A stretch of DNA of 64,000 nucleotides from Phosphitispora fastidiosa. GTDB lineage: Bacteria > Bacillota > Thermincolia > Thermincolales > UBA2595. The DNA is taken from positions 1 to 64,000 of the forward strand of contig NZ_JAHHUL010000004.1 in the NCBI RefSeq assembly GCF_019008365.1, read 5' to 3'. The first letter of the stretch is position 1; the number at the start of each line of letters is the position of its first letter. This document shows positions 1-64,000 of this stretch, in pieces. The notes beneath the pieces were generated by a model. It saw nothing but the letters and a program-made list of their open reading frames with translations. It had not been told where the DNA came from and ran no database searches. A program made the translations under genes and the position numbers.

Positions 1-56
1 TATTTTTCATGTCATTGCCTCCCCACAGCTATATTTTATCCTAACTAAGCTGTGTC

Positions 57-86
57 CGGCAAATCGAGTATGGGTCATATCTCAAC
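57..86 (-). repeat. Degenerate terminal CRISPR repeat (leader-distal)
   Basis: Aligned to the 30-bp repeat without gaps, about 15 of 30 positions match, and the last 9 bp on the plus strand (TATCTCAAC) are exact. The stretch between it and the first perfect repeat (87-122) is 36 nt, a normal spacer length. In crRNA orientation the 5' part is kept and the 3' part has decayed, as is common for the last repeat of an array. Confidence 0.8.
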
Positions 87-122
87 CACCGGGCTCACTG
101 CCATTGTCTCAGATGATTACTC

Positions 123-3100
123 ATTTACATTCCAATATGGTTCTATCTCAACGGATCTCGAATCGGCGCCCCTGTCCCCCAGTTCTTAATTTACATTCCA
201 ATATGGTTCTATCTCAACAATGCTCGGACTTGGGCAGAACCGAAATTCCGGTTAATTTACATTCCAATATGGTTCTATCTCAACTTTTGACTGTCGGCAT
301 AGCAATTGGACGACACATTTATTTACATTCCAATATGGTTCTATCTCAACGAACAAACACGGTGCAATATGCGGCTTATGTGATAAATTTACATTCCAAT
401 ATGGTTCTATCTCAACTAAGTCAGCATGGAATATGTGAGCGATGCGATGGAGATTTACATTCCAATATGGTTCTATCTCAACTCTGGAGTATTCAGAAAA
501 ATACCCAGGGCTCATAGTCATTTACATTCCAATATGGTTCTATCTCAACTCATTTTACGGCCCCGCTCCTGAATTAACTGTTTGATTTACATTCCAATAT
601 GGTTCTATCTCAACTAAGTAAGGCTGTAACACTTGCACTGGCAGTCGGGTATTTACATTCCAATATGGTTCTATCTCAACTGAAAACCTATGTCTGACAG
701 GTATTCACGGTTACATTTACATTCCAATATGGTTCTATCTCAACGCATTTAGCCATATTAGTTTAACCCCCTTTTATTCATTTACATTCCAATATGGTTC
801 TATCTCAACTGCCGTGTGGGAAGAGTATTGGAAACAGCTTATACATTTACATTCCAATATGGTTCTATCTCAACGTAACCGGGGGTGCCAGTTGTGCAGT
901 CGTGGTAACATTTACATTCCAATATGGTTCTATCTCAACCAAAAACGACCACGACTTTGATTCACCTGTTACCTGGATTTACATTCCAATATGGTTCTAT
1001 CTCAACTGTAGCATCTAAAAATTTTATTGAATCAAAAAACACATTTACATTCCAATATGGTTCTATCTCAACCGAGAGACCCAAGCTGCTTCACTGTAGC
1101 TAAACCATATTTACATTCCAATATGGTTCTATCTCAACCTAAACCTTCAAGCATTCCTTTTTTTGAGTATACCCAATTTACATTCCAATATGGTTCTATC
1201 TCAACTCTGCACCTATGATTGATACCCCGTAAACTCCAAGATTTACATTCCAATATGGTTCTATCTCAACATAGCTTTTGGCAGATTGTTTTTTGCCACA
1301 TTCAAATTTACATTCCAATATGGTTCTATCTCAACCATAGCTTTTGGCAGATTGTTTTTTGCCACATTCAAATTTACATTCCAATATGGTTCTATCTCAA
1401 CTATAAGAGGATGTTTCTTTGTCGTAAACATATCCATATTTACATTCCAATATGGTTCTATCTCAACAGAGTACCAGGGGACGGTCCTTTACGTGCGGGA
1501 AACGATTTACATTCCAATATGGTTCTATCTCAACGGAAATATTGGTAAAGGAAGGATGATTATGGCCAGATTTACATTCCAATATGGTTCTATCTCAACC
1601 GAAGCGGCACGGTGCTAAGTTGGCGATAACTGGATTTACATTCCAATATGGTTCTATCTCAACGTATCGGAATACGCTCAAGATGGTAAACCAAGCAAAT
1701 TTACATTCCAATATGGTTCTATCTCAACGAAAGATTTAAGAGAAAAGGTTCAAGCAATGTTAGAATTTACATTCCAATATGGTTCTATCTCAACAAGTGC
1801 GGCATCATACATAAAGTACCGGTTGCACCATTTACATTCCAATATGGTTCTATCTCAACCTGGTAATCCACACCTGGTTCCACTTTTCAAGTCAATTTAC
1901 ATTCCAATATGGTTCTATCTCAACTTATGGGGAGCGTCATTTTTTTGGGCCCAATTCGCATTTACATTCCAATATGGTTCTATCTCAACTACGAGAGGAA
2001 AAAGGCTTAAGTCAGAAAGAATTGGATTTACATTCCAATATGGTTCTATCGCAACGAAAAAGAGAATGTCCTACTGAAAGATTTAGTTAAAATTTACATT
2101 CCAATATGGTTCTATCTCAACATATCAGTTCCGCCAGTTCCTGGCCCAGATGCGGCATTTACATTCCAATATGGTTCTATCTCAACTCCTGTACCACAAA
2201 TACCACTTCGCCATGCTCAACCATTTACATTCCAATATGGTTCTATCTCAACCCAATGGCTGTAAAAATAGCTGTAGCTGAGTAACTCATTTACATTCCA
2301 ATATGGTTCTATCTCAACTTTCATGTTGCAGGCCAGGGTGAATATACAGAAGTGATTTACATTCCAATATGGTTCTATCTCAACCAAAGCGAAGTCCAAC
2401 AACAGACTTGCCATTCTAGATTTACATTCCAATATGGTTCTATCTCAACTGAAGCCGTGGGGGGCTTGGCGATGATGAAGCTAAATTTACATTCCAATAT
2501 GGTTCTATCTCAACAGTTCTGCCGGTTGGTTACGGAGCGCATGGGTGGCAATTTACATTCCAATATGGTTCTATCTCAACGATGAACCGGTGTCCAAAAC
2601 CAAGGATGAATATACCATTTACATTCCAATATGGTTCTATCTCAACTAATTTCTACAGCCAAGTAACTTGCTGTATTAGAGATTTACATTCCAATATGGT
2701 TCTATCTCAACCAAGATCGAGAGAGGCATCAGGCACGCAATTGAAAATTTACATTCCAATATGGTTCTATCTCAACTGATGTAGATGTGGTTTTGGATTG
2801 GTTTCAAAGCCGATTTACATTCCAATATGGTTCTATCTCAACCATCCGGCAGGCAGCACTTCGGGGCGGTCCAATAAATTTACATTCCAATATGGTTCTA
2901 TCTCAACTAAATGGCCAGTATAAAAAAGCGCAAAGGGAAGAAATTTACATTCCAATATGGTTCTATCTCAACTATATAACAGGTTTGTTTTAGCCCTGGT
3001 CTTGCCTTATTTACATTCCAATATGGTTCTATCTCAACTGAGGAATTTGAAAAGATTTATGTATCTTTTTCCGGATTTACATTCCAATATGGTTCTATCT

Positions 3101-5076
3101 CAACCAAAAACCGTACTACTGATAATTTCTTTTGTTGTATAGATTTACATTCCAATATGGTTCTATCTCAACCAATAGAAAATCAATCTACTATTTACGA
3201 ATTAGAAAAATTTACATTCCAATATGGTTCTATCTCAACTTGCCTATACATTTACATATATTTACATGTACTACATTTACATTCCAATATGGTTCTATCT
3301 CAACGGAGCCTATACTGCCAGATGGTAGGCCGGGGAACCATTTACATTCCAATATGGTTCTATCTCAACGGAGCGGTGGGCAGTGATTAAGTTTGAATGG
3401 CTTGGATTTACATTCCAATATGGTTCTATCTCAACGTTTTCCAAGGCCACACAGGTAGCAAAGTGCGGAAATGATTTACATTCCAATATGGTTCTATCTC
3501 AACTTCATATTGTGCATAAGTTGCCCGTGCAATATTTATTTACATTCCAATATGGTTCTATCTCAACGCCTAACGGTGATAACCTTAGCCCTGGCAGAAT
3601 ATGATTTACATTCCAATATGGTTCTATCTCAACAGACCCAGCCGGCAAGCAAAAGGTCTGTCAGATAAGATTTACATTCCAATATGGTTCTATCTCAACA
3701 TCTGTGTTACATCGTAGTAATTGCCCCTATATACATTTACATTCCAATATGGTTCTATCTCAACCTATGGCTATGAGTAGATACCACGTTAATGTTTTCA
3801 ATTTACATTCCAATATGGTTCTATCTCAACTTATGCATTCTTTACGACCCCAATCCCATTCGATAAGATTTACATTCCAATATGGTTCTATCTCAACCGA
3901 TACTGTGATTCTCAAGCTGCCGCTGAATCATATTTACATTCCAATATGGTTCTATCTCAACTGTTCTATGCCGGTTATTAAATCCCTTATCGGCGAATTT
4001 ACATTCCAATATGGTTCTATCTCAACTATGAGCATCCGGAAGATAAAATATTCAATGACAGATTTACATTCCAATATGGTTCTATCTCAACCGAAAAGAG
4101 TTAATAGAATTAGGTATAACATGGAAATTTACATTCCAATATGGTTCTATCTCAACTATATTAGAAATGGCTGGGTTAGTCCAGAAAAAAGGATTTACAT
4201 TCCAATATGGTTCTATCTCAACTTGACAACAGAACAAGTGCGCCTGCTTTTCTTCCAATTTACATTCCAATATGGTTCTATCTCAACGAAGGCTGAGAGA
4301 ATAAAAATAACCCCCTCTTTTTAATTTACATTCCAATATGGTTCTATCTCAACAAAGGACGCGAAAACAAGTTATGGCGCAAGTTTCAAATTTACATTCC
4401 AATATGGTTCTATCTCAACGTGGAACCGCAGGCAGGAGACAGGTAAAAGCGCAGATTTACATTCCAATATGGTTCTATCTCAACTAAGCCCATTGTTCCA
4501 TCTCAACACCTACACCGAAATTTACATTCCAATATGGTTCTATCTCAACGTGCCATCTGTGTATTGCCCGTTTCCTGATAATACATTTACATTCCAATAT
4601 GGTTCTATCTCAACTCTGAATCCACTTACCTCTCTTAGTGTCCTTTTAAATTTACATTCCAATATGGTTCTATCTCAACACAGTAATCTCATAATCTGAA
4701 ACGCTGTCTAACCTATTTACATTCCAATATGGTTCTATCTCAACTAGGTAACCACATGAAACCGATACTCTCCATCAAGCATTTACATTCCAATATGGTT
4801 CTATCTCAACACGAATACTGCTCAGGCATAGAATGTCCTGTAGAGAAAATTTACATTCCAATATGGTTCTATCTCAACGTGAATGTAATGCAAAAATACG
4901 GTACTACGGACCTGATTTACATTCCAATATGGTTCTATCTCAACACAAAGAAAAATACACTGCTATCTATGCACTCGATGATTTACATTCCAATATGGTT
5001 CTATCTCAACGTATGGTGTGCCAGAGCATGAAATCGAAATGATTACATTTACATTCCAATATGGTTCTATCTCAAC
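123..5076 (-). CRISPR. Type I-B CRISPR array, 76 repeats and 75 spacers
   Basis: A 30-bp repeat occurs 76 times with a period of 64 to 68 bp, so spacers are 34 to 38 nt. On the plus strand it begins ATTTACATTCC and ends TCTATCTCAAC. The transcribed strand is inferred to be the minus strand: there the repeat starts GTTGAGATAG and ends GGAATGTAAAT, the 3' end typical of clostridial I-B repeats (8-nt handle ATGTAAAT), the leader and cas2 lie at the high-coordinate end, and the repeat at the other end is decayed. Newest spacers should therefore be near 5046. I counted repeat starts by eye; all look identical except the one at 2026-2055, which has TATCGCAAC instead of TATCTCAAC. Open frames inside the array are translations of the repeat and not genes. 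Confidence 0.99.
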
Positions 5077-5253
5077 CCGTAAAAAATGCATAATCATACA
5101 AAACTTACGGTTGAAATATACAATACTTTGTATTAACACGTCTTAGAGCTTTTTGAACCAGGGAAAAATCCCGATTTTCGTTCATTCTTGTATGTCACAC
5201 CCCCGGCCTTTTGGCACTATTTACGGTTGACATATGACAACAATGCATAAATC
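5077..5253 (-). promoter_or_regulatory. CRISPR leader
   Basis: This AT-rich stretch lies between the last perfect repeat and the cas2 stop codon and has no gene of its own. It is on the side where the repeats are perfect, as expected for the leader that holds the array promoter and spacer-acquisition signals. It contains two near-identical 15-mers, at 5105-5119 and 5221-5235 (TTACGGTTGA followed by A or C and then ATAT), and a short inverted pair CCGTAA (5077-5082)/TTACGG (5105-5110) next to the first repeat. The role is inferred from position. Confidence 0.75.
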
Positions 5254-5547
5254 TTATAAAAAATTACTTGTTGCATCATCTTCCCTTCCCCAAAATTTCT
5301 TATCTAGCCACTTTTCACTCCTGCTCTTAAAAATGATGCATGAATCCATATCAATACGCAAATGTTTTTTCAACTCACCCCTTAGTTTGAATATCTGGGA
5401 TTCACTTAGTTCCCCTTCAAATACCGAATTCTGAATATGTGTCAGATATTTTTTACAGATTTTAAAAACCCGCCGCCAGGTCTTGGCTCCATTTTCCTCA
5501 CTACTTATATCATAAACCAGTATAACATACAAAATAATCACCACCAA
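5254..5547 (-). CDS. cas2: CRISPR-associated endoribonuclease-fold protein Cas2
   Basis: The 97-residue product has the Cas2 signature near its start, a hydrophobic beta strand followed by VYDIS (ILVYDIS), and the family's usual length. Cas2 forms the adaptation complex with Cas1 and inserts new spacers at the leader end of the array. The start overlaps the cas1 stop by 10 bp, so the two are translated together. The first residues (MVVIILYV) are a little long; a GTG or TTG a few codons later could be used. It is the last gene of the operon, directly beside the leader. Confidence 0.95.
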   Translation of the reverse strand: MVVIILYVILVYDISSEENGAKTWRRVFKICKKYLTHIQNSVFEGELSESQIFKLRGELKKHLRIDMDSCIIFKSRSEKWLDKKFWGREDDATSNFL

Positions 5548-6530
5548 ATCTTAAAGCCCTGATAAGGTTTTTCCCTAATAATATGCTTGATGAGCTTGTA
5601 TAACTCCAGCCTAATTAAATACTGATAAGACACTTCACGCCCTAAGTCCCTGTGTTTTATGCTTGTTTTAAGCTTTTGGTCCAGCTCATTCATAATTAAT
5701 TTTAATGCTTGTGGCTTTAATCTCAGGTAATATTGATCTTCATCAAAAGACTTTTGGTTGACCATGTTCTTATTTAATAAAGAGAAAATCAGCCTGTCTG
5801 CTATCAATGGCTTAAAAATCTCGGCAATATCTAGACTTAGCGAAAATCGTTTTGTACTTGGCTCATGTAAAAAACTGACGGTTGGATTTAACTGGGTTTT
5901 ATAAATTTCATTTAAAACTTTAGTATACACAAGGGAATTTGTAAAAGAAATCAAGGAATTGATCATATTGTCCGGAGGATGCTTTACTCGTTTCTTAAAA
6001 TCAATTTCTTGATTGATAATGATTCCCCATGTTTCATAATAAGTTTTTCTTATATTTCCCTCAACGCCCATTAGTTCCTCAATACTTTTACAGTTTTGAA
6101 TACTGTCACGGAGAGTTTCTATTCTTTCCATATGATTTTCAAGAGCCTTACCTCGTTGATTATAATATCTGACATTTCTGTAGATATTGTAAGATGCAGC
6201 TTCAATAATAGCTTTAGCCAATTCTAACCGCTTTTGTTGGTTTTGATGATGATTAACTTGGCAAACTAAAACCTTCCCCGACACCAAACTCTCTCTTGGG
6301 GTAAAACTGCCAAAATAATAATCGTAATAATTATAAAAATGAATACAAATATTATTTCTGGCCAGGAAATCAAGTAGCTTTGTGTTGACAGTAATCTCTC
6401 CCAAAATATAAAGTTCGTCAACTCGTTCAATGGGAATATCCTTTTTCTGACCAGTCTCTACAATGAACTGTAAAGTATTGTCGTTCCGTTTTAGGGTTCC
6501 GCTTGAAAAAATATAATAAGCTTGTTTCAT
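5538..6530 (-). CDS. cas1: CRISPR-associated integrase Cas1
   Basis: The 330-residue product is of normal Cas1 length. Visible landmarks are the N-terminal beta domain (residues 1-75), the catalytic glutamate in GVEGNIRKTYYE, the histidine in FLHEPSTKRFSLSLDIAEIF and the acidic residues just after it. Together these form the metal site that integrates pre-spacers into the array. ATGA overlap with cas4 upstream and a 10-bp overlap with cas2 downstream show a tightly coupled adaptation block cas4-cas1-cas2. No damage is seen. Confidence 0.97.
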   Translation of the reverse strand: MKQAYYIFSSGTLKRNDNTLQFIVETGQKKDIPIERVDELYILGEITVNTKLLDFLARNNICIHFYNYYDYYFGSFTPRESLVSGKVLVCQVNHHQNQQKRLELAKAIIEAASYNIYRNVRYYNQRGKALENHMERIETLRDSIQNCKSIEELMGVEGNIRKTYYETWGIIINQEIDFKKRVKHPPDNMINSLISFTNSLVYTKVLNEIYKTQLNPTVSFLHEPSTKRFSLSLDIAEIFKPLIADRLIFSLLNKNMVNQKSFDEDQYYLRLKPQALKLIMNELDQKLKTSIKHRDLGREVSYQYLIRLELYKLIKHIIREKPYQGFKIWW

Positions 6531-7036
6531 AATTCACCTGCCCCAATATAACACATATCAAAAAATGCACATTTTCGACAGACGGCCTTCTTTGGATAAT
6601 CATTAGGTGGAGATTCTTTTTTTAAAACTTTTTCTATTTCCTCTAAATTCCCTTCGATCTCAAAGATGTCTCCGTCATCCCATAACACCTTTTGCTTTTT
6701 TTTCAGCAGCGGGTAATCAATTACTGCCTCGTTGACGGCAACGCCCATTTCCCTTAAATAGTACATATAATACTTGACCTGGGCAATAGCCATCTGATTC
6801 ATCTTTGTTGTTTTTTTGATTTCGTGTATAACCCCTTTGTCAATAAAATCAATATTGATAACGCCATCCACCATCAAGTGTTTATCTTTTCTGGAATAAC
6901 TGCCCTCATCAATAAATCGCCCAATCAACACATTCTCATTGTCCTGTTCCATATCAATATTGTAGCTGGAATACCAGAGCTTACGTTTACATAAGTGAAA
7001 ATAGGCATACATCATCCCGTTGATTTTCCGTTTCAT
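6527..7036 (-). CDS. cas4: CRISPR-associated RecB-like exonuclease Cas4
   Basis: The 169-residue product has the Cas4 layout: an early cysteine in HLCKRKLWY, a RecB-type nuclease core (GVINIDFIDKG then HEIKKTTKM, supplying the catalytic D, E and K), and a C-terminal cysteine cluster VCRKCAFFDMC that, with the first cysteine, holds a 4Fe-4S cluster. Cas4 trims pre-spacers and sets PAM and orientation during acquisition. A GTG three codons upstream (7045) lies inside the GTAGGTG ribosome binding site, so the ATG at 7036 is preferred. The gene overlaps cas1 by 4 bp. Confidence 0.95.
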   Translation of the reverse strand: MKRKINGMMYAYFHLCKRKLWYSSYNIDMEQDNENVLIGRFIDEGSYSRKDKHLMVDGVINIDFIDKGVIHEIKKTTKMNQMAIAQVKYYMYYLREMGVAVNEAVIDYPLLKKKQKVLWDDGDIFEIEGNLEEIEKVLKKESPPNDYPKKAVCRKCAFFDMCYIGAGEL

Positions 7037-7045
7037 GCTATTCAC

Positions 7046-9316
7046 CTACATACAATTATCAAATTCAAATTCACCCTTGATAAATCCAACGCCCGATAAA
7101 CTCATTTCATCAAAGTCGTAAACATTCATGCTCCTGAAAATACCGCTATGAGCATAAATAATTTCAGTCTTCCCCTTGTCAACTCTTTTGTCATTACGGT
7201 AGCTCAGGCTCACACTAACTGTGTAATCCTGAATTTCATTTTTCAGTTTTATCTTATCCTGTTTTGACAACCCGCTGTCCTTTTTTAATTTGGATTGCCA
7301 TTCATCCAGCTTGTTGTCCACACTAAGCTGTTCATAGACTGAATCCGGCATCAGCGTAATACTTAAAATTTCCCTGAACTTTTTTTGAACCCTCTCTTTT
7401 GACTTATCAAAGGGTTTTATTGTTTTCAACACTTTTAGCTTTTCAGTTATATCATTGTAATACCGGCTTTTTTTAAGCTGCTCATTTTTCTCTTCGTCAT
7501 AAATAGAATCAACGTATGCAAACTTGTCTTTTTCGTCAAATAATTTACCTTCATACTGCTGCAGCATATCCCATGAAACATCGAAGAGAATCCGGTCATA
7601 AATACCTTGATTATCACCTGTCTGCCTACCGTTCTTGGTATTATATACAAACACATTTGGTTCAACAGGTACAATCCGGCCCCGTCGATTGCACCTTCCA
7701 AGGCGCTGCAGCAAGCTGTCCCCAGTACACATCTCCGTATACAACACATCAAAATCAATGTCCAGGCTTGCTTCAACAATCTGGGTCGTTATCCAGATTC
7801 CTGTTTCATTGCTTTTGGAGAAATTCATGATTTCCTCTTCCAGTTTCTGGCGGTGCCGCTTTATAAATAAAGCATGCAAAAGTTTTGCATTTTCGCTTTT
7901 TAATGCTTCATACAATTCCTGCGCCTTTTTAACTGTGTTAACAATCACCAGCACCTTTTTATTTTTACCGTCTCTTTTGATGGTATTTAGGTCTATTTCC
8001 CCGTCACAAAGTTTCATAAAATGTCTTGGCGGACTTTCAGGGAAAAGCAGGGGGGATTTTTCATAAACAATTCCCTCTCTTTCCATTAAATCCATAATAA
8101 AAGCAGGCATCGTAGCAGTGATAATGGCAAACTGCCCACCAGCATCCTGAATCAGTTTCAGGCCATACACTAAAGCTGCAATAATCTCACTGCTATACAT
8201 TTGAATTTCGTCAATGATAACCCTAGAATAAGCTAGAGTAGCCAGCATCTGTTCCCCGCCGTTATATTTAAAAACAAAGGGAAACAACTGGTCAACAGTA
8301 CATACTGTGAGAGGACTGGCAAAAAGACGTGATTGGCTGTAGAAAACCATCGGGTCAATATCTTCATCTTCACCCGAAATATCAATATACTTAGTTAACG
8401 AGTCCGAATGAAGCAAACGTACATTTCTATAACCATATTCACTGGCTATCCGGTCATAAATGGCATTAATTGATACCTTTAGGGGCAGAGTATAAAAGCC
8501 CTTACCGTCGCCTATCCACAAAAGAGCCCCTTCTGTTTTACCAATTCCGGTTGAGGCCCTGACCACCAGATTCCTACCTCGATTCTTCAGCATATATTCT
8601 TGCACCTGGTTCAATTTCGTCTTAAATTCGTTGGCAACCCTGTTTCGGATATTATCCGGTAAGTTTATACCGCCGTCATTGTGCAATATTTCAAAGGTGT
8701 TCTTCTCCAAACCACTGCTGGCAGCATAATCAAGCCTGTTCAGCATTCCCTTAATTATTGCATAAACCAGCCACTGTTCCTCTTCTACTTTTTCAGGAAC
8801 AGGCATATTGCGCATATTGCTTTTTGAAGGCATTAGATTATCCAACAGTGTAAACTCCAGTTGTTTTACATTCTTTGCCAGATCTTTTGCAATGATTTCA
8901 TCAATAAGTTTCTTATGGCTTTTAAATTCATATACCAACTCTCTGTCATGATGATACAGTACTGCCATCCGGATGGCTTTAGTAATAACTTCCCCAAATA
9001 TATTGTTTAATTCCTGAACATTCATGAATGCTAAACTTAGTACGCCATGAGGTATCTGCTCTATTCCCTTTTCTCTGTACAAATCTTTTAAAACATCCAC
9101 CAGCGGTACTTTGGGTTTCATTAAATTATAAAACCTTGTATTAATCTTGCCTATATCATGATACAGTAAGGCAATTTTTATTGCCTCTGCTATCCTGCTG
9201 TCTTTGTTTACAAAGGCATCAGGATAGCAGTTTAAAAATCTCTTGAAATGGATTAACAAATCCCTGGTATGCATTTCAATGGTCGTCTTGCCATCTGATT
9301 TAGCATGAAACTCCAT
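7046..9316 (-). CDS. cas3: CRISPR-associated nuclease-helicase Cas3
   Basis: The 756-residue product is a full HD-helicase fusion. The N-terminal HD nuclease shows LYHDIGK near residue 52 and HHD near residue 120. The superfamily 2 helicase follows: Walker A as STGIGKTEGALLW, the DEAH-like box as IIDEIQ, SAT-type motif III as ITATMP and motif VI as QRLGRCNRRGR. Cas3 is recruited by target-bound Cascade and degrades the displaced strand. A ribosome binding site (TTAGGAGGTT) precedes the ATG. It lies between cas5 and cas4. All key motifs are intact, so interference should be functional. Confidence 0.97.
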   Translation of the reverse strand: MEFHAKSDGKTTIEMHTRDLLIHFKRFLNCYPDAFVNKDSRIAEAIKIALLYHDIGKINTRFYNLMKPKVPLVDVLKDLYREKGIEQIPHGVLSLAFMNVQELNNIFGEVITKAIRMAVLYHHDRELVYEFKSHKKLIDEIIAKDLAKNVKQLEFTLLDNLMPSKSNMRNMPVPEKVEEEQWLVYAIIKGMLNRLDYAASSGLEKNTFEILHNDGGINLPDNIRNRVANEFKTKLNQVQEYMLKNRGRNLVVRASTGIGKTEGALLWIGDGKGFYTLPLKVSINAIYDRIASEYGYRNVRLLHSDSLTKYIDISGEDEDIDPMVFYSQSRLFASPLTVCTVDQLFPFVFKYNGGEQMLATLAYSRVIIDEIQMYSSEIIAALVYGLKLIQDAGGQFAIITATMPAFIMDLMEREGIVYEKSPLLFPESPPRHFMKLCDGEIDLNTIKRDGKNKKVLVIVNTVKKAQELYEALKSENAKLLHALFIKRHRQKLEEEIMNFSKSNETGIWITTQIVEASLDIDFDVLYTEMCTGDSLLQRLGRCNRRGRIVPVEPNVFVYNTKNGRQTGDNQGIYDRILFDVSWDMLQQYEGKLFDEKDKFAYVDSIYDEEKNEQLKKSRYYNDITEKLKVLKTIKPFDKSKERVQKKFREILSITLMPDSVYEQLSVDNKLDEWQSKLKKDSGLSKQDKIKLKNEIQDYTVSVSLSYRNDKRVDKGKTEIIYAHSGIFRSMNVYDFDEMSLSGVGFIKGEFEFDNCM

Positions 9317-9327
9317 CGGATAACCTC

Positions 9328-10104
9328 CTAAACGATCGGCGCAACATCTCCCTCGCTGTCAACGGGCAATATCTGTTCAAAAAGGCTCCCCTTTGCCGCA
9401 TAACATGCTCTGATAGGCTTGTCCCACCTTCTTATACCCGTTTTATTGTCAATTTGAAACACTTTATTCAGCTTGAAAAAGGTTCCTTTGGGTCTTAAAT
9501 CATAATCCCACTTATCTAAGTAGGATTCCGGAATATAAATATCATTTTCCAATACATCATCATACTCTTTTTCCGTAATTTCAACCATTGAAACGCCATC
9601 GATACACAGCAAATCCTCATACCTCCCCAGGGAAAGAAAAGTTTTTGGAAAATTGATACCGTTATAAACTTCCTCAATTTTATCTTGGTCATCAGGGCAG
9701 ATATGTAAAACTAGCTTTAATCCTATCAACGTCTCTACATAGCCAGTGCCTCTGCTGACACCGTATTTTTTCCAATCCTCTCTACCTTTTGACAGGACAG
9801 TTTTATCCAAAGAATACAATCCAAAATTTTTACCATCATCTTCTATAACCATGTTATGGCGGCTGAGGTCATTCTTATCAAAGGCAAGGAACTCGTAACG
9901 GGTATACAAATCATTTACCACAGATTCATAGCTTCCCTGCACCGCAACCTGCATGGGAACATATTCCCTGTATCCACACGCCGTATGTACCATCCCGATA
10001 ACCGTCGAATAGGGGGGTAGGGGAAAGGACTCTTTAATTTGAAAGCTGGAAGGTTTGCGGAAATTTGCCGTACTTGCGTAAGCCCTAATTTTTATTGCCT
10101 TCAC
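9328..10104 (-). CDS. cas5: Cascade subunit Cas5 (I-B type)
   Basis: The 258-residue product begins with a typical Cas5 RAMP beta strand and the phrase FPLPPYSTVIGMVHTACGY, the conserved N-terminal region of Cas5b/Cas5t proteins. Cas5 caps the 5' handle of the crRNA in Cascade. The start is a GTG lying inside the end of cas7 (20-bp overlap), so translation is coupled. It ends 11 bp before cas3. Assignment to the Cst/Tneap-like branch rests on its neighbours Cst1 and Cst2. Confidence 0.93.
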   Translation of the reverse strand: MKAIKIRAYASTANFRKPSSFQIKESFPLPPYSTVIGMVHTACGYREYVPMQVAVQGSYESVVNDLYTRYEFLAFDKNDLSRHNMVIEDDGKNFGLYSLDKTVLSKGREDWKKYGVSRGTGYVETLIGLKLVLHICPDDQDKIEEVYNGINFPKTFLSLGRYEDLLCIDGVSMVEITEKEYDDVLENDIYIPESYLDKWDYDLRPKGTFFKLNKVFQIDNKTGIRRWDKPIRACYAAKGSLFEQILPVDSEGDVAPIV

Positions 10105-10984
10105 TGTAATACCCCTCCACTTTTCCTTTCAGTTCATCAAACAAGCTGTTAATATCAACGGCTACCAGATCATCTTTTATTTTCGTAGAGTTGTCTAATA
10201 TCCCGTCCAGCAAACCTACTAAAGTATTTTCTCTAACATCCTCATCCTTAAACATTTCCTTAATGATGCCCGTATCCAGACTGCATTTATTAAGCCTCAG
10301 CCGGCCTTCAAAATAAGGATTTTTTCTGTTGTAAACACCGCCTATGGCGAAAACCGGTGCCAAATTCTCCCGGCGGCCTTTGATGTCCCGGTAAAGGAAT
10401 TGCACTGTTTTTAATAGTTTTACAACCCTTGCGGCCTTTTCAGCATCAGGTATCTCTTCCGTAACCGTTCCCGTCTGGTCCGTTTCTTTTCCCACCCGGT
10501 CCAAGTCAATGGTAATGGTATAGGCGTAAAAGGATTGATGAATCTCACTTTGCGAAATGCTGTTATCTAGGTTTTTTCCTCTTGATGATAGCGCCATATT
10601 GGTCAGGTAATCCATCTCCGCATGATAATTCTCAAGGGCAATGGCATGACTTAGACGCACTATCGCTGAACGGCTGTTGCCAGATTCACCTTTTGCTGTT
10701 TTCATGTAACCAAATAAATCAATCTCAGGATAATCTGATATCTTTGCGCTGGGTGCAAACTGAACAACTTTTTTTGCACCGCCCCCGGCTCCTTCCACTG
10801 GCGTATTATCCCAACCCAACTGATTGATTATGTTATAACGCAAAGCCTGCCTTGAAATATAGCTGTAAACCCCGCCGTCACCCCGGGAAAGTTTTTTTAA
10901 TACCTGAATGTTCCCAAACCCCTCACCATAGTTTCCACTCTGCGCCTCAAATATGATTGATAATGTTAATCCCTTTAATCTCAT
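10085..10984 (-). CDS. cas7: Cascade backbone subunit Cas7 (Cst2/DevR family)
   Basis: The 299-residue product matches the Cas7/Cst2/DevR pattern: an N-terminal strand (LTLSIIFEAQSGNYGEG), the segment ISRQALRYNIINQLGW near residues 44-59, a glycine-rich loop, then SHAIALENYHAEMDYLTN. Several copies of Cas7 coat the spacer part of the crRNA in Cascade. The start overlaps the cas8 stop by one base (TAATG). It overlaps cas5 by 20 bp, which fits a co-translated Cascade block. Confidence 0.95.
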   Translation of the reverse strand: MRLKGLTLSIIFEAQSGNYGEGFGNIQVLKKLSRGDGGVYSYISRQALRYNIINQLGWDNTPVEGAGGGAKKVVQFAPSAKISDYPEIDLFGYMKTAKGESGNSRSAIVRLSHAIALENYHAEMDYLTNMALSSRGKNLDNSISQSEIHQSFYAYTITIDLDRVGKETDQTGTVTEEIPDAEKAARVVKLLKTVQFLYRDIKGRRENLAPVFAIGGVYNRKNPYFEGRLRLNKCSLDTGIIKEMFKDEDVRENTLVGLLDGILDNSTKIKDDLVAVDINSLFDELKGKVEGYYSEGNKN

Positions 10985-12678
10985 TATAATTGAGCCTCCT
11001 TAATGTTCTTATCCGAGCCATTATTTTTCTGTTTGTCTTTCGTGTATTCATCCGCCGTACCCTTAAGACCTAGAACATAAGCATATCCCAAACTCTTAAA
11101 CGTTTCCTCGTCATTTATCATTTTAATAAACAAGTTGGGTACAGGTTCCCCCATACCTATATACATACGGGTGGCAATATTTAAAAATCCGCTGCAATCT
11201 CCCACTTGAAGTGCATTTAACAGTTGATAGGCAAACCCTCTAAGTTTATTATCCGTGCTGTCCTTTTGGGTTTCATTTTTATCTTTATTCTCAAACTTTC
11301 CCCTAAAACGTATTCCGGCCTGTGAAATCGCAAAGATCATATTGTCAGTTACCATCGCCCTTCCCCCTTTTCCATATAATTTTGAAGCCAATTGAACTTT
11401 TAGCAAAGACCACACATATCCCGCATATTCTCCTTCAGAAAATCCCCTGCGCAGGGCCATATTAATCAGCCCATACTGGGAATATCCGTTGATTAGATTA
11501 TGAAGAGTCTCTTCAAAAATATATAAACGTTCCTTGTTACGCAGGGTTAAATAAATTCCCGTTAATTTCTCCAGTTCTCTGCCACATTCTTTTATGACTA
11601 TTAGGTGGGTCTTAGACAGCAGGTTAATGTTATAACGCCCATCCTGCCGTTTCATAATCACTTGTATATTGCTTAATTCATATTTTTGCTTTTGCCGCAA
11701 CTGTTCGTTGACCATGCGGGAGATGAGGCGGTATGTCAGCCTGCCAATATTCTCCTCTTTAACCGCGTCATCAATATCCCCCTTAGCACCAATATTGTCA
11801 TCCTGCAACAATTTAATGCTTTCACTGTTATTGATGAAAACACAGTCATTGCCATAATCCGCATAGGAAAATCCTAACGGTGCACAGGAATAAATAAAAG
11901 CGCAAAGAGGACACAAATAAGAGTCCGGTCTAAAGTTCCAGAAATAAGAGTATTTTCTTTTATGGTCCACACCCATATCATGAAGCCACGACAACCCTGT
12001 TGAAAAGGAGGCCGGAACAGATATTCCGCATTCAATACAATAATCTTTAGCCCTCGGCGACTTGTTAACCCAATCCTTGACTGGTTTGATGAATACTGTT
12101 CGGTGGGTGTCAATCATATCTTTCTTGCTATTTTGGGGGTATAAAAAGGAAATGTTGTTCCAAAGTTTTGATACTTTAGTGTAAGCAATATCTTTAAAAC
12201 AAAATATCTCAGGGTAGTTTATTATATAATCTGTTACTTCAATAGCCTTCTTTATTTTTTCTTTATCGTCTTCTATGTCTTTTATTGACTTCAATGCCTC
12301 TAATGGGTCGTAATGGTCAGCCTTTTGTTTAGCAATTGCATAACCTGATTTGTAACTATTTCTTTGGAGATATGTTTTAAGATCCTCCAGTAACTTTTTC
12401 AGGTCTTCGCTATCTATTGAACTATTATTAAGCTTGTCATTCATATTAACGATGCTTTTATACACTGTTCCGTTCTGAAACTTTTTCCGTAAGGCCTCGT
12501 AATACATAAAAGCCAGGTCAATGTTTTCATCTAGGAACAAATCCCTGCTGATATATAGTTCGCTGCCTTTTATTTCGCAATAATGGCTGCAGTCTCCACT
12601 TTCCAGCACCTGAATAAAGCCCAAAATCCCTGCATTATACAAAAAGTTCTGTAGCCCTACTCTAAAAAATTCATCCAT
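10984..12678 (-). CDS. cas8: Cascade large subunit Cas8 (Cst1-type, CxxC...CxxC)
   Basis: The 564-residue product begins MDEFFRVGLQNFLYNAGILG, the start typical of Cst1 proteins. It carries paired cysteine motifs CIECG (near residue 216) and CPLC (near residue 257), the zinc-finger-like signature after which the CXXC-CXXC Cst1 family is named. Cas8 recognises the PAM and holds the R-loop open for Cas3. The cst1-cst2-cas5 order is that of the Tneap variant grouped with type I-B. The gene ends by overlapping cas7 and follows cas6 by 12 bp. Confidence 0.93.
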   Translation of the reverse strand: MDEFFRVGLQNFLYNAGILGFIQVLESGDCSHYCEIKGSELYISRDLFLDENIDLAFMYYEALRKKFQNGTVYKSIVNMNDKLNNSSIDSEDLKKLLEDLKTYLQRNSYKSGYAIAKQKADHYDPLEALKSIKDIEDDKEKIKKAIEVTDYIINYPEIFCFKDIAYTKVSKLWNNISFLYPQNSKKDMIDTHRTVFIKPVKDWVNKSPRAKDYCIECGISVPASFSTGLSWLHDMGVDHKRKYSYFWNFRPDSYLCPLCAFIYSCAPLGFSYADYGNDCVFINNSESIKLLQDDNIGAKGDIDDAVKEENIGRLTYRLISRMVNEQLRQKQKYELSNIQVIMKRQDGRYNINLLSKTHLIVIKECGRELEKLTGIYLTLRNKERLYIFEETLHNLINGYSQYGLINMALRRGFSEGEYAGYVWSLLKVQLASKLYGKGGRAMVTDNMIFAISQAGIRFRGKFENKDKNETQKDSTDNKLRGFAYQLLNALQVGDCSGFLNIATRMYIGMGEPVPNLFIKMINDEETFKSLGYAYVLGLKGTADEYTKDKQKNNGSDKNIKEAQL

Positions 12679-12690
12679 CCTTTCACCTCC

Positions 12691-13413
12691 CTACATCAAA
12701 TTAAACATGCCAAACCCCTCACCCCTTCGAGAACCTATCCCGCTGTCAAACAGGTGTTTCAGAAGCCGCTTGTCCCCTTGAAGCCTGAATTTGCCAAGGC
12801 TTGCCGGAATCCTTGAACCAAAAGCCTTAACCAGCACAAATTTACCTGAAACCGTTTCAATGACTAAATTATCAACCATTGACCCTGTTAGAAGTTCATG
12901 GCCTTCAATGTCATTTTTAATAATAGTTTTTAAGCAGGGCAGAAATTGTTCATCAGAATAAATGTAATAGTTGTCTTTGTTTGCTTCCCTTAAATGTTCC
13001 CGTACAACCAGCGGACTGACGAAATAAATGAATAATTCTTCTGTATTGATAGCTGTTTCATTTTCCAAATAAATCCTTAATAGTTTTAAAACATTGTGGT
13101 GTTTTATCGGAAAGGCTATGTTTTTCTGTCTGAGCAAGGAGTTGTAAAGCTTTACAAAAATCCCATAATCTGCTGTTGAAAAACGCATTTCAAATTCTGG
13201 TTTGTCCAATAAAACGCAGTCTTCCGTATACTTTGCCTGACTGAGATGAGTAGAAAAAGTAAATTGCTTTGTTTTTGGTTCTTTCCTATACATTTCCTGA
13301 AAAAAGTCCTTATCATTTTCCTCCAGGGATTTTTTTATAAAGCTTAGAAGCATTCTGCGGTAATCAAGATCAAGTGTGCAATTTTGCAACTCATATAGAA
13401 GCTTCATTCTCAT
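12691..13413 (-). CDS. cas6: crRNA-processing endoribonuclease Cas6
   Basis: The 240-residue product has the length and C-terminal glycine-rich loop of Cas6 (GIGSRRGEGFGMF), used in binding repeat RNA. Cas6 cuts within each repeat to leave the 8-nt ATGTAAAT handle. It is the first gene of the operon. AAAGGGGGG lies 7 bases before the ATG at 13413, and a sigma-A-like promoter sits just upstream (13441-13469). The catalytic histidine, which varies within the family, cannot be assigned by eye. Confidence 0.93.
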   Translation of the reverse strand: MRMKLLYELQNCTLDLDYRRMLLSFIKKSLEENDKDFFQEMYRKEPKTKQFTFSTHLSQAKYTEDCVLLDKPEFEMRFSTADYGIFVKLYNSLLRQKNIAFPIKHHNVLKLLRIYLENETAINTEELFIYFVSPLVVREHLREANKDNYYIYSDEQFLPCLKTIIKNDIEGHELLTGSMVDNLVIETVSGKFVLVKAFGSRIPASLGKFRLQGDKRLLKHLFDSGIGSRRGEGFGMFNLM

Positions 13414-13440
13414 TTTTATTCCCCCCTTTCATCCTAAGTC

Positions 13441-13469
13441 ATTATATGTCTCCAAAAAACACTTTTGAA
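13441..13469 (-). promoter_or_regulatory. Putative cas operon promoter (P2)
   Basis: On the minus strand TTCAAA (13469-13464) and a perfect TATAAT (13446-13441) are separated by 17 bp. The predicted start near 13434 gives a leader of about 20 nt with the cas6 ribosome binding site. It lies between the degenerate mini-array and cas6, where a crRNA-guided repressor would be expected to act. Confidence 0.6.
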
Positions 13470-13508
13470 CGACACTTACGACGCAACTCATCCTTATCCC
13501 CCTTGTTC

Positions 13509-13590
13509 CCGACTCTTCCAATATGGTTCAATTAGAACAAAATTCTAAAATCAAAATATTTTTTACATTCCATTATGGTATTTAATATCA
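13509..13590 (-). ncRNA. Degenerate repeat-spacer-repeat unit upstream of cas6 (CreR/CreA-like)
   Basis: Two CRISPR-repeat-like 30-mers flank a 22-nt AT-rich pseudo-spacer (13539-13560). In crRNA orientation the first (13590-13561) matches 19 of 30 repeat positions, mostly in the 3' half, and ends GGAATGTAAAA, so the Cas6 handle is nearly intact. The second (13538-13509) also matches 19 of 30, with GAACCATATTGGAA kept exactly and its 3' end lost. A consensus-like promoter reads into the unit. Known CreR and CreA RNAs have this layout and guide Cascade to a promoter instead of to foreign DNA. That function is inferred. A decayed remnant of an old array is the alternative. Confidence 0.6.
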
Positions 13591-13617
13591 ATATATTTGG
13601 TAATTATTGTTGGAATC

Positions 13618-13646
13618 ATTGTATCTGGTAATTTTTAGCTTGTCAA
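13618..13646 (-). promoter_or_regulatory. Strong sigma-A-like promoter reading into the mini-array (P1)
   Basis: On the minus strand a perfect TTGACA (13646-13641) and TACAAT (13623-13618) are separated by exactly 17 bp. Transcription would start near 13611, about 20 nt before the first degenerate repeat. The 13-mer holding the -35 box (TTTTTATTGACAA) occurs again at 13725-13713 within an insertion-sequence-like end, so the promoter may derive from mobile DNA. Confidence 0.65.
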
Positions 13647-13710
13647 TAAAAATTTTTGTAAATGTAATCATCAATCAGGTTTCTGTTTATGTCAGATGCC
13701 TTTAGTTTGC

Positions 13711-13777
13711 GATTGTCAATAAAAAAGTGAGCCAGTCGCCAGAAAAAAATCAAGCCACTATCGCCAGAATTAGGTTC
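13711..13777 (-). mobile_element. Insertion-sequence-like terminal remnant (IS21-like)
   Basis: On the minus strand two spaced copies of a CTGGCGA...TGG motif are followed by T-runs (near 13765 and 13740), then ATTGACAATCG. Repeated terminal motifs of this kind resemble the ends of IS21-family elements. The group II intron reading frame is cut at this point, so the remnant probably marks the insertion or deletion joint. No transposase remains. The family assignment is tentative. Confidence 0.35.
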
Positions 13778-14064
13778 TGACCGTTTTGTTTGAGATATGG
13801 TAGAAGTTCATCTACTCCCATCCCATCTATACCGCCTGCCCCTTTATTGGACTTTACTCTTTTATATGCCTTATTCATATTGTCCCTGTCCAATATCTTC
13901 TCTAGCAGCCTGTCTGTCGACAAATATGCGTTGGTGACGTTGTTTTTAGTTATCCTTGATGAAGTACACGCTTCTGCATATCCTTCCTGTTCCGCAGGTA
14001 CTTTTTGCAGACAGCCTTCTACTTGAAGTTTTCTGTGTTTTATTCCATCCTCGGTAACATTCAT
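13750..14064 (-). pseudogene. Truncated group II intron reverse transcriptase (N-terminal fragment)
   Basis: The reading frame begins at the usual place in intron domain IV after AGGAGG. Its first 95 or so residues match the N-terminus of LtrA-type maturases (DRDNMNKAYKRVKSNKGAGG, then IDGMGVDEL). The frame then leaves the family and stops within about ten codons at the insertion-sequence-like joint. All catalytic RT, maturase and endonuclease parts are missing, so the protein cannot work. Confidence 0.85.
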
Positions 14065-14471
14065 TGCCTGTCAACCTCCTAAAGTTCAGCCCTTCCCACC
14101 AACCGTCGACTGTCCGTGGTAATATGGCTTCTGCTGACTTCTCACGATAAATCTTGTTTCAACCGTGCTTCATACGTTTTATTTCCACACGTCCGCGAGA
14201 CCTCCCCGGGTAAGAACGCAGTCTTTCCTTCCATCTATCTGCCACATTTACACCGTAGGCTTCCGGATAGTTTCGGGCTTCAGTTTGTTATGCAACCTTA
14301 CCCAACCTACATATGCCTTATGTGATTTCTGTTCGTCAGACCAGAAGTTTGCCTCCTGCTTCCTCCAGATTCCACCTCGCGATGGACACCCTTGCCCTTG
14401 GCTATGTGCTTGGCACTATCAACCCGCACTCGGGACTTTCACCCGTTAGACTGCGCCCATGCCGGGCACAC
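13770..14471 (-). mobile_element. Group II intron, 5' fragment
   Basis: The minus strand from 14471 reads GTGTGCCCGGCATGGGC, a standard bacterial group II intron 5' end, followed by domain I sequences such as GGGTGAAAGTCCCGAGTG, and then the maturase start at 14064. The 3' part with domains V and VI is absent. The first intron base comes four bases after the U-tract of an intrinsic terminator (14476-14517). This is the target type of group IIC introns. Confidence 0.85.
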
Positions 14472-14475
14472 ATAG

Positions 14476-14517
14476 AAAAAGCAGCGGTCAAGGAATAAAC
14501 CCAGACCGCTGCTTTTT
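14476..14517 (-). terminator. Bidirectional intrinsic terminator
   Basis: A perfect 14-bp inverted repeat (AAAAAGCAGCGGTC and its complement) closes a 14-nt loop and ends in T-runs on both strands. On the minus strand it would end transcripts of the gene cluster at 20584-14665. The group II intron starts immediately behind it. Confidence 0.85.
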
Positions 14518-14664
14518 AGAGCAATACTGTTACTGCAAGCCATTTATAAAATAACAAGTGTTCTTGTAATACTCTTTTGGCTAATCTACTACAAAATGAT
14601 ACAATGCATACCCCTCCCAAGCACCGCTGCTTTTTAAAATACTGCGTAAATGCACTTTTATCCT
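14518..14664. other. Non-coding stretch behind the defence-like cluster
   Basis: No gene is seen. Near 14621 the phrase CCGCTGCTTTTT repeats part of the terminator arm, which suggests a small duplication around the terminator. Confidence 0.5.
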
Positions 14665-15840
14665 TTATATCAGTTGCTTTAGCAATTCCGAGCAAGTTAC
14701 CGCCAATCCATCAGTGTCCATAATATTAGTTGCTCTCGGCTCTGACATAATACTATGTAGTAATTCAACAATGTTTATATTACTGTAATAGGCTGAAACA
14801 GCGACCATCTTATCTATAAACGGGTCAGTAATACTCTCAATTACTTTATCAGTTTGAATAATAATATCTTTGTCACTCGATTTTTCGCATGCTCTGAAAC
14901 TATCACCCAAAAACAAATCAGGATGCAGTCGTCTAAAGCCTTGAGTTGGCATATAACTCTCAAGGAATAATTGCCTGATAACAAGTTGAAGAGAAAGGTC
15001 AATCTCACGCCCCAGAACAATGTCTTTTACAGTTTCAATAATATGCAAATGATTTAGTGCCAAAAAGAGAGCTTCGCAAACATCACAATAGGTATATTCT
15101 CTATCTAAATCGTTCACAACGACAAAAATTGTTTCAATCGCAAAACTGTCACAATAACACTCATCAAACAGTTTTATATTTTTTGATATAAAGTTGTTTA
15201 TTTCAGAATCTGTCACCGATGGAGAATTATTTTTCAAAAGTGTAAGCACTTGTTCTTTGACAAATAGAAATCTACTATCTTTTACTATTTCACATTTAAG
15301 CAGTACATGGGCAAATTCATGTAAAATTATATATATTTGTTGCAAAGCAGCAAAAGAAATTGCCTTGCTCACGATACTCTTATCTAAATTGTCAGAAAAA
15401 TTATATTTTAAAGAAGTGTATGTTCGGATAATTTTCAAAGTTTCGGCTATTAGACCGACACTAAAACATTCATCCGCTGTAAGTTTGTTTAAATATTTTA
15501 CGTAATCGCATTCTGACGCATTGTGAAAATACAGCAAATTCATCGCATTCAGTGTTTCAATCAAATATTGGTCAATAAAAACATCTACGCTCGTTATTAC
15601 ATCAATTAAACCAACAGTTGGTTTCAATGTGAATTGAACTCTTGTGTTTTTAGAAAAAGTATCAATTAACCAAAAACTTACATCGAAACCACTCCGATTA
15701 AAGAGCTTACTTAAAACTTCCTCTAAAATATCCGCTAAAGGTGCAATCCCATAAAAATCATCAGACTGTGTCAGCTTTCTAATACCTTTTGTCCGGAACT
15801 TACTACCCGTGAAATCATCATAAGGGATTTTACCTGACAC
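14665..15840 (-). CDS. HExxH metalloprotease-like protein
   Basis: The 391-residue product is not a family I can name. It has a zinc-protease motif, HEFAH at residues 174-178 inside a hydrophobic helix (YIILHEFAHVLL), and about 50 residues later FDECYCDSFAIE, which could supply the third zinc ligand in the way E/D-rich second motifs do. The N-terminal 160 residues and C-terminal 150 residues show no recognisable domain, and no signal peptide or membrane segment is evident. The start is GTG at 15840 after AGGAGG. It is the last of four minus-strand genes and follows the small hydrophobic protein by 18 bp, so the two probably act together. Peptidase activity is inferred from the motif only. Confidence 0.75.
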   Translation of the reverse strand: MSGKIPYDDFTGSKFRTKGIRKLTQSDDFYGIAPLADILEEVLSKLFNRSGFDVSFWLIDTFSKNTRVQFTLKPTVGLIDVITSVDVFIDQYLIETLNAMNLLYFHNASECDYVKYLNKLTADECFSVGLIAETLKIIRTYTSLKYNFSDNLDKSIVSKAISFAALQQIYIILHEFAHVLLKCEIVKDSRFLFVKEQVLTLLKNNSPSVTDSEINNFISKNIKLFDECYCDSFAIETIFVVVNDLDREYTYCDVCEALFLALNHLHIIETVKDIVLGREIDLSLQLVIRQLFLESYMPTQGFRRLHPDLFLGDSFRACEKSSDKDIIIQTDKVIESITDPFIDKMVAVSAYYSNINIVELLHSIMSEPRATNIMDTDGLAVTCSELLKQLI

Positions 15841-15858
15841 GCTAATAAACCTCCTGTG

Positions 15859-16233
15859 TTAGCTTTTGTTCGCGATCTTCACAACTTCCGAAAGCAGTTC
15901 CTTGCATGTCTTATCATTAATCGATTTTGTGACTTTTTCGATCGCCGTCAATGAGTCCTTTATGCTGAAACCAACTAAATCCAGTTCAAACTCGACATTG
16001 GTATCTGAGTTTTTGAATTTTATGTACAATCGCTTTGATTTTAATAATGCAACAACAACTCCAGATATAGCGCCTATCATTGCTGGCGAGATGGAGATTA
16101 TGAATTCAAAGAACTCTTTTCCACCAACCAATCCTTCTGAAAACCGAATTTCCGAAGAATCTGGGAATTGACTTAGGAATTTATCAAACTGACCCCGGTC
16201 ATCTTTTTGGAAAAACACTGTGAATGTACTCAT
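15859..16233 (-). CDS. Small protein with one hydrophobic segment, EACC1-like
   Basis: The 124-residue product starts at the ATG at 16233, six bases after GGGAGGAT; an upstream ATG at 16290 lacks such a site. After about 45 polar residues comes a hydrophobic stretch (FIISISPAMIGAISGVVVAL), then short beta strands (LYIKFKN, VEFELDL) and a helix. This plan recalls the EACC1 components found beside effectors in bacterial conflict systems, but the likeness is judged by eye and not certain. It sits between the HEPN-like gene (95 bp upstream) and the protease-like gene (18 bp downstream) and could link the protease to a membrane or a sensor. Confidence 0.6.
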   Translation of the reverse strand: MSTFTVFFQKDDRGQFDKFLSQFPDSSEIRFSEGLVGGKEFFEFIISISPAMIGAISGVVVALLKSKRLYIKFKNSDTNVEFELDLVGFSIKDSLTAIEKVTKSINDKTCKELLSEVVKIANKS

Positions 16234-16327
16234 AACATCCTCCCATTTAAATGTAATACTTATTAGGTGTTCTTGGAGATACGAAGGCACATCGACAAAC
16301 TATTTCCAGCAGTTCAATGGCCTGCAT

Positions 16328-17215
16328 TTATAAGATATCATTAAAGAAGAACGGAAGAACCTGCTCCGGTGTAGCCACCTTATGATAATCATATATCGTG
16401 TCAGTTAATTCGTTAAGATACTTGCATATAAACTCCTCAATAGTCATTCCTTGTAATCTGGCTATTTCGATCAATGAGTTTACGCTCAGACATTTATTCC
16501 ATTCCCGAAGCTGATAACCCATTTTTGACTTAAAAGATTTAGAATGGTAGTAGCTCACGAGACACCGGCTTATGATATCACTTGAACCAAGGTACCAAGC
16601 GGCTATACTCTGTGACCAACTATATATATCGTCCTCTGTTGCAGATTCACACATTTGATTCACTGCTCGATCAAGCAGAGCAAACACTTTTCTGGATTCG
16701 CTGAATAATAACCTGTATGCTTCTTTATAGTCAAATAAGGCCTCAGAATTTGTTCGTAAATGCGGAAATACAGCCCAATTTTGACTATGGGTTCCGATGC
16801 CCTGATTAACTTTATACTGATTAAATGATAACATTGGTTTATTATGGCAAAAGCAACTTCTTATTTCCCTTATAGCATTGATAAACACTTTGGTATTTCT
16901 GACTTCATTCTCGTTGATTACTTGACAGTCTTTCATTATTTCCAGCAGAGATCTTGTTGGAGCCATATCACAACAAGGTTTCAGATGAAAATTTTGATAA
17001 TAGTCACTTGACCTTAAAAAGTAAGGCATGCAATCCATTAGAAGAGCGTACAAATTTGTTATATCATACCAGAAGCTCATTTCGAGGGGAGCGTGTTGGG
17101 GAATTGGTTTAGGTGCAAATGCATCAGCCAAAAATAGACTTGTATTCCGATGCCCACATTGATTATTCCAGCTAGCAACTTTCACGGATAGAATACTAGT
17201 GATAGTGGTGTTCAT
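16328..17215 (-). CDS. HEPN-like protein with an RxxxxH motif
   Basis: The 295-residue product is largely helical and unfamiliar as a whole. Residues 115-124 read IREIRSCFCH. This fits the R-x4-6-H signature of HEPN ribonucleases, with arginine 119 and histidine 124, although the usual asparagine after the arginine is serine here. HEPN proteins commonly act as RNA-cutting effectors in toxin and antiphage systems. The start is the ATG at 17215; the GTG at 17230 is part of the ribosome binding site GTGGGAGG. The gene begins 15 bp after the stop of the large ATPase gene, so the two are almost surely one unit. HEPN identity is an inference from the motif and context. Confidence 0.6.
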   Translation of the reverse strand: MNTTITSILSVKVASWNNQCGHRNTSLFLADAFAPKPIPQHAPLEMSFWYDITNLYALLMDCMPYFLRSSDYYQNFHLKPCCDMAPTRSLLEIMKDCQVINENEVRNTKVFINAIREIRSCFCHNKPMLSFNQYKVNQGIGTHSQNWAVFPHLRTNSEALFDYKEAYRLLFSESRKVFALLDRAVNQMCESATEDDIYSWSQSIAAWYLGSSDIISRCLVSYYHSKSFKSKMGYQLREWNKCLSVNSLIEIARLQGMTIEEFICKYLNELTDTIYDYHKVATPEQVLPFFFNDIL

Positions 17216-17230
17216 CACAGTGCCTCCCAC

Positions 17231-20200
17231 TCACAGTTTACAGACTTGGAACCCAGTCAATGAGGTTGCCACTGAAAGGTTATAGAACTGCATATTTTCT
17301 CTTAAACTATTTACATCACGACCAAGTTTGTCCGCTCGGAAATAGATGGGCGTCTTGAATCCTTCGCCCTCCAAACGAATATATCCCCTATTATGATAAG
17401 TATTATATTTACCACTAAGACGACCATTGAACAGCTGTGGTTTACCGTTCTCATCAGAGATTACATGGAGCGTACGCTTTTCATACGAGACACTCTTTCT
17501 CAATTCATCGAATAGGAGTTGACACTCTTCCCGATATTTTGGCAAGTGTGCAGCACTCAAAGCTTGTAGATATACTATGCGCGGTGAACGAACTTTACTA
17601 AGATTGTCCAGATACTGCTTGCAGGCCGAATATAGTTCCAGCCACTTTTCTTGAGACAAACCAATGCATTGATTTTCTATAGCAGGAATGATGGGTTGAC
17701 CGCTATAATACAACCACTTTACGTTGATAAGGGTATATATACAGCCTGCGTCATTTGTTACGATACTTTGATATTCTGTATTTTTCAACAAGGCTATAAT
17801 CTGTTTGCATTTATTTAGGAAGGTCTCCTGCTTTCCCAGGGGGTTATTAAAATCTAACTTGTCGATACCTCTCCCAATCAATTTTCTGACTTTATAGAAG
17901 ATACCATAAGATTTACCACTCTGAATACTACGCTCGAAACGTTCTTCAGACAGCTCCATACTATCCATTTGACCGTCTAGTTCACCTAAAACATTTGAAT
18001 CTATATTCTCATCTACGACCTCGTTTTCAAGTATGTCGCGGAGTACAAAAAGGCTTTGCAGTAGTTCCATTTTTTCTTCTTGATTCTCTATAACCTCTAC
18101 ATATCTAAGCCCCGCCCAAAGGCATGCGCTGTACGCGAATCCATTTTGAGGGAAATAACTAATAACGATACTCAGTCTCCGACTGATATCTTGGTACATT
18201 CCCCTTCTCGAAAAGGATGAATCCTGATCTGATAGCCGTATGCACAGGAGTGCCCACTCCACAAAGAGGTTAGCAGCATAATTTTTGATTTTCACAAGAT
18301 CCAGTTGATCGATGGTTTTTTCAGCCAGTTCAACGGCAGCACGCAAACGCTGTATACGTTCTTCGTTAGTTAACCATTTCCCACTACCGCAGATTTCACG
18401 GGTAAGTGTTAATTCTTGCAGGATCAAATTATCGCTATGCTGATTTTCTCTGAATTCTCTCAGTTTATCGATTAATTTTTCGAATTCTCTACAGTCTGGA
18501 GTCCATAATGAAAGGGATGAGTTACGATTGTTTGGGCCAATCAGACGTAGTAGATTCTGCATCATGTAAATCTCTGCAGAATCTCCATTAGGTGATATAG
18601 CATCTAAAAGCAGGAAAATGATTTCCATCCTGGATTTCCCATACTCATCCATTATCAAACTGGCTTCTAGTTCACTGCGTATATAAACAAGTGGCTCCTC
18701 ATCTTCAGAGGATGAGTAGACAAGAAGAGAATTGTTCAAAATAGCACCGAAGACCTTGGAAGAAGTCGTGTCCATTGTTCCAAGCAAGCGTAAAGCAATG
18801 GATATCGGTAATCGCTCCTTGTAAATTGTACATAGAGCAATACAGCAGATAAGTTCTATCAAGTGTCGCTTAAGTTCATTCGACTGTTCACACACAGATT
18901 CTTCGGCACTGCTAATCTGCCATCCTAGCTTTTCCATAACTTTACGCATTTGAATTGTCATAACAGAATTAAGTCGTTCTTCTGCCTCAGCCTTACTTAT
19001 ACGATTCAGTTCTTCGCTGATATCGTCGATACGTCCTTCGTTTTCTCGTCGAAGACGCTGCTTAAGATCTTTATGTAACTCACGGAACAGATATAAAGAA
19101 GCAAAAAAGCTATCAGACGCAGAATAGTATTTCATCATACGGGCGGCATCTTCAGGCCGGAAACCACCCTTTTCAACAAGCAGATTGCGCATCAAGGCGA
19201 TCTCATCATAGTCTTCAGTTTTTCTAAGTGAAACATCTACATCGATGCAGGAATATTTTTTGTACGTGTTGCCATTCTCATCTGCATTAATTGCGTCATA
19301 TCCAGTGCACACGATTTGCACCTGGCGCCCTGCATCACGAAGTGCCAACAATAAATCCGTAGCCCGGCTTATGTCTCCTTTAGTGCGAAAAGACGTATCC
19401 CAGACAATGAGTGTGGGTGTTGGATTATCCGTCTTGCTTTCAATTTCACGCAACAGTTGCTCAAGTGACGTAAATGCAGAGGACTTCTTCTTTTCTATTT
19501 CCCCGCTGTCATTTTTCTCCACACTAACATTAAAATTAACATCAGACTCTGGGATATAGACGACGGGATACAACCCTTCGTGAAATATGCGGTAGGCAAG
19601 AGCACAGAGGGCATTTGTTTTTCCAGAACAAGCCTGCCCTCGTAACATGATTGGCTTTGCATTTCTATCTTTAGAGGCAGCATCCTCAAGAATTTTAATG
19701 GTGTCTCGATAGAGACCTTCTTCGAAATATCGCTTCATGTGGAAACCGTTAGATTCTCGATAAGCGTACCATTTTGGAAAACCAACAGTACTGGATTGAA
19801 GAAACGCTTGAAAACGCTGAACAATTTCCTCTTTTGGAAAACTGTCAGCAAGTTCGACCTCCTCATAGTTGAGCAGCCGAGCAAACCCCTTAATGTTAAG
19901 CAGCAGTTCATGATCTATAGGAGAGGTCATCTTATAAGGGGACTTGCGAATGAAAATGGTAGGTCCAATTTCGTCCTCTGCTTCTACTCCAGTGTATTCA
20001 AATTCTGTAAGTTCTCCCGAAAGATTAGAAAGTAATTGCATTAAACTAGTGGGTATAGAAACGGCAATTCCTTTTTCTATGAGACGAAGAATATAAGGAT
20101 CTTGTACTAACTCCGAGGGTAGCCCAAAAAAGTACACTGATTTCACACGCCCGATCTTACTTAACTGCGGGCATAGTGCGCGGAGAATATCACCACTCGT

Positions 20201-20584
20201 GAGGCCATCAAACAAGATGCGACCATAGGAGCGTAAAAGATGAGGGATCGTCTCCAAAAAAACCTGAGTTGTTTCCAACTGGTCAATAGGATCAATTACA
20301 TCTGGCTCCATGCCAGATAGACGAACAATAGAAAGTTCACGCCGGTTTAATTGAATTGCCCTGCTGTCCGAAACAACAGTAATATCAGTACTACGCCGAT
20401 TAAAATTGTCAAACTGGAATGCCAAATCCTTTTGACGTAATGTTGTAAAAACACAGCTCCATGACTGTGAAAATAAGAGTTCGGGGTTGCGTGCATTAAA
20501 ATTATCACCGAGAAAAAGAATTGTAGGTTCTGCCACCATTTGGTGTAAGATACCGGATAGAACGTCCAAATCATTTTCGTACAT
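17231..20584 (-). CDS. Large P-loop ATPase with an N-terminal degenerate SIR2-like domain
   Basis: The product has 1117 residues from the ATG at 20584, which follows GGGAGGTG; the open frame continues 40 codons upstream but without a ribosome binding site. Residues 18-185 follow the SIR2-like plan: a first strand PTILFLGDNFN, then WSCVFTTLRQKDL where active SIR2-like enzymes have TTNYD, then IVRLSGMEPD where they have a HG pair. The key asparagine, aspartate and histidine seem lost. A P-loop ATPase follows, with Walker A GQACSGKT (316-323) and Walker B TLIVWDT (391-397). The C-terminal 600 residues are helical and repeat-like. The plan recalls SIR2-STAND antiphage sensors such as Avs5. The gene heads the four-gene cluster. 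Confidence 0.7.
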   Translation of the reverse strand: MYENDLDVLSGILHQMVAEPTILFLGDNFNARNPELLFSQSWSCVFTTLRQKDLAFQFDNFNRRSTDITVVSDSRAIQLNRRELSIVRLSGMEPDVIDPIDQLETTQVFLETIPHLLRSYGRILFDGLTSGDILRALCPQLSKIGRVKSVYFFGLPSELVQDPYILRLIEKGIAVSIPTSLMQLLSNLSGELTEFEYTGVEAEDEIGPTIFIRKSPYKMTSPIDHELLLNIKGFARLLNYEEVELADSFPKEEIVQRFQAFLQSSTVGFPKWYAYRESNGFHMKRYFEEGLYRDTIKILEDAASKDRNAKPIMLRGQACSGKTNALCALAYRIFHEGLYPVVYIPESDVNFNVSVEKNDSGEIEKKKSSAFTSLEQLLREIESKTDNPTPTLIVWDTSFRTKGDISRATDLLLALRDAGRQVQIVCTGYDAINADENGNTYKKYSCIDVDVSLRKTEDYDEIALMRNLLVEKGGFRPEDAARMMKYYSASDSFFASLYLFRELHKDLKQRLRRENEGRIDDISEELNRISKAEAEERLNSVMTIQMRKVMEKLGWQISSAEESVCEQSNELKRHLIELICCIALCTIYKERLPISIALRLLGTMDTTSSKVFGAILNNSLLVYSSSEDEEPLVYIRSELEASLIMDEYGKSRMEIIFLLLDAISPNGDSAEIYMMQNLLRLIGPNNRNSSLSLWTPDCREFEKLIDKLREFRENQHSDNLILQELTLTREICGSGKWLTNEERIQRLRAAVELAEKTIDQLDLVKIKNYAANLFVEWALLCIRLSDQDSSFSRRGMYQDISRRLSIVISYFPQNGFAYSACLWAGLRYVEVIENQEEKMELLQSLFVLRDILENEVVDENIDSNVLGELDGQMDSMELSEERFERSIQSGKSYGIFYKVRKLIGRGIDKLDFNNPLGKQETFLNKCKQIIALLKNTEYQSIVTNDAGCIYTLINVKWLYYSGQPIIPAIENQCIGLSQEKWLELYSACKQYLDNLSKVRSPRIVYLQALSAAHLPKYREECQLLFDELRKSVSYEKRTLHVISDENGKPQLFNGRLSGKYNTYHNRGYIRLEGEGFKTPIYFRADKLGRDVNSLRENMQFYNLSVATSLTGFQVCKL

Positions 20585-20867
20585 AACAACACCTCCCGAT
20601 AATAATCTTTCTATACTAGCAAGGGTTTCACCTTTTGCTTGAGAGTAAATAAATTTTGATCTACAGCCACTAACAAAGAAAACCAATAGAAGAGTTTGTG
20701 CCACATCAGTTTTTTATCCCGGCAAATTACGCATGCCTATATCACCACCATCTATACCCAGCATGTTCCAGCTTCTTCTTCTCTGCATCTTCTTTATGCT
20801 CCATCCTTCCGGAGATCCCGGTTTAACCCCCCAATTTTGGAGTCATATACCCTTATTTGTTATTGTC
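20585..20867. other. Intergenic stretch upstream of the SIR2-like/ATPase gene
   Basis: It contains the ribosome binding site of the ATPase gene and the unlikely 40-codon upstream extension of its frame. Nothing else recognisable is seen. A promoter cannot be placed with confidence. Confidence 0.4.
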
Positions 20868-20925
20868 AAAAAAAATTCCCCATTTTTGACGGAGAAAATT
20901 CCCCACCCCAAGTAGGTCAAAGAGC
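20868..20925 (-). mobile_element. Insertion-sequence end remnant (IS21-like)
   Basis: On the minus strand the phrase TGGGGAATTTT occurs twice, 24 bp apart, with TCCGTCAAAA and TTGACAATAACA nearby. Tandem terminal motifs of this sort are typical of IS21-family ends. No transposase gene remains. The family assignment is tentative. Confidence 0.35.
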
Positions 20926-21015
20926 CAAATTAAATCCCATTCTATGGTTAAGCCGTCGATGCCAAAAAGCGGCATCGACAGCCCGCATCTAGAGTTGGTG
21001 CAGTTGAGATGTCAA

Positions 21016-21094
21016 GGGGTCGAGTCAAGCAGGGGAGTTTCACCCCTGCTTGCTCACGGAACCGGACGTGAGAGTCTCCCCTCAACCGGCTCTT
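21016..21094 (-). mobile_element. Group II intron, 3' fragment (domains V and VI)
   Basis: The minus strand from 21094 reads AAGAGCCGGTTGAGGGGAGA, then TCACGTCCGGTTC, the conserved domain V hairpin. It is followed by a domain VI hairpin (GCAAGCAGGGG and its complement) ending CTTGACTCGACCC, which includes the branch-point region. Intron sequence probably continues to about 21170. No maturase is present. It is not the missing half of the fragment at 13770-14471, because on the minus strand it lies upstream of that 5' end. Confidence 0.75.
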
Positions 21095-21200
21095 GTTATC
21101 ATGCCGCAGGCCTACAGCCAATTTCCCAGTGAGCAAATAGACCTGGTCTTGTCTGTGCACAAAAACCTCTTGCTAAATGTATAGGGGAAAAGGTATTGTC

Positions 21201-21238
21201 AAACAAGGGCAGCCCACAAAAGAGGCCTGCCCTTGTTT
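21201..21238. terminator. Bidirectional intrinsic terminator
   Basis: A perfect 12-bp inverted repeat (AAACAAGGGCAG and its complement) with T-rich ends on both strands. On the minus strand it could end the methyltransferase transcript, 205 bp downstream of its stop codon. Confidence 0.6.
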
Positions 21239-21442
21239 TCAGGAAAGAAAACTAATTATTATGTTCCCTTATATATCCGTTTGGTTCAACAATGAATTCT
21301 TTAAAATCCCACTCAATACCCAACTGAACACAAATCGAATATCGAATAAAGAGTCTTAAGATTTTTGTTGAGCTCATTGTAATTACTCAATATTTTTTTG
21401 TTTTTTAATCTTTGTTTAGCGCTATTTTCAAGTGGTCAGCCA

Positions 21443-22545
21443 TTAACATATAACTGTCCCTTCTGCCACAGCTTTAAGCACTTGCCCCACTGCCCTTCCA
21501 AGCCCTAGCGGAACAGCGTTACCAATTTGACGGTAACAGTTACCAACAGTGCCTTCAATTGTCCAAGAGTCAGGGAATTGCTGTATCCTCGCATATTCAC
21601 GGACAGATGGGGGTCTGTCTTGAGTTGGATGGCAAAACATGGTTGCTTTTTGCACCGGACTCGTTACAAGAGTCGGGGATGGTTGTTCATAATCCAAACG
21701 GCGGTAAAAACCAACTTTACCTCCACCGCTTTTATACGCCCCGCCCATTGCTTGCTCCACCAAATCCGGTGGTAAGTTCCTCCAGTTCCCCCCATCGGGA
21801 CAAGGCGTAAATAATTCAACCTTGCTGGCGAGAATGTTGCACATAAACCAGTGGTATTTTCTAAGTCCTCTATGGCTTCCCTTAAAATAACCCATCTGTA
21901 ATTAGGGTTTTGATGGAAGTGGAAATGTGTAGGCTTTGGTAGAAAAATATCCTCGTGGTCACGAGAACCGATTATTAAGAGCCGCTCCCGGAACTGTGGG
22001 ACACCATAATGGACAGCATCAAGAATTCCGTAAGCCAACTTATATCCCAATTCCTGAAAAGTGTCTTTTATAACTTGGAATACTGAGCCAGGTAATTCTT
22101 CAGGTTTCTGTGGCTTTCCGTTCCTTTCTTTCAGAGGAATATGCTTTATAGCAGCAGATACTAAGCCTTTAACATTCTCCATGACGAAGAAACGAGGCCT
22201 GGAAACCCGTATTACGTGGCAAAATTCCATAAATAAGCTTCCACGGGGATCATTTGTTCCTAAACGCTTCCCTGCAGTACTAAATGGCTGGCACGGGGGT
22301 CCACCAACTACGGCAAAAGCATCACCGGGCGCTAATCCTGCTGGTTTTAGTAGAAAATTACAAAACTGGTCTTCAGCTATTAACTTACGTATATCCCCAA
22401 GGATAAAAGGTCTATTATTTGCAGAAGCAGTTTTGGCACACCAAGGGTCAAAGTCCTGTCCAATCTTAATCTCCAGACCGGCTTTTTCTAGTCCTAGGTC
22501 TAACCCCATTGCACCACTGAAAAGAGATATTACCGGAAATGACAT
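21443..22545 (-). pseudogene. DNA (cytosine-5-)-methyltransferase, frameshifted at a G tract
   Basis: Two overlapping frames make one C5-methyltransferase of about 367 residues. The first (start ATG 22545) holds motif I (FSGAMGLDLG), motif IV with the catalytic cysteine (GGPPCQPFS), motif VI (ENVKG) and motif VIII (QFRERLLIIG). The second holds the end of the target-recognition region (GGNWRNLPPDL) and motif X (YRQIGNAVP), and ends at 21443. The switch falls at a run of six G residues on the minus strand (21793-21788); one more G restores the frame as VPMGGNWRNLPP. It could be a true mutation, a phase-variable tract or a sequencing error. No cognate restriction gene is certain, although a GIY-YIG protein lies 640 bp upstream. 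Confidence 0.88.
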
Positions 22546-23183
22546 CGTATTGTGCCTCCTAAGCTATAGTAATATTTGATAGATAAGACTCAGGTATTTC
22601 CTTTGTGCAACGCAGCATTACTTTTGTATCCCCTTTTCGCTGTTAATATGTGTATGTAACATTGTCTAATAATTTTTCAAGCTTTCTAAAGGGGATATGC
22701 CCTATACCTCCATTGGATTTATGTTTTTATTAGAGCCACCGTCTTCAAAATAATTGTCAATACTTACAACCCAAAATATCATATCAAGTCTGGGCATTTT
22801 TATTTAACTGTTGCGAAGGGTGAGAGCCACCGCTCCGGCCAAGGAACCCCTTATCCATCTTAATAGAAGACTGAAATATTTTGATCAATCAAGGAATGCT
22901 ATCGCCCCGAAATCGGCTGCGTCCTTGATAGAATCAAAATATTTCAGTCTTCTATTATTAAAATAGTGTAATGCTATAAATGATATGGCATTCAAACCGG
23001 AACGGTGAATCATTTCGCCGGAAGCCGGGCTCAATATTCAACGGAACGGTGGTTACTATTGACCGATATTTTCACGGTAGAATCCACTAACTCTCCAGTG
23101 AACCTGTTAGTCTCATGGGGTGTGTGCCTAGGTCAAACTATTGACCGTTAATTTTCCCTTCGTACAGGTTCCATGAAATGATA
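22546..23183. other. Gene-free stretch with repeated short motifs and a large inverted repeat
   Basis: No gene is supported. Besides the inverted repeat at 22861-22957 there are scattered related words: GAGAGCCACCG near 22822 with a GAGCCACCG near 22733, GGAACGGTG near 23001 and 23041, and ACTATTGACCG near 23053 and 23133. They look like pieces of one repeat family in both orientations. Confidence 0.5.
22861..22957. repeat. Perfect 25-bp inverted repeat
   Basis: The arms 22861-22885 and 22933-22957 are exact reverse complements, starting TAATAGAAGACTG. The 47-nt interior has a second pair, TCAAGGA and TCCTTGA, so the DNA or RNA could fold into a long interrupted hairpin. There is no T-run, so it does not look like a simple terminator. 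It may be a miniature mobile element or a structured RNA. Confidence 0.9.
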
Positions 23184-24146
23184 TTAAAAGAGAATTTTTA
23201 AAAATTTGTCTTTTATTTTTTTATATTCTTCACTAATTACTTCAAGCCACAGTTTGCTATACGCATTCCTCCCTGACCATTCCCTGCTATGGCCCAGAAG
23301 CATTACCTTTAGGTCGTTAATTTTCTCTAACTCTTCACACATATGCTTTGGGGCTTCTAACCAATACACTATTATCTTGTCTTTATTATTTTTATTTATA
23401 TGTCTACACGCCTCTGTACTGTATTCATAGAATTTTCTTTTATTATCATTATAGTACTCCTCCAGTCTCTCAAATAATGTTCTTTCTGTTTTCCCAACCT
23501 TTTTTATGTCACCTTCATAAGATAAAAAGTATATCCCAGGTTCTTTAGGGGCCAGATGCCCTAAACAAGCATCTCTCAGAAAAGCTTTACACATTAAATT
23601 GCCTGCCACATATTTTTTTGGTATATTATTAACTTTAAAATAGCTATATATATCGTAAATAAAATCGATTTCAATATAGCTATTGTCATTAAAATTCCAT
23701 TGATTAAAATAAATTTCTTTTTTTTGTGGTAAAGTGTGCCTTATCGTATACAAAACAACATCTTCATTAGAAGAGAATCTGAACGAACGGCGATATTCTT
23801 CATTTATTTCCTTCGTAAAGGGAACTAAAAAAACACCTTTAAGATTATAATTAATGCCGTTAACATCCACCCCCATATATTTCCTGCAACCAGTATAACA
23901 ATCCATATACTTATTTATTCCTGAATCAAAAAGTATATATTTTTCATATTCTTTTTTCTTAACTATGTCCGCCTTTCTAGGCATCTTTTCTAAAATATAA
24001 ACTTGTAGCAAAATTCTATTATCAGGGTAATATAGCAGTAATGGCGCCTTATCAAACTCTCTATTGAAAGATTTAATAACCAAATGAGCCTTCATCCTTT
24101 GCAGATTTTGGACATTATTTAAGACTGTATAAATCTCCATCTCCAC
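23184..24146 (-). CDS. GIY-YIG domain protein with an unknown N-terminal region
   Basis: The 320-residue product carries a C-terminal GIY-YIG-type nuclease fold at about residues 205-305: GIYFLSYEGDIKKVGKTERT followed by LFERLEEYY gives the GIY strand, a modified YIG strand (KVGKT), and the arginine of the catalytic helix. The first 200 residues are rich in aromatic and charged residues and match nothing I recognise. GIY-YIG domains occur in restriction enzymes, homing nucleases and repair proteins, so a restriction partner for the frameshifted methyltransferase is possible. Low GC suggests recent acquisition. The start is ATG 24146; an ATG at 24140 is also possible. Confidence 0.65.
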   Translation of the reverse strand: MEMEIYTVLNNVQNLQRMKAHLVIKSFNREFDKAPLLLYYPDNRILLQVYILEKMPRKADIVKKKEYEKYILFDSGINKYMDCYTGCRKYMGVDVNGINYNLKGVFLVPFTKEINEEYRRSFRFSSNEDVVLYTIRHTLPQKKEIYFNQWNFNDNSYIEIDFIYDIYSYFKVNNIPKKYVAGNLMCKAFLRDACLGHLAPKEPGIYFLSYEGDIKKVGKTERTLFERLEEYYNDNKRKFYEYSTEACRHINKNNKDKIIVYWLEAPKHMCEELEKINDLKVMLLGHSREWSGRNAYSKLWLEVISEEYKKIKDKFLKILF

Positions 24147-24180
24147 GTTCTCCTTCCTGCTGTCTTGAGTAACATAATAC

Positions 24181-24375
24181 TATAAAGGCTGGTGAAATCT
24201 CCCCTTAGTTTTGGTTCCCTTTATAATTTCTACGGTTATAACGTTGCATACGTCAAAAGCAACCTGCTCCCAAAAATTAAACTCAAAAGCGAGTACGGAT
24301 GATATAAAGACTCGCTCAGAGATTGGACTACCATCAGGGCTCAGGTCATAATCCCCATCCCACCCTCACTTTGAT
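24181..24375 (-). pseudogene. C-terminal fragment of an unknown protein
   Basis: A minus-strand frame without a start codon runs through about 60 codons (WDGDYDLSPDG, then FNFWEQVAFDVCNVI) and stops near 24182. Its amino-acid composition looks protein-like. No family is recognised. It may be the remnant of a gene lost when the neighbouring duplication arose. Confidence 0.3.
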
Positions 24376-24378
24376 CTA

Positions 24379-25150
24379 GAAGTCAGTACTTGGTAGTAAG
24401 TAATTACATTGACGAATACTCATGTAACAATACTGGACATCACTTGTCACGGGAACTAATCCCATAAGTATTGTCCCAATACCAACATAGGTATTTATCC
24501 TTTTAAGTTGTACTCGCCCTTCAGCAATCAAAGTTACCATCTGTTTTTATTGCATTAAATCAATAGTCCAGTTCTTTTCCTGAATTCTGGTGTCTAACTC
24601 CCTATACTGACGCGATAGTTCATCTACCTGTTTTTGCAGGTCCTTAACGTTAACTGTGCTCAGGTATCTAAGCTCGGACCTACTATACCTGTCATGCTTA
24701 ATCATAGCTGCTTCTGTCAAATGGCTCAAAATCATGCGTTTGTTCCATATTTGCTCTCTTTCAGTTAAAATGTCAGAAATTGTATCCGTATCATTGAACT
24801 TAACCGTGCCATTTGTTCTATTTATTCTTTTGATTAATTCGGTCAATTGCTGCCTTACCTTTTCCAACTCATCCAGTAAATCCTGGGGATTTTCAGCAGG
24901 TATTTCTCCTTCCTGAACCTTAGCATAACTAATCAATCTTGATTTAATTTGTTCAACCCTCTTTTGAAGGTCTGCCCTCAAGATTAATGCCTCAGCTAAT
25001 TTCACGACACTTCCTCCTTCACGTTAATATTTTTTTGTTCATTAACCGATTGAAATCAAATGAAGTTTAGTGACTAAAACAAACCTTATCCTGGCAATTA
25101 TTACCGTTACATTATCTCGACTAACCAGTTCAACCCTTGGATCAGTTATA
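24379..25150. repeat. Direct repeat unit A (second copy at 26409-27160)
   Basis: About 750 bp are duplicated in direct orientation. Both copies start AGTCAGTACTTGGTAG, contain a non-coding tail with GGACATCA and CATAGGTATTTA, then a complete DIP1984-type gene, and end in the 3' end of a DUF2325-type gene. Divergence by eye is moderate, with an estimated 80-85 percent identity in the gene. Confidence 0.85.
24547..25005 (-). CDS. DIP1984 family protein, copy A
   Basis: The 152-residue product matches the DIP1984 (septicolysin-like) family: it begins MKLAEALILRADLQKRVEQI, has VQEGEIPAENPQDLL at 50-64, INRTNGTVKF at 81-90, and ends RELDTRIQEKNWTIDL. It is helical with no catalytic motif and no signal peptide. 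The molecular role of this family is not established. It starts at ATG 25005 after GGAGGAAG, 36 bp downstream of the coiled-coil/DUF2325 gene, so the two form a pair. A paralogue lies at 26562-27020. Confidence 0.85.
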   Translation of the reverse strand: MKLAEALILRADLQKRVEQIKSRLISYAKVQEGEIPAENPQDLLDELEKVRQQLTELIKRINRTNGTVKFNDTDTISDILTEREQIWNKRMILSHLTEAAMIKHDRYSRSELRYLSTVNVKDLQKQVDELSRQYRELDTRIQEKNWTIDLMQ

Positions 25151-26370
25151 TCAGCACTGTCTAAAATGCCGTGGGGTATGTGTCTTTGACAGAGGATAAC
25201 AACATTGGCGGAAGATAACTTACCCATTAAAGCATTCTCACCGTCTTCATAAGGATTATGCCAGGTAACATTGGCTCCTAAGTCGCTAAGCGCCCTTGAA
25301 TACTTCTCCTTATTCCTAGACCCTACAATAAGAATCTTGATTCCTCGGAATTCATCCCTATCATCAGAACACTTTGAATTTGACTCCTTATGTTTTCGTG
25401 ATCGGTTGACAGTTGGGGTGATCCCGGAGAAATCATTATTATGTTCAAATGGATAAATAGTCTTAATTCTTGCTTTGCCATTACTAATAACCGCACTGGC
25501 TGGTAAATCGTCAGTAGCTCCTAGTTCTTCGGGCGAAATGTCAAGTCTATAGGCCTGTCCGTTTAATGATGCGAACCAATGTTGTTCATGACTATATAAT
25601 ATATAACCCATTACGACCTCAACGGCGTTATTATTGCGTTTCGCTATGTGCCTGGTATGACTCCTGAGGAACTTCTTCATCCTAATCATCTTACTGAGCA
25701 ATCTATAGAGCGGCTCATACTCTGTAATGTTATCCATTCCTAATTTTTCATCCAACAGAAACAAAAGTTTACTAACAGGATAGCCCTTCTCTATTTCACG
25801 TTTGAGTGAATAGTATTTCCTTCTAAAAGAGTTTGCCAAGATTAAAGCCTCATTTAACTTGTTCCTTAATTTCAGGTTATCCTGGTTCAGGTCATTACTC
25901 TGAAGCTTTCTCACTTCCTCTTCTAAAAAATTAATTTGTTCCTTCAATTCCTGATTCATCTGTCTGAGTCTTCGGTTATCTTCAGTAACTTTTTTACGTC
26001 TATACTCCAGGTGTTTGTTTTCTTTCTCAATGCATTTATCGGAGGAGGTTCCTATCTCCCGTTGAAGGCTCTTTATTTTTTCCGTTAGCTCAGTTACTTT
26101 CCTCTGCCTTTCCGAAAGAATCTGGTTCCGGGTCGATATATCTTCAGTCATCTTAGTTACCTTCAATTGGGCTAGGCGGACTTTAAGCTCTAAATCCTTT
26201 TTTGCTTTCCTCAGTTCGGTAAGCTGATTAGCCATTTTTGCAACCTTTTTCTCAAGTTTATCTTTCACGGCTCTGACATTTTTCAGTTGTCTTTTTAATA
26301 GATCAATATTATGGTTTTCCGAATTATTCGTACCGGTTGATTCTGATGTCTTCCTATTCTTTGATTGCAA
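25042..26370 (-). CDS. Coiled-coil protein with a C-terminal DUF2325-like domain
   Basis: The 442-residue product has a very charged coiled coil at about residues 20-185, a middle region of unknown type with a WFASLNGQAYRLDIS segment, and a C-terminal DUF2325-like domain at about 335-440. That domain starts IKILIVGSRNKEKY, continues LGANVTWHNPYED, and has VVILCQRHIPHG, the family's conserved histidine region. The start appears to be TTG at 26370, 14 bases after AAAGGAGGTG, a long spacing. DUF2325 proteins often sit beside DIP1984-type genes or mobile loci, as here. The function is unknown; a scaffold or sensor is possible. Confidence 0.75.
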   Translation of the reverse strand: MQSKNRKTSESTGTNNSENHNIDLLKRQLKNVRAVKDKLEKKVAKMANQLTELRKAKKDLELKVRLAQLKVTKMTEDISTRNQILSERQRKVTELTEKIKSLQREIGTSSDKCIEKENKHLEYRRKKVTEDNRRLRQMNQELKEQINFLEEEVRKLQSNDLNQDNLKLRNKLNEALILANSFRRKYYSLKREIEKGYPVSKLLFLLDEKLGMDNITEYEPLYRLLSKMIRMKKFLRSHTRHIAKRNNNAVEVVMGYILYSHEQHWFASLNGQAYRLDISPEELGATDDLPASAVISNGKARIKTIYPFEHNNDFSGITPTVNRSRKHKESNSKCSDDRDEFRGIKILIVGSRNKEKYSRALSDLGANVTWHNPYEDGENALMGKLSSANVVILCQRHIPHGILDSADITDPRVELVSRDNVTVIIARIRFVLVTKLHLISIG

Positions 26371-26561
26371 TGCCTTTTGTTTTCACCTCCTTTAGTTGAC
26401 ACTTATAAAAAGTCAGTACTTGGTAGAACTAATTGTATTTAGCTATTAACACTCGTGTACAATGCTGGACATCATATGTAATGGGAACATTCCCAATACG
26501 TAACATAGGTATTTACCCGGTGTTGGACCCGTACTTCATAAATCAAAGTTACCATCTGTTT

Positions 26562-27020
26562 CTATTCCACTAAATCAATAGTCCAGTTCTTTTCCTGAAA
26601 TCTGGTATCTAACTCCCTATACTGGCGCGATAGTTCATCCACCTGTTTTTGCAACTCCTTAACGTTAACTGTGCTTAGGTATCTAAGATCGGACCTCCTG
26701 TACCTGTCAGGCTTAATCATAGCTGCTTCCGCAAAATTGCTCAAAATCTCGCGTTTATTCAGTATTCCGTCTATTTTGGTTATTATATCGGAAATTGTAT
26801 CCGTATCATTAAACTTTACCGTGCCAAGTGTTCTATTTATTCTTATTACTAAGCCAGTCAATTCCTCCGTTACCTGTTCCAAATCAGCCATTAAATCCTG
26901 AGGATTTTCAACAGGAATTTCTCCCTCCTGGACATTCGCATTATTGAGCAGTCTTACTTCAATCTTTTCAAGCCTTTCCTGAAGATCCTCCTTCAGGATT
27001 AATGCCTCAGCTAATTTCAC
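26562..27020 (-). CDS. DIP1984 family protein, copy B
   Basis: The 152-residue product is a paralogue of the protein at 24547-25005 and of the same length. It begins MKLAEALILKEDLQERLEKI and ends RELDTRFQEKNWTIDLVE. Most differences are conservative and cluster at residues 15-50 and 85-105, so both copies seem to be maintained as proteins. It starts at ATG 27020 behind the same GGAGGAAG site. Upstream lies only the last part of a second DUF2325-type gene, so copy B has lost its intact partner, or shares the one at 25042. Confidence 0.85.
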   Translation of the reverse strand: MKLAEALILKEDLQERLEKIEVRLLNNANVQEGEIPVENPQDLMADLEQVTEELTGLVIRINRTLGTVKFNDTDTISDIITKIDGILNKREILSNFAEAAMIKPDRYRRSDLRYLSTVNVKELQKQVDELSRQYRELDTRFQEKNWTIDLVE

Positions 27021-27056
27021 GACACTTCCTCCTTCACGTTACTATTCTTCTATTCA

Positions 27057-27155
27057 TTAACCAACTGAAATTAAATGAAGTTTGGCAACCAGAACAAACC
27101 TCGTCCTGGCAATTATTATCATTATGTCATCTCTACTAATTGGTTCGACCTTTGG
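27057..27155 (-). pseudogene. C-terminal remnant of a second DUF2325-type gene
   Basis: The minus strand encodes about 32 residues (VEPISRDDIMIIIARTRFVL and on to a stop) that align with the last residues of the intact DUF2325-type protein (VELVSRDNVTVIIARIRFVL). Everything upstream has been lost, which marks the end of the tandem duplication. Confidence 0.85.
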
Positions 27156-27175
27156 GGCCGTTTAGATTAAATAAT

Positions 27176-27403
27176 TTATTTCTTTTGTTTTTCCAGTTCA
27201 TCAGCGTCGCTGCCTCCACAATCCTGAGTATTTCTTACACCAGAACCTTCCAAAAAGTTTTTTCTCTTCTCCTTCCTCTTTTCTCTTTTTGCTTCACACG
27301 CAGCAAGTTCAAGTTCCTCTAATGTAATTCCAGCCCGAATCATTTTTCTTGATATCTCATCTAATGATTTTTTTGCTTTTAAAAGTCTTATCATCCTATT
27401 CAA
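27176..27403 (-). CDS. Small charged protein of unknown function
   Basis: The product has 75 residues if translation starts at TTG 27403, which lies seven bases after a perfect AAAGGAGG; the open frame continues 15 codons upstream without such a site. The sequence is a short helical segment (RMIRLLKAKKSLDEISRKMI) and a second helix rich in K, R and E, with a polar tail. No family is recognised. It sits at the joint of the duplicated unit. Confidence 0.5.
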   Translation of the reverse strand: MNRMIRLLKAKKSLDEISRKMIRAGITLEELELAACEAKREKRKEKRKNFLEGSGVRNTQDCGGSDADELEKQKK

Positions 27404-27448
27404 ATTACTACCTCCTTTTGAATTCTTAGAAATAAAAAAGACCGCCAA

Positions 27449-27569
27449 AGAATAGGGAAACCCCCAATTAATTAGCAGTCTTTCATCAGTCTTTTAAGCG
27501 ATTTTATGCCGTTTTCATTTATTTTACTACATTCTACTAAAAAAGTAAATACAACTACGTGGTCTTTGG
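27449..27569. other. Intergenic stretch, AT-rich
   Basis: No gene is seen. AAAGACCGCCAAAG near 27452 and TTAGCAGTCTTTCATCAG near 27471 hint at a weak hairpin. Confidence 0.3.
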
Positions 27570-27722
27570 TTAACAATAGATATGCGCATAAAGCTGGATA
27601 AGGCCATCCGGTGAGAAATGTTTACCACATTTATCAGCAATCATCTCTATGTTCCTTTTATTTAAGACTGTTTTTGGCGAGTAAATGAGTATTTCGGCAG
27701 AACCACCTTCACGGTCAAATTA
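27570..27722 (-). pseudogene. Fragment of an unknown gene next to an IS3 relic
   Basis: A minus-strand frame with no start gives about 50 residues (FDREGGSAEILIYSPKTVLN, then MIADKCGKHFSPDGLIQLYA) before a stop at 27570. The composition looks like a real protein. It ends abruptly where the IS3-type transposase relic begins, so the insertion probably disrupted it. No family is recognised. Confidence 0.35.
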
Positions 27723-27860
27723 GAAGATGAATGTTACAGCAGAAATGAATTCATGAACTTTACAGAGATATATAGAGTTATCAGTGAATATATGGATTAT
27801 TACAATACCCGCCGCAGACATGGCAGAATAGGATATATGGCTCCTGCAAAATATTATTAA
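27723..27860 (+). pseudogene. IS3-family transposase, C-terminal remnant
   Basis: The plus strand encodes about 45 residues ending in YMDYYNTRRRHGRIGYMAPA and a stop, the characteristic C-terminus of IS3/IS150-type OrfB integrases (YN..R.H..LGY..P). The rest of the element is missing. Confidence 0.85.
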
Positions 27861-27982
27861 GCTGTTATTAACAGCCATAGGGTGTGAACAAAGTTAGTTG
27901 CTTAAGCAGCCGTTTATCGAAGACCCTTTATATCGGGAAGGTATCCATGTTAGCCTTTTCTGGCAGGGGGACGGCAAAGCCT
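27861..27982. other. Mobile-element debris
   Basis: The sequence between two gene relics includes GTGAACAAAGTTAGTTGCTT and a GC-rich part near 27960-28050. No gene is supported. Confidence 0.3.
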
Positions 27983-28234
27983 TTAGCTGTAGCTGGCCCC
28001 GTCCGGACCCATGAAACAGGGATACCAGGGGCCCCATGTCAAGGGCGGCTGCGAGAAAATTGCTGTATCTCTATGTAAGCTTAACTTTAAAAAAGATATT
28101 CTCCATAATAGGGGGTCAAGCCGGTTTCGCATACCAAGAGCTACTGCCAATGGAGCGATGCCAAGATATTGTCCGGCAATCTGTAAAGTAATCTTTTTCA
28201 TCTCCCTGATGTCGTCATCCGAATATTTAGCCAC
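27983..28234 (-). pseudogene. Truncated small helix-turn-helix protein
   Basis: A GTG start at 28234 follows AAGGAGGTG. The first 40 residues (YSDDDIREMKKITLQIAGQY, then LGIAPLAVALGMRN) resemble small DNA-binding proteins of Gram-positive mobile elements, whose helix-turn-helix is followed by a conserved GLLPFG-type loop. After ALGMRN the frame runs into unrelated sequence, so the gene is broken. Confidence 0.5.
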
Positions 28235-28335
28235 ACGTTTCACCTCCTTCACTTTAGATCTGGTGATATGCGCTTATCCGTATTTACTGCATTAATGGGC
28301 CTTTGACGTGTCATTTGATTTTTTATTACCATAAT
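28235..28335. other. Short spacer between gene relics
   Basis: It contains the ribosome binding site of the truncated gene to its left and nothing else recognisable. Confidence 0.3.
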
Positions 28336-28384
28336 AAAAAACCTCCATCATCTAGGGTTATCTTACCTTATAATGGAGGTTTTG
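28336..28384 (-). terminator. Intrinsic terminator
   Basis: The arms AAAACCTCCAT (28338-28348) and ATGGAGGTTTT (28373-28383) are exact complements and a T-run follows on the minus strand. It would end the transcript of the XRE/glycine-zipper module and the recombinase remnant. Confidence 0.75.
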
Positions 28385-28448
28385 ACAATTTCCTATAATA
28401 TTTAATGTTCAACTTTCGGGCACCGTTTTTACTCACATTTTTAATCTG

Positions 28449-28606
28449 CTACCCTTCAATATCAGTTCCATCCTTAAAACTAAAAATCAGCTTTCCTTCC
28501 AGCGTCACCGTTACTTTGTCCACTGCCACTGTCCACAGCTTTGCGTCAAACTCGTCTATGACAAGTGGGCGGGATTCGATGCTTCGGACAAAGGTTATTA
28601 ACAGGG
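28449..28606 (-). pseudogene. Serine recombinase, C-terminal remnant
   Basis: The frame encodes SRPLVIDEFDAKLW and VAVDKVTVTLEGKLIFSFKD followed by GT and a stop, which is the usual C-terminal end of large serine recombinases (EFDE.LW...VDKVTV...F.FK.GTEI). No catalytic domain remains. It directly follows the 28607-29269 gene and marks the edge of a former mobile element. Confidence 0.7.
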
Positions 28607-29269
28607 TTAGATGCCATTTGCTTCTGATGACGGCAGCAAGCATATCTTGGCTACTACGTCCGTAAATGTCTGCCATTCATCTTCTGGGTCAATCCCTACA
28701 AATTCATCTGGAGTCTTGGTATTCTCTGGTTTCTCGAATAAGAGGGGTTCATTATTGCAACCTTGGAAAAGGTGCCCATGATTGCTTCTACTAAAATAAT
28801 CGCCATCTGCAATCAGTTCAATGATAAATATGTACCTATTCCCCCTGGCATGATAATCAGTCTCCCCAAGAAAGAATCTCAGATCCTTATTGACACCAAA
28901 GAACACTGCATAGTATATAGCTAGATTACCAGGCTTCTTCTTTAAATCGGGCATTTCCATAATCATCAAGCATGTATAATCCTCATCTGAGTCATTAATA
29001 ATTATGTAATTTATTTTTATTTCTATTGGATGATTATTTACATTGTCTCCATTTTGATTGCAGATGTCAGCCCATAAAGACATCATAAGTGCATGAACTT
29101 GATCGGGACCTTCGTTAAACGCCTGATAAAATAAGTCTTTGCGGTATAAGAATAATTCTGGCAGTATCTCTCTTTGAAATATACTTCGCAGTTCCTCATT
29201 TTTCATTGGTTCATACTCCCTCATCCTCAAATTGGCTAATCGGAGTGTGCAGGTTTTCATTGTGCTCAT
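28607..29269 (-). CDS. Soluble protein of unknown function, last gene of the XRE/glycine-zipper module
   Basis: The 220-residue product has no family that I recognise. It appears globular and acidic, with alternating strands (IEIKINYIIINDSDEDYTCL) and no membrane segment. The ATG at 29269 overlaps the upstream stop (TAATG), so it is translationally coupled to the large glycine-zipper protein and likely works with it, perhaps as an immunity, chaperone or sensor partner. An internal ATG (MKNEEL) without a good ribosome site is an alternative start. The C-terminus may have been altered by fusion to recombinase debris. Confidence 0.55.
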   Translation of the reverse strand: MSTMKTCTLRLANLRMREYEPMKNEELRSIFQREILPELFLYRKDLFYQAFNEGPDQVHALMMSLWADICNQNGDNVNNHPIEIKINYIIINDSDEDYTCLMIMEMPDLKKKPGNLAIYYAVFFGVNKDLRFFLGETDYHARGNRYIFIIELIADGDYFSRSNHGHLFQGCNNEPLLFEKPENTKTPDEFVGIDPEDEWQTFTDVVAKICLLPSSEANGI

Positions 29270-30801
29270 TAATCTTTGCTGACTACAATTCCAATATAGC
29301 GGTCGATTTCACAACAGTTCTTTAATACTTTTGAATCTTCGACACCGTACTCCTTTGCCAGATCTATCGATACCTGCAAGCGTAGTTCATTATTTAATTC
29401 AAAGTCAAATGCGATATTGGTTATACCTTTGAGTTTTTTGTATCTCTCAATAATATCGGCATAAACAGCTTTATATTTTTCGTCAAGTGACTGCATCTTT
29501 TTTTCCAATTCGTGCTGATATTGCTCAATTAACTTGATCTCCTGCTTGTTCAATACATCCTTCGCTACCGAGGAAAACACACTGGTGGTTATGCTACCAA
29601 TAACTGCACCTAGAACGGGAATCGGGATAATTACTTGACCTACTGCCGCTCCAACAGCACTCAAAGCAGAATCAAAACAAACTACTTGCGACATTGCCAT
29701 GAAATCGTCGACCTCAATTTCACCTTTACGATACTTGTTAGCAACATTCAGAATACCAAATGCCGCTGAAGTATATGCGCTCGCTATTGGGGCGGGAATA
29801 TTGTAAAGATTTCTCAGACAGTAGATAGAATAGCCTGTCACCCCTCCTTTAACAGCCCCTTTACCTGTGTCGAGGCCAACTTCTTTCCAATCACGTGCGG
29901 TAAAGTCCTCTATTTTTTTACCAGACTTTATTTTCTTGTAAATCGATAACCCTAGCGAAATTCCGCCACCGAATACCGCAGCAATACCAGCTACTTTTGA
30001 AGCCTCGGAAAAACTTGGCTTTGCTTGTTCCTGAGCAATTTGTCGGTCATTGTCGGCCTTTTTCTTTATCTCTTTTTTATTTTCCGCACTCTGCTCCTTG
30101 TATTGAGTTTCTTGTTTATCTAAGGTTTGCTTTGCTTCACCGATTTGAGGTTCACTATAGTCAAATGCCGAAGAATGCGTTACATCATTAAATGGCCGGT
30201 TGGTCTTCTCTTCGATCAATTTGATTAACTCTTTTGCCTTTTGAATAGTGCTCAGTCTTAATGGCTGCCCGTTGATATCAACGGTTTTATCGCCATTGAG
30301 AATTTTTTGTATAACTTCATATTGATCCTTCGGAATAACATAGTACGATCTGCCATCAGATCCAAAATACTCATACTTGCCATTATGCTTCAATACGGCA
30401 TTTAATGTATTGTTAATACCGTTATAAAACTTTGACTGAACAACATGGGCTGCAACTATGTAATCTTCCGGGGCGGTTCGTCCGACGTTATCAAAAGTAG
30501 CGTCAGCCTTTAGGCCATCTAAAATTCTAAGACAATTTCTTCGAAGCACATCAAACTGCTCTGCTATTTCGCCATGTTTTGTCTCGTCATTACCCAGAAT
30601 ATTACCTGGATTACTAATAAATTCTCTAACACTATCAACATGCGTAAGGACTTCCAGAAGCTTAATGTCTTCTGCAGCATAAGCCTTTTTTTCCTTGCTG
30701 AGTATATCCTGCAATAAAGCTTGCAACTCTTCAAACTTCAGATTTTTGAGATATGACACATAAGCCCCAATACTTTGCCCTTTTACATCCTCTAATGACA
30801 C
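29269..30801 (-). CDS. Large protein with glycine-zipper hydrophobic segments and coiled coils
   Basis: The 510-residue product is of unknown family. Residues 1-200 are helical; a strongly charged coiled coil follows (about 215-260). Then come hydrophobic Gly/Ala-rich stretches at about 265-285 (VAGIAAVFGGGISLGLSIY), 312-330, and 375-405 (SAVGAAVGQVIIPIPVLGAV), and another coiled coil (about 410-460). Such segments suggest membrane insertion or oligomeric pore formation. It sits 14 bp after the second glycine-zipper protein in the same operon. The function is unknown; pore-forming toxin or abortive-infection effector is a guess from the architecture. Confidence 0.6.
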   Translation of the reverse strand: MSLEDVKGQSIGAYVSYLKNLKFEELQALLQDILSKEKKAYAAEDIKLLEVLTHVDSVREFISNPGNILGNDETKHGEIAEQFDVLRRNCLRILDGLKADATFDNVGRTAPEDYIVAAHVVQSKFYNGINNTLNAVLKHNGKYEYFGSDGRSYYVIPKDQYEVIQKILNGDKTVDINGQPLRLSTIQKAKELIKLIEEKTNRPFNDVTHSSAFDYSEPQIGEAKQTLDKQETQYKEQSAENKKEIKKKADNDRQIAQEQAKPSFSEASKVAGIAAVFGGGISLGLSIYKKIKSGKKIEDFTARDWKEVGLDTGKGAVKGGVTGYSIYCLRNLYNIPAPIASAYTSAAFGILNVANKYRKGEIEVDDFMAMSQVVCFDSALSAVGAAVGQVIIPIPVLGAVIGSITTSVFSSVAKDVLNKQEIKLIEQYQHELEKKMQSLDEKYKAVYADIIERYKKLKGITNIAFDFELNNELRLQVSIDLAKEYGVEDSKVLKNCCEIDRYIGIVVSKD

Positions 30802-30815
30802 AGCTCACACCTCTA

Positions 30816-31664
30816 TCAATATGTTTTAACGGTTCGATCAAGCAATTTTGCCAAAGAAAGCGTGTTGTTTACCAGCGCACCGAGAGCCAATTTTTCATCC
30901 GAAGTATAGTCCAGGTAGTTCTGCTTATTTAGTGCTGAGATAGCGTCTAAACTCTTGCTCAAGCCTTCTGTATGTGTAATTGTTAGGTCCTTTATCTCGA
31001 TTATTTCGTTGTTGAATCCCGTGAATTTACGTATAATTTCTTCTACCTTTGCTTTCTCTGCATGCGCCTTGTCCGCAATTTTCTTATTTTTTATGAAAGC
31101 AAAAGAAGCGCTACCAATAAGAGCAACTCCACCAATTGTCCATCCGATTGGCCCTGCTAATCCTAAAAGTGCTGTTCCAGCGCTCATCCCACCTCCGCCC
31201 GCCGCTAGCGCACCTCCACCCAACCAGGCTAAAGCGGCATTTGTAGCAGCTGCTCCCGAGAGAGAGGATATTGCGGCACCAGTGGAAGCTGTACCAAAAG
31301 TTGTGGCAACAGCCATAGCAGCAGTAGGTCCAAAAGCAGCTACACCTATACTAGTAGCAGCACCCACGCCAGCAATGCCACCACCCACTTTTGCAGCATT
31401 TATGGATTCTGCTTTGAACTCGGATGCTTCTTTGAATTGCGATACAAACACTTCTATTTGACCCAAATCTTTGTCAAAGATTTTCTCCGTGTTTGCTAGC
31501 GAATTCACAAATCGCTCGACATTTACAATAGCTTGTACTGATTTTTGCCGCTCGAGCATAAGTTCCGACGAAAGAATCTGTGTCTTTTCGGCTAATTGCT
31601 TATACCGCTCTACCGACGCTTCGAAGCTTGAAATAGCCGTTTTCTTTAGCTGTGAGTTAAACAT
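30816..31664 (-). CDS. Glycine-zipper hydrophobic protein with flanking coiled coils
   Basis: The 282-residue product starts at ATG 31664 after GTGGAGGTG; the frame extends six codons upstream without support. A helical N-terminal part (1-90) leads into about 110 residues of Gly/Ala-rich hydrophobic sequence, for example VGGGIAGVGAATSIGVAAFG and LLGLAGPIGWTIGGVALIG. A lysine-rich coiled coil and a helical C-terminus follow. The layout (coiled coil, Gly-rich membrane region, coiled coil) is that of membrane-perforating proteins. No family is recognised. It lies between the XRE gene and the 510-residue protein. Confidence 0.6.
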   Translation of the reverse strand: MFNSQLKKTAISSFEASVERYKQLAEKTQILSSELMLERQKSVQAIVNVERFVNSLANTEKIFDKDLGQIEVFVSQFKEASEFKAESINAAKVGGGIAGVGAATSIGVAAFGPTAAMAVATTFGTASTGAAISSLSGAAATNAALAWLGGGALAAGGGGMSAGTALLGLAGPIGWTIGGVALIGSASFAFIKNKKIADKAHAEKAKVEEIIRKFTGFNNEIIEIKDLTITHTEGLSKSLDAISALNKQNYLDYTSDEKLALGALVNNTLSLAKLLDRTVKTY

Positions 31665-31695
31665 TTTACACCTCCACTGCATTTTCCTTTTACCA

Positions 31696-32214
31696 TTATT
31701 TATCTTTTTTCTGTTCGTTCTTTTTTAGTATTTTTTTGAGCCATGAACCGGTGACTGCTCCGCCTATTACTCCGATAGGTCCTAATGCAATTCCTGCGCC
31801 AATTAGCGCAGCTGAAGGAATTCCACTTAGTAATCCCATGAATACTGAAGCTAATGTTGCCCCTGTTACTCCGCCTGCTGCAGAAATAGAAACCACATTA
31901 ATTGCTTCTTTGACTTTGTTATAGTCCTCCTCATTCAATTCGTTGCATTTATCCAACAATATAGTAACGACCTGTGGAAGAACCGTATTTTCCTTGTTTG
32001 TTTCTATTTCATAGTCGACAATAGCTCGTATAGCAATATATTGAGTAAGATTCAACGGTGTTTTGCCAGTTTCAAGATTGCTGATAGTCTGCTTAGTCAC
32101 ACCAATTTTATCGGCGAGTTGCTCTGCAGTCCATCCAGCAATTTTCCTGATTGCTGCAAGATTTTGCTGTAAACATTTAATTTGAGAGTCCCTATTTTCA
32201 AGATTTTTTGGCAT
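31696..32214 (-). CDS. XRE-family regulator fused to a glycine-zipper hydrophobic tail
   Basis: The product has 172 residues from ATG 32214, which follows GGAGGGTT; the first 16 codons of the longer frame lack support. Residues 14-62 form an XRE helix-turn-helix (LAAIRKIAGWTAEQLADKIG, then VTKQTISNLETGK). Residues 106-155 are Gly/Ala-rich and hydrophobic (ISAAGGVTGATLASVFMGLL, then GIALGPIGVIGGAVTG), followed by a lysine-rich end. Joining a DNA-binding domain to the same kind of hydrophobic segment as its neighbours suggests that it senses the membrane or the partner proteins and represses this operon. It is the first gene. Confidence 0.7.
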   Translation of the reverse strand: MPKNLENRDSQIKCLQQNLAAIRKIAGWTAEQLADKIGVTKQTISNLETGKTPLNLTQYIAIRAIVDYEIETNKENTVLPQVVTILLDKCNELNEEDYNKVKEAINVVSISAAGGVTGATLASVFMGLLSGIPSAALIGAGIALGPIGVIGGAVTGSWLKKILKKNEQKKDK

Positions 32215-32309
32215 AATAACCCTCCTTGAACAAATCATATCAAATATTTTTGTCGTTGTCAAATATTTTATACTGTATTTAAATTATTTTCCAAATTTAA
32301 ATATCTTTA

Positions 32310-32800
32310 CTTATATAAAATAGTATTAATTCTGTCTATGTGACCACAATATATGAGTTTGATGTTCAAAGAGGCACCGGACAGCCGCTTTTGTCCAGCG
32401 TGCTCCATCACCATGTACGTATATCTGCACAATTTCATCTGCCTCTTAAGCGTCATAAATCCATTTTGCAGCCTCAAGCCATAAATCTTCACTATTTCTC
32501 CCATAGCTGTTTATATGATGAATATTATACATTGACCTCGTTTGCCGTGTTTTTCTAGCCTAATGAATGCTAATTAACGGTACTATCGCATTAGACCCGT
32601 CCTCATTGCCACATGGTCCTCATCTGCCTCTACATGCAAAACCCGCACTTGCCTTTTTTCTGCAGGACGGGGCGTTTTCAATCCATTAATCTTTCTCACT
32701 TTTTTCATCACCGTCTTGCCTGCTGATTTCTCCGCCACTCACATGCAAGCTGCTTTGACCGTATAATGATTCTCCAGCATGCTGTATCACATAGTGCCCA
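32310..32800 (-). mobile_element. ISLre2 (UPF0236) transposase relic
   Basis: Two blocks on the minus strand, in different frames with stops, encode phrases typical of ISLre2 transposases: VRVLHVEADEDHVA (block near 32600-32660) and EADEIVQIYVHGDGARWTKA (block near 32380-32440). The first includes the conserved EADEDHV motif. The element is clearly dead and upstream parts are missing. Confidence 0.8.
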
Positions 32801-32887
32801 ATTGTGGGTAACTGGCAGCCAGGGTAAAATCCCTGGCTTACTTACGAACAGACCTAACAGAGAACAATTTAAACCCCTAAGCTGCTA

Positions 32888-32943
32888 GGGAAAAAAGAGA
32901 CGAGGAGCCATACTGTAAAATGGCTCCTCATCTCTTTTTTCCC
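32888..32943 (-). terminator. Long intrinsic terminator
   Basis: The 24-bp arms (GGGAAAAAAGAGACGAGGAG and so on) differ at one position and close an 8-nt loop; T-runs occur on both strands. On the minus strand it directly follows the ribbon-helix-helix gene, whose stop codon it touches. Confidence 0.85.
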
Positions 32944-33185
32944 TAAAACATTGCTTTACTGTTTTTCTTCTGAAGATACCCTGAACAAGCTTTTCTGAGC
33001 AGGATGTTCGTAGTCAAGGAAAGCGGTATGCCTTTTTCCGATGCCTGTCGCTCTATGAATTTAAAAAGGTCTTCGTCAAGGTGAATGCTTACCTTCACCT
33101 TCTTATTTTGCTTGAGCCTGTTAAGGGTTTTCCGTTTTCTCTGTGGCCTATCTTTTAGGGTGTCCTTTACACCTTCGTTATCCAT
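32943..33185 (-). CDS. Ribbon-helix-helix (CopG-like) DNA-binding protein
   Basis: The 80-residue product has a basic N-terminus (residues 10-30) and then a ribbon-helix-helix: the strand KVKVSIHLDEDLFKFIERQA and a second helix LSLTTNILLRKACSGYL. Such proteins are regulators or antitoxins of mobile elements. No toxin gene is adjacent. The ATG at 33185 follows GAGGAGGGA. A long terminator starts at its stop codon, so it is transcribed alone. Confidence 0.75.
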   Translation of the reverse strand: MDNEGVKDTLKDRPQRKRKTLNRLKQNKKVKVSIHLDEDLFKFIERQASEKGIPLSLTTNILLRKACSGYLQKKNSKAMF

Positions 33186-33487
33186 ACTATCCCTCCTCTC
33201 ATCATACTTTTACCATAATAAAAGATTCTTCGGAAAGTCAATTTTTTTCGATTCCTATTATTTTTATCTTAAATCCCAGTAGTTTTTTCTGAGCAGTTCT
33301 ACAATGTTATTGTAGGCTCAAAGCCCTGAACATCTCTTAAAAGACTCTTTAGACTGCTACATCATTTTCTGAATAGTCTGTTTTAAACAGCTTAAGAGGA
33401 CAATTAAGAACTGAACCAAGGTTAATTTGTTTAGCCACGCGAAGGCAAAGCAAACCTCCCCAAACTGCTTCTAACCGCTTAAGGCCA
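33186..33487. other. Intergenic stretch between regulator and recombinase
   Basis: No gene or clear signal is seen. The sequence is AT-rich and holds the upstream region of the ribbon-helix-helix gene. Confidence 0.4.
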
Positions 33488-34471
33488 TTAGACACCTCTT
33501 TGGGCATTGCGCAACAGAGTCAGATGAAATACTGAGACTATCAGATTTGCGAGGTCAGTAAACTCTCTGGGAATATATGAATAGGTAACGTCTAAGCGGT
33601 TATGGCCCAATAATCTGCTCACTGCAAGACGTGCCTGCCTATCTGTTAGCCCCGACATTCTTAATCTTAGGTACTCGGAAATAGCATAGTGGTGTCTGAA
33701 ACCGTGTGTCCCCTTTTCAGGAATCCCTAATCTCTGGCAAATTCTCTTAACCTGCCTTTCCACTTCCCGAATTTTTTCAGTAAATATTTTTCTGTTGGCT
33801 GTCAGGTTTTCTCTCTCAATAACTTCCCGAAACTTCTTCAGTATGTTTTGCGGAACTGGAAGCTGCCTAACACGCCCTCCTTTGCCTTTGACCGTTAAGA
33901 CTCCTTTCTTGAAGTCAATATCATGAACTCTGATTTTGGTAACTTCTTGGATTCGCAATCCTACAGTGTCCTGAACTTCAAGCATCAACCCTCTTGGATA
34001 ATTCTCCTTTCGGACCGCTCCAATGATTCTATCTGCATCTTCCCGACTATAAGCGCCTCTATTCTTTCGGGCTTTTCTTTCTCTTATAGGCAGAGTAAGG
34101 TTTTTCGGCACGATTTCAATGGTTCGCTGAAATCGGACTTTCACCCCAGTTTCCAACTTCCTGAGAGCACTTCGCACTGTCTGGAGAGTCCAGGGACTTT
34201 TCCCCTCTGCTTTAAGCTTTTCAAAGTATTTTTCGGTAATTTCCGGCTTTAGATTGATTAACTTCTTCACCCCATGCTCTGCCTTTGCCCATTTTGAAAA
34301 AGTGCAACAGAGATTCATATACGTTTTCATTGTTTTGTGGCTGTATATTCCGTCAAGATATTCTCCATTATGTTCAATTTTCGCTTCATGCTTCGACTGT
34401 CCATAGGATTCCAGTGACTTCAGGCATAGTTCCACCTGGCGGGTCGGACTTGGTACTGACTTTTTCCCCAT
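33488..34471 (-). CDS. Tyrosine recombinase (phage/XerC-type integrase)
   Basis: The 327-residue product has a SAM-like N-terminal DNA-binding region (40-120) and a complete catalytic domain: the first arginine in TVGLRIQEVTKI, a lysine in the beta hairpin (VKGKGGRVRQLPVP), HGFRHHYA as HxxR, LLGHN and the tyrosine in VTYSYIP. The start is ATG 34471 after GAGGAGGTGG. A perfect 20-bp hairpin ends just before that ribosome binding site. No excisionase gene is adjacent. It differs clearly from the second integrase at 36926-38089, so two mobile elements have contributed. Confidence 0.88.
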   Translation of the reverse strand: MGKKSVPSPTRQVELCLKSLESYGQSKHEAKIEHNGEYLDGIYSHKTMKTYMNLCCTFSKWAKAEHGVKKLINLKPEITEKYFEKLKAEGKSPWTLQTVRSALRKLETGVKVRFQRTIEIVPKNLTLPIRERKARKNRGAYSREDADRIIGAVRKENYPRGLMLEVQDTVGLRIQEVTKIRVHDIDFKKGVLTVKGKGGRVRQLPVPQNILKKFREVIERENLTANRKIFTEKIREVERQVKRICQRLGIPEKGTHGFRHHYAISEYLRLRMSGLTDRQARLAVSRLLGHNRLDVTYSYIPREFTDLANLIVSVFHLTLLRNAQRGV

Positions 34472-34485
34472 GCTGACCACCTCCT

Positions 34486-34536
34486 CGCACCGCTTCAAGA
34501 AGAGTGAATCACTTAAACTCTTCTTGAAGCGGTGCG
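34486..34536. repeat. Perfect 20-bp inverted repeat before the recombinase gene
   Basis: The arms 34486-34505 (CGCACCGCTTCAAGAAGAGT) and 34517-34536 are exact complements with an 11-nt loop. The hairpin ends directly before the GAGGAGGTGG ribosome site. It could bind the recombinase, act as a recombination site, or affect translation. There is no T-run typical of a terminator. Confidence 0.9.
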
Positions 34537-35193
34537 AAAAGGTGAATACCCTCCCACGACTAACCGTCCCACTTCATGGTCCGTTTAGTCGCAGTTGCCG
34601 TTTTTAAAATCGTCTAGTTTCGGGCTGAAAAGTTAAACAATCAAGACGCATCCCCTCGGGACACGAAAGGCTGTCTTTTCAAGGCTTTGGCCATTAAATC
34701 CATGTCTGATACATTGTCTAATCGTTCTTCTATGAAGGTAGTCTATTTCAATTGTCGGACAGCGGTAGAAAACTCCTGCATTATCTTAAAAAGTACTGCA
34801 ATTATTGAAGCGACTCAGATTCTTTTCTTGCTAGGTCTATTTCATTTCTCCTACTTCACCTTGAAACACCAGCAATAATACCTTAGAACATCAATGTGCT
34901 ACATTTCAAGAAAAAAGTTGCCAACTTCTTGAACAGGGAAACATAAACAATTGTGATATAATATAATTTTTAAAACACTTATATCACCATTATCACTGGA
35001 GAGGTGAAAATGTTATGTATAAAGTTGTTTAGCCGAGAATGATGATTTTGCCAAAAAACTTTTAGACCACTGCATCAGTTGCTTCGTGACTTAACAAGTT
35101 CTGAAAAAACCAGCCCAGACATGAAGCATTTAACAAAAGAATTTGCCATTTCAGGTATTCTGAACCTCCCCGCCCAGACACCCCCTTAGGGCC
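34537..35193. other. Gene-poor stretch with relic-like sequence
   Basis: No gene is supported. Near 34998-35040 a ribosome-site-like GGAGAGGTGAAA precedes an ATG, but the frame stops after a few codons. The following 130 bp contain short protein-like frames in different phases, which suggests a decayed gene. Confidence 0.35.
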
Positions 35194-35316
35194 ATGGGAA
35201 TCAGGCGGTTATTTAAACATTTTAAACCCAGAATTGCTGAAGTAGAAAGAGTTAAAAAAATGTCAAAACAGTATACTCAACTGCGTGAAGAAATCAAAAT
35301 ACTCTACAGGCAATAG
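35194..35316 (+). CDS. Possible 40-residue helical peptide
   Basis: A short frame from ATG 35194 gives MGIRRLFKHFKPRIAEVERV and a second amphipathic stretch ending KILYRQ. It ends directly before an intrinsic terminator, which supports transcription in this direction, but there is no clear ribosome binding site. It may be the end of a decayed gene. Confidence 0.3.
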   Translation: MGIRRLFKHFKPRIAEVERVKKMSKQYTQLREEIKILYRQ

Positions 35317-35346
35317 AAAAAGTCGCCAAGGGAGGGCGACTTTTTC
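35316..35346. terminator. Intrinsic terminator, bidirectional
   Basis: The stem AGTCGCC/GGCGACT with T-rich flanks on both sides (35321-35341) closely resembles the stem at 35815-35850, so the two are probably duplicated together with the flanking SpoVS sequences. Confidence 0.7.
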
Positions 35347-35359
35347 TATTGCTTGTGAA

Positions 35360-35560
35360 TTAGGGAGGAACAAGTCCCCCTTCTTAAACCAGTCCATTTA
35401 AACATAGTACTGATTTCAGCGGCAATATCTACATCTTGAAAACTATGACTTTTTATCAGGCTATGGCTACTGCCTTCACTATGCAGAATTTTAACCATAT
35501 AACAAGTTCCCGAAACATTCATGGACTTACTCGTGCTTCTTGCAACACCAGCATCTATAT
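35360..35560 (-). pseudogene. spoVS: Degenerate SpoVS-like relic
   Basis: On the minus strand the phrase DVDIAAEISTMFKWTGLRRG aligns with DVDIAGEIKTALKWTLIRKK in the intact SpoVS protein 550 bp away. Upstream of it the frame reads VARSTSKSMN, which may match the AVSNCAKSLA region. No start or complete fold remains. The flanking terminator is also a copy of that of the intact gene, so the whole unit was duplicated and then decayed. Confidence 0.65.
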
Positions 35561-35814
35561 TGCATATTTTCCTTTGTCAAAAAGTATCGGAAGCCGCAAT
35601 GGTTAAACTTCGCCTCTAACACCGCTACAAGAAAAATACCGATTTTCCATTTGCGAAATACAATAGTTTGCTAGTCTATGAAGTCAAATTTTACAAATTT
35701 TGTAACTTTCTTATCTGACCCCTAAATAATCTTTAGTTGAACCATTGTTTCCTAAAAACTCATATAAATTCATCTGAATTACCTTAAAGGAAATAATTTA
35801 AAAAGGTGTTCAAT
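35561..35814. other. Gene-free stretch upstream of the SpoVS relic
   Basis: AT-rich sequence with no gene and no clear regulatory signal. Confidence 0.35.
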
Positions 35815-35850
35815 AAAAAGAGTCGCTGGAGGAGAGCGACTTTTTTTATT
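35815..35850. terminator. Intrinsic terminator, bidirectional
   Basis: The stem AGTCGCT/AGCGACT (35821-35841) is flanked by T-rich sequence on both strands. On the minus strand it lies 75 bp behind the spoVS stop codon and would end that transcript. Confidence 0.7.
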
Positions 35851-35871
35851 ACTTATATTACCTATGTAGGG

Positions 35872-35943
35872 GTGGGGGAATATTCCCCCACGAAGCAATC
35901 ACCTTTTTGGGGGAATTTTCCCCCGCTAGGCAATCGCCTTTTT
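35872..35943. repeat. Tandem 36-bp repeat with GGGGGAA...TTCCCCC palindromes
   Basis: Two adjacent units both hold a near-perfect 16-bp palindrome (GGGGGAATATTCCCCC and GGGGGAATTTTCCCCC) followed by GCAATC and CCTTTTT. The second unit overlaps the last codons of spoVS, so the end of the gene was duplicated in tandem. Confidence 0.8.
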
Positions 35944-36207
35944 CTTCCTAATAAGTGTCCATTTCAGTGCAGTTTTGATTTCACCGGCAATATCGACGTC
36001 AACAAAACTGGGAATAAATTCAACATCTATATCATTGGTTGCCAGGAATCCTCTTACTATAGCCAGACTCTTGGCACAGTTACTAACTGCCAATACCCCG
36101 ATTGCAATGACATCAACAGATCCCATTTCTTTGACGATTGCAGCAATAGAACCCGCCACGGATGATGGACTACTTTTGGAACTTACCTTCACCAGTTTTC
36201 TATTCAT
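35926..36207 (-). CDS. spoVS: Stage V sporulation protein S
   Basis: The 93-residue product matches SpoVS over its whole length: LVKVSSKSSPSSVAGSIAAI, then VIAIGVLAVSNCAKSLAIVR and FIPSFVDVDIAGEIKTALKW. SpoVS is an Alba-like small protein that affects septation and coat assembly during sporulation, and its presence indicates a spore former. ATG 36207 follows GAAGGAGG. The last residues are part of a tandem duplication of DNA. A 13-bp inverted repeat lies in the upstream region. A decayed second copy lies at 35360-35560. Confidence 0.93.
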   Translation of the reverse strand: MNRKLVKVSSKSSPSSVAGSIAAIVKEMGSVDVIAIGVLAVSNCAKSLAIVRGFLATNDIDVEFIPSFVDVDIAGEIKTALKWTLIRKKKAIA

Positions 36208-36236
36208 AGAATAAATCCTCCTTCATTCTGATTATA

Positions 36237-36307
36237 ATTTACTCTAGAATTTAAGACACCTTGTAAACAATACATTCCCCCTTTTTTATCTATTTTCTAG
36301 AGTAAAT
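36237..36307. promoter_or_regulatory. 13-bp inverted repeat upstream of spoVS
   Basis: ATTTACTCTAGAA (36237-36249) and its exact complement (36295-36307) lie 45 bp apart in the region before the spoVS start. They could be paired operators or a cruciform. No known regulator box is recognised. Confidence 0.55.
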
Positions 36308-36660
36308 ACAGGTTACCGGGCCATACTTAGTGTTGTCAAGTTAATTTTTTAGAAATTTTATCATTATTTACAATTATTTTTCAACATTCGCTTTTAAAGC
36401 CAAAAAAGTCAACCGGCCCCCTGTTCCAATAAGAATATAAAACCTTTCTCCGAAAAATCAAGTACTTTTTTAGTTGTTAAACATTAATACCTCCCTATTT
36501 CAGCGCCAAAAAAAATATTAAAATTTTTTGATTTATTTTGCTAAAAATACTTGAAAATTTAAAATATCTTGTTCTAAAGTAATTTTCATCATGATTATTC
36601 CTTTTACCGACCGAATTGGAATGTCATAAAATTTAAAGAACAATTAAGGAGGCTGATATA
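36308..36660. other. AT-rich intergenic stretch before the excisionase-like gene
   Basis: No gene is seen. It must hold the promoter of the excisionase/integrase pair; several TTTT-rich elements occur but no clear promoter could be chosen. The ribosome site TTAAGGAGG lies at its end. Confidence 0.4.
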
Positions 36661-36924
36661 ATGCCCAACAATAGCAACCAAACCCTAAAGGAACTTCCTC
36701 AAATTCTGACCGTACCCGATATAGCAAAATACCTGCGCATTAGCCGTTCTTTGGCATATGAACTGGCACATCATAAAGACTTCCCAAGTATAGTGATTAA
36801 CAGAACCATCCGCATTTCAAAAGATGCCTTTCTGGAATGGATTAACGAGCAAAAAGCAGGAAAACCCGATAATGCCGGAGAATATTCCTATATTCCCGGC
36901 CGGGGAGTCGAAAGGAGGATGTAA
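36661..36924 (+). CDS. Excisionase-like helix-turn-helix protein
   Basis: The 87-residue product has a MerR-type (HTH_17) DNA-binding domain: LTVPDIAKYLRISRSLAYEL, then INRTIRISKDAFLEWINEQK. Such proteins are excisionases or recombination directionality factors of integrative elements. ATG 36661 follows TTAAGGAGG. The integrase gene begins one base after its stop region, so the two are co-translated. Together they belong to the element whose attachment site is the tRNA-Ala fragment at 38185. Confidence 0.85.
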   Translation: MPNNSNQTLKELPQILTVPDIAKYLRISRSLAYELAHHKDFPSIVINRTIRISKDAFLEWINEQKAGKPDNAGEYSYIPGRGVERRM

Positions 36925-36925
36925 T

Positions 36926-38089
36926 GTGCCGGGAAAAGGTAAAAATAATATTATCCCAAGAGGAGCAAACCGCTGGCTTATCCGTTACGAACTTCCCAGA
37001 GATCCCCAGACGGGCAAACGCCGCCAGAAAGCATTAACAGTAAAAGGCACAAAAAAAGATGCCGAAAGGAAGTTGCGTGAGAAGTTACAGGAAGTCGACA
37101 ACGGGAATTTTGTGGTTCCTTCATCAATAACAATAGAACAATATATGCTTAACTGGCTGGATAAATATGAAGTCAACTATCCGGTAGCCAAGACACATAA
37201 GACTGCACAATCACTTATAACAAACCACGTCATAAATGAACTTGGAGCCATGAAACTGTCAGACCTGCAGGCCTATCACATCAATACCCTGTTCACCTAT
37301 TTAGGTAAAAGAAAAAACAAGGGTGGCAAAGGGCTTTCGTCAAGAACCAGGCGATATATATACTGGCTGTTCAGAAAGGCATTGGATGAGGCTGTCGATA
37401 TAAATCTGATAAGTAATAATCCAATTCTTAAGGTTAAGCAGCCAAGGCTTCGCCAGCGTGAGGTCAAGCCTCTGTTAGACGAAGAGCGTAACCGTTTCTT
37501 AGAAGCCATCAAAGACAATAGGTTTGAAAACCTGTTCATCGTTGCACTGGGGACAGGGGTAAGATTCCAGGAACTCCTGAATCTAACCTGGTCACAGATT
37601 AGTTTTGAAGAAAGATCTATCGTCATATTAAACCTTAGGGATGACGATGAAGAAAATGAGTTATTCGAGACCGATGGCAAAAGAGAATGTTCTAAGAGAA
37701 CCATCCCTATGTTTCCCGCAGTGTATAAAGGCCTGAAGGCCCAAAAAACAATACAGGCAAAAGAAAAATTGCTTGCAGGTTCCTTATGGGAAGACAATAA
37801 CTTGGTTTTCGCCAATAACTTAGGGAAGGCTCTGAATCAGAGTAATGTTCGAAACAGATACTTTAAGTCTGCCCTAGAAAAAGCAGGTCTCCCCATCAAT
37901 ACCCACTTCCATGCTTTACGCCACACCTTCGTAACAACATTAATCCGTAAAGGTGAGGATTTGCGGAAGGTGAGTTACCTTGTGGGTCATAAAACACCCG
38001 AATTTACCTTTAAAAAATACCACCATTATCTTCCGACTAAAATTGAAACTGCTGAATCAGAAAGAATGAATAACCATTTGTTCGGGTAA
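36926..38089 (+). CDS. Tyrosine recombinase (Tn916-type integrase)
   Basis: The product has 387 residues from GTG 36926, which follows AAAGGAGGATGTAAT; the longer frame that starts at 36824 overlaps the excisionase gene and is unlikely. It has an AP2-like N-terminal arm-binding part (NRWLIRYELPRDPQTGKRR), a SAM-like core-binding domain, and a full catalytic domain: arginine in GTGVRFQELLNL, HALRHTF as HxxR, LVGHK and the tyrosine in FKKYHHYLP. It lies about 95 bp from a duplicated 3' end of tRNA-Ala, the usual relation of an integrase to its attachment site. Confidence 0.93.
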   Translation: MPGKGKNNIIPRGANRWLIRYELPRDPQTGKRRQKALTVKGTKKDAERKLREKLQEVDNGNFVVPSSITIEQYMLNWLDKYEVNYPVAKTHKTAQSLITNHVINELGAMKLSDLQAYHINTLFTYLGKRKNKGGKGLSSRTRRYIYWLFRKALDEAVDINLISNNPILKVKQPRLRQREVKPLLDEERNRFLEAIKDNRFENLFIVALGTGVRFQELLNLTWSQISFEERSIVILNLRDDDEENELFETDGKRECSKRTIPMFPAVYKGLKAQKTIQAKEKLLAGSLWEDNNLVFANNLGKALNQSNVRNRYFKSALEKAGLPINTHFHALRHTFVTTLIRKGEDLRKVSYLVGHKTPEFTFKKYHHYLPTKIETAESERMNNHLFG

Positions 38090-38130
38090 AACCCATTATG
38101 TGAACAAAATGTGAACTAATGAAGTTTTCA

Positions 38131-38171
38131 CAGAAAAAGAAAAAACGGCAAGAGTCTCAAAACTCTTGCCG
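38131..38171 (-). terminator. Intrinsic terminator
   Basis: A perfect 10-bp stem (CGGCAAGAGT, loop CTCAAA) is followed on the minus strand by TTTTTTCTTTTT. It lies between the integrase and the tRNA fragment and would stop transcripts coming from the MNT/HEPN pair. It may also act weakly on integrase transcripts. Confidence 0.8.
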
Positions 38172-38184
38172 CTCTAATAATCAT

Positions 38185-38243
38185 TTTGGTGGAGACAAGC
38201 GGGATCGAACCGCTGACCTCTTGAATGCCATTCAAACGCTCTC
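38185..38243 (-). repeat. Attachment site: duplicated 3' end of tRNA-Ala
   Basis: The 59 bp are identical to 39271-39329, the 3' half of the tRNA-Ala gene plus two bases, except for one base; the first 51 bp are exact. Sequence identity ends abruptly in the D-arm side. This is the expected footprint of an integrase that uses the tRNA 3' end as its core site. Confidence 0.92.
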
Positions 38244-38296
38244 TCGCTTTAGCCGGAAATGCACCCCAAACAACACATTTAGGCCAATGGGTGCTC

Positions 38297-38698
38297 CTAT
38301 TCCTTCGCTACCATCTCTGGCGCAAGTACGAAAACAAAATCTCGAATCGCTTTTGCACTGTTCAGTGCCTGTCTCATATCCTGTTCCTCTAGCATCAGCT
38401 CCATTGGATACCTTGGCTGAACACCATAAGCTGTCAGGTCGGAACATTGGTCAGCTATATACTTAAAGATATCGGACAATTTCGAACAGAGCTTGCACAA
38501 TTCATTTAAATCATGTATCTTGGGAGGGTTTAAACCATTCAAAACAAGATAAGCCTTAAGATATTTTTCAGCAGATTGCTGGCAGAGATAGCAGACGATT
38601 TCCAAAGGAACAGGACACATATTAAGTAAATACCCGGCACTGTTTAAATCCTGTTCCGCAAGCCTTCGCCATTCCTGTGCCCGTATTTGGTTATCCAT
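38297..38698 (-). CDS. HEPN domain toxin-like protein
   Basis: The product has 133 residues from ATG 38698, which overlaps the stop of the nucleotidyltransferase gene by 8 bp; the longer frame has no support. The sequence follows the HEPN family plan: WRRLAEQDLNSAGYLL, CQQSAEKYLKAYLVLNG, a central IHDLNELC helix and the Y...RYP segment. In MNT/HEPN pairs the HEPN protein is the toxin, often an RNase, and the nucleotidyltransferase is the antitoxin. An R-x4-6-H active site is not obvious here. Confidence 0.85.
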   Translation of the reverse strand: MDNQIRAQEWRRLAEQDLNSAGYLLNMCPVPLEIVCYLCQQSAEKYLKAYLVLNGLNPPKIHDLNELCKLCSKLSDIFKYIADQCSDLTAYGVQPRYPMELMLEEQDMRQALNSAKAIRDFVFVLAPEMVAKE

Positions 38699-39014
38699 AC
38701 AGCACCATCCCCTCCTGTACAATCTGCCTTTCAATAGTAGGGGTGGATTTGCGCTGGTTAAACTTATTCTTTTTGCTGACCACAACATCCACAGGCATTG
38801 TTTTTTTATCCCGAATTGCTTTGTGAATTAATCTCATAGCATCAATTTCTCTAATATCAGCATTCTCCGCCATTACCACATAAATATCCAGGTCTGAATC
38901 ATCATGCGGCGTACCATAAGCATAGGAGCCGAACAGGAATATCTGTTCCACAGGAACCGTATCCACTATGATACGTTTGAGAATTTCCAGTTCATCCTGT
39001 ATTCGTTTTTCCAT
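38691..39014 (-). CDS. MNT-type nucleotidyltransferase antitoxin
   Basis: The product has 107 residues from ATG 39014 (GGAGGTGCTGAT precedes it); the frame extends 17 codons further without support. It shows the minimal nucleotidyltransferase signature FLFGSYAYGTPHDDSDLDIY: GS followed by the two metal-binding aspartates, and a third acidic position at VDVVV. Antitoxins of this class modify or bind the HEPN partner. The two genes overlap by 8 bp. They lie between the two tRNA-Ala 3' ends, so they probably came in with a small integrated segment. Confidence 0.88.
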   Translation of the reverse strand: MEKRIQDELEILKRIIVDTVPVEQIFLFGSYAYGTPHDDSDLDIYVVMAENADIREIDAMRLIHKAIRDKKTMPVDVVVSKKNKFNQRKSTPTIERQIVQEGMVLYG

Positions 39015-39272
39015 ATCAGCACCTCCATTTATTTTCAGCATATCCCTTGTCTTAAGTATTACCATTTATTTTTGATATGATAATTATACCATAATTTTTT
39101 AATAAAACGGCTAAGATTATATTTTAGAAGATTTGATTAAAGGCCAAGACCCCTGAAATTGGTATAAGCACCAAGAGCCATTGTGCTAATGTTTACCACG
39201 AAATGAAAAATCCATATACTCCTATACAGCAAAAAACCCTATAATCACGTAGATTACAAGGTTTGTTTTCTT

Positions 39273-39348
<76 letters not shown>

Positions 39349-39380
39349 ACATATTAACTTGTTTCATTAACGCATTTATT

Positions 39381-39409
39381 ATTTTAACAAGAAACCCGTG
39401 TCTTGTCAA
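39381..39409 (-). promoter_or_regulatory. Promoter of tRNA-Ala
   Basis: On the minus strand TTGACA (39409-39404) and TAAAAT (39386-39381) are separated by 17 bp, about 33 bp upstream of the tRNA 5' end. The match to the sigma-A consensus and the position suit a tRNA promoter. Confidence 0.75.
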
Positions 39410-39448
39410 AAGCTTTTTGCAGTTTTTTCAGGAATCTTTGTGGAAAAT

Positions 39449-40666
39449 TTACCTGTTTTCCCCTCTTGTCTTGACTACAGCCAGCCTGGGCCTGAGAACT
39501 ACAAAATAAATTACCAGGGCCAGTAAGGCAAACAATGTGGAAATCCCGTACATCAGCGAGTAACCGGCCCACTCCGAAATAGCCCCCAGAATAACAGCTC
39601 CCAGGCCGATTCCCAGGTCCATAGCTGAAAAAAAAGTAGCATTGGCTGCTCCCCTTCGTTCCGGGGGCGCCAGAGAAATTACCAGGGCATTCAGTACAGG
39701 CTGAACCGCGCCAAAACCCAGGCCATAGAGGACAGCCGCCAGTAAAAAAACTGCCATCGTGGATGCCTGCATAAGTGTTAACAATGCTGCCGCAATAGCC
39801 AGTGTTCCCGGAACCAGAAGCAGCCCCGCTCCGTACTTGTCAGCCATTTTTCCCATTACAGGCCTGCCGAAAAGTAGTACCAAGGCATATACCGTAAAGA
39901 AAGGACCAATGTTTTCAATTCCTCTGAAATCTGCATAGGGCTTCAGAAAAGTCACAATTCCCCCATAACTCAAAGCAGTAAAAAACAGGACCAGTGAAGG
40001 GGCAATGGCACTCTTTTCAATAATCACACCTTTTGGTTTCATCCCACCGGTCTTTTGGGTGCTGCTATCACTCGTTTTACCGTTCATACCTTCATAATTG
40101 ATAAAAAGGGCGATTACCAGTCCAGCAGCGGCAAAGAGCACAGAAATGAAAAACAGCCGCTGAAAAGAGTAGTGGGCGATGATTCCCAGCCCCAATGCCG
40201 GGCCAACTGACATAGCTATAGTTGAAGAAATCCCGTAATACCCCATTCCTTCGCCACGCCTGACAGCCGGAATAACATCAGACGCCACTGTTCCGGCAGC
40301 AGTTGTGGTTGCCCCCCAGCCCAGCCCGTGCACCATCCTCAGGGCAAGGAGCACCCATACCAGATAAGCCCAGGTGTAGCTGGCAGCCGAAATAAGAAAA
40401 ATGATGATACCGGAAATCAGGACCGCCTTTCTTCCCTTGCTGTCCAGGAGATTGCCGGAAAACGGCCGCACCAGGACAGCGGCAAAGGTGAACAGACCCA
40501 CAATCAGCCCGGCAACAGTTTCACTGCCCCCTATAGATTTGGCATAAACCGGCAGGGTTGGCAGCAGGATATACATTGAAGTAAACATAAGAAATTGAAC
40601 TAAAATTACCAGGATAAAGGGCTTGGTCCAGATTTGTGCCCTGACCGCAGATTTGTCGTTATGCAA
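39449..40666 (-). CDS. Major facilitator superfamily transporter
   Basis: The product of about 405 residues has twelve predicted membrane helices and the MFS loop motif between helices 2 and 3 (GNLLDSKGRKAVL, with a second copy GKMADKYGAG after helix 8). A polar linker of about 25 residues in the middle joins the two halves. The start is probably TTG 40666, since GGAGTGGTGG lies just before it; the first TTG at 40681 falls within that site. Substrates cannot be told; drug or metabolite efflux is likely. It follows the lipoprotein gene on the same strand but a terminator lies between. Confidence 0.85.
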   Translation of the reverse strand: MHNDKSAVRAQIWTKPFILVILVQFLMFTSMYILLPTLPVYAKSIGGSETVAGLIVGLFTFAAVLVRPFSGNLLDSKGRKAVLISGIIIFLISAASYTWAYLVWVLLALRMVHGLGWGATTTAAGTVASDVIPAVRRGEGMGYYGISSTIAMSVGPALGLGIIAHYSFQRLFFISVLFAAAGLVIALFINYEGMNGKTSDSSTQKTGGMKPKGVIIEKSAIAPSLVLFFTALSYGGIVTFLKPYADFRGIENIGPFFTVYALVLLFGRPVMGKMADKYGAGLLLVPGTLAIAAALLTLMQASTMAVFLLAAVLYGLGFGAVQPVLNALVISLAPPERRGAANATFFSAMDLGIGLGAVILGAISEWAGYSLMYGISTLFALLALVIYFVVLRPRLAVVKTRGENR

Positions 40667-40730
40667 AATCCACCACTCCAATTTTTGTATTTAAACAGCT
40701 AAATTGTACTTCAACAGCCAATTTTAAACA

Positions 40731-40756
40731 CAAAAGCGCCCCCAAGGGCGCTCTTT
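40731..40756 (-). terminator. Intrinsic terminator
   Basis: The stem AGCGCCC/GGGCGCT (40735-40752) with a T-rich tail on the minus strand lies just behind the lipoprotein gene. Confidence 0.65.
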
Positions 40757-40764
40757 ATGTAATT

Positions 40765-41316
40765 CTACTGGTCTAGCGGAATACTTCCACCAGGGCTATG
40801 TGGATTGGGTGATCCGTAAACTGCGCCATTTACTCCGCCCATTCCACCAGCAGGGGGCATCCCTCCCGTAGGGGGCATCCCTCCTGCAGGGGGCATTCCG
40901 GAAGCAGAGCCCTCGGCTCCATGACTGTCTACGCCTTCCATGCCCAGGCTGGTAATTTTCCAATTATTCTCGTCTTTCTCCATCGTAATCATCATGTTAA
41001 TCTCAGGCATGCTGGTAATGCCCGTTTCAAATTTAACCGGAACATTGGCAGCTTTACCCACAACTTCACCCTTTTGCACAGCAAAGCTTTTAAACATCAT
41101 GCCATTACTTTTCTTCTCGTTTACATACTCCTCTTTACTCATGGACCAGTCCTTGAGGTATCCATAGGCCGCATCAGGCTTGCCATCCTGAAGGGCCTGA
41201 TAATAAGCCTGCGCCACCCCCTCGGGGGAATCCGGGGAAAATGCGTTCTTGTTACCGCCACATCCCGCAGCCAAAAGCACGAGCATCCCCAAACAAAGAA
41301 CCAGAATCTTTCTCAA
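40765..41316 (-). CDS. Lipoprotein with a methionine/proline/glycine-rich tail
   Basis: The 183-residue product has a lipoprotein signal peptide (MRKILVLCLGMLVLLAAGCG, lipobox LAAGC, cysteine 19). Residues 30-120 resemble DUF4878-type secreted domains (PEGVAQAYYQALQDGKPDAA), small alpha-beta folds whose function is unknown. The C-terminal tail has three GGMPPAG-like repeats. The start is TTG 41316 after AAAGGAGGG. It is expected on the outer face of the membrane. It is transcribed alone. Confidence 0.8.
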   Translation of the reverse strand: MRKILVLCLGMLVLLAAGCGGNKNAFSPDSPEGVAQAYYQALQDGKPDAAYGYLKDWSMSKEEYVNEKKSNGMMFKSFAVQKGEVVGKAANVPVKFETGITSMPEINMMITMEKDENNWKITSLGMEGVDSHGAEGSASGMPPAGGMPPTGGMPPAGGMGGVNGAVYGSPNPHSPGGSIPLDQ

Positions 41317-41563
41317 AACAATATCCCTCCTTTCAATAATACTAAGTTATTTCGGTATGATTTGTTTTTTTCCTTTTTTATAAACATATTTTTTAATTAA
41401 TGTTACAGACCTAAAGCCTCTTTTTATAACTAAACCTGTACATCGAGTATCGGGGTGAGATATAATATAAGCGTGAAGCAGAATAATATTAGAATAACAC
41501 GCAATTTGTTCGACAAAGGAGAGGTAGCAAATCTATACTAAAATAAAAACTAAGCTGACAAAA

Positions 41564-42118
41564 TTGGTTAATATTAAAGATAATCCTCACAAGCTGGCAA
41601 AAAGTATCGCTCTGGGTTTTGCCTTGGCGCTTTTACCTCTACCCGGACTAAACCTGCCACTTGGGCTGATTCTGGCAAAGCTCTTAAAATTTAATATCAT
41701 CGCCACAACCTTGCCGGCACTGCTGCTGACTTACGTTTCTCCCCTGCTTTACCTCCTTAATTATAAGACCGGAGCTATTTTTATCACCTCCGCTGAAGCC
41801 CCTCCCCAGGATTTTGAATATGACCTGACTTTCTGGGATAAGGTAGTTGATTTCTTTTCCCATGCAGGTCCAGCTTATTTATTGGGGAGCGTTATTAATG
41901 CCTTATTGGCAGCAACAGCATCTTACTTTATCTTTCTGTTCATTTACAAAAATGCCGGCAGATTTTTTGGTGGCAAAAAGATCAGACTGGTCAGGATTAT
42001 GAACCTGCAAGGCTTTCTCGCTCGCACCTGTTCAATCAAAAACCCACATATGCTCCGAAAACTTAAGCTGAAAAAAGCCAGCCAAAGAAAAACATGCCCG
42101 GCCGAGAGCCAGGCATAA
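41564..42118 (+). CDS. DUF2062 family membrane protein
   Basis: The product of at least 184 residues follows the DUF2062 plan: an N-terminal amphipathic part (DNPHKLAKSIALGFALALLP), two hydrophobic segments around LLPLPGLNLPLGLILAKLLK, a soluble loop and two further helices, with a basic C-terminus. The function of the family is unknown. The start is uncertain. TTG 41564 lacks a ribosome site, while the good AAAGGAGAGG at 41516-41525 points to a codon near 41531, where the frame has ATC. A rare ATC start or a sequence error is possible. A strong terminator follows. Confidence 0.75.
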   Translation: MVNIKDNPHKLAKSIALGFALALLPLPGLNLPLGLILAKLLKFNIIATTLPALLLTYVSPLLYLLNYKTGAIFITSAEAPPQDFEYDLTFWDKVVDFFSHAGPAYLLGSVINALLAATASYFIFLFIYKNAGRFFGGKKIRLVRIMNLQGFLARTCSIKNPHMLRKLKLKKASQRKTCPAESQA

Positions 42119-42131
42119 TATAGGCTCAACT

Positions 42132-42162
42132 GAAAAACCCGGAAAGCATTCCGGGTTTTGTT
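42132..42162 (+). terminator. Intrinsic terminator
   Basis: The stem AAAACCCGGAA/TTCCGGGTTTT (42134-42159) is followed by GTTTGTT on the plus strand, just behind the DUF2062 gene. Confidence 0.85.
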
Positions 42163-42211
42163 TGTTAGTCCCGCTACTGCAGCCACTTCTTTCTTTATGA
42201 TTATTATGTGA

Positions 42212-42694
42212 CTACGGTTCCAGATGTCTCAGGCTCATAATGATTTCATCAGTTACCAGAGCCTTCAGTTTACCCATTGCTGCCGCTACAGGTGTTGACA
42301 ATTCTTCGCCCCAGTCAATTTCCTTTGGTTCCACACCGAAAATAATAGTTGGCGGAAGAGATTCCAGCAATCTGGCCTGCTGGAGAAAATCATAAATTCC
42401 CAGGTCATGATATGAGATTTTGAATTCCCTGGGAATAACGTTAACTTTATCCGGCTCAAACCTGAAAATACTACCCGGCTCCGCTCCAGCCTTCACACAG
42501 TCAATAATAATAAGCTTGGCCACATCATCAATATATGCAAGCAGTTCCAGACCCTGGGTCCCGCCCTCCAGCATCTCCACATTATCCGGAAATTCCTCCT
42601 CTTGCAGCCTCTTGACCAGATGGACCCCCAGACCTTCATCACTCAATATAGAGTTCCCAACCCCCAGAACCAAAACCTTGTTTTTCACTGCCAT
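42212..42694 (-). CDS. Hydrogenase maturation protease (HyaD/HycI-type)
   Basis: The 160-residue product begins VLVLGVGNSILSDEGLGVHL, the first conserved block of [NiFe]-hydrogenase maturation endopeptidases, including the nickel-sensing acidic residue. It has LLAYIDDVAKLIIIDC (second metal ligand) and the histidine in ISYHDLG. These enzymes cleave the C-terminal tail of the hydrogenase large subunit after nickel insertion. No hydrogenase gene is in the window. The start is taken as ATG 42694; GTG 42715 is also open. It is transcribed alone. Confidence 0.88.
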   Translation of the reverse strand: MAVKNKVLVLGVGNSILSDEGLGVHLVKRLQEEEFPDNVEMLEGGTQGLELLAYIDDVAKLIIIDCVKAGAEPGSIFRFEPDKVNVIPREFKISYHDLGIYDFLQQARLLESLPPTIIFGVEPKEIDWGEELSTPVAAAMGKLKALVTDEIIMSLRHLEP

Positions 42695-42867
42695 GTTTTT
42701 CACCGACCCCTGCACATTTCCGTCCGGTTATAATTTAAACCAAATGCAGCATTACTATAACCAGGCGGGACACATTCACCAAATCCTGTACATGTTAAAT
42801 TGTGCCATCAGGTTTTTGAATAACCCAAATAAGTTACACGAAAAATAGATTCAATGGAGGGATTTGG

Positions 42868-43077
42868 GTGAACGAAACTAACCACAGCTTTACGACAACT
42901 GACTGGCTTTGGATAATTCTCCTGGGCTTCCTGATATCAGGGTGCCCCAGAGGCAGCTTTCTGGCAAAAATTATCGACCCATTAAGCAGAAAAGGCAGGA
43001 TACCGGCATTTATTGGTTCCCACCTTTTTCGATATGGCCTGCTGGTTTTTCTGTTTACTGACAACAACAGCCGGTAA
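42868..43077 (+). CDS. Small membrane protein of unknown function
   Basis: The 69-residue product starts with GTG 42868 behind GGAGGGATTTG. It has a hydrophobic helix (WLWIILLGFLISGCPRG) and a weaker second segment near the end (YGLLVFLF), so it is probably an integral membrane peptide. No family is recognised. It stands alone between two minus-strand genes. Confidence 0.5.
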   Translation: MNETNHSFTTTDWLWIILLGFLISGCPRGSFLAKIIDPLSRKGRIPAFIGSHLFRYGLLVFLFTDNNSR

Positions 43078-43091
43078 AACAAGGGCTCACC

Positions 43092-44276
43092 TCAGGAAGC
43101 GACTCCGCTAGCCTGTGACAGGTTCCTGTTATCTCTAAGCAGCAGCCCAAACAATCCGGCTGCCACAGGCAGCATAAAGAGCAGCCTAAGAGCTGTTACC
43201 AGGCCATAAACGTCAGCCACCCAGGCTATTGGGGTGACGGCAAGTCCGGCCAGCCCCATAGAAAGCCCTATAGTAATCCCTGATGCCAAACCACGGCTTG
43301 CCGGAAGAACCTCCTGAGCAGCCACCACCGTTACCGAAAACGAACCCATCAACAGAGCCCCGGCCACTCCCAGAAGCACTGTACTAATAATCCCCTGTGT
43401 ATAGAAAAATCCAAAAAATGCCGGAGTAGCCAGTAGCAGCGACAGGACCGTAACACCCTTCCGGCCTAACCGGTCCGAAATCCAGCCCCCTGCCAGACCG
43501 CCGGCAGCGCCCGCAAACAGCATTATTGAGACCAAGTGTCCTGAGGCAATACTGGAAAGTGCCTGGGTTTTGAAGAAGTTGGGGAGGAGAACAATCAAGC
43601 CCATATAAACGGTTGATCTGATAACAATCACTATCACAATTTTAGTGATTTCCCAGGCAGATCCCAGCAGGTCCCTGAAAGAAGCTCTGGATGCCTTGCC
43701 ATGGGACCTTTTCTCCTTCTGGGGCACCTTGGCAAACCTAATGAGAAACAGGGATACCAGAATTCCGGGAATCAATAGGTACATAGTACCATTAAGCCCG
43801 GTTCGGGCAAGAAGAGGTATGAAAACAACCGGACTGAGTGCAAAACCTGTATTCCCCATCGCCATAAAGGTGCTCATCATAAAACCTTTCCGGCTGCCGC
43901 TGACTTCACCCAGCAGCGCTGTCGCCTGGGGATGGAAAGTTGCGGTCCCCAAACCAGCCAAGGCTGATAACAGTACCAGAATCCAGTAATTCGTGGTTAG
44001 ACCTATCAGACTAAGAAACACCGTCATCCACAAAGTACCCACATAGAGCAGCCAGCTCTTTCCCTGACGATCAATAAAATATCCCAACACTGGCTGGACA
44101 ATTGAAGATGACAGGGTGAAAACAGAAACCAGAAAAGTTGCTTTGGCATAGCCGAACCCGGTCACCGCTATTAAAAACGGCAGTAGCTGCGGCAAAAAGT
44201 TGGAGTAAATATCATTTATCAGATGTGCAATTGACAGTACAGAAACAGTACTATATTGAATCTTTGGCGAATTCAT
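43092..44276 (-). CDS. MFS transporter, fosmidomycin-resistance (Fsr) type
   Basis: The 394-residue product resembles Fsr-family efflux transporters: the start VLSIAHLINDIYSNFLPQLL, a motif GYFIDRQGKSWLLYVG after helix 2, GLGTATFHPQATALLGEVSG in helix 4 (the family's FHP motif), and GGWISDRLGRKGV in the second half. Twelve helices are expected. In other bacteria such proteins export fosmidomycin or related compounds; the native substrate here is unknown. ATG 44276 has a GGGGGATAAA site. Confidence 0.85.
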   Translation of the reverse strand: MNSPKIQYSTVSVLSIAHLINDIYSNFLPQLLPFLIAVTGFGYAKATFLVSVFTLSSSIVQPVLGYFIDRQGKSWLLYVGTLWMTVFLSLIGLTTNYWILVLLSALAGLGTATFHPQATALLGEVSGSRKGFMMSTFMAMGNTGFALSPVVFIPLLARTGLNGTMYLLIPGILVSLFLIRFAKVPQKEKRSHGKASRASFRDLLGSAWEITKIVIVIVIRSTVYMGLIVLLPNFFKTQALSSIASGHLVSIMLFAGAAGGLAGGWISDRLGRKGVTVLSLLLATPAFFGFFYTQGIISTVLLGVAGALLMGSFSVTVVAAQEVLPASRGLASGITIGLSMGLAGLAVTPIAWVADVYGLVTALRLLFMLPVAAGLFGLLLRDNRNLSQASGVAS

Positions 44277-44349
44277 TTTTTATCCCCCATTATTGCCCGC
44301 AAAACACAATTTTAATTTAATACCCCTAAGGGGTAACGTTATCATTTTA

Positions 44350-44391
44350 AAACAAAACCTCCATGCTGTCAATTTCAGTCTGGAGGTTTTA
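44350..44391 (-). terminator. Intrinsic terminator
   Basis: Arms AAAACCTCCA and TGGAGGTTTT flank a 17-nt loop, with a T-rich tail on the minus strand. The stem overlaps the last codons of the thioredoxin reductase gene. Confidence 0.75.
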
Positions 44392-45673
44392 CATTTATTT
44401 CAGCAAGATATTTTTCTGCCATCATCCCGGCTATCGCCCCATCGCCGACAGCGGTCGCCACCTGCCGGATTTTTTTATCCCTGATATCGCCGGCCGCATA
44501 AACTCCCCGGACATCTGTACTTAAATCTTCATTTGTGATGACATATCCCCATTCATTTAACCTTACTAATTCTTTAAAGGTTTCAGATCTGGGCTGCAAA
44601 CCAATATAAACAAAGATCCCGTCAGCCGGAACAGTCGAGGTTTCCTTTGTTTTCAAGTTTTCTATAAGTACGCTGTTGACAACGCTGTCTCCCTGGATTT
44701 TTCTAACTTCTGATTCCCAGATAACATCAATCCCGGAATTCTTCAGGAGTTCATCCTGGGCAACCCCGGAAGCCTGAAAATGGTCAAGTTGGTGTACAAC
44801 AGTGATATGTGAGGCATACTTAGTAAGGAAAACGGCTTCCTCTACAGCCGAATTACCTCCCCCCACCACAATCAGCCTGCGATCCTGGTACAGAGCGCCG
44901 TCACAGGCAGCACAATAATGCACCCCCCGACCGCGGTATTCGCGTTCCCCTTCAGCGAGCAGTTTTCGCGGTTCAGCCCCTGTAGCAATAATCACACACC
45001 TGGCGTAATAATCGGTGTCTCCTGTTTTCACACACTTCGTGTCTTTGCTGAGGTCAATCTCCAGAACTTCCTGAAGAGAATCTATAGCTGCTCCAAAAGA
45101 CATTGCCTGGTCCGTCATATTCCGCATCAGGTCCGCCCCCCTGACAGTCCCGTTAGTGCCGGGATAATTTGAGATATGAAAAGTTGTGGCTGCCTGCCCA
45201 CCCGGAAGCCCTTCGTCAATTAAAACAGTCTTCTTCTTCGCCCGCGCCAGATAAATGGCTGCTGTCAACCCCGCCGGCCCGGCTCCCAGCACAAGCACAT
45301 CACACTCATAGCTCCGGCGTTCCGGTTGGGGACAGTCGTCACCCAAAACATTCTCAATATATCTTCTAAGTTCCGGGTTTGTTATGTACCCTGTCAGCCT
45401 CTGGCATACCTCTTCACCATTCCTGTAGAACATTACCGTCGGACTGCTTTTTACCCCCAGCCGGTCTGCCAACTCCCGGTTCTGCTGGCGGAGTATCTTT
45501 ACAAACTTCATGTGCTTTGCGTACTTCTCCGCCAGTTTATCAAAAACTGGTGACAGGGCTTCACAGGGTGGGCAGTCATCGGAATAAAAATCAATAATAA
45601 CCGGCATTTCACTCATTATGATATCATCTTCAAACTTCTTTTGATTACTCTCAATAACATTTTCAGCCAACAT
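44375..45673 (-). CDS. Thioredoxin-thioredoxin reductase fusion
   Basis: The product has 432 residues from ATG 45673 (ACAGGAGTGG before it). Residues 1-105 are a thioredoxin domain with active site DDCPPCEAL, CPPC instead of the usual CGPC. Residues 120-430 are a thioredoxin reductase: FAD motif VLVLGAGPAGLTAAIYLARA, redox pair CAACDG, NADPH motif VVGGGNSAVEEAVF, and the C-terminal FAD motif GVYAAGDIRDKKIRQVATAV. The fusion should pass electrons from NADPH to its own thioredoxin. The order (thioredoxin first) is opposite to the known mycobacterial fusion. It stands alone. Confidence 0.95.
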   Translation of the reverse strand: MLAENVIESNQKKFEDDIIMSEMPVIIDFYSDDCPPCEALSPVFDKLAEKYAKHMKFVKILRQQNRELADRLGVKSSPTVMFYRNGEEVCQRLTGYITNPELRRYIENVLGDDCPQPERRSYECDVLVLGAGPAGLTAAIYLARAKKKTVLIDEGLPGGQAATTFHISNYPGTNGTVRGADLMRNMTDQAMSFGAAIDSLQEVLEIDLSKDTKCVKTGDTDYYARCVIIATGAEPRKLLAEGEREYRGRGVHYCAACDGALYQDRRLIVVGGGNSAVEEAVFLTKYASHITVVHQLDHFQASGVAQDELLKNSGIDVIWESEVRKIQGDSVVNSVLIENLKTKETSTVPADGIFVYIGLQPRSETFKELVRLNEWGYVITNEDLSTDVRGVYAAGDIRDKKIRQVATAVGDGAIAGMMAEKYLAEINVKPPD

Positions 45674-45811
45674 AACCACTCCTGTGGAAACCATATTATA
45701 TGGAATATCTTTTCCTCATCCCGGCATTTTATCCGTTAGCCGTGATTTCCGGCTGTCCATAAATAAGACTTTTTTTCATATTCTGCCATGCTTTTGTATT
45801 CACAGCAATAA

Positions 45812-45848
45812 TTAAAGGCTGCCCCCTTACTCATCGGGACAGCCCCAT
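45812..45848 (-). terminator. Intrinsic terminator
   Basis: On the minus strand GGCTGTCCC and GGGGGCAGCC form a stem followed by TTTAATTATT. It lies behind the coiled-coil exported protein gene. Confidence 0.6.
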
Positions 45849-45891
45849 CATACAACTCCGCTTCGCTCAAAATATTGTATAAAATGTTTGT

Positions 45892-46419
45892 TTACAGCAA
45901 ATCCAAAAGTTCATCAAGGTCAGAGCTTAACTCTCTTAAAGCCTCGATGCGTTCTTCCTGTACCTCACAAATTTTTTCAAAGCACTGGGCAGCGCCGGCG
46001 AAATCCTTAGTTCGCTTATGCAGTCTCAACTTCAGGGTTTCTGCACTAATTAATCCATGTGTCCCGGTCAGTTGGGTCCTGTCATCCCTGAGCAGCTCCA
46101 ACCTTTCCCTGATTTCTATAATCTCTTCTTCGGTAAGGGAATCCGTGTCTTGTCTCAGCTTCTTTATCTCATCCTTGACCTGACGCAGCTTGTCACGGAC
46201 TTCGTCCCTCAGCTCAGTCAGTTCGGAATTGGTTGATTTTGCTAGCTGCGCCGTTTCTCTCATCCTATTCCGGTGCTGCTGCTGATTACTGCCGGAATCC
46301 TTCTTTTCTTCACTGTGCCCGTTACCCATGCCGGACTGTCCGTTACCCGGAGCAGCATATGCTATGGTTCCAAATGCAAGCATCAGCAATGCCAGGAATG
46401 CAGCAAGGATCTTTTTCAT
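45892..46419 (-). CDS. Exported coiled-coil protein
   Basis: The 175-residue product has a Sec signal peptide (MKKILAAFLALLMLAFGTIA, cleavage near AYAA). A Gly/Asn-rich segment and a long charged coiled coil follow (about residues 55-160: DEVRDKLRQVKDEIKKLRQD). One cysteine pair (AAQCFEKICE) lies near 142-149. The function is unknown; it would act outside the membrane. It follows the lipoprotein gene by 14 bp, and the two likely form an operon behind the two-component system. Confidence 0.75.
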   Translation of the reverse strand: MKKILAAFLALLMLAFGTIAYAAPGNGQSGMGNGHSEEKKDSGSNQQQHRNRMRETAQLAKSTNSELTELRDEVRDKLRQVKDEIKKLRQDTDSLTEEEIIEIRERLELLRDDRTQLTGTHGLISAETLKLRLHKRTKDFAGAAQCFEKICEVQEERIEALRELSSDLDELLDLL

Positions 46420-46433
46420 TTTCCAGGCCCCCT

Positions 46434-46850
46434 TTACTCAACTTCCAGGTCACTGTCTGAAATTGTATCCAGGTTCTCCAGTGACTTTACCAGGCTGTTA
46501 ATCTCTTTATCCATCTCACTGACTAAGGCTTGGCCTGAACCTGCCGAAACACGGTTGTCGCTTTTTATTACCAAGTCCTCACCGGACTCAGCCGTCTTGC
46601 TATTATCTGTCGGCTGTACCATTTCGACCGTCACCTTGTCCGTCTGAACTTGAGGCGTCTTTCCCTGCATTCCGGTATTTCCGGGTTCCGCGCTAAGACC
46701 CGCGTTCCCAGGTTCTTTCTCTCTATCTCTCTGTTGTGTATTAGTCCCGCCTTCAACCGTTTTATCTGTCTTATTTTGTGGGTCGCCCTGCCCACACCCT
46801 GCGGTCGCAAGGAAAACTGAAAGTAAAACACACACTATCAGTTTTTTCAA
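46434..46850 (-). CDS. Lipoprotein of unknown function
   Basis: The 138-residue product has a lipoprotein signal (MKKLIVCVLLSVFLATAGCG, lipobox ATAGC). The rest is low-complexity, rich in Gly, Asn, Thr and charged residues, with a short helical end (EMDKEINSLVKSLENLD). The start is TTG 46850 after GGGGGTGG. It lies just behind the histidine kinase and ahead of the exported coiled-coil protein; both could belong to the regulon of that system. Confidence 0.7.
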   Translation of the reverse strand: MKKLIVCVLLSVFLATAGCGQGDPQNKTDKTVEGGTNTQQRDREKEPGNAGLSAEPGNTGMQGKTPQVQTDKVTVEMVQPTDNSKTAESGEDLVIKSDNRVSAGSGQALVSEMDKEINSLVKSLENLDTISDSDLEVE

Positions 46851-46969
46851 AGTTACCCACCCCCCTAAATATACCCCCCTCCTGTGCGGGTGTCCCTGCT
46901 TATAAGTATATTTTACACAGGATTTTTTACACAGGAATGAAAGAATTGTAAACAGTTTGTTAATAATGC

Positions 46970-48376
46970 TTAAAATGAATCCGGAAACTCTCCCCGTGGC
47001 AGCATTATCTTAAAAACTGTCCCCTGCCCTGCAGCGCTCCGAGCTGTGATACTTCCTCCATGAAGCTCCACGAGGTCTTTTACTATACTTAATCCCAATC
47101 CTGAGCCACCTGCTGAGGAGTCCCGCGACTTGTCGACCCGATAAAATTTTTCAAATATAAATGGCAATTCAGCGGCAGGGATTCCGATTCCATTATCCTT
47201 TACCAGTATTTTCACCACACTGCCGGTAAGCTCTGCCGAAACCTCAATCCTGCCGCCATCAGGGGTATACCTGCACGCATTGCTGAGGAGATTGATAAGC
47301 ACCTGTTTTAATCTGTCAGGGTCAGCCTGAAGGGACAGTTTTTCCGGGGTAACAGTTACGCCAGAGGCAAGGATATCCTTACCTGAAGAGCGGCACACAG
47401 TGAGGATACTGTCATTTATTAGCTCAAGAAGCTCGATCTTCTGTTTATTCAGCTTAATCACACCTGCTTCGATTTTGGTCAGGTCCAGCAGATCATTGGT
47501 CAGTCTGGTAAGCCGGTTTGTCTCATCAAAAGCCATCCTGAGGTACTTTTCCCGGTCTTGGGTACAAATCACCCCATCAAGAATTCCCTGGATAAAACCA
47601 CGTACAGAAGTCAGGGGAGTCCGCAGTTCATGGGAGACTCCGGCGATAAACTCCCGCCTCATCCTGTCAGTTTCGGCGAGCCTGTTTTTCATATGATTGA
47701 ACGAATGAGTAAGGTGTCCAATCTCATCATCAGCCATTCCAGAGGCATCGGCTACTGTTTCCCCCCGGGCAATCTGTTCTGCCATCCGGCTCAGCTCAAT
47801 TACCGGCCGGGAAATCCTGCGGGAAGTCACCCAGACAAGAATCAACCCGACAGCAAGGGCCATTCCGGCAGTAATCAGAATTATTTCATATACCCTGCCA
47901 AGAGCCTGATCCACTTCATAAACCGGCGAAAAAAGCAGAATCGCTCCCTTGGTATTTGCAGCCCCGGTGGGAATCCCCACTACAACCACATATGTACTCA
48001 ATTCACTGGCATACTGCTGCCTCCTGACTACTTTTTCACCATCCAAGACCTTTTTAAGAATAGTTTCCAGTTCGTCGTCAAGGCCGGTATTGGCGCCAGT
48101 AGCTGAACTGCGCCCGCCAACTATGATAATCCTGGAATTGGTCACCTTACCGATTAGATTAATCTGTTTTTCCAGTTCCTCTCTCGTTAAATCACCCCTG
48201 CTGTATCTGATGAGCTGGGTTTCCACCTGTCTGCCGGTATTGGTGAGTTCCTCCTGCTTATTATTAAAGAAATAAACCTTCAGATACTGTGACATTAAAA
48301 CTGAAAGCAGCCCTATTATTAATACCATTATTATAATATATGTTACCAACAGCCTCCGGAAAACCCCGCCCTTCAT
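46970..48376 (-). CDS. Sensor histidine kinase
   Basis: The product has 468 residues from ATG 48376. It has a first membrane helix (about 7-28), an extracellular sensing region of about 130 residues, a second membrane helix (about 160-185) and a HAMP domain (RISRPVIELSRMAEQIARGE). The dimerisation domain with the phospho-accepting histidine is FIAGVSHELRTPLTSVRGFI, and the ATPase domain has an N box (INLLSNACRYTP), DNGIGIP and GGSGLGLSIV. It pairs with the response regulator directly upstream. The signal cannot be told. Confidence 0.93.
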   Translation of the reverse strand: MKGGVFRRLLVTYIIIMVLIIGLLSVLMSQYLKVYFFNNKQEELTNTGRQVETQLIRYSRGDLTREELEKQINLIGKVTNSRIIIVGGRSSATGANTGLDDELETILKKVLDGEKVVRRQQYASELSTYVVVVGIPTGAANTKGAILLFSPVYEVDQALGRVYEIILITAGMALAVGLILVWVTSRRISRPVIELSRMAEQIARGETVADASGMADDEIGHLTHSFNHMKNRLAETDRMRREFIAGVSHELRTPLTSVRGFIQGILDGVICTQDREKYLRMAFDETNRLTRLTNDLLDLTKIEAGVIKLNKQKIELLELINDSILTVCRSSGKDILASGVTVTPEKLSLQADPDRLKQVLINLLSNACRYTPDGGRIEVSAELTGSVVKILVKDNGIGIPAAELPFIFEKFYRVDKSRDSSAGGSGLGLSIVKDLVELHGGSITARSAAGQGTVFKIMLPRGEFPDSF

Positions 48377-48390
48377 TGCAGTCACCCCTG

Positions 48391-49143
48391 TCAATCAATT
48401 TCAAGTTTGTAACCTACACCCCAGACCGTGCTGATACGCCATTCCGGCCCGCCTGCCGCCAGCTTTTCCCGGAGCCTTTTGACATGGACATCAACCGTCC
48501 TCGTTTCACCCATATAATCATAACCCCAAACCTTTTCCAGAAGCTGTTCTCTGGTAAAGACGATATTAGGGTTTCCCAGCAGAAAAGCCAGCAGCTGGAT
48601 TTCTTTCGGCTTGAGATTAACCTTTGTACCCTCACAGTAAACTGTATAACAGGACAGGTTAACCTCCAGATTCCCCACCCTTAGAACCTCCTGACTTGGC
48701 AGTTCAGAGCCCGTCTGTCCTGGCGCCGCCTGGTTCGAGCCCGCTCCTGCCAAACCAGTCTGACCGGAAACCGGGCTGTCCACAGCCCTGCGCAGCAGCG
48801 CCCTGACACGGGCCACGACCTCCTTGGGATCAAAGGGTTTGACAACATAATCATCAGCACCTATATCCAAACCGCTGACCTTATCCTCGGTGGTATCCCG
48901 GGCAGTCAGCATAAGGATGGGCGCACTGCTCACAGCCCGTATCATTTTGCACACTTCCCATCCATTAATAATGGGAAGCATTATATCCAGAACAACCAGG
49001 TCAGGCTTTTCTTCCCTGAACCTGTCAAGAGCCTCACTGCCATTCCTGGCAAAAACCAGTTCAAAACCCTCATTGGCCAGGTAAAGTCTCAGTATTTCGC
49101 ATATATTGGCATCATCGTCAACCACCAGGATTTTGGAAGACAT
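48391..49143 (-). CDS. OmpR/PhoB-type response regulator
   Basis: The product has 250 residues from ATG 49143 (ATGAGGTGAAAA before it); an upstream extension is only open sequence. The receiver domain has the acidic pair VVDDD, the phosphorylation site in LVVLDIMLPIING and the lysine in VVKPFDP. A flexible linker rich in Gly, Ala and Gln (residues 127-160) leads to a winged-helix DNA-binding domain (VWGYDYMGETRTVDVHVKRL). It is the first gene of the two-component pair; the kinase start lies 14 bp behind its stop. Confidence 0.95.
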   Translation of the reverse strand: MSSKILVVDDDANICEILRLYLANEGFELVFARNGSEALDRFREEKPDLVVLDIMLPIINGWEVCKMIRAVSSAPILMLTARDTTEDKVSGLDIGADDYVVKPFDPKEVVARVRALLRRAVDSPVSGQTGLAGAGSNQAAPGQTGSELPSQEVLRVGNLEVNLSCYTVYCEGTKVNLKPKEIQLLAFLLGNPNIVFTREQLLEKVWGYDYMGETRTVDVHVKRLREKLAAGGPEWRISTVWGVGYKLEID

Positions 49144-49256
49144 ATTTTTCACCTCATTTAGGTTAATCGACCCTAATAGTTTGTTACCACGCAGCTGTCG
49201 TTTTTTCTGATATTCGCCTCCGGAGGGCGAAATTCCTCTGCGGGAAAAAATGGGAG

Positions 49257-49413
49257 TTGTTGTAAGATGTTTATATAGGCAGAGATGTGTTCCTCCGGCG
49301 GGCAACGTCTCAGCCGGTTACCCAAACCCGCTAACGCGGGTTATGGACCGGCTGACGACAGACTCCGCCTGCCGGAACACATCTCTGCCTATCAAACCAT
49401 ACTCTTACAACAA
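49257..49413. repeat. Palindromic element, copy 1
   Basis: The outer arms TTGTTGTAAGA (49257-49267) and 49403-49413 are exact complements. Inside lie perfect 19-bp arms (49275-49293, starting ATAGGCAGAGATGTG, and 49374-49392). Further in are GCCGG/CCGGC arms and a central AACCCGC/GCGGGTT hairpin. The element is GC-rich and has no gene. Related copies are at 49572, 61098 and 63417. Confidence 0.88.
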
Positions 49414-49571
49414 ATCCCATTTGAAGCTTGTTAATACCTGATGCCGACCAGCGGATGTCAGTCCGCCCTTCCGGAAAACATCTGTCACTCCCTGAATTCA
49501 AAGCAAAATTTGATAAGGCTGCCCCTCAAATCCCATTTGAAGCGGTTCTATACTACATCCCTTTTGGCAGG
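49414..49571. other. Sequence between palindromic elements 1 and 2
   Basis: The phrase CAAATCCCATTTGAAGC occurs at 49411 and again at 49528, a 17-bp direct repeat 117 bp apart. Between them GGATGTCAGTCCGCC and TTCCGG resemble pieces of the palindromic element. No gene is seen. Confidence 0.5.
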
Positions 49572-49689
49572 GCGGGATGGATGCTTTCCGCAGAACGAGT
49601 CTGACGTCCGCCGACCTGCGATCCGCACAGAGTGCGGGAGCAGAATGTCGGCGGAGTTGTAGCCGTTCTAAGGAATGTATCCATCCCGC
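49572..49689. repeat. Palindromic element, copy 2
   Basis: The arms GCGGGATGGATGCTTTCC (49572-49589) and 49672-49689 pair with a few mismatches; inside, TCCGCCGAC and GTCGGCGGA pair exactly. The element ends on the first base of the xpt stop codon (minus strand), so it forms the 3' end of the nucleoside-import transcript and may stabilise or terminate it. Confidence 0.8.
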
Positions 49690-50258
49690 TACTCAAATTC
49701 CACTTTACCGGCTGCCAGGCTTTTGATAACCACAAGTGGCTCCACCCTGACACCGCTTTTTCGCAGCTCCCGGCCGCCTTTTTGGAAGCCTTTTTCAATA
49801 ACAACTCCCACACCGACAAGGTGAGCCCCGGACTGTCCAACTATTTCTATCAAGCCTTTTGACGCGGCGCCCATAGCCAGGAAGTCGTCAATTATCAAAA
49901 TCCTATCATTTGAGTCTATGTAGCTGGCAGCCACACTAATGGTCACTGTCTCATTTTTGGTAAATGAGTGGACAATTGAAGAATAAACCTCACCCTGCAG
50001 TGTTGAAGGCTTGTTTTTCTTGGCAAAAACACAGGGCACCTTCATTTCCATCGCTGTCGTCAGAGCTACTGCAATCCCGGAAGCCTCAACTGTCAGTATC
50101 TTGGTAACTTCATCGCCGGCAAACCTCGTCGCGAATTCATGCCCTACAGCAACTATGAATTCAGGGTCTAGCTGGTGGTTCAGGAAGGAATCAACTTTCA
50201 ATACATTGTCAGAAACCAAAACCCCATATTCTCTTATTTTTTCTTTGAGTATTTCCAT
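49689..50258 (-). CDS. xpt: Xanthine phosphoribosyltransferase
   Basis: The 189-residue product matches Xpt over its full length: EILKEKIREYGVLVSDNVLK, the type-specific TVEASGIAVA near residue 58, the PRPP-binding loop ILIIDDFLAMGAASKG and the C-terminal YEEG-type strand (GVGVVIEKGFQKGGREL). It converts xanthine and PRPP to XMP. It is the last gene of the operon behind the guanine riboswitch and lies 12 bp after the second permease, which links nucleoside import to base salvage. Confidence 0.95.
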   Translation of the reverse strand: MEILKEKIREYGVLVSDNVLKVDSFLNHQLDPEFIVAVGHEFATRFAGDEVTKILTVEASGIAVALTTAMEMKVPCVFAKKNKPSTLQGEVYSSIVHSFTKNETVTISVAASYIDSNDRILIIDDFLAMGAASKGLIEIVGQSGAHLVGVGVVIEKGFQKGGRELRKSGVRVEPLVVIKSLAAGKVEFE

Positions 50259-50270
50259 TTAAGAAACCGC

Positions 50271-51221
50271 CTATCTCTCTTCCCGGTCATATGGGAGCCC
50301 CAGCGATGCAGGGGTCCCGACCCGGCGTTTTTTTGTTTCACTGGTAACAAGTATCAGAACAATAATGGTAAGGATATATGGCAGCATCTGCAAGAAGAAC
50401 GGGGAAACATCTTTGAGAAACAACGCCTTGTCCCCCATAGCCTGAATATGGAATCCCAGGGAATCCACTCCGCCAAAGATGTATGCCCCCACAAGGGCCT
50501 TCCATGGATGCCAAACCGCAAATATAACCAGAGCCACGGCAATCCAGCCTCGTCCTGCTGTCATATTCTCCGCCCAGGTCGGGGCATAAGCCAGGGACAG
50601 GTATGCTCCACCCAGTCCGGCCAGCATTCCGCCTGAAATAACACACAGATAACGTGTCAGGTACACAGGTATTCCCATAGAATCTGCGGCTGCGGGGTTT
50701 TCACCTACTGCCCTGAGGTTCAGTCCCCACCGTGTCTTGAAAACGATTATCCATATCACGATTACAAGTAAGAAACTTAGGTACACCAGGGAATCATGTT
50801 CAAAAATTATTCTCCCTGCATAGGGTATCCGGGAAAGCACAGGGACTTCCACGGGTTTAAAAACATCCGGAACAGGCTGGCCGATATATCCCTTTCCCAG
50901 AAAGGCGCTTAATCCTGTCCCGAAAATAGTCAGCGCCAACCCGCTGACAACCTGGTTAGCCCTCAGGGTTACCGATAGAAAGGCATGGATTGCTGCCATC
51001 AGCCCACCGGCGCCCAGCGCCGCAATAACCCCCACCCAGTGATTTCCTGACTGTACTGTGGCGATATATCCGGAGACAGCCCCTACCAGCATCATTCCCT
51101 CAACTCCCAGGTTAAGCACACCTGCCCGTTCGCTGAGGATTTCTCCCAGAGCTGCAAAGAGAAGCGGAGTCCCGGCAATAACTGCAGTTGACAACAAAAC
51201 AACGACTAAAGGATCTCTCAT
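50271..51221 (-). CDS. nupQ: Nucleoside ABC transporter permease (NupQ-like)
   Basis: The 316-residue membrane protein belongs to the BMP-type ABC permeases. It begins VVLLSTAVIAGTPLLFAALG, has the family motif GEILSERAGVLNLGVEGMML, and the cytoplasmic loop LRAVGENPAAADSMGIPVY which contacts the ATPase. About nine hydrophobic segments are visible. It overlaps the upstream permease by 4 bp (ATGA). With the ATPase and lipoprotein of this operon it imports purine nucleosides. Confidence 0.9.
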   Translation of the reverse strand: MRDPLVVVLLSTAVIAGTPLLFAALGEILSERAGVLNLGVEGMMLVGAVSGYIATVQSGNHWVGVIAALGAGGLMAAIHAFLSVTLRANQVVSGLALTIFGTGLSAFLGKGYIGQPVPDVFKPVEVPVLSRIPYAGRIIFEHDSLVYLSFLLVIVIWIIVFKTRWGLNLRAVGENPAAADSMGIPVYLTRYLCVISGGMLAGLGGAYLSLAYAPTWAENMTAGRGWIAVALVIFAVWHPWKALVGAYIFGGVDSLGFHIQAMGDKALFLKDVSPFFLQMLPYILTIIVLILVTSETKKRRVGTPASLGLPYDREER

Positions 51222-52321
51222 TCGACCACCTCAATTCCACGGGGATTCCTTATCCTGATACGATATTTTGTGAGCATTTCGCCCCCCAGGATGAAAAACA
51301 GGATTGCTCCCTGCAGGATAGAAACAATAGCTGCCGGAAGACCGCTCATCTGCATATTATACCCACCGACCAGCAGACCTGCAAGCAGAAATGAAACACC
51401 GGTTATGGCAAAAGGATTAAGCCTCCCCAGCCAGGCTACAATGATAGCCGTATAGCCATATCCAGGTGACAGGTTAGGCTGCAGGCGCTGGATAATCCCT
51501 GAAACCTCAGCCATTCCGGCCAACCCGGCCAATCCACCGCTGAGCGCCATGACCAGGAGTATATTCCTGGCGGTGTTCATGCCGGCATAACGGGCTGCTA
51601 CAGGGCTTTCACCAATAACCCTGATCTCGTATCCCCACTTGGTATGCCAGAGAATGATATACAGTAATACGGCGGCCACGAGACCGAAAACCAGACCCAG
51701 GTGAATCCGGGTATCTCCGAAACATGGCAGGACAGCGCTCTCAGGAAAAACAGCACTCAAGGGAAAATTCATCCCCTTGGGATCCTTCCACGGACCATAT
51801 ACCAGATAATTTGAAAATAGAATAGCCACATAATTCAGCATCAGTGTAGTAATCGTTTCATTAACCTTAAAAAGCGCCCGGGGTATTGCCGGTATCAGGC
51901 CCCAAATTCCTCCGGCTGCAACAGCCGCCAGAAACATAAGAGCCAGTACCCCAATACGTGAGCCCTCCCCATAAAACAAAGCCACCCCTGAAGCGGCAAC
52001 TGCGCCCATATAAAGCTGGCCTTCAGCCCCGATATTCCATAACTGCATCCTAAAGGCCACCGAAACAGCCAAACCGCACAACAGCAGCGGTATTGCCTTG
52101 ACAACCGTCTCTGACAGCCCATATGCAGAGCCAAATGCCCCTGACAGCATGGTCACATATATTTCAACAGGATTATAACCTGTAGCCAGCAGGAACAGGC
52201 TTCCACTGAGCAAAGCGCCTAAAATGGAAATTACCGGAACCAACAGGGCAGCGCTCTGCGAAAAATGTCCCCTCTTCTCCAGAACCAAAACCCTGTCCCT
52301 ACCTATTGGCAGCCCGCTCAT
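51218..52321 (-). CDS. nupP: Nucleoside ABC transporter permease (NupP-like)
   Basis: The 367-residue membrane protein is the longer of the two BMP-type permeases. It has the motif LWNIGAEGQLYMGAVAASGV, the loop IRVIGESPVAARYAGMNTAR and a start in which a polar stretch precedes the first helix (ALLVPVISILGALLSGSLFL). About ten hydrophobic segments are seen. Its start overlaps the end of the ATPase gene by 23 bp, and its end overlaps nupQ by 4 bp, which shows tight coupling of the three transport genes. Confidence 0.9.
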   Translation of the reverse strand: MSGLPIGRDRVLVLEKRGHFSQSAALLVPVISILGALLSGSLFLLATGYNPVEIYVTMLSGAFGSAYGLSETVVKAIPLLLCGLAVSVAFRMQLWNIGAEGQLYMGAVAASGVALFYGEGSRIGVLALMFLAAVAAGGIWGLIPAIPRALFKVNETITTLMLNYVAILFSNYLVYGPWKDPKGMNFPLSAVFPESAVLPCFGDTRIHLGLVFGLVAAVLLYIILWHTKWGYEIRVIGESPVAARYAGMNTARNILLVMALSGGLAGLAGMAEVSGIIQRLQPNLSPGYGYTAIIVAWLGRLNPFAITGVSFLLAGLLVGGYNMQMSGLPAAIVSILQGAILFFILGGEMLTKYRIRIRNPRGIEVVE

Positions 52322-53837
52322 ACGCTTCCTCCTCCCTTTGGCCGGCCATCAGCCTGCCAACCCTTTCCAGGTCAAAATCCTCTCTTTCCAGTATGCCCAT
52401 GATTTCACCCTCATGCATTACTGCAACCCGGTCAGAGAGCATAAACAGTTCCTCAAGTTCCTCAGATATCAGGAGTATCCCTTTCCCCGACTCCCTCTGC
52501 CGCAGCAGGATATTACGCACAAATTCGATTGCCCCCACATCCAGACCCCGGACCGGGTAAACCGCGACTATGACATCAGGGTCACTGGTTATCTCGCGGG
52601 CCAGCAACAGTTTCTGCAGATTCCCCCCGGAAAGCATCCTCACAGGCGCTTCCACGCCGGTTGTTTTGACATCAAATTTGTCCACCAGCTTATGGGCATA
52701 TTCGCGAACTCTTTTCCAGTTGATGAACCATCCTGCGGTGACTTCACCGGAACGGTAATTTTTCAGGATGCTGTTTTCCAGGACATTCAAAGTCCCCACC
52801 AGCCCGGTGCCAAGCCTGTCCTCAGGGATTAGACTGATACCGGCATCAATCATGGAGCGGACCGACCGTCCGGTAAACCGTTCCCCGCGAACTTCAATGT
52901 CCCCGGCTGCAACCTCCCTGAGTCCGGCTATGACCTCTGCCAGTTCCTTCTGCCCGTTTCCGGCCACCCCCGCGATACCCAGGATTTCACCTTTGCGCAG
53001 GTTCAGGCTGAGTGATTTCAGGGCTTTCTGGCCCCGGTCCCCCAGGACAGTTAACCCTTTCAGGCTGAGGATAAATTCATCCATTGGTTTGTCGGAAGGG
53101 TTTTGTCCAAACGTTATATCACGATCCACCATGGCCATAGTTAATTTCCTGCTGTCTGTGTCTTTCCCGGAAAAAGTATTCACAAACCTTCCATCACGTA
53201 ATACAGTGATCCGGTCAGCATTTTCCAGGACCTCCTGGATTTTATGGGAAATTATGATAATCCCCTTGCCCATGTCAGCCATCCGTCGCAGAGTAGCAAA
53301 CAGTTCGCGTGATTCCTGTGGTGTTAATACTGCCGTAGGCTCGTCAAGAATCATGATATCGGTACCTCTGTAAAGCATCTTCACTATTTCGACTCTCTGC
53401 TGCTCTCCCACCGACAACTGCCATATCTTAGACCCTGGTATTACATTTATGCCATACTCTTCTGAAAATCGGGACAGTTTTTCCTCCACTTTTTTCATAT
53501 TAATAAAAAAACCATGGTTACCCGAACCCATGATAACATTTTCCGCAACTGAAAAGGTGGAAACCAGGCGGAAGTGCTGGTGCACCATCCCGATTCCGGA
53601 TTCAATAGCGCCACGGGGAGAACTAAACTTCACTTTTGCACCCCTGAGGTAAATCTCTCCTTCATCAGGCATATACAGTCCGGTAAGAATATTCATCAGG
53701 GTACTCTTACCCGCTCCGTTTTCACCCAGCAGGGCATGAATTTCCCCCGGCCTGAGTTCAAAATCTATGTCCTTGTTGGCAGTGACTCCCGGAAATCTCT
53801 TAGTGATTGATACCATTTTAACTAAAGATGTGGTCAT
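52299..53837 (-). CDS. nupO: Nucleoside ABC transporter ATPase (NupO-like)
   Basis: The product has 512 residues from ATG 53837 behind GGGGGGAATC. It holds two ABC domains in tandem, as in sugar and nucleoside importers. The first (1-245) has Walker A GENGAGKST, signature LSVGEQQRVE and Walker B IMILDEPTAVLTP. The second (260-500) has a Walker A region GVAGNGQKE lacking the usual lysine, and signature LSGGNLQKLLLARE. It powers the two permeases. It follows the substrate-binding lipoprotein by about 60 bp. Confidence 0.93.
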   Translation of the reverse strand: MTTSLVKMVSITKRFPGVTANKDIDFELRPGEIHALLGENGAGKSTLMNILTGLYMPDEGEIYLRGAKVKFSSPRGAIESGIGMVHQHFRLVSTFSVAENVIMGSGNHGFFINMKKVEEKLSRFSEEYGINVIPGSKIWQLSVGEQQRVEIVKMLYRGTDIMILDEPTAVLTPQESRELFATLRRMADMGKGIIIISHKIQEVLENADRITVLRDGRFVNTFSGKDTDSRKLTMAMVDRDITFGQNPSDKPMDEFILSLKGLTVLGDRGQKALKSLSLNLRKGEILGIAGVAGNGQKELAEVIAGLREVAAGDIEVRGERFTGRSVRSMIDAGISLIPEDRLGTGLVGTLNVLENSILKNYRSGEVTAGWFINWKRVREYAHKLVDKFDVKTTGVEAPVRMLSGGNLQKLLLAREITSDPDVIVAVYPVRGLDVGAIEFVRNILLRQRESGKGILLISEELEELFMLSDRVAVMHEGEIMGILEREDFDLERVGRLMAGQREEEAYERAANR

Positions 53838-53896
53838 TGTTGATTCCCCCCGGATAATTAAGGGCTGCCGACCCATTACGGCCGGCAGCCGGTCAT

Positions 53897-55027
53897 CTAC
53901 TGTTTGGTAACAGTTCCGTCTACACCCTCGACAAACCAGTCAAGACTAAGCATTTCCTGGTCAGTGAGTTTTGCGCCTGCGGCAACACGCTCTTTTCCGG
54001 TATTATCTTTGATAGGACCGGTAAATACGTCCCATGTTCCATCAACTATTTCCTTTTTCTTAGCATCTACAAGAGCCTTTACATCATCAGTAACCATATC
54101 CCCATAGGGAGCCAGATCAACGATATCGTCACCGATGGGTCCCCAGTATTGCTCACTCTTCCACGTTCCATCAAGAATAGCCTGTACGGTTTCGGCATAA
54201 TAAGGGCCCCAATTCCAAACAGGTCCTGTGAGTACTGCTTTAGGAGCAAACTGCCTCATATCGGAATTATAGCTGACACCAAATTTCCCGGCCTCTTCAG
54301 CTGCCTGCATTGGTCCGGGGGTATCTTGATGCTGGGCTACCACATCAGCGCCCTGCTCCAGAAGGCTCTTGGCGGCATCCTTTTCCTTGGCGGGATCATA
54401 CCAGGTGTTTGTCCAGACAACTTTGACCTTGGCATCCGGATTAACTGAACGCACACCAAGGGTAAATGCATTGATGCCACGGACAACCTCCGGAATCGGG
54501 AAGGCAGCCACATAACCGATAGTATTGCTCTTGGTTGTTTTGCCGGCTACGATACCCGAAAGATACCTGGGCTGGTAAATCCGGCCGAAATATGTACCCA
54601 TATTATCAAGCGTTTTATTCCCTGAACAGTGCAGGAAATATACATCTGGGTGTCTTTTGGCCACCTTTTCCATTGCATCCATGTAGCCAAAACTGGTCGC
54701 AAAAATAATTTTGTTCCCCTTCTGAACCAGGTTTTCAATTACTTGCTCCGCATCAGCGCCCTCAGGAACTGATTCCAGCGGAGGGGTCACCTCAATACCG
54801 GACACATTCTCTTCAAGATACTTCCTGCCCAGGTCATGGGCATAAGACCAGCCGGCATCCCCTGCAGGTCCTACATAGATAAAAGCTACTTTTGTCTTCT
54901 CTGCTTCTGTGGCCTTGTCCTCCCCCTGCTGCCCGGAAGAAGCCTTGTCCGCCCCGCCCCCGCAGCCGGCGAAGACTGCAACTGCCAGAAGAAGAACGGT
55001 GATAAGGGCTAAAACCTTTTTGTACAT
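53897..55027 (-). CDS. nupN: BMP-family nucleoside-binding lipoprotein (NupN-like)
   Basis: The 376-residue product has a lipoprotein signal (lipobox VFAGC near residue 21), a Lys/Glu-rich linker, and a BMP-type binding domain: VAFIYVGPAGDAGWSYAHDL, then IIFATSFGYMDAMEKVAKRH, YFLHCSGNK and GRIYQPRYLSGIVAG. It captures nucleosides outside the membrane and passes them to the NupPQ permeases. It is the first gene behind the guanine riboswitch, with an AGGAGTATC ribosome site. Confidence 0.93.
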   Translation of the reverse strand: MYKKVLALITVLLLAVAVFAGCGGGADKASSGQQGEDKATEAEKTKVAFIYVGPAGDAGWSYAHDLGRKYLEENVSGIEVTPPLESVPEGADAEQVIENLVQKGNKIIFATSFGYMDAMEKVAKRHPDVYFLHCSGNKTLDNMGTYFGRIYQPRYLSGIVAGKTTKSNTIGYVAAFPIPEVVRGINAFTLGVRSVNPDAKVKVVWTNTWYDPAKEKDAAKSLLEQGADVVAQHQDTPGPMQAAEEAGKFGVSYNSDMRQFAPKAVLTGPVWNWGPYYAETVQAILDGTWKSEQYWGPIGDDIVDLAPYGDMVTDDVKALVDAKKKEIVDGTWDVFTGPIKDNTGKERVAAGAKLTDQEMLSLDWFVEGVDGTVTKQ

Positions 55028-55164
55028 GATACTCCTCCTTTTTTTTATGTGTTTCTTTTATGGGAACAAAAAAAATACGTCTCCAATTTGTTCTACAGAT
55101 ACGGTGAAACAGGGCATATCAAAACTGCCCATTCCAGGAAAATTTTATATGAAAAGGACCCAAA

Positions 55165-55219
55165 CAAAAAAACTCAGATGACCAGTTTTCTCTTTCGGGA
55201 GTGAAAACCCTCATCTAAG
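55165..55219 (-). terminator. Riboswitch-controlled terminator
   Basis: On the minus strand CTTAGATGAGGGTTTTC pairs with GAAAACTGGTCATCTGAG (small internal mismatch) and TTTTTTT follows at once. It lies between the guanine aptamer and the nupN start, as expected for an OFF switch that terminates when ligand is bound. Confidence 0.9.
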
Positions 55220-55267
55220 CCTGTTTCCGGCAAAATGCCGTTCCAATTTCCTGGGAGGATTATTTCA

Positions 55268-55334
55268 CTCGTAGTCGGGCAATTTACGGTTGCCCGGTAG
55301 AAACTTTTGAGCCATATTCTCAAAGATATACGAG
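55268..55334 (-). promoter_or_regulatory. Guanine (purine) riboswitch aptamer
   Basis: The minus strand shows all conserved purine-aptamer elements: P1 CTCGTA pairing with TACGAG, J1/2 and loop 2 with AATATGG, GTTTCTACC, loop 3 ACCGTAAA with the stem GGGCA/TGCCC, and GACTACGAG. The C before TACG (equivalent to C74) indicates guanine or hypoxanthine rather than adenine. It controls nupNOPQ-xpt. Confidence 0.97.
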
Positions 55335-55490
55335 CTATTATGTTTTTGGTTGGAAAACTATGTAAATAACATTTATATTTACAGAATAAATTTAACATAA
55401 ACGTCGACAATTTTCAAGAAAAATATCACCCTGTCATGTCACAATCAGGCCCTGTTTATTAATACAATACAGTAGAAGGATATTTAGCTT
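55335..55490. other. Promoter region of the nup-xpt operon
   Basis: On the minus strand TTGAAA and TAAATT separated by 17 bp (near 55426-55398) could be the promoter. TGTAAATA (55361-55368) and TATTTACA (55376-55383) form an inverted repeat between promoter and aptamer, a possible operator. No gene is seen. Confidence 0.45.
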
Positions 55491-55517
55491 ATGTTAACAT
55501 TAGAAGGAGGTTTGGTT

Positions 55518-55823
55518 ATGTACTCTAGAGCTAATATGGGATGCTCGGGAATGTGCCCGGTATGCGGAGGAATGCACGCCCCCGGTCAATGCCCGTTTAT
55601 GCAGCCGGCAGGACCGCCGGTGCCCGGCATGGGTGGTATGGGCGGTATGGGTGGTATGATGCCTGGTATGGGCGGTATGGGTGGCATGATGCCTGGTATG
55701 GATATGAGCGAAATGATGGAAGAAATGAAAGAACACCATGAAATGATGAAGGAAATGCATACTAAAATCAACGAAATCCACAGCATGTGCAAAGACATCT
55801 ACCTGAAAATGGCTAAAGGTTAA
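55518..55823 (+). CDS. Met/Gly-rich small protein with a cysteine knuckle
   Basis: The product has 101 residues from ATG 55518, which follows GAAGGAGG. It has a short Cys-rich part (CSGMCPVCGGMHAPGQCPF), four cysteines that could bind a metal, then 30 residues of GMGGMGG and MMPGM repeats, and a helical end rich in Met, His and Glu (MSEMMEEMKEHHEMMKEMHT). Many methionines and histidines suggest metal (copper) binding, but the family is not recognised. It is convergent with queG; the stops overlap by 4 bp. Confidence 0.65.
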   Translation: MYSRANMGCSGMCPVCGGMHAPGQCPFMQPAGPPVPGMGGMGGMGGMMPGMGGMGGMMPGMDMSEMMEEMKEHHEMMKEMHTKINEIHSMCKDIYLKMAKG

Positions 55824-56980
55824 GCTCCAGAGAAAGGTCTCTTCCCAAGACCCTGTACAATTTCTTCAATGACTGCAGGGTCTTTTTCCTTTTCCAGGGC
55901 ATCAGCAAGCGCCTGAAAAACGCCGGGATCATCCATTCTGCTCAGGGCCCAGGCGGCCAAGCCCCTTAATACTGGCCTGGCATCTGACTTCAGGATACCG
56001 ATAAGCTCCGGGATGGTATCCCTGGCACCCAGGTTACCGGCTGCAATTATCGCATTCCTCTGTATAGGGGTCCTCCCTCTCCAGGCTCCCGCCATGTGCC
56101 CGAAGCGTTTCCTGAACGCCGCCTTGGATAAGCTTAAAACCTCTTTTAGAACCGGATAAGCATCATCATAACTGCATAAGAATTCAGACCCGCAGTCGTT
56201 AATCCGGGCGTTCCTGTTATATGGACAGACCTGCTGGCAGATGTCACACCCATATAAAGAAGTACCCATGATTTCACGTATTTCGGGGTCAGGCATAAAC
56301 TTGCCCAGGGTAAGACAAGCCAGGCATCTATCCAGGTTCAAATCTTCTCCGTCCCTGATAGCGTTGGTGGGACAGGCCGTAACACATGCGGTACAAGAAC
56401 CGCAGTTGTTGTTCAGAGGCCGGTCCGCCGGGAACGGAATGTCTGTGATTAATTCCCCCAAGCAGACCCAGGAACCGAATTCCGGAGTGACCAAAAGGGC
56501 ATTCCTGCCAAACCATCCCAGTCCTGCTTTTACCGCCAGGGCCTTTTCCAGAAGTTCGCCGGTATCCACCATGTGAACTGTCCTGCCCGCGGGAACCAGA
56601 TGCATGATATAGTCCCTGATTTTTTCCAGTTTGCCTGAAACCACCGTGTGATAGTCCAGGCCCCTGGAAATAAAACTGAAGCTCCCCCTGCTGAATTCTT
56701 CTCCTTCCGGCGGAGAAATAGCGGCAGACGCTGTTCCTAAATAAGCCACGGCAACAGAAATAACTGATCTTGCTCCGGGCAGGTGCAGTAAAGGGGCAAT
56801 TCTCTTTGCCGGGTCTCCCTCGTTTATCCCATGCTTATAGCCTGCCTCCCGGCGCCGTACCACAAGGGGCAGGTGTTCTGTGAGCGCTTCCGCGTCAGTA
56901 AAACCAATTTTGGCAGCGCCAATAGAATAGGCGTATCCTTTCACTTTTTCCTTTAATACGGCAAAATCTGTGTGAACCAC
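55820..56980 (-). CDS. queG: Epoxyqueuosine reductase QueG
   Basis: The 386-residue product matches QueG. It has an N-terminal cobalamin-binding part (IGAAKIGFTDAEALTE), the active-site region near DTGELLEKALAVKAGLGWFG, two 4Fe-4S ferredoxin clusters (CGSCTACVTACPTNAI and later CLAC with CDICQQVCPYN) and C-terminal HEAT-type repeats (LGARDTIPELIGIL). It performs the last step of queuosine synthesis in tRNA. The enzyme is full-length. The gene is convergent with the Met-rich protein gene. Confidence 0.94.
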   Translation of the reverse strand: MVHTDFAVLKEKVKGYAYSIGAAKIGFTDAEALTEHLPLVVRRREAGYKHGINEGDPAKRIAPLLHLPGARSVISVAVAYLGTASAAISPPEGEEFSRGSFSFISRGLDYHTVVSGKLEKIRDYIMHLVPAGRTVHMVDTGELLEKALAVKAGLGWFGRNALLVTPEFGSWVCLGELITDIPFPADRPLNNNCGSCTACVTACPTNAIRDGEDLNLDRCLACLTLGKFMPDPEIREIMGTSLYGCDICQQVCPYNRNARINDCGSEFLCSYDDAYPVLKEVLSLSKAAFRKRFGHMAGAWRGRTPIQRNAIIAAGNLGARDTIPELIGILKSDARPVLRGLAAWALSRMDDPGVFQALADALEKEKDPAVIEEIVQGLGKRPFSGA

Positions 56981-57100
56981 CTTATCTCACCTGCCATTAG
57001 TTTTACTCCAAACCCTTTACCTACATTATATCCGCTCCCGGCAGATTTAAGTGTCATCCATACCTTCATTGACTGATATTCCAGGCTGCCTTAAGCAACT

Positions 57101-57116
57101 TCACACTCAGGTGTGA
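57101..57116. promoter_or_regulatory. Perfect palindrome upstream of hcp
   Basis: TCACACTCAGGTGTGA has 6-bp perfect arms around four bases. It lies about 33 bp before a TATAAT (57149-57154) that lacks a good -35 box, the position expected for a Crp/Fnr-type activator site. The regulator is not identified. Confidence 0.5.
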
Positions 57117-57225
57117 TATAGATTACAGTTTTAACCTCCTGCTGCATATATAATTAACACATCAACAAGGAACAACGCTGACCGGGAACGGCGGCGAAAT
57201 ATAAAAAGAAAGGGATTGATTTAGT

Positions 57226-58530
57226 ATGTTCCAAAAGATGTTTTGTTATCAATGTCAGCAAACTCCCAAAGGAGGCTGCACCCAAGTAGGGGTCTGCGGT
57301 AAAAACGAGGATATCGCCAGCCTGCAGGATACCATTATTTTCGGGCTGAAAGGTGTTGCCGCTTATGCAGTTCATGCCCGCGAACTCGGGGCCAGTGACC
57401 CTGAGGTTGATGCCATTACACAAGAGGCGCTGTATTCCACTCTGACAAATGTCAACTTCAACCTGGAGGATACCATAAAAATGGCCCTTAAGGTGGGTAC
57501 AGCAACCGTAAAGGTAATGGGGCTGCTGGACAAAGCCCATGTTTCCAGGCTGGGTGTGCCAAAACCCGTAACAGTCTCCCAGGATAAGGTAGAGGGCCGG
57601 TCAATCCTGGTATCAGGCCATAACCTCTATGCCCTTGAAGAACTGCTGAAACAGACTGAAGGCAAAGGAATAAATATTTATACCCACTCAGAAATGCTCC
57701 CGGCCCATGGTTATCCGGAACTGAAAAAATACGCTCACCTGAAGGGCAATGTCGGTAAAGCCTGGTATGACCAGCGGACACTTTTTGAAGACTTCCCCGG
57801 AGTTATGCTGGTTACCACCAACTGTGTCATGCCGGTAAGGAACAAAACTTATGCTGACCGGATGTGGACCTATGGAGTCACAGGGGTCCAGGAATCCCAA
57901 AAAATTGTCAATGACGACTTTACACCACTTATTGAAAAAGCCCTGTCACTGCCGCCGGCAAATATCCAGTCAGACAAGACACTGACCACAGGTTTCCATC
58001 ATGAAAACGTACTGCCCCTGGCGCCGGCTATCATAGATGCGGTCAAATCCGGAAAAATCAAGAGGTTCTTCTGTATTGCAGGCTGTGATGCCCCCACCAA
58101 GGGACGTGAATATTATCGCGAACTGGCATCTGCCGTTCCCAAAGACTGTGTAATCCTGACAACCTCCTGCGGCAAATTCAGGTTCAATGATATTGACTTC
58201 GGTGTCATCGAAGGAACAGGGATACCCCGCTTCATAGACCTCGGCCAGTGCAACAACTCTGTTTCAGCAGTTGTCATCGCTCAGGCGCTTGCAGACGCAT
58301 TTAACTGTACTGTAAACGATCTGCCTCTGACAATTGTGCTCTCCTGGTTTGAGCAGAAGGCAGTCGCCATCCTGCTTGGCCTGTTCAGCATCGGGGTAAA
58401 AAACATGTGGGTCGGGCCAAGCGCCCCCGAATTCCTTACCCCGAACGTTGTTGATGTGCTCGTGAAAAACTTCAACCTTCAGCTCTCCACCGGTGATGCC
58501 AAGGCTGACCTGACCAAAATGATGGGTTAA
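57226..58530 (+). CDS. hcp: Hybrid-cluster protein (hydroxylamine reductase), short form
   Basis: The 434-residue product has the N-terminal iron-sulfur motif MFCYQCQQTPKGGCTQVGVC and later cysteines of the hybrid cluster (FFCIAGCDAP, TTSCGKFRF, and others). About 550 residues are usual for the long form, so this is the short class that lacks part of the N-terminal helical domain. It would reduce NO or hydroxylamine under nitrosative stress. ATG 57226 follows GAAAGGGATTG. A palindrome upstream suggests regulation. Confidence 0.92.
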   Translation: MFQKMFCYQCQQTPKGGCTQVGVCGKNEDIASLQDTIIFGLKGVAAYAVHARELGASDPEVDAITQEALYSTLTNVNFNLEDTIKMALKVGTATVKVMGLLDKAHVSRLGVPKPVTVSQDKVEGRSILVSGHNLYALEELLKQTEGKGINIYTHSEMLPAHGYPELKKYAHLKGNVGKAWYDQRTLFEDFPGVMLVTTNCVMPVRNKTYADRMWTYGVTGVQESQKIVNDDFTPLIEKALSLPPANIQSDKTLTTGFHHENVLPLAPAIIDAVKSGKIKRFFCIAGCDAPTKGREYYRELASAVPKDCVILTTSCGKFRFNDIDFGVIEGTGIPRFIDLGQCNNSVSAVVIAQALADAFNCTVNDLPLTIVLSWFEQKAVAILLGLFSIGVKNMWVGPSAPEFLTPNVVDVLVKNFNLQLSTGDAKADLTKMMG

Positions 58531-58573
58531 GAGCTCTGTTAGTTATTCTAATATAACGGACTCCAAACTAATA

Positions 58574-58626
58574 TAAAGGGGGCAGTCATTCCCTGTGTGA
58601 AAACACGAGAATGGCTGTCCCCTTTA
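58574..58626. terminator. Bidirectional terminator between hcp and the ZIP gene
   Basis: A long stem (AAAGGGG-CAGTCATTC with GAATGGCTG-CCCCTTT, one bulge) closes a short loop, and lies between the convergent gene ends. The right arm overlaps the last codons of the ZIP gene. Confidence 0.7.
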
Positions 58627-59445
58627 CCCGAGACTGACATCCAGAATCATCATGACAACAAAACCAACCATAGTACACATGGTTGCCCAATCGGCATTAT
58701 TGCTTCTTTGGGACTCAGGTATAATTTCCTCAACTATAACAAACAGCATCGCACCGGCGGCAAACCCGAGGGCATATGGCATGACAGCCTGGGAAGCGGA
58801 TACAATCAAAGCCCCGATTACCCCGGCAATAGGCTCAACAAGTCCTGAAAACTGACCATAGGCAAAACTTTTAAAACGCGATAACCCTTCCCGGCGCAGC
58901 GACAGGGAGACTGCCAAGCCTTCCGGGATATTCTGAATCCCCACGCCAATAGCCAGGGCGACCGCTCCACTTAAGCCGGCTGAACCAAAATCAGAACTGA
59001 CGGAACCAAATGCGATTCCCACAGCAAGCCCCTCGGGGATATGGTGCAGGGTAATAGCAAGAATCAACAGGGTACTGCGGCGCCATGATGTCTTTATTCC
59101 TTCAGCTTTGTTTACCGGCATACCCAGGTGCAGGTGTGGCAGAATCTTGTCAATACCGAGGAGAAATAACCCTCCGGCAAGAAAGCCTGCCGAAACAGGG
59201 AACCAGTCCGGAACCTCCAGGTCTAGTGACATCTCTATGGCAGGAGCCAGCAGAGACCAATAGCTGGCCGCAATCATGACTCCGGCTGCGAATCCCAGCA
59301 TTCCGTCAAGTACCTTTCTACTGATGTCTTTAGCCACAAACACAGCAGCTGCTCCCAGCATTACCATAGCCCAGGTAAAACAAGTTGCAGCCAGCGCCTG
59401 AAACACCGGATTAAGGCCCTGAATAAATTCTAATATATCTGCCAT
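58624..59445 (-). CDS. ZIP family metal transporter
   Basis: The product has 273 residues from ATG 59445 (GGGGGTCATA before it). About eight membrane helices are visible. The metal path in helices 4 and 5 is clear: TLHHIPEGLAVGIAFG and GIQNIPEGLAVSLSLRREG, the paired histidine and NIPEG motifs of ZIP (ZupT-like) zinc and divalent-metal importers. A histidine-containing loop (PHLHLG) lies between helices 3 and 4. It stands alone and is convergent with hcp. Confidence 0.9.
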   Translation of the reverse strand: MADILEFIQGLNPVFQALAATCFTWAMVMLGAAAVFVAKDISRKVLDGMLGFAAGVMIAASYWSLLAPAIEMSLDLEVPDWFPVSAGFLAGGLFLLGIDKILPHLHLGMPVNKAEGIKTSWRRSTLLILAITLHHIPEGLAVGIAFGSVSSDFGSAGLSGAVALAIGVGIQNIPEGLAVSLSLRREGLSRFKSFAYGQFSGLVEPIAGVIGALIVSASQAVMPYALGFAAGAMLFVIVEEIIPESQRSNNADWATMCTMVGFVVMMILDVSLG

Positions 59446-59674
59446 TATGACCCCCATAGCAGCCTCACGGCTGATAACCATTCTCATAATTGTCATCTAA
59501 CAATATATAACATTATCACGACTGCGCTAAATTTTCAACAATTTATGTGAAAAATAGCCGGTAAAATAGAAGAACAGGATAAGCTTTTCCAGAGTATCCG
59601 GTACTCAATGGAACTCACCTATCCCGTCTTATTACCAGCATTAGCCTTGTCGGTCTCTACAATGCTTCGCCATT

Positions 59675-59878
59675 TTACTTTGTCTTTTCCCGAGGTCTGA
59701 CCAGCAGGCTGATGCACCAAATTCCGGCCAAACCAACAAGAACATAGATGATTCTGCTTATTAGAGAGTCCGTTCCGCCGAAAAGGCCGGCCACCAGATC
59801 ATACCGAAACAACCCGACAAGCAGCCAGTTTAAAGCTCCGATGATTACCAGTACAAGTGATATCCTGTCCAATGCCAT
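59675..59878 (-). CDS. DUF378 family small membrane protein
   Basis: The 67-residue product fits DUF378: ISLVLVIIGALNWLLVGLFR, then a Gly-rich loop (YDLVAGLFGG) and a second membrane helix (IIYVLVGLAGIWCISLL). The function of the family is unknown. ATG 59878 is preceded by AGGTGAGGTG. Confidence 0.85.
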   Translation of the reverse strand: MALDRISLVLVIIGALNWLLVGLFRYDLVAGLFGGTDSLISRIIYVLVGLAGIWCISLLVRPREKTK

Positions 59879-60099
59879 TAATAAAACACCTCACCTTTAT
59901 AGATTATTTCGAGGCTTATTATATCCCGTTTTTCGAAAATTCATCCTTAAAATGAAGGAGACTTCTTCACCGTTTTCCTTAAATTGGAGTGGCATTCCGG
60001 TCAATTAACGCTGGCTGAAGGTTCGGGACTGCGTTATAATAAATAGGGTATCCCGGGCTCATCGTGAGATTTAAATAACAGCAGGAGAAGGAGGAACTT

Positions 60100-60669
60100 A
60101 TGAAAAAACTTTTAATTGCAATCATTGCAGGCTTACTCGTAATTACAGCTCTGGGCTGCTCAGGTAATGAAAGTCAGACTCCCGAAACCGGGACATCTCA
60201 GACAGAACTGCCTCCAGGCCACCCGTCTTTGGATGAAACAGATAACGGTCAACAACCTGCCGGTCAGGTAACCGTTGATGCAGATGAAGTTATGAACAAG
60301 ATCAATACAGCCCTCGATAAAAAGTTCCCTGGGGAATGGAAGGCTGAGGACACTACCCTGCAAAAAGGGTCTTATACCGAAAACGGCAGTTACGGCATAG
60401 TAGATGAAGTAACCAACATATATCCGGGAAGCATGGTCTCACTGTTTGTAGGCCAGGAAAGAATTTCAGGAACAATCAAAGGCGAGGACGGTAAACGGGT
60501 ACTGGAGGGCTACCCAACTCCCGAAGCAGTCGGCCAAACCATGGAATCAGGAAAGGCTGTGGTAATTTCCGCCGGCAGCATTGGTTCAACCAGTTACCAA
60601 AAGGTTTACATGCCTCTTAAGTCAGGCGAAAAAACAGTTGCCGTATTAACAGTTTCAATTGCACAATAG
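60100..60669 (+). CDS. Lipoprotein of unknown function
   Basis: The 189-residue product has a lipoprotein signal (LLIAIIAGLLVITALGCSG, cysteine 21), a Thr/Pro/Glu-rich linker (residues 22-55) and a C-terminal domain of about 130 residues (VMNKINTALDKKFPGEWKAE) with several beta strands. No family is recognised. ATG 60100 follows AGGAGAAGGAGG. A hairpin terminator follows the stop, so it is transcribed alone. It is expected outside the membrane. Confidence 0.7.
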   Translation: MKKLLIAIIAGLLVITALGCSGNESQTPETGTSQTELPPGHPSLDETDNGQQPAGQVTVDADEVMNKINTALDKKFPGEWKAEDTTLQKGSYTENGSYGIVDEVTNIYPGSMVSLFVGQERISGTIKGEDGKRVLEGYPTPEAVGQTMESGKAVVISAGSIGSTSYQKVYMPLKSGEKTVAVLTVSIAQ

Positions 60670-60710
60670 TATTGCTCTTGATACTAAATTTTGATACTGC
60701 GCTTTTTGAT

Positions 60711-60742
60711 AAGGGGACTGGTCCGGACAGGGCAGTCCCCTT
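60711..60742 (+). terminator. Intrinsic terminator
   Basis: Arms AAGGGGACTG and CAGTCCCCTT are exact complements around a 12-nt loop, ending in TTTACTG. It lies 41 bp behind the lipoprotein gene. Confidence 0.75.
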
Positions 60743-60815
60743 TACTGTAGCACCGAACTGCCGCCTGAAACATGTAGTGTTAAAAATACAAACTTTTTAT
60801 GTAAAGGTGGTAGTT

Positions 60816-60956
60816 ATGCACGATCGATACAAAATTATCCGCAAAGGGCATCAGGAAAACATCTGGCTGCTCCCGGAAGATTTAATGAATAATTTCAAAC
60901 TAAAGGAAAACTCCAAGGTAGAAGGAATATCCCCTGTGGCCTGTCCAGCTTTATAA
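60816..60956 (+). CDS. Possible small protein, 46 residues
   Basis: A short frame from ATG 60816 behind AAAGGTGG encodes MHDRYKIIRKGHQENIWLLP and EDLMNNFKLKENSKVEGI. The plan vaguely recalls an AbrB/MazE-type swapped-hairpin strand, but it ends early, so it may be a truncated regulator. No partner gene is seen. Confidence 0.35.
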   Translation: MHDRYKIIRKGHQENIWLLPEDLMNNFKLKENSKVEGISPVACPAL

Positions 60957-61097
60957 ATATCCGGTGGATTACGCCACTCACCTGGCTGGGTTCTAGCTCC
61001 CTCTCAATCGCTATAGCATGTTGGCCAAGTCGGCGAAGGCTGCATTATTTTCGACCTTTAATGCTGCACTATTTTCAACCTTTGATATTGTTGTTAA
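60957..61097. other. Flank of palindromic element 3
   Basis: No gene is seen. GGCGAAGGCTGCATTATTTT near 61034 is complementary to GCAGCCTTCACTCAT and AATAATAAT beyond the element (61230-61245), so the palindrome extends past the core. Confidence 0.45.
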
Positions 61098-61216
61098 AAT
61101 AGGGGTGGATGTGTTCCGCAAGGCGGTGACTGTCGTCCGCCCGGCCGGCAACCCGCGCAGCGGGAGCCGATGCCGGCGGAGACGTTGCCCGCCGGAGGAA
61201 TACATCTACCCCTATT
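61098..61216. repeat. Palindromic element, copy 3
   Basis: The arms AATAGGGGTGGATGTGTTCC (61098-61117) and 61197-61216 pair with two mismatches. The GC-rich interior has AACCCGCGCAGCGGGAG and GCCGGCGGAGACGTTGCC, similar to copies 1 and 4. The element lies between the short frame at 60816 and the ABC transporter remnant and has no gene. Confidence 0.88.
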
Positions 61217-61245
61217 CAAAAAATAATAATGCAGCCTTCACTCAT

Positions 61246-61640
61246 CTATGCCAACAACATTTTATCATTTACCAGGTGCTTGCCGCTGGCTTTGCCGAAC
61301 ATTTCCAAAAGGCCTTCAATACTCATCCCGGCACGCTCATCTCCGCTGATATCCAGGATAATCCGGCCTTCATGCATCATTATGGTCCGGTTCCCTATAT
61401 TCAGGGCATGCTCCAGGTTATGTGTGACCATGAAAGTAGTCAGGTGTGATGCCTCAGCCACACTGCGGGTCAGTTCCAGAACCTTATCTGCTGTTTTGGG
61501 GTCAAGAGCCGCAGTATGTTCATCCAACAGCAGCAGCTTCGGTGTCTGCAGTGTAGCCATTAGCAGAGTCAGCGCCTGCCTCTGGCCTCCTGACAGCAGA
61601 CTGACACGGTTTGTCAACCGTGCTTCCAGTCCCAGACCAA
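61246..61640 (-). pseudogene. ABC transporter ATPase, C-terminal remnant
   Basis: The frame encodes the ABC signature LLSGGQRQALTLLMATL, Walker B LLLLDEHTAALDP and the H-loop (FMVTHNLEHAL), then a normal C-terminus. The Walker A half is missing. The upstream stop is only about 10 codons before the signature region (KKLGLGLEARLTNRV). The sequence resembles ATPases of amino-acid-type (tryptophan/tyrosine) importers. No permease or binding protein is adjacent, so the transporter is gone. Confidence 0.85.
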
Positions 61641-61695
61641 GCTTTTTTAAGGTTATTCATCAAAACTGTCAACCTGCAAAATAAGGACATTATCC

Positions 61696-62682
61696 CTAGT
61701 CTGCCACCAATACAGCCGCACCCCTGATTTTGCCGTTTCTTAAGGCCTCCAGGGCCTCATTTGCTGCACTCAGGGGGTAAGGTTGAATTTCTGTCCGGAT
61801 TGGAATCCTGGGGGCTATTGCCAAAAACTCTTCCCCATCGCGGCGGGTCAAATTGGCTACAGACTTGATAACTCGTTCGCCCCACATTAGTTCATATGGA
61901 AATGATGGAATATCACTCATATGAATACCGCCACAGACCACCATACCTCCTTTTCCGACAGCCCGCAAAGCCGCCGGCAGACAGGAGCCGTCAGGAGCAA
62001 AAATTATTGCGGCATCAAGTTCTTCAGGAGGAGCCTCACCTGTTTCGCCTGCCCAGACAGCCCCCATGTCAAAGGCAAACTGCTGAGCCTCAAGGTCACC
62101 GGAACGGGTAAAGGCATAAACTCTGCGCCCCTGGTAATGGGCCACCTGGGCTACTATATGGGCAGCTGCCCCAAAACCGTAGATGCCAATTTTCTCGGCA
62201 TCACCAGCCATTGCCAGGGACCGGTAGCCTATCAACCCGGCACATAAGAGCGGGGCGGCCTGCAAATCCGGATAACCGTTCGGAACCGTGAAACAAAACC
62301 GGTAATCTGCTGCCGTATATTCTGCAAAACCTCCATTAAGCTGGTAACCGGTGAACCTGGCATCATCACAGAGGTTTTCACGCCCTGAACGGCAGTAGCG
62401 ACACTGATTGCAGCTTGAGCCAAGCCACGGTATTCCCACGCGCTGGCCTTTCTTAAGAGTTCCTGCATTTTTGCCGGTCTCCACAACAGTTCCTATAATT
62501 TGGTGGCCGGGGATAAGAGGCAGCACAGGCTGTTTCAGCTCACCGTCAACTATATGCAGATCAGTTCTGCATATCCCGCAGGCATGAACCCTGATAAGCG
62601 CCTGATCCGGGCCCGGCACAGGAACTTCAACCTCCGCAGCCCGTAAAGGCCTGCCCGGAGCATCAAGAATCATCGCAAACAC
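61696..62682 (-). CDS. Zinc-dependent alcohol dehydrogenase
   Basis: The 328-residue product is a medium-chain dehydrogenase: the catalytic zinc site CGICRTDLHI and GHQIIGTVVE, the four structural zinc cysteines in CNQCRYCRSGRENLC, and the NAD(P)-binding strand IGIYGFGAAAHIVAQVAHYQ. The last motif is GFGAAA instead of the usual GLGGLG. It resembles AdhA/propanol-preferring enzymes that convert alcohols and aldehydes. It diverges from the cyclophilin gene. Confidence 0.9.
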   Translation of the reverse strand: MFAMILDAPGRPLRAAEVEVPVPGPDQALIRVHACGICRTDLHIVDGELKQPVLPLIPGHQIIGTVVETGKNAGTLKKGQRVGIPWLGSSCNQCRYCRSGRENLCDDARFTGYQLNGGFAEYTAADYRFCFTVPNGYPDLQAAPLLCAGLIGYRSLAMAGDAEKIGIYGFGAAAHIVAQVAHYQGRRVYAFTRSGDLEAQQFAFDMGAVWAGETGEAPPEELDAAIIFAPDGSCLPAALRAVGKGGMVVCGGIHMSDIPSFPYELMWGERVIKSVANLTRRDGEEFLAIAPRIPIRTEIQPYPLSAANEALEALRNGKIRGAAVLVAD

Positions 62683-62754
62683 TTGTCATCCTCCAAACAT
62701 TATTTTGCATCCATACTCTAGCTTTCTACATCAATATATTAATTCCTGTTTGTC

Positions 62755-62784
62755 TTGCATATGAATGCCGAATTTTGGTAAAAT
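62755..62784 (+). promoter_or_regulatory. Promoter of the cyclophilin gene
   Basis: TTGCAT (62755-62760) and TAAAAT (62779-62784) are separated by 18 bp, with the GAGGAGGTG ribosome site and ATG about 20 bp downstream of the expected start. Confidence 0.5.
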
Positions 62785-62815
62785 AGTGATATCTGATAGT
62801 TTAGAGGAGGTGTTA

Positions 62816-63340
62816 ATGATGGCAGCAAACCCAGTAGTGTCCCTTGAAACAGCAAATGATAAAACAATAAAAATAGAGCTGTTTCCGGAAATAGCCCCTA
62901 ACACGGTAAAAAACTTTGTTTCACTGGTGAAAAAAGGATTTTATGACGGGCTTTCGTTCCATCGGGTTATTCCCGGTTTCATGGTTCAAGGCGGCTGTCC
63001 CCAGGGAACCGGAGGGGGCGGTCCCGGTTATTCTATCAAAGGGGAATTTAACTCCAATAAACATGTTAATAATTTAATTCATGAAAGAGGGGTAATTTCC
63101 ATGGCCAGGACCATGGACCCAAACTCTGCAGGTTCACAATTTTTTATCATGGTCCAGGACTCTCCACACCTGGACGGAGAATATGCCGCTTTTGGCAAAG
63201 TCACTGAAGGAATGGATGAAGTTGACAGGGTTGTCAACGCTGATAGGGATTTCCGGGATAAGCCCGTTGCCGACCAACTGATTAAAAAAGCAACTGTGGA
63301 TACCTTTGGCGTGGATTACGGAGAACCGGAAAAGGCATAA
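62816..63340 (+). CDS. Peptidyl-prolyl cis-trans isomerase, cyclophilin type
   Basis: The product has 174 residues from ATG 62816 (GAGGAGGTG before it); the ATG at 62819 is also possible and the upstream part of the frame has no support. It shows the cyclophilin core: LSFHRVIPGFMVQGGCPQGT with the catalytic arginine, SMARTMDPNSAGSQFFIMV and LDGEYAAFGKVTEGMDEV. No signal peptide is present, so it works in the cytoplasm. A hairpin follows the stop. Confidence 0.94.
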   Translation: MMAANPVVSLETANDKTIKIELFPEIAPNTVKNFVSLVKKGFYDGLSFHRVIPGFMVQGGCPQGTGGGGPGYSIKGEFNSNKHVNNLIHERGVISMARTMDPNSAGSQFFIMVQDSPHLDGEYAAFGKVTEGMDEVDRVVNADRDFRDKPVADQLIKKATVDTFGVDYGEPEKA

Positions 63341-63416
63341 CAAAAGTGGCAGGAACATACCTGCCACTCAGGTTATTGACAAACCCTATATTTTTTGATT
63401 ATTAAAATGTAACATG
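63341..63416. other. Hairpin repeat copy a behind the cyclophilin gene
   Basis: GTGGCAGG-AACATA-CCTGCCAC (63346-63367) is a perfect hairpin without a T-run. An exact copy lies at 63572-63593, on the other side of palindromic element 4. Confidence 0.8.
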
Positions 63417-63534
63417 GACAGGGGTAGATGAATTCCTCGGGCGGGCTACATCTCCGCCGGCATCCGCTCCCGCTTTGCGGTCGCGGGCCGGACGGACGAC
63501 AGACTCCGCCCTCCGGAACACATCTACCCCTGTC
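63417..63534. repeat. Palindromic element, copy 4
   Basis: The arms GACAGGGGTAGATGAATTCC (63417-63436) and 63515-63534 pair with two mismatches. The interior has GCCGGCATCCGCTCCCGCTT and GCGGGCCGGACGGACGACAG, similar to copies 1 and 3. It lies between two exact copies of a 22-bp hairpin. Confidence 0.88.
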
Positions 63535-63571
63535 TACAACATTTTTATAGTTCAAAATTTTTGACTTTGTC

Positions 63572-63600
63572 GTGGCAGGAACATACCTGCCACCTTTTTT
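63572..63600 (+). terminator. Intrinsic terminator with T-run
   Basis: The same perfect 8-bp-stem hairpin as at 63346, here followed by CTTTTTTT on the plus strand. It is probably the true end of the cyclophilin transcript. Confidence 0.75.
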
Positions 63601-64000
63601 TAACAGGAAGGATCGCCGTCAAAAGTAGTAAGCCGCTTATACAGCTCCGGCCTGCGGTCCCGGAAGACACCCCATTCTGTTCTTTCCGCCTCTAGCCGGT
63701 CAAGGTCAAATTCCACTGTTAATACCGTCTCCTCTTCCCGTCCTGCCTCTGCCAGCTTCTGTCCCTGGGGCCCGGCTATAAATGAAGACCCGTAAAAGGT
63801 TATTTCAGAATCCTCCATAATCTCTATCCCCACCCGGTTTGCCGCAGCTACCGGAATCAGGTTGGCTGCCGCGTGACCCAACATACAGGCCTGCCAATGG
63901 TCCTTTGAATCTATGGACCGGTCCATAGGTTCCGAACCAATGGCCGTGGGGTACAACAGGATCTCCGCACCCATAAGAGCCATAACCCGAGCCGCTTCCG
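63600..64000 (-). CDS. Carbon-nitrogen hydrolase (AguB-like), partial
   Basis: Only the C-terminal part of about 133 residues lies in the window; the gene continues beyond position 64000. The visible part, GAEILLYPTAIGSEP, then MLGHAAANLIPVAAANRVGI, GSSFIAGPQGQKLAEA and FRDRRPELYKRLTTFDG, matches nitrilase-superfamily enzymes of the N-carbamoylputrescine amidase type. The catalytic cysteine, normally just upstream of the visible region, cannot be checked. It faces the cyclophilin terminator. Confidence 0.88.
   Translation of the reverse strand, partial: EAARVMALMGAEILLYPTAIGSEPMDRSIDSKDHWQACMLGHAAANLIPVAAANRVGIEIMEDSEITFYGSSFIAGPQGQKLAEAGREEETVLTVEFDLDRLEAERTEWGVFRDRRPELYKRLTTFDGDPSC

Follow-up and report, generated by a model that had tools for sequence, protein, structure and literature searches.

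A degenerate repeat unit upstream of a type I-B cas operon

The stretch of DNA analysed here, 64 kb in length and referred to as the window, harbours a complete type I-B (Cas8b1) operon with the gene order cas6-cas8b-cas7-cas5-cas3-cas4-cas1-cas2, which extends from 13413 to 5254 on the minus strand (Table 1) and encodes an apparently intact Cas6 together with its cognate effector. Array and cas operon are transcribed on the same strand. The array repeat is identical in 75 of its 76 copies, and a second array with the same repeat is located on contig C5 of this genome. Array spacers measure 33-39 nt (n = 98 counted).

Table 1. Features of the type I-B locus and of the unit upstream of cas6 (window coordinates)
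Feature	Coordinates	Strand	Remarks
cas6, first gene of the operon	12691..13413	-	TIGR01877, PF01881
cas8b1	10984..12678	-	TIGR01908
cas7 (Cst2/DevR)	10085..10984	-	TIGR02585
cas5b	9328..10104	-	TIGR01895
cas3 (HD nuclease + helicase)	7046..9316	-	TIGR01587, TIGR01596
cas4	6527..7045	-	PF01930
cas1b	5538..6530	-	TIGR03641
cas2	5254..5547	-	PF09827
CRISPR array, 76 repeats GTTGAGATAGAACCATATTGGAATGTAAAT	123..5076	-	downstream of the cas operon
Predicted unit promoter TTGACA-17-TACAAT	13618..13646	-	consensus scan, 11/12 matches
Target PAM CCA	13598..13600	-	directly precedes the target
Protospacer-like target AATATATTGATATTAAA	13581..13597	-	matches guide nt 1-5, 7-11, 13-15, 17
psi-repeat 1 (psiR1) TGATATTAAATACCATAATGGAATGTAAAA	13590-13561	-	degenerate copy of the array repeat
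Pseudo-spacer, 22 nt, AATATTTTGATTTTAGAATTTT	13560-13539	-	between psiR1 and psiR2
psi-repeat 2 (psiR2) GTTCTAATTGAACCATATTGGAAGAGTCGG	13538-13509	-	degenerate copy of the array repeat
Predicted mature CreR-like RNA, 52 nt (8-nt handle + 22-nt guide + 22-nt 3' handle)	13517..13568	-	assumes that Cas6 cuts each repeat 8 nt ahead of its end
Second promoter-like site TTCAAA-17-TATAAT, between unit and cas6	13441..13469	-	10/12

Close to the cas genes, upstream of cas6, two degenerate local copies of the array repeat enclose a pseudo-spacer of 22 nt in the order psiR1, pseudo-spacer, psiR2 and in the direction of the array and the cas operon. This arrangement, which had been predicted, is confirmed by the coordinates and by exact repeat matches: psiR1 has the 11-mer TGGAATGTAAA (repeat nt 19-29) in common with the array repeat and psiR2 the 14-mer GAACCATATTGGAA (repeat nt 10-23). 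As anticipated, psiR1 retains the 3' handle side and psiR2 the centre. Outside the array, no other exact match to the repeat in the 64-kb window reaches their length, and 100 Markov shuffles of the upstream region did not yield an equally good pair (p of about 0.01, the floor of the test). The last part of a CRISPR repeat gives rise to the 5' handle held by Cas5, and the first and central part is bound by Cas6. The expected 8-nt 5' handle, AUGUAAAA, is kept in psiR1 at 13568-13561, where the original prediction had placed it, and psiR2 retains the 5' and central part but is devoid of the last 8 nt, the Cas5-binding part. The same division of labour is documented for CreA genes, in which psiR1 keeps the last 8 nt and psiR2 loses them (PMC8501985, PMC9458426).

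With a spacer of 22 instead of 33-39 nt and two degenerate repeats, the unit is not an ordinary CRISPR array. A search against Rfam returned no match for it. An explanation based on RNA structure was dropped, as the predicted folds of the unit and of the repeats were no better than those of shuffled sequences. The genome contains a second type I-B system (L093, G000:C3:222000-240000) with the repeat GTTTTCAGCTTACCTATAAGGAATTGAAAC; the region upstream of its cas6 yielded no comparable unit. In the window, the unit is closely preceded by a group II intron remnant (13750-14159) consisting of an N-terminal reverse-transcriptase fragment (13750-14064) and a stretch assigned to Rfam RF01998 (14089-14159).

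A PAM-flanked target beside the predicted promoter

The unit was expected to have its own promoter, and a consensus scan indeed located a near-perfect candidate ahead of psiR1. It is probably the leader promoter of the cas operon as well; from this promoter to cas6 no terminator-like site was found. The search for a short PAM-flanked seed match near the unit, proposed at the outset, also succeeded. Some 20 bases past the -10 box, a CCA-flanked target with partial complementarity to the guide lies in the promoter region of the operon for the cognate Cas proteins, the second promoter-like site ahead of cas6 being a caveat to this assignment. There is overlap between the target and the 5' half of psiR1, and this may be part of the reason for the divergence of that half from the repeat. 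Guide and target have the same orientation. The guide begins with AATATTTTGATTTTA and the target stretch at 13597-13583 reads AATATATTGATATTA; differences occur at nt 6, 12 and 16 and past nt 17. The 15-mer pattern AATATNTTGATNTTA, with N at positions 6 and 12, is present at exactly two sites in the 4.09-Mb genome, namely guide and target.

In type I effectors, each sixth base of the guide is flipped out and unpaired. Judged from the alignment, the mismatches at positions 6 and 12 are those that type I crRNAs leave unpaired. In line with this pattern, nt 1-5 and 7-11 of the H. hubeiense CreA are needed for repression and nt 6 and 12 are dispensable (PMC8501985, PMC9458426). Only one further site in the genome (G000:C16:93343-93356) follows CCN and agrees with guide nt 1-5 and 7-11. 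It is preceded by CCA, matches guide nt 1-11 throughout and breaks at nt 15, and an EamA transporter gene is located directly upstream. This match is probably due to chance and possibly a second binding site.

The CCA motif fits what can be deduced about the PAM of the system, although our own estimate is derived from two protospacers. Convincing foreign protospacers of the array came from one plasmid family and one same-genus genome: an Enterococcus plasmid (33/36 matches) and the same-genus genome (31/36) carry foreign protospacers, both after CCT. Phage records contained no convincing protospacer for the array spacers. The PAM of the Clostridioides difficile type I-B system is CCW or, more broadly, YCN (PMC8406132). 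A different picture is seen in a resident, mobile-element-like region of the genome (L185, G000:C4:176000-190000), in which three protospacers match spacers from the two arrays of the genome itself (33/34, 32/35 and 27/35 positions) and are preceded by CTA, CTG and CTC, i.e. CTN rather than CCN. This looks like tolerance of a resident element via altered PAMs.

Recurrence of the arrangement in related cas loci

A genome scan with Cas6 did not find any relative because the protein is too divergent; in the Cas6 tree it forms a long, isolated branch. Two genomes of the same genus (G001, G002) gave no match to Cas6, Cas8b or Cas7, and among the family genomes searched no close relative carrying the system was found. 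An alignment search with Cas7 yielded about 95 related cas loci, of which 94 contain cas6 and 93 have enough upstream sequence. These were scanned for psi-repeats with each locus's own repeat as query. The comparison with related genomes, suggested as a check on the unit, had a mixed outcome: the same arrangement recurs with other seeds, but the searches gave no close relative with which the unit itself could be aligned. What is conserved across loci is the design of the unit rather than its sequence. Among the related loci, L164, L142 and L171 come from the named isolates Rummeliibacillus suwonensis, Blautia schinkii and Lactobacillus sp. LL6.

Three loci (L079, L080 and L082) have the same layout as the window. 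Here, psiR1, a guide of 18-22 nt and psiR2 lie directly upstream of cas6, and each guide, different in sequence, matches a site ahead of psiR1 that is flanked by CCA or CCG and located on the opposite strand. In total, nine forward units were identified. Compared with shuffled guides, their combined Fisher p amounts to 7e-11 when no PAM is required and to 5e-13 when CCN is, values that do not come from independent trials as the loci share ancestry. Both strands considered, and with a psiR1 score cut-off chosen once four units were already known, a psiR1-like element plus a guide with a CCN-flanked seed match beside the cas promoter is present in 25 of 93 loci and in none of 465 Markov-shuffled regions. 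At psiR1-like sites, a CC-flanked match was found in 21 of 66 cases, whereas the chance rate in the real upstream sequences is 4e-4 per position. About 20 different seeds are represented, and in the Cas6 tree the units come from several separate branches. Although they pass the joint test, L109 and L122 do not have a convincing psiR2 and are doubtful members. L086 and L090 were taken to be genuine array remnants and excluded. Both have array-type repeats about 300 nt upstream of cas6 with spacers of normal length, in contrast to the short-guide units; L090 represents the end of a multi-repeat array and L086 a remnant.

When no PAM was imposed, the best targets were preceded by CCA (17), CCT (7), CCG (1) and AAT (1), i.e. 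by CCN in 25 of 26 cases, and the AAT exception is an array repeat. Over the 25 units, nt 1-5 and 7-10 are paired in 24-25 units and nt 11 in 22; nt 13-15 follow with 22-25, nt 16 with 20 and nt 17 with 18 units. Pairing drops to 8 units at nt 6, 8 at nt 12 and 5 at nt 18 and is at background beyond. Selection of the units made use of nt 1-5, 7-11 and partly 13-17, so that the gaps at nt 6 and 12, the end at nt 18 and the PAM are features not selected on.

The target adjoins a predicted cas promoter in the majority of units. It is located 7-20 bases downstream of the predicted -10 box in the window, L079, L082, L096, L106, L113, L123 and L164 and immediately upstream of the -35 box in, for instance, L131, L139, L140, L149, L154 and L170. 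Such a position fits the need of cas-operon repression and speaks against a toxin target. Units divergent to cas6 were observed in L117, L131, L139, L140, L149, L154, L155 and L170, mostly from Lachnospiraceae. They have a TATAAT -10-like box (TATACT in L170) in place of the 5' half of psiR1, and transcription may begin within the repeat. Their target usually adjoins the -35 box of the predicted cas promoter.

Proposed self-repression by a short natural guide

We propose that the unit encodes a CreR-type guide by which the type I-B Cascade represses its own operon without cutting, and assign this reading a probability of about 0.86. From the observed anatomy, complementarity, PAM, uniqueness in the genome and recurrence in relatives we infer the following course of transcription, processing, binding, repression and relief. 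A transcript initiated at 13646-13618 would run through psiR1, guide and psiR2 into cas6. Given the retained handle and the published processing of CreA, Cas6 would cut both degenerate repeats and release a crRNA-like RNA of 52 nt (13568-13517). Cascade loaded with this RNA would bind the CCA-flanked sequence at 13597-13581 via bases 1-5, 7-11, 13-15 and 17 and block transcription of unit and operon. Given a short guide and partial pairing, Cas3 would presumably not be engaged and the chromosome would stay uncut, as suggested by spacer-length work in two other I-B systems. By analogy with CreR elsewhere, for which this is established, repression might ease when Cascade is tied up by array crRNAs or anti-CRISPR proteins. 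Such self-repression would set the amount of Cas proteins per cell and the response to anti-CRISPR proteins, and it bears on whether native I-B systems are expressed sufficiently for tool use. A comparable principle exists in type II systems, where a long-form tracrRNA enables Cas9 to repress its own operon via a natural, partly matching guide. This auto-repression, mentioned in PMC13131331, shares with our proposal an effector that represses its own operon, but RNA and effector are different.

CreR, reportedly introduced by Liu et al. in 2023 (Cell Host Microbe), are cas-regulating mini-CRISPR RNAs of types I-B, I-E and V-A. According to reviews, they act in these three types through partial complementarity to cas promoters (PMC12737573, PMC13131331, PMC12948488). 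Measured against these accounts, the unit in the window shares a crRNA-like element in the cas locus, a guide partly complementary to the cas promoter, an intact cognate effector and the lack of a toxin; its 22-nt guide and a target overlapping psiR1 may set it apart. CreR being known and short guides having precedent, the unit is placed within the CreR kind. The haloarchaeal I-B CreA (PMC8501985, PMC9458426) is similar in its two degenerate repeats, with the last 8 nt in psiR1 and not in psiR2, in the seed of nt 1-5 and 7-11 beside a PAM and in a target within the promoter that drives the unit. In contrast, creT is missing from the window, pairing continues through nt 13-17 and the PAM is CCA, not TTC. 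In Acinetobacter, the I-F CreA has a pseudo-spacer of 20 nt, of which 17 are paired, with mismatches including positions 6 and 18; it represses a toxin RNA and belongs to another subtype with another type of repeat (PMC10097628).

The short spacer had been regarded as a novelty, a view that the 20-nt pseudo-spacer of the Acinetobacter CreA does not permit (PMC10097628). What may be new is the consistency of short guides in the Cas8b1 group, where the guide measures 17-25 nt in units whose second repeat is clear. In the I-B system of H. hispanica, repression by guides of 21-24 nt is strong, whereas interference and priming are lost (PMC10989794). In Parageobacillus thermoglucosidasius, repression without interference occurs at 26 nt or less, the switch being at 26 nt (PMC10551041). 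In both cases engineered guides of about 20-26 nt repress without cutting in the presence of active Cas3; they are man-made and fully complementary, whereas the guide in the window is natural and partly complementary. By analogy with these systems, the natural guides of 17-25 nt are on the repression side of the length switch. It is conceivable, at odds slightly below even, that the self-repressing guides of Cas8b1 I-B systems represent one evolved design: a guide of 17-25 nt that pairs in 5-bp blocks (nt 1-5, 7-11 and 13-17) and then stops, uses the length switch known to engineers and, in its leader form, is cut from the cas mRNA. If so, natural selection would have hit on the engineers' switch, by which Cascade represses without recruiting Cas3, and in the operon-leader form each cas transcript would yield one copy of its own repressor guide. 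With pairing conserved over 17 nt and guides this short, it becomes possible to test whether guide length is a natural safety catch between repressing and cutting.

The main weak point of the proposal is the second promoter-like site at 13469-13441, which could drive cas6 alone from outside the blocked region. The guide would then repress 13646-13618, limit only the unit itself and hardly affect the operon. We consider this unlikely, as about two sites of this quality (1.9) are expected by chance in this AT-rich stretch, L079, L080 and L082 with the same layout have no promoter-like site from unit to cas6, and the targets of other units lie at the predicted cas6-proximal promoter.

The other alternatives have a much smaller probability. 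Anatomy and seed rule are those of CreA, and the CCA-flanked 11/11 seed match on contig C16 could be read as the address of a toxin RNA repressed by the guide, so that loss of Cascade would harm the cell. This is highly improbable. The repressed promoter leads straight into psiR1 and leaves no room for a separate toxin gene, sequence inspection between promoter and psiR1 revealed no separate small gene, and upstream there is the group II intron remnant. The C16 site closely follows the EamA transporter gene, its match to the guide is interrupted at nt 15, and in related loci the targets are at predicted cas promoters. A CreTA module was rejected on the grounds that no toxin gene is present and that the target is part of the leader directly ahead of psiR1. 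Just as little speaks for a functionless decayed remnant of a CRISPR array or a local duplication. It is true that stray degenerate repeats occur in the neighbourhood of arrays, that array-like repeats with normal spacers lie upstream of cas6 in L086 and L090, and that guide and target are co-oriented in the window, as in a short direct duplication. A remnant, however, would not be expected to have a 22-nt guide in place of 33-39 nt, repeats that each retain just the half needed for their role, or a target that is flanked by a PAM and mismatched at positions 6 and 12. Almost all related loci have guide and target in inverted orientation to each other, an arrangement that direct duplication cannot explain. 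With respect to the original prediction, the PAM-flanked promoter target and the recurrence in related cas loci support the proposal that the CreR-type guide holds the cas operon at low expression; the alternative branch, dependence of the cell on Cascade, lost its footing as neither a toxin gene nor a toxin promoter was found.

Further upstream of the unit, at 14665-20704, the window contains four adjacent genes on the minus strand. Three of them gave no Pfam or PADLOC match, and one encodes a protein of 1157 amino acids with a weak match to nSTAND NTPases. A DNA cytosine methylase gene is located nearby at 21664-22545, and the four-gene group is possibly an undescribed defence cluster.
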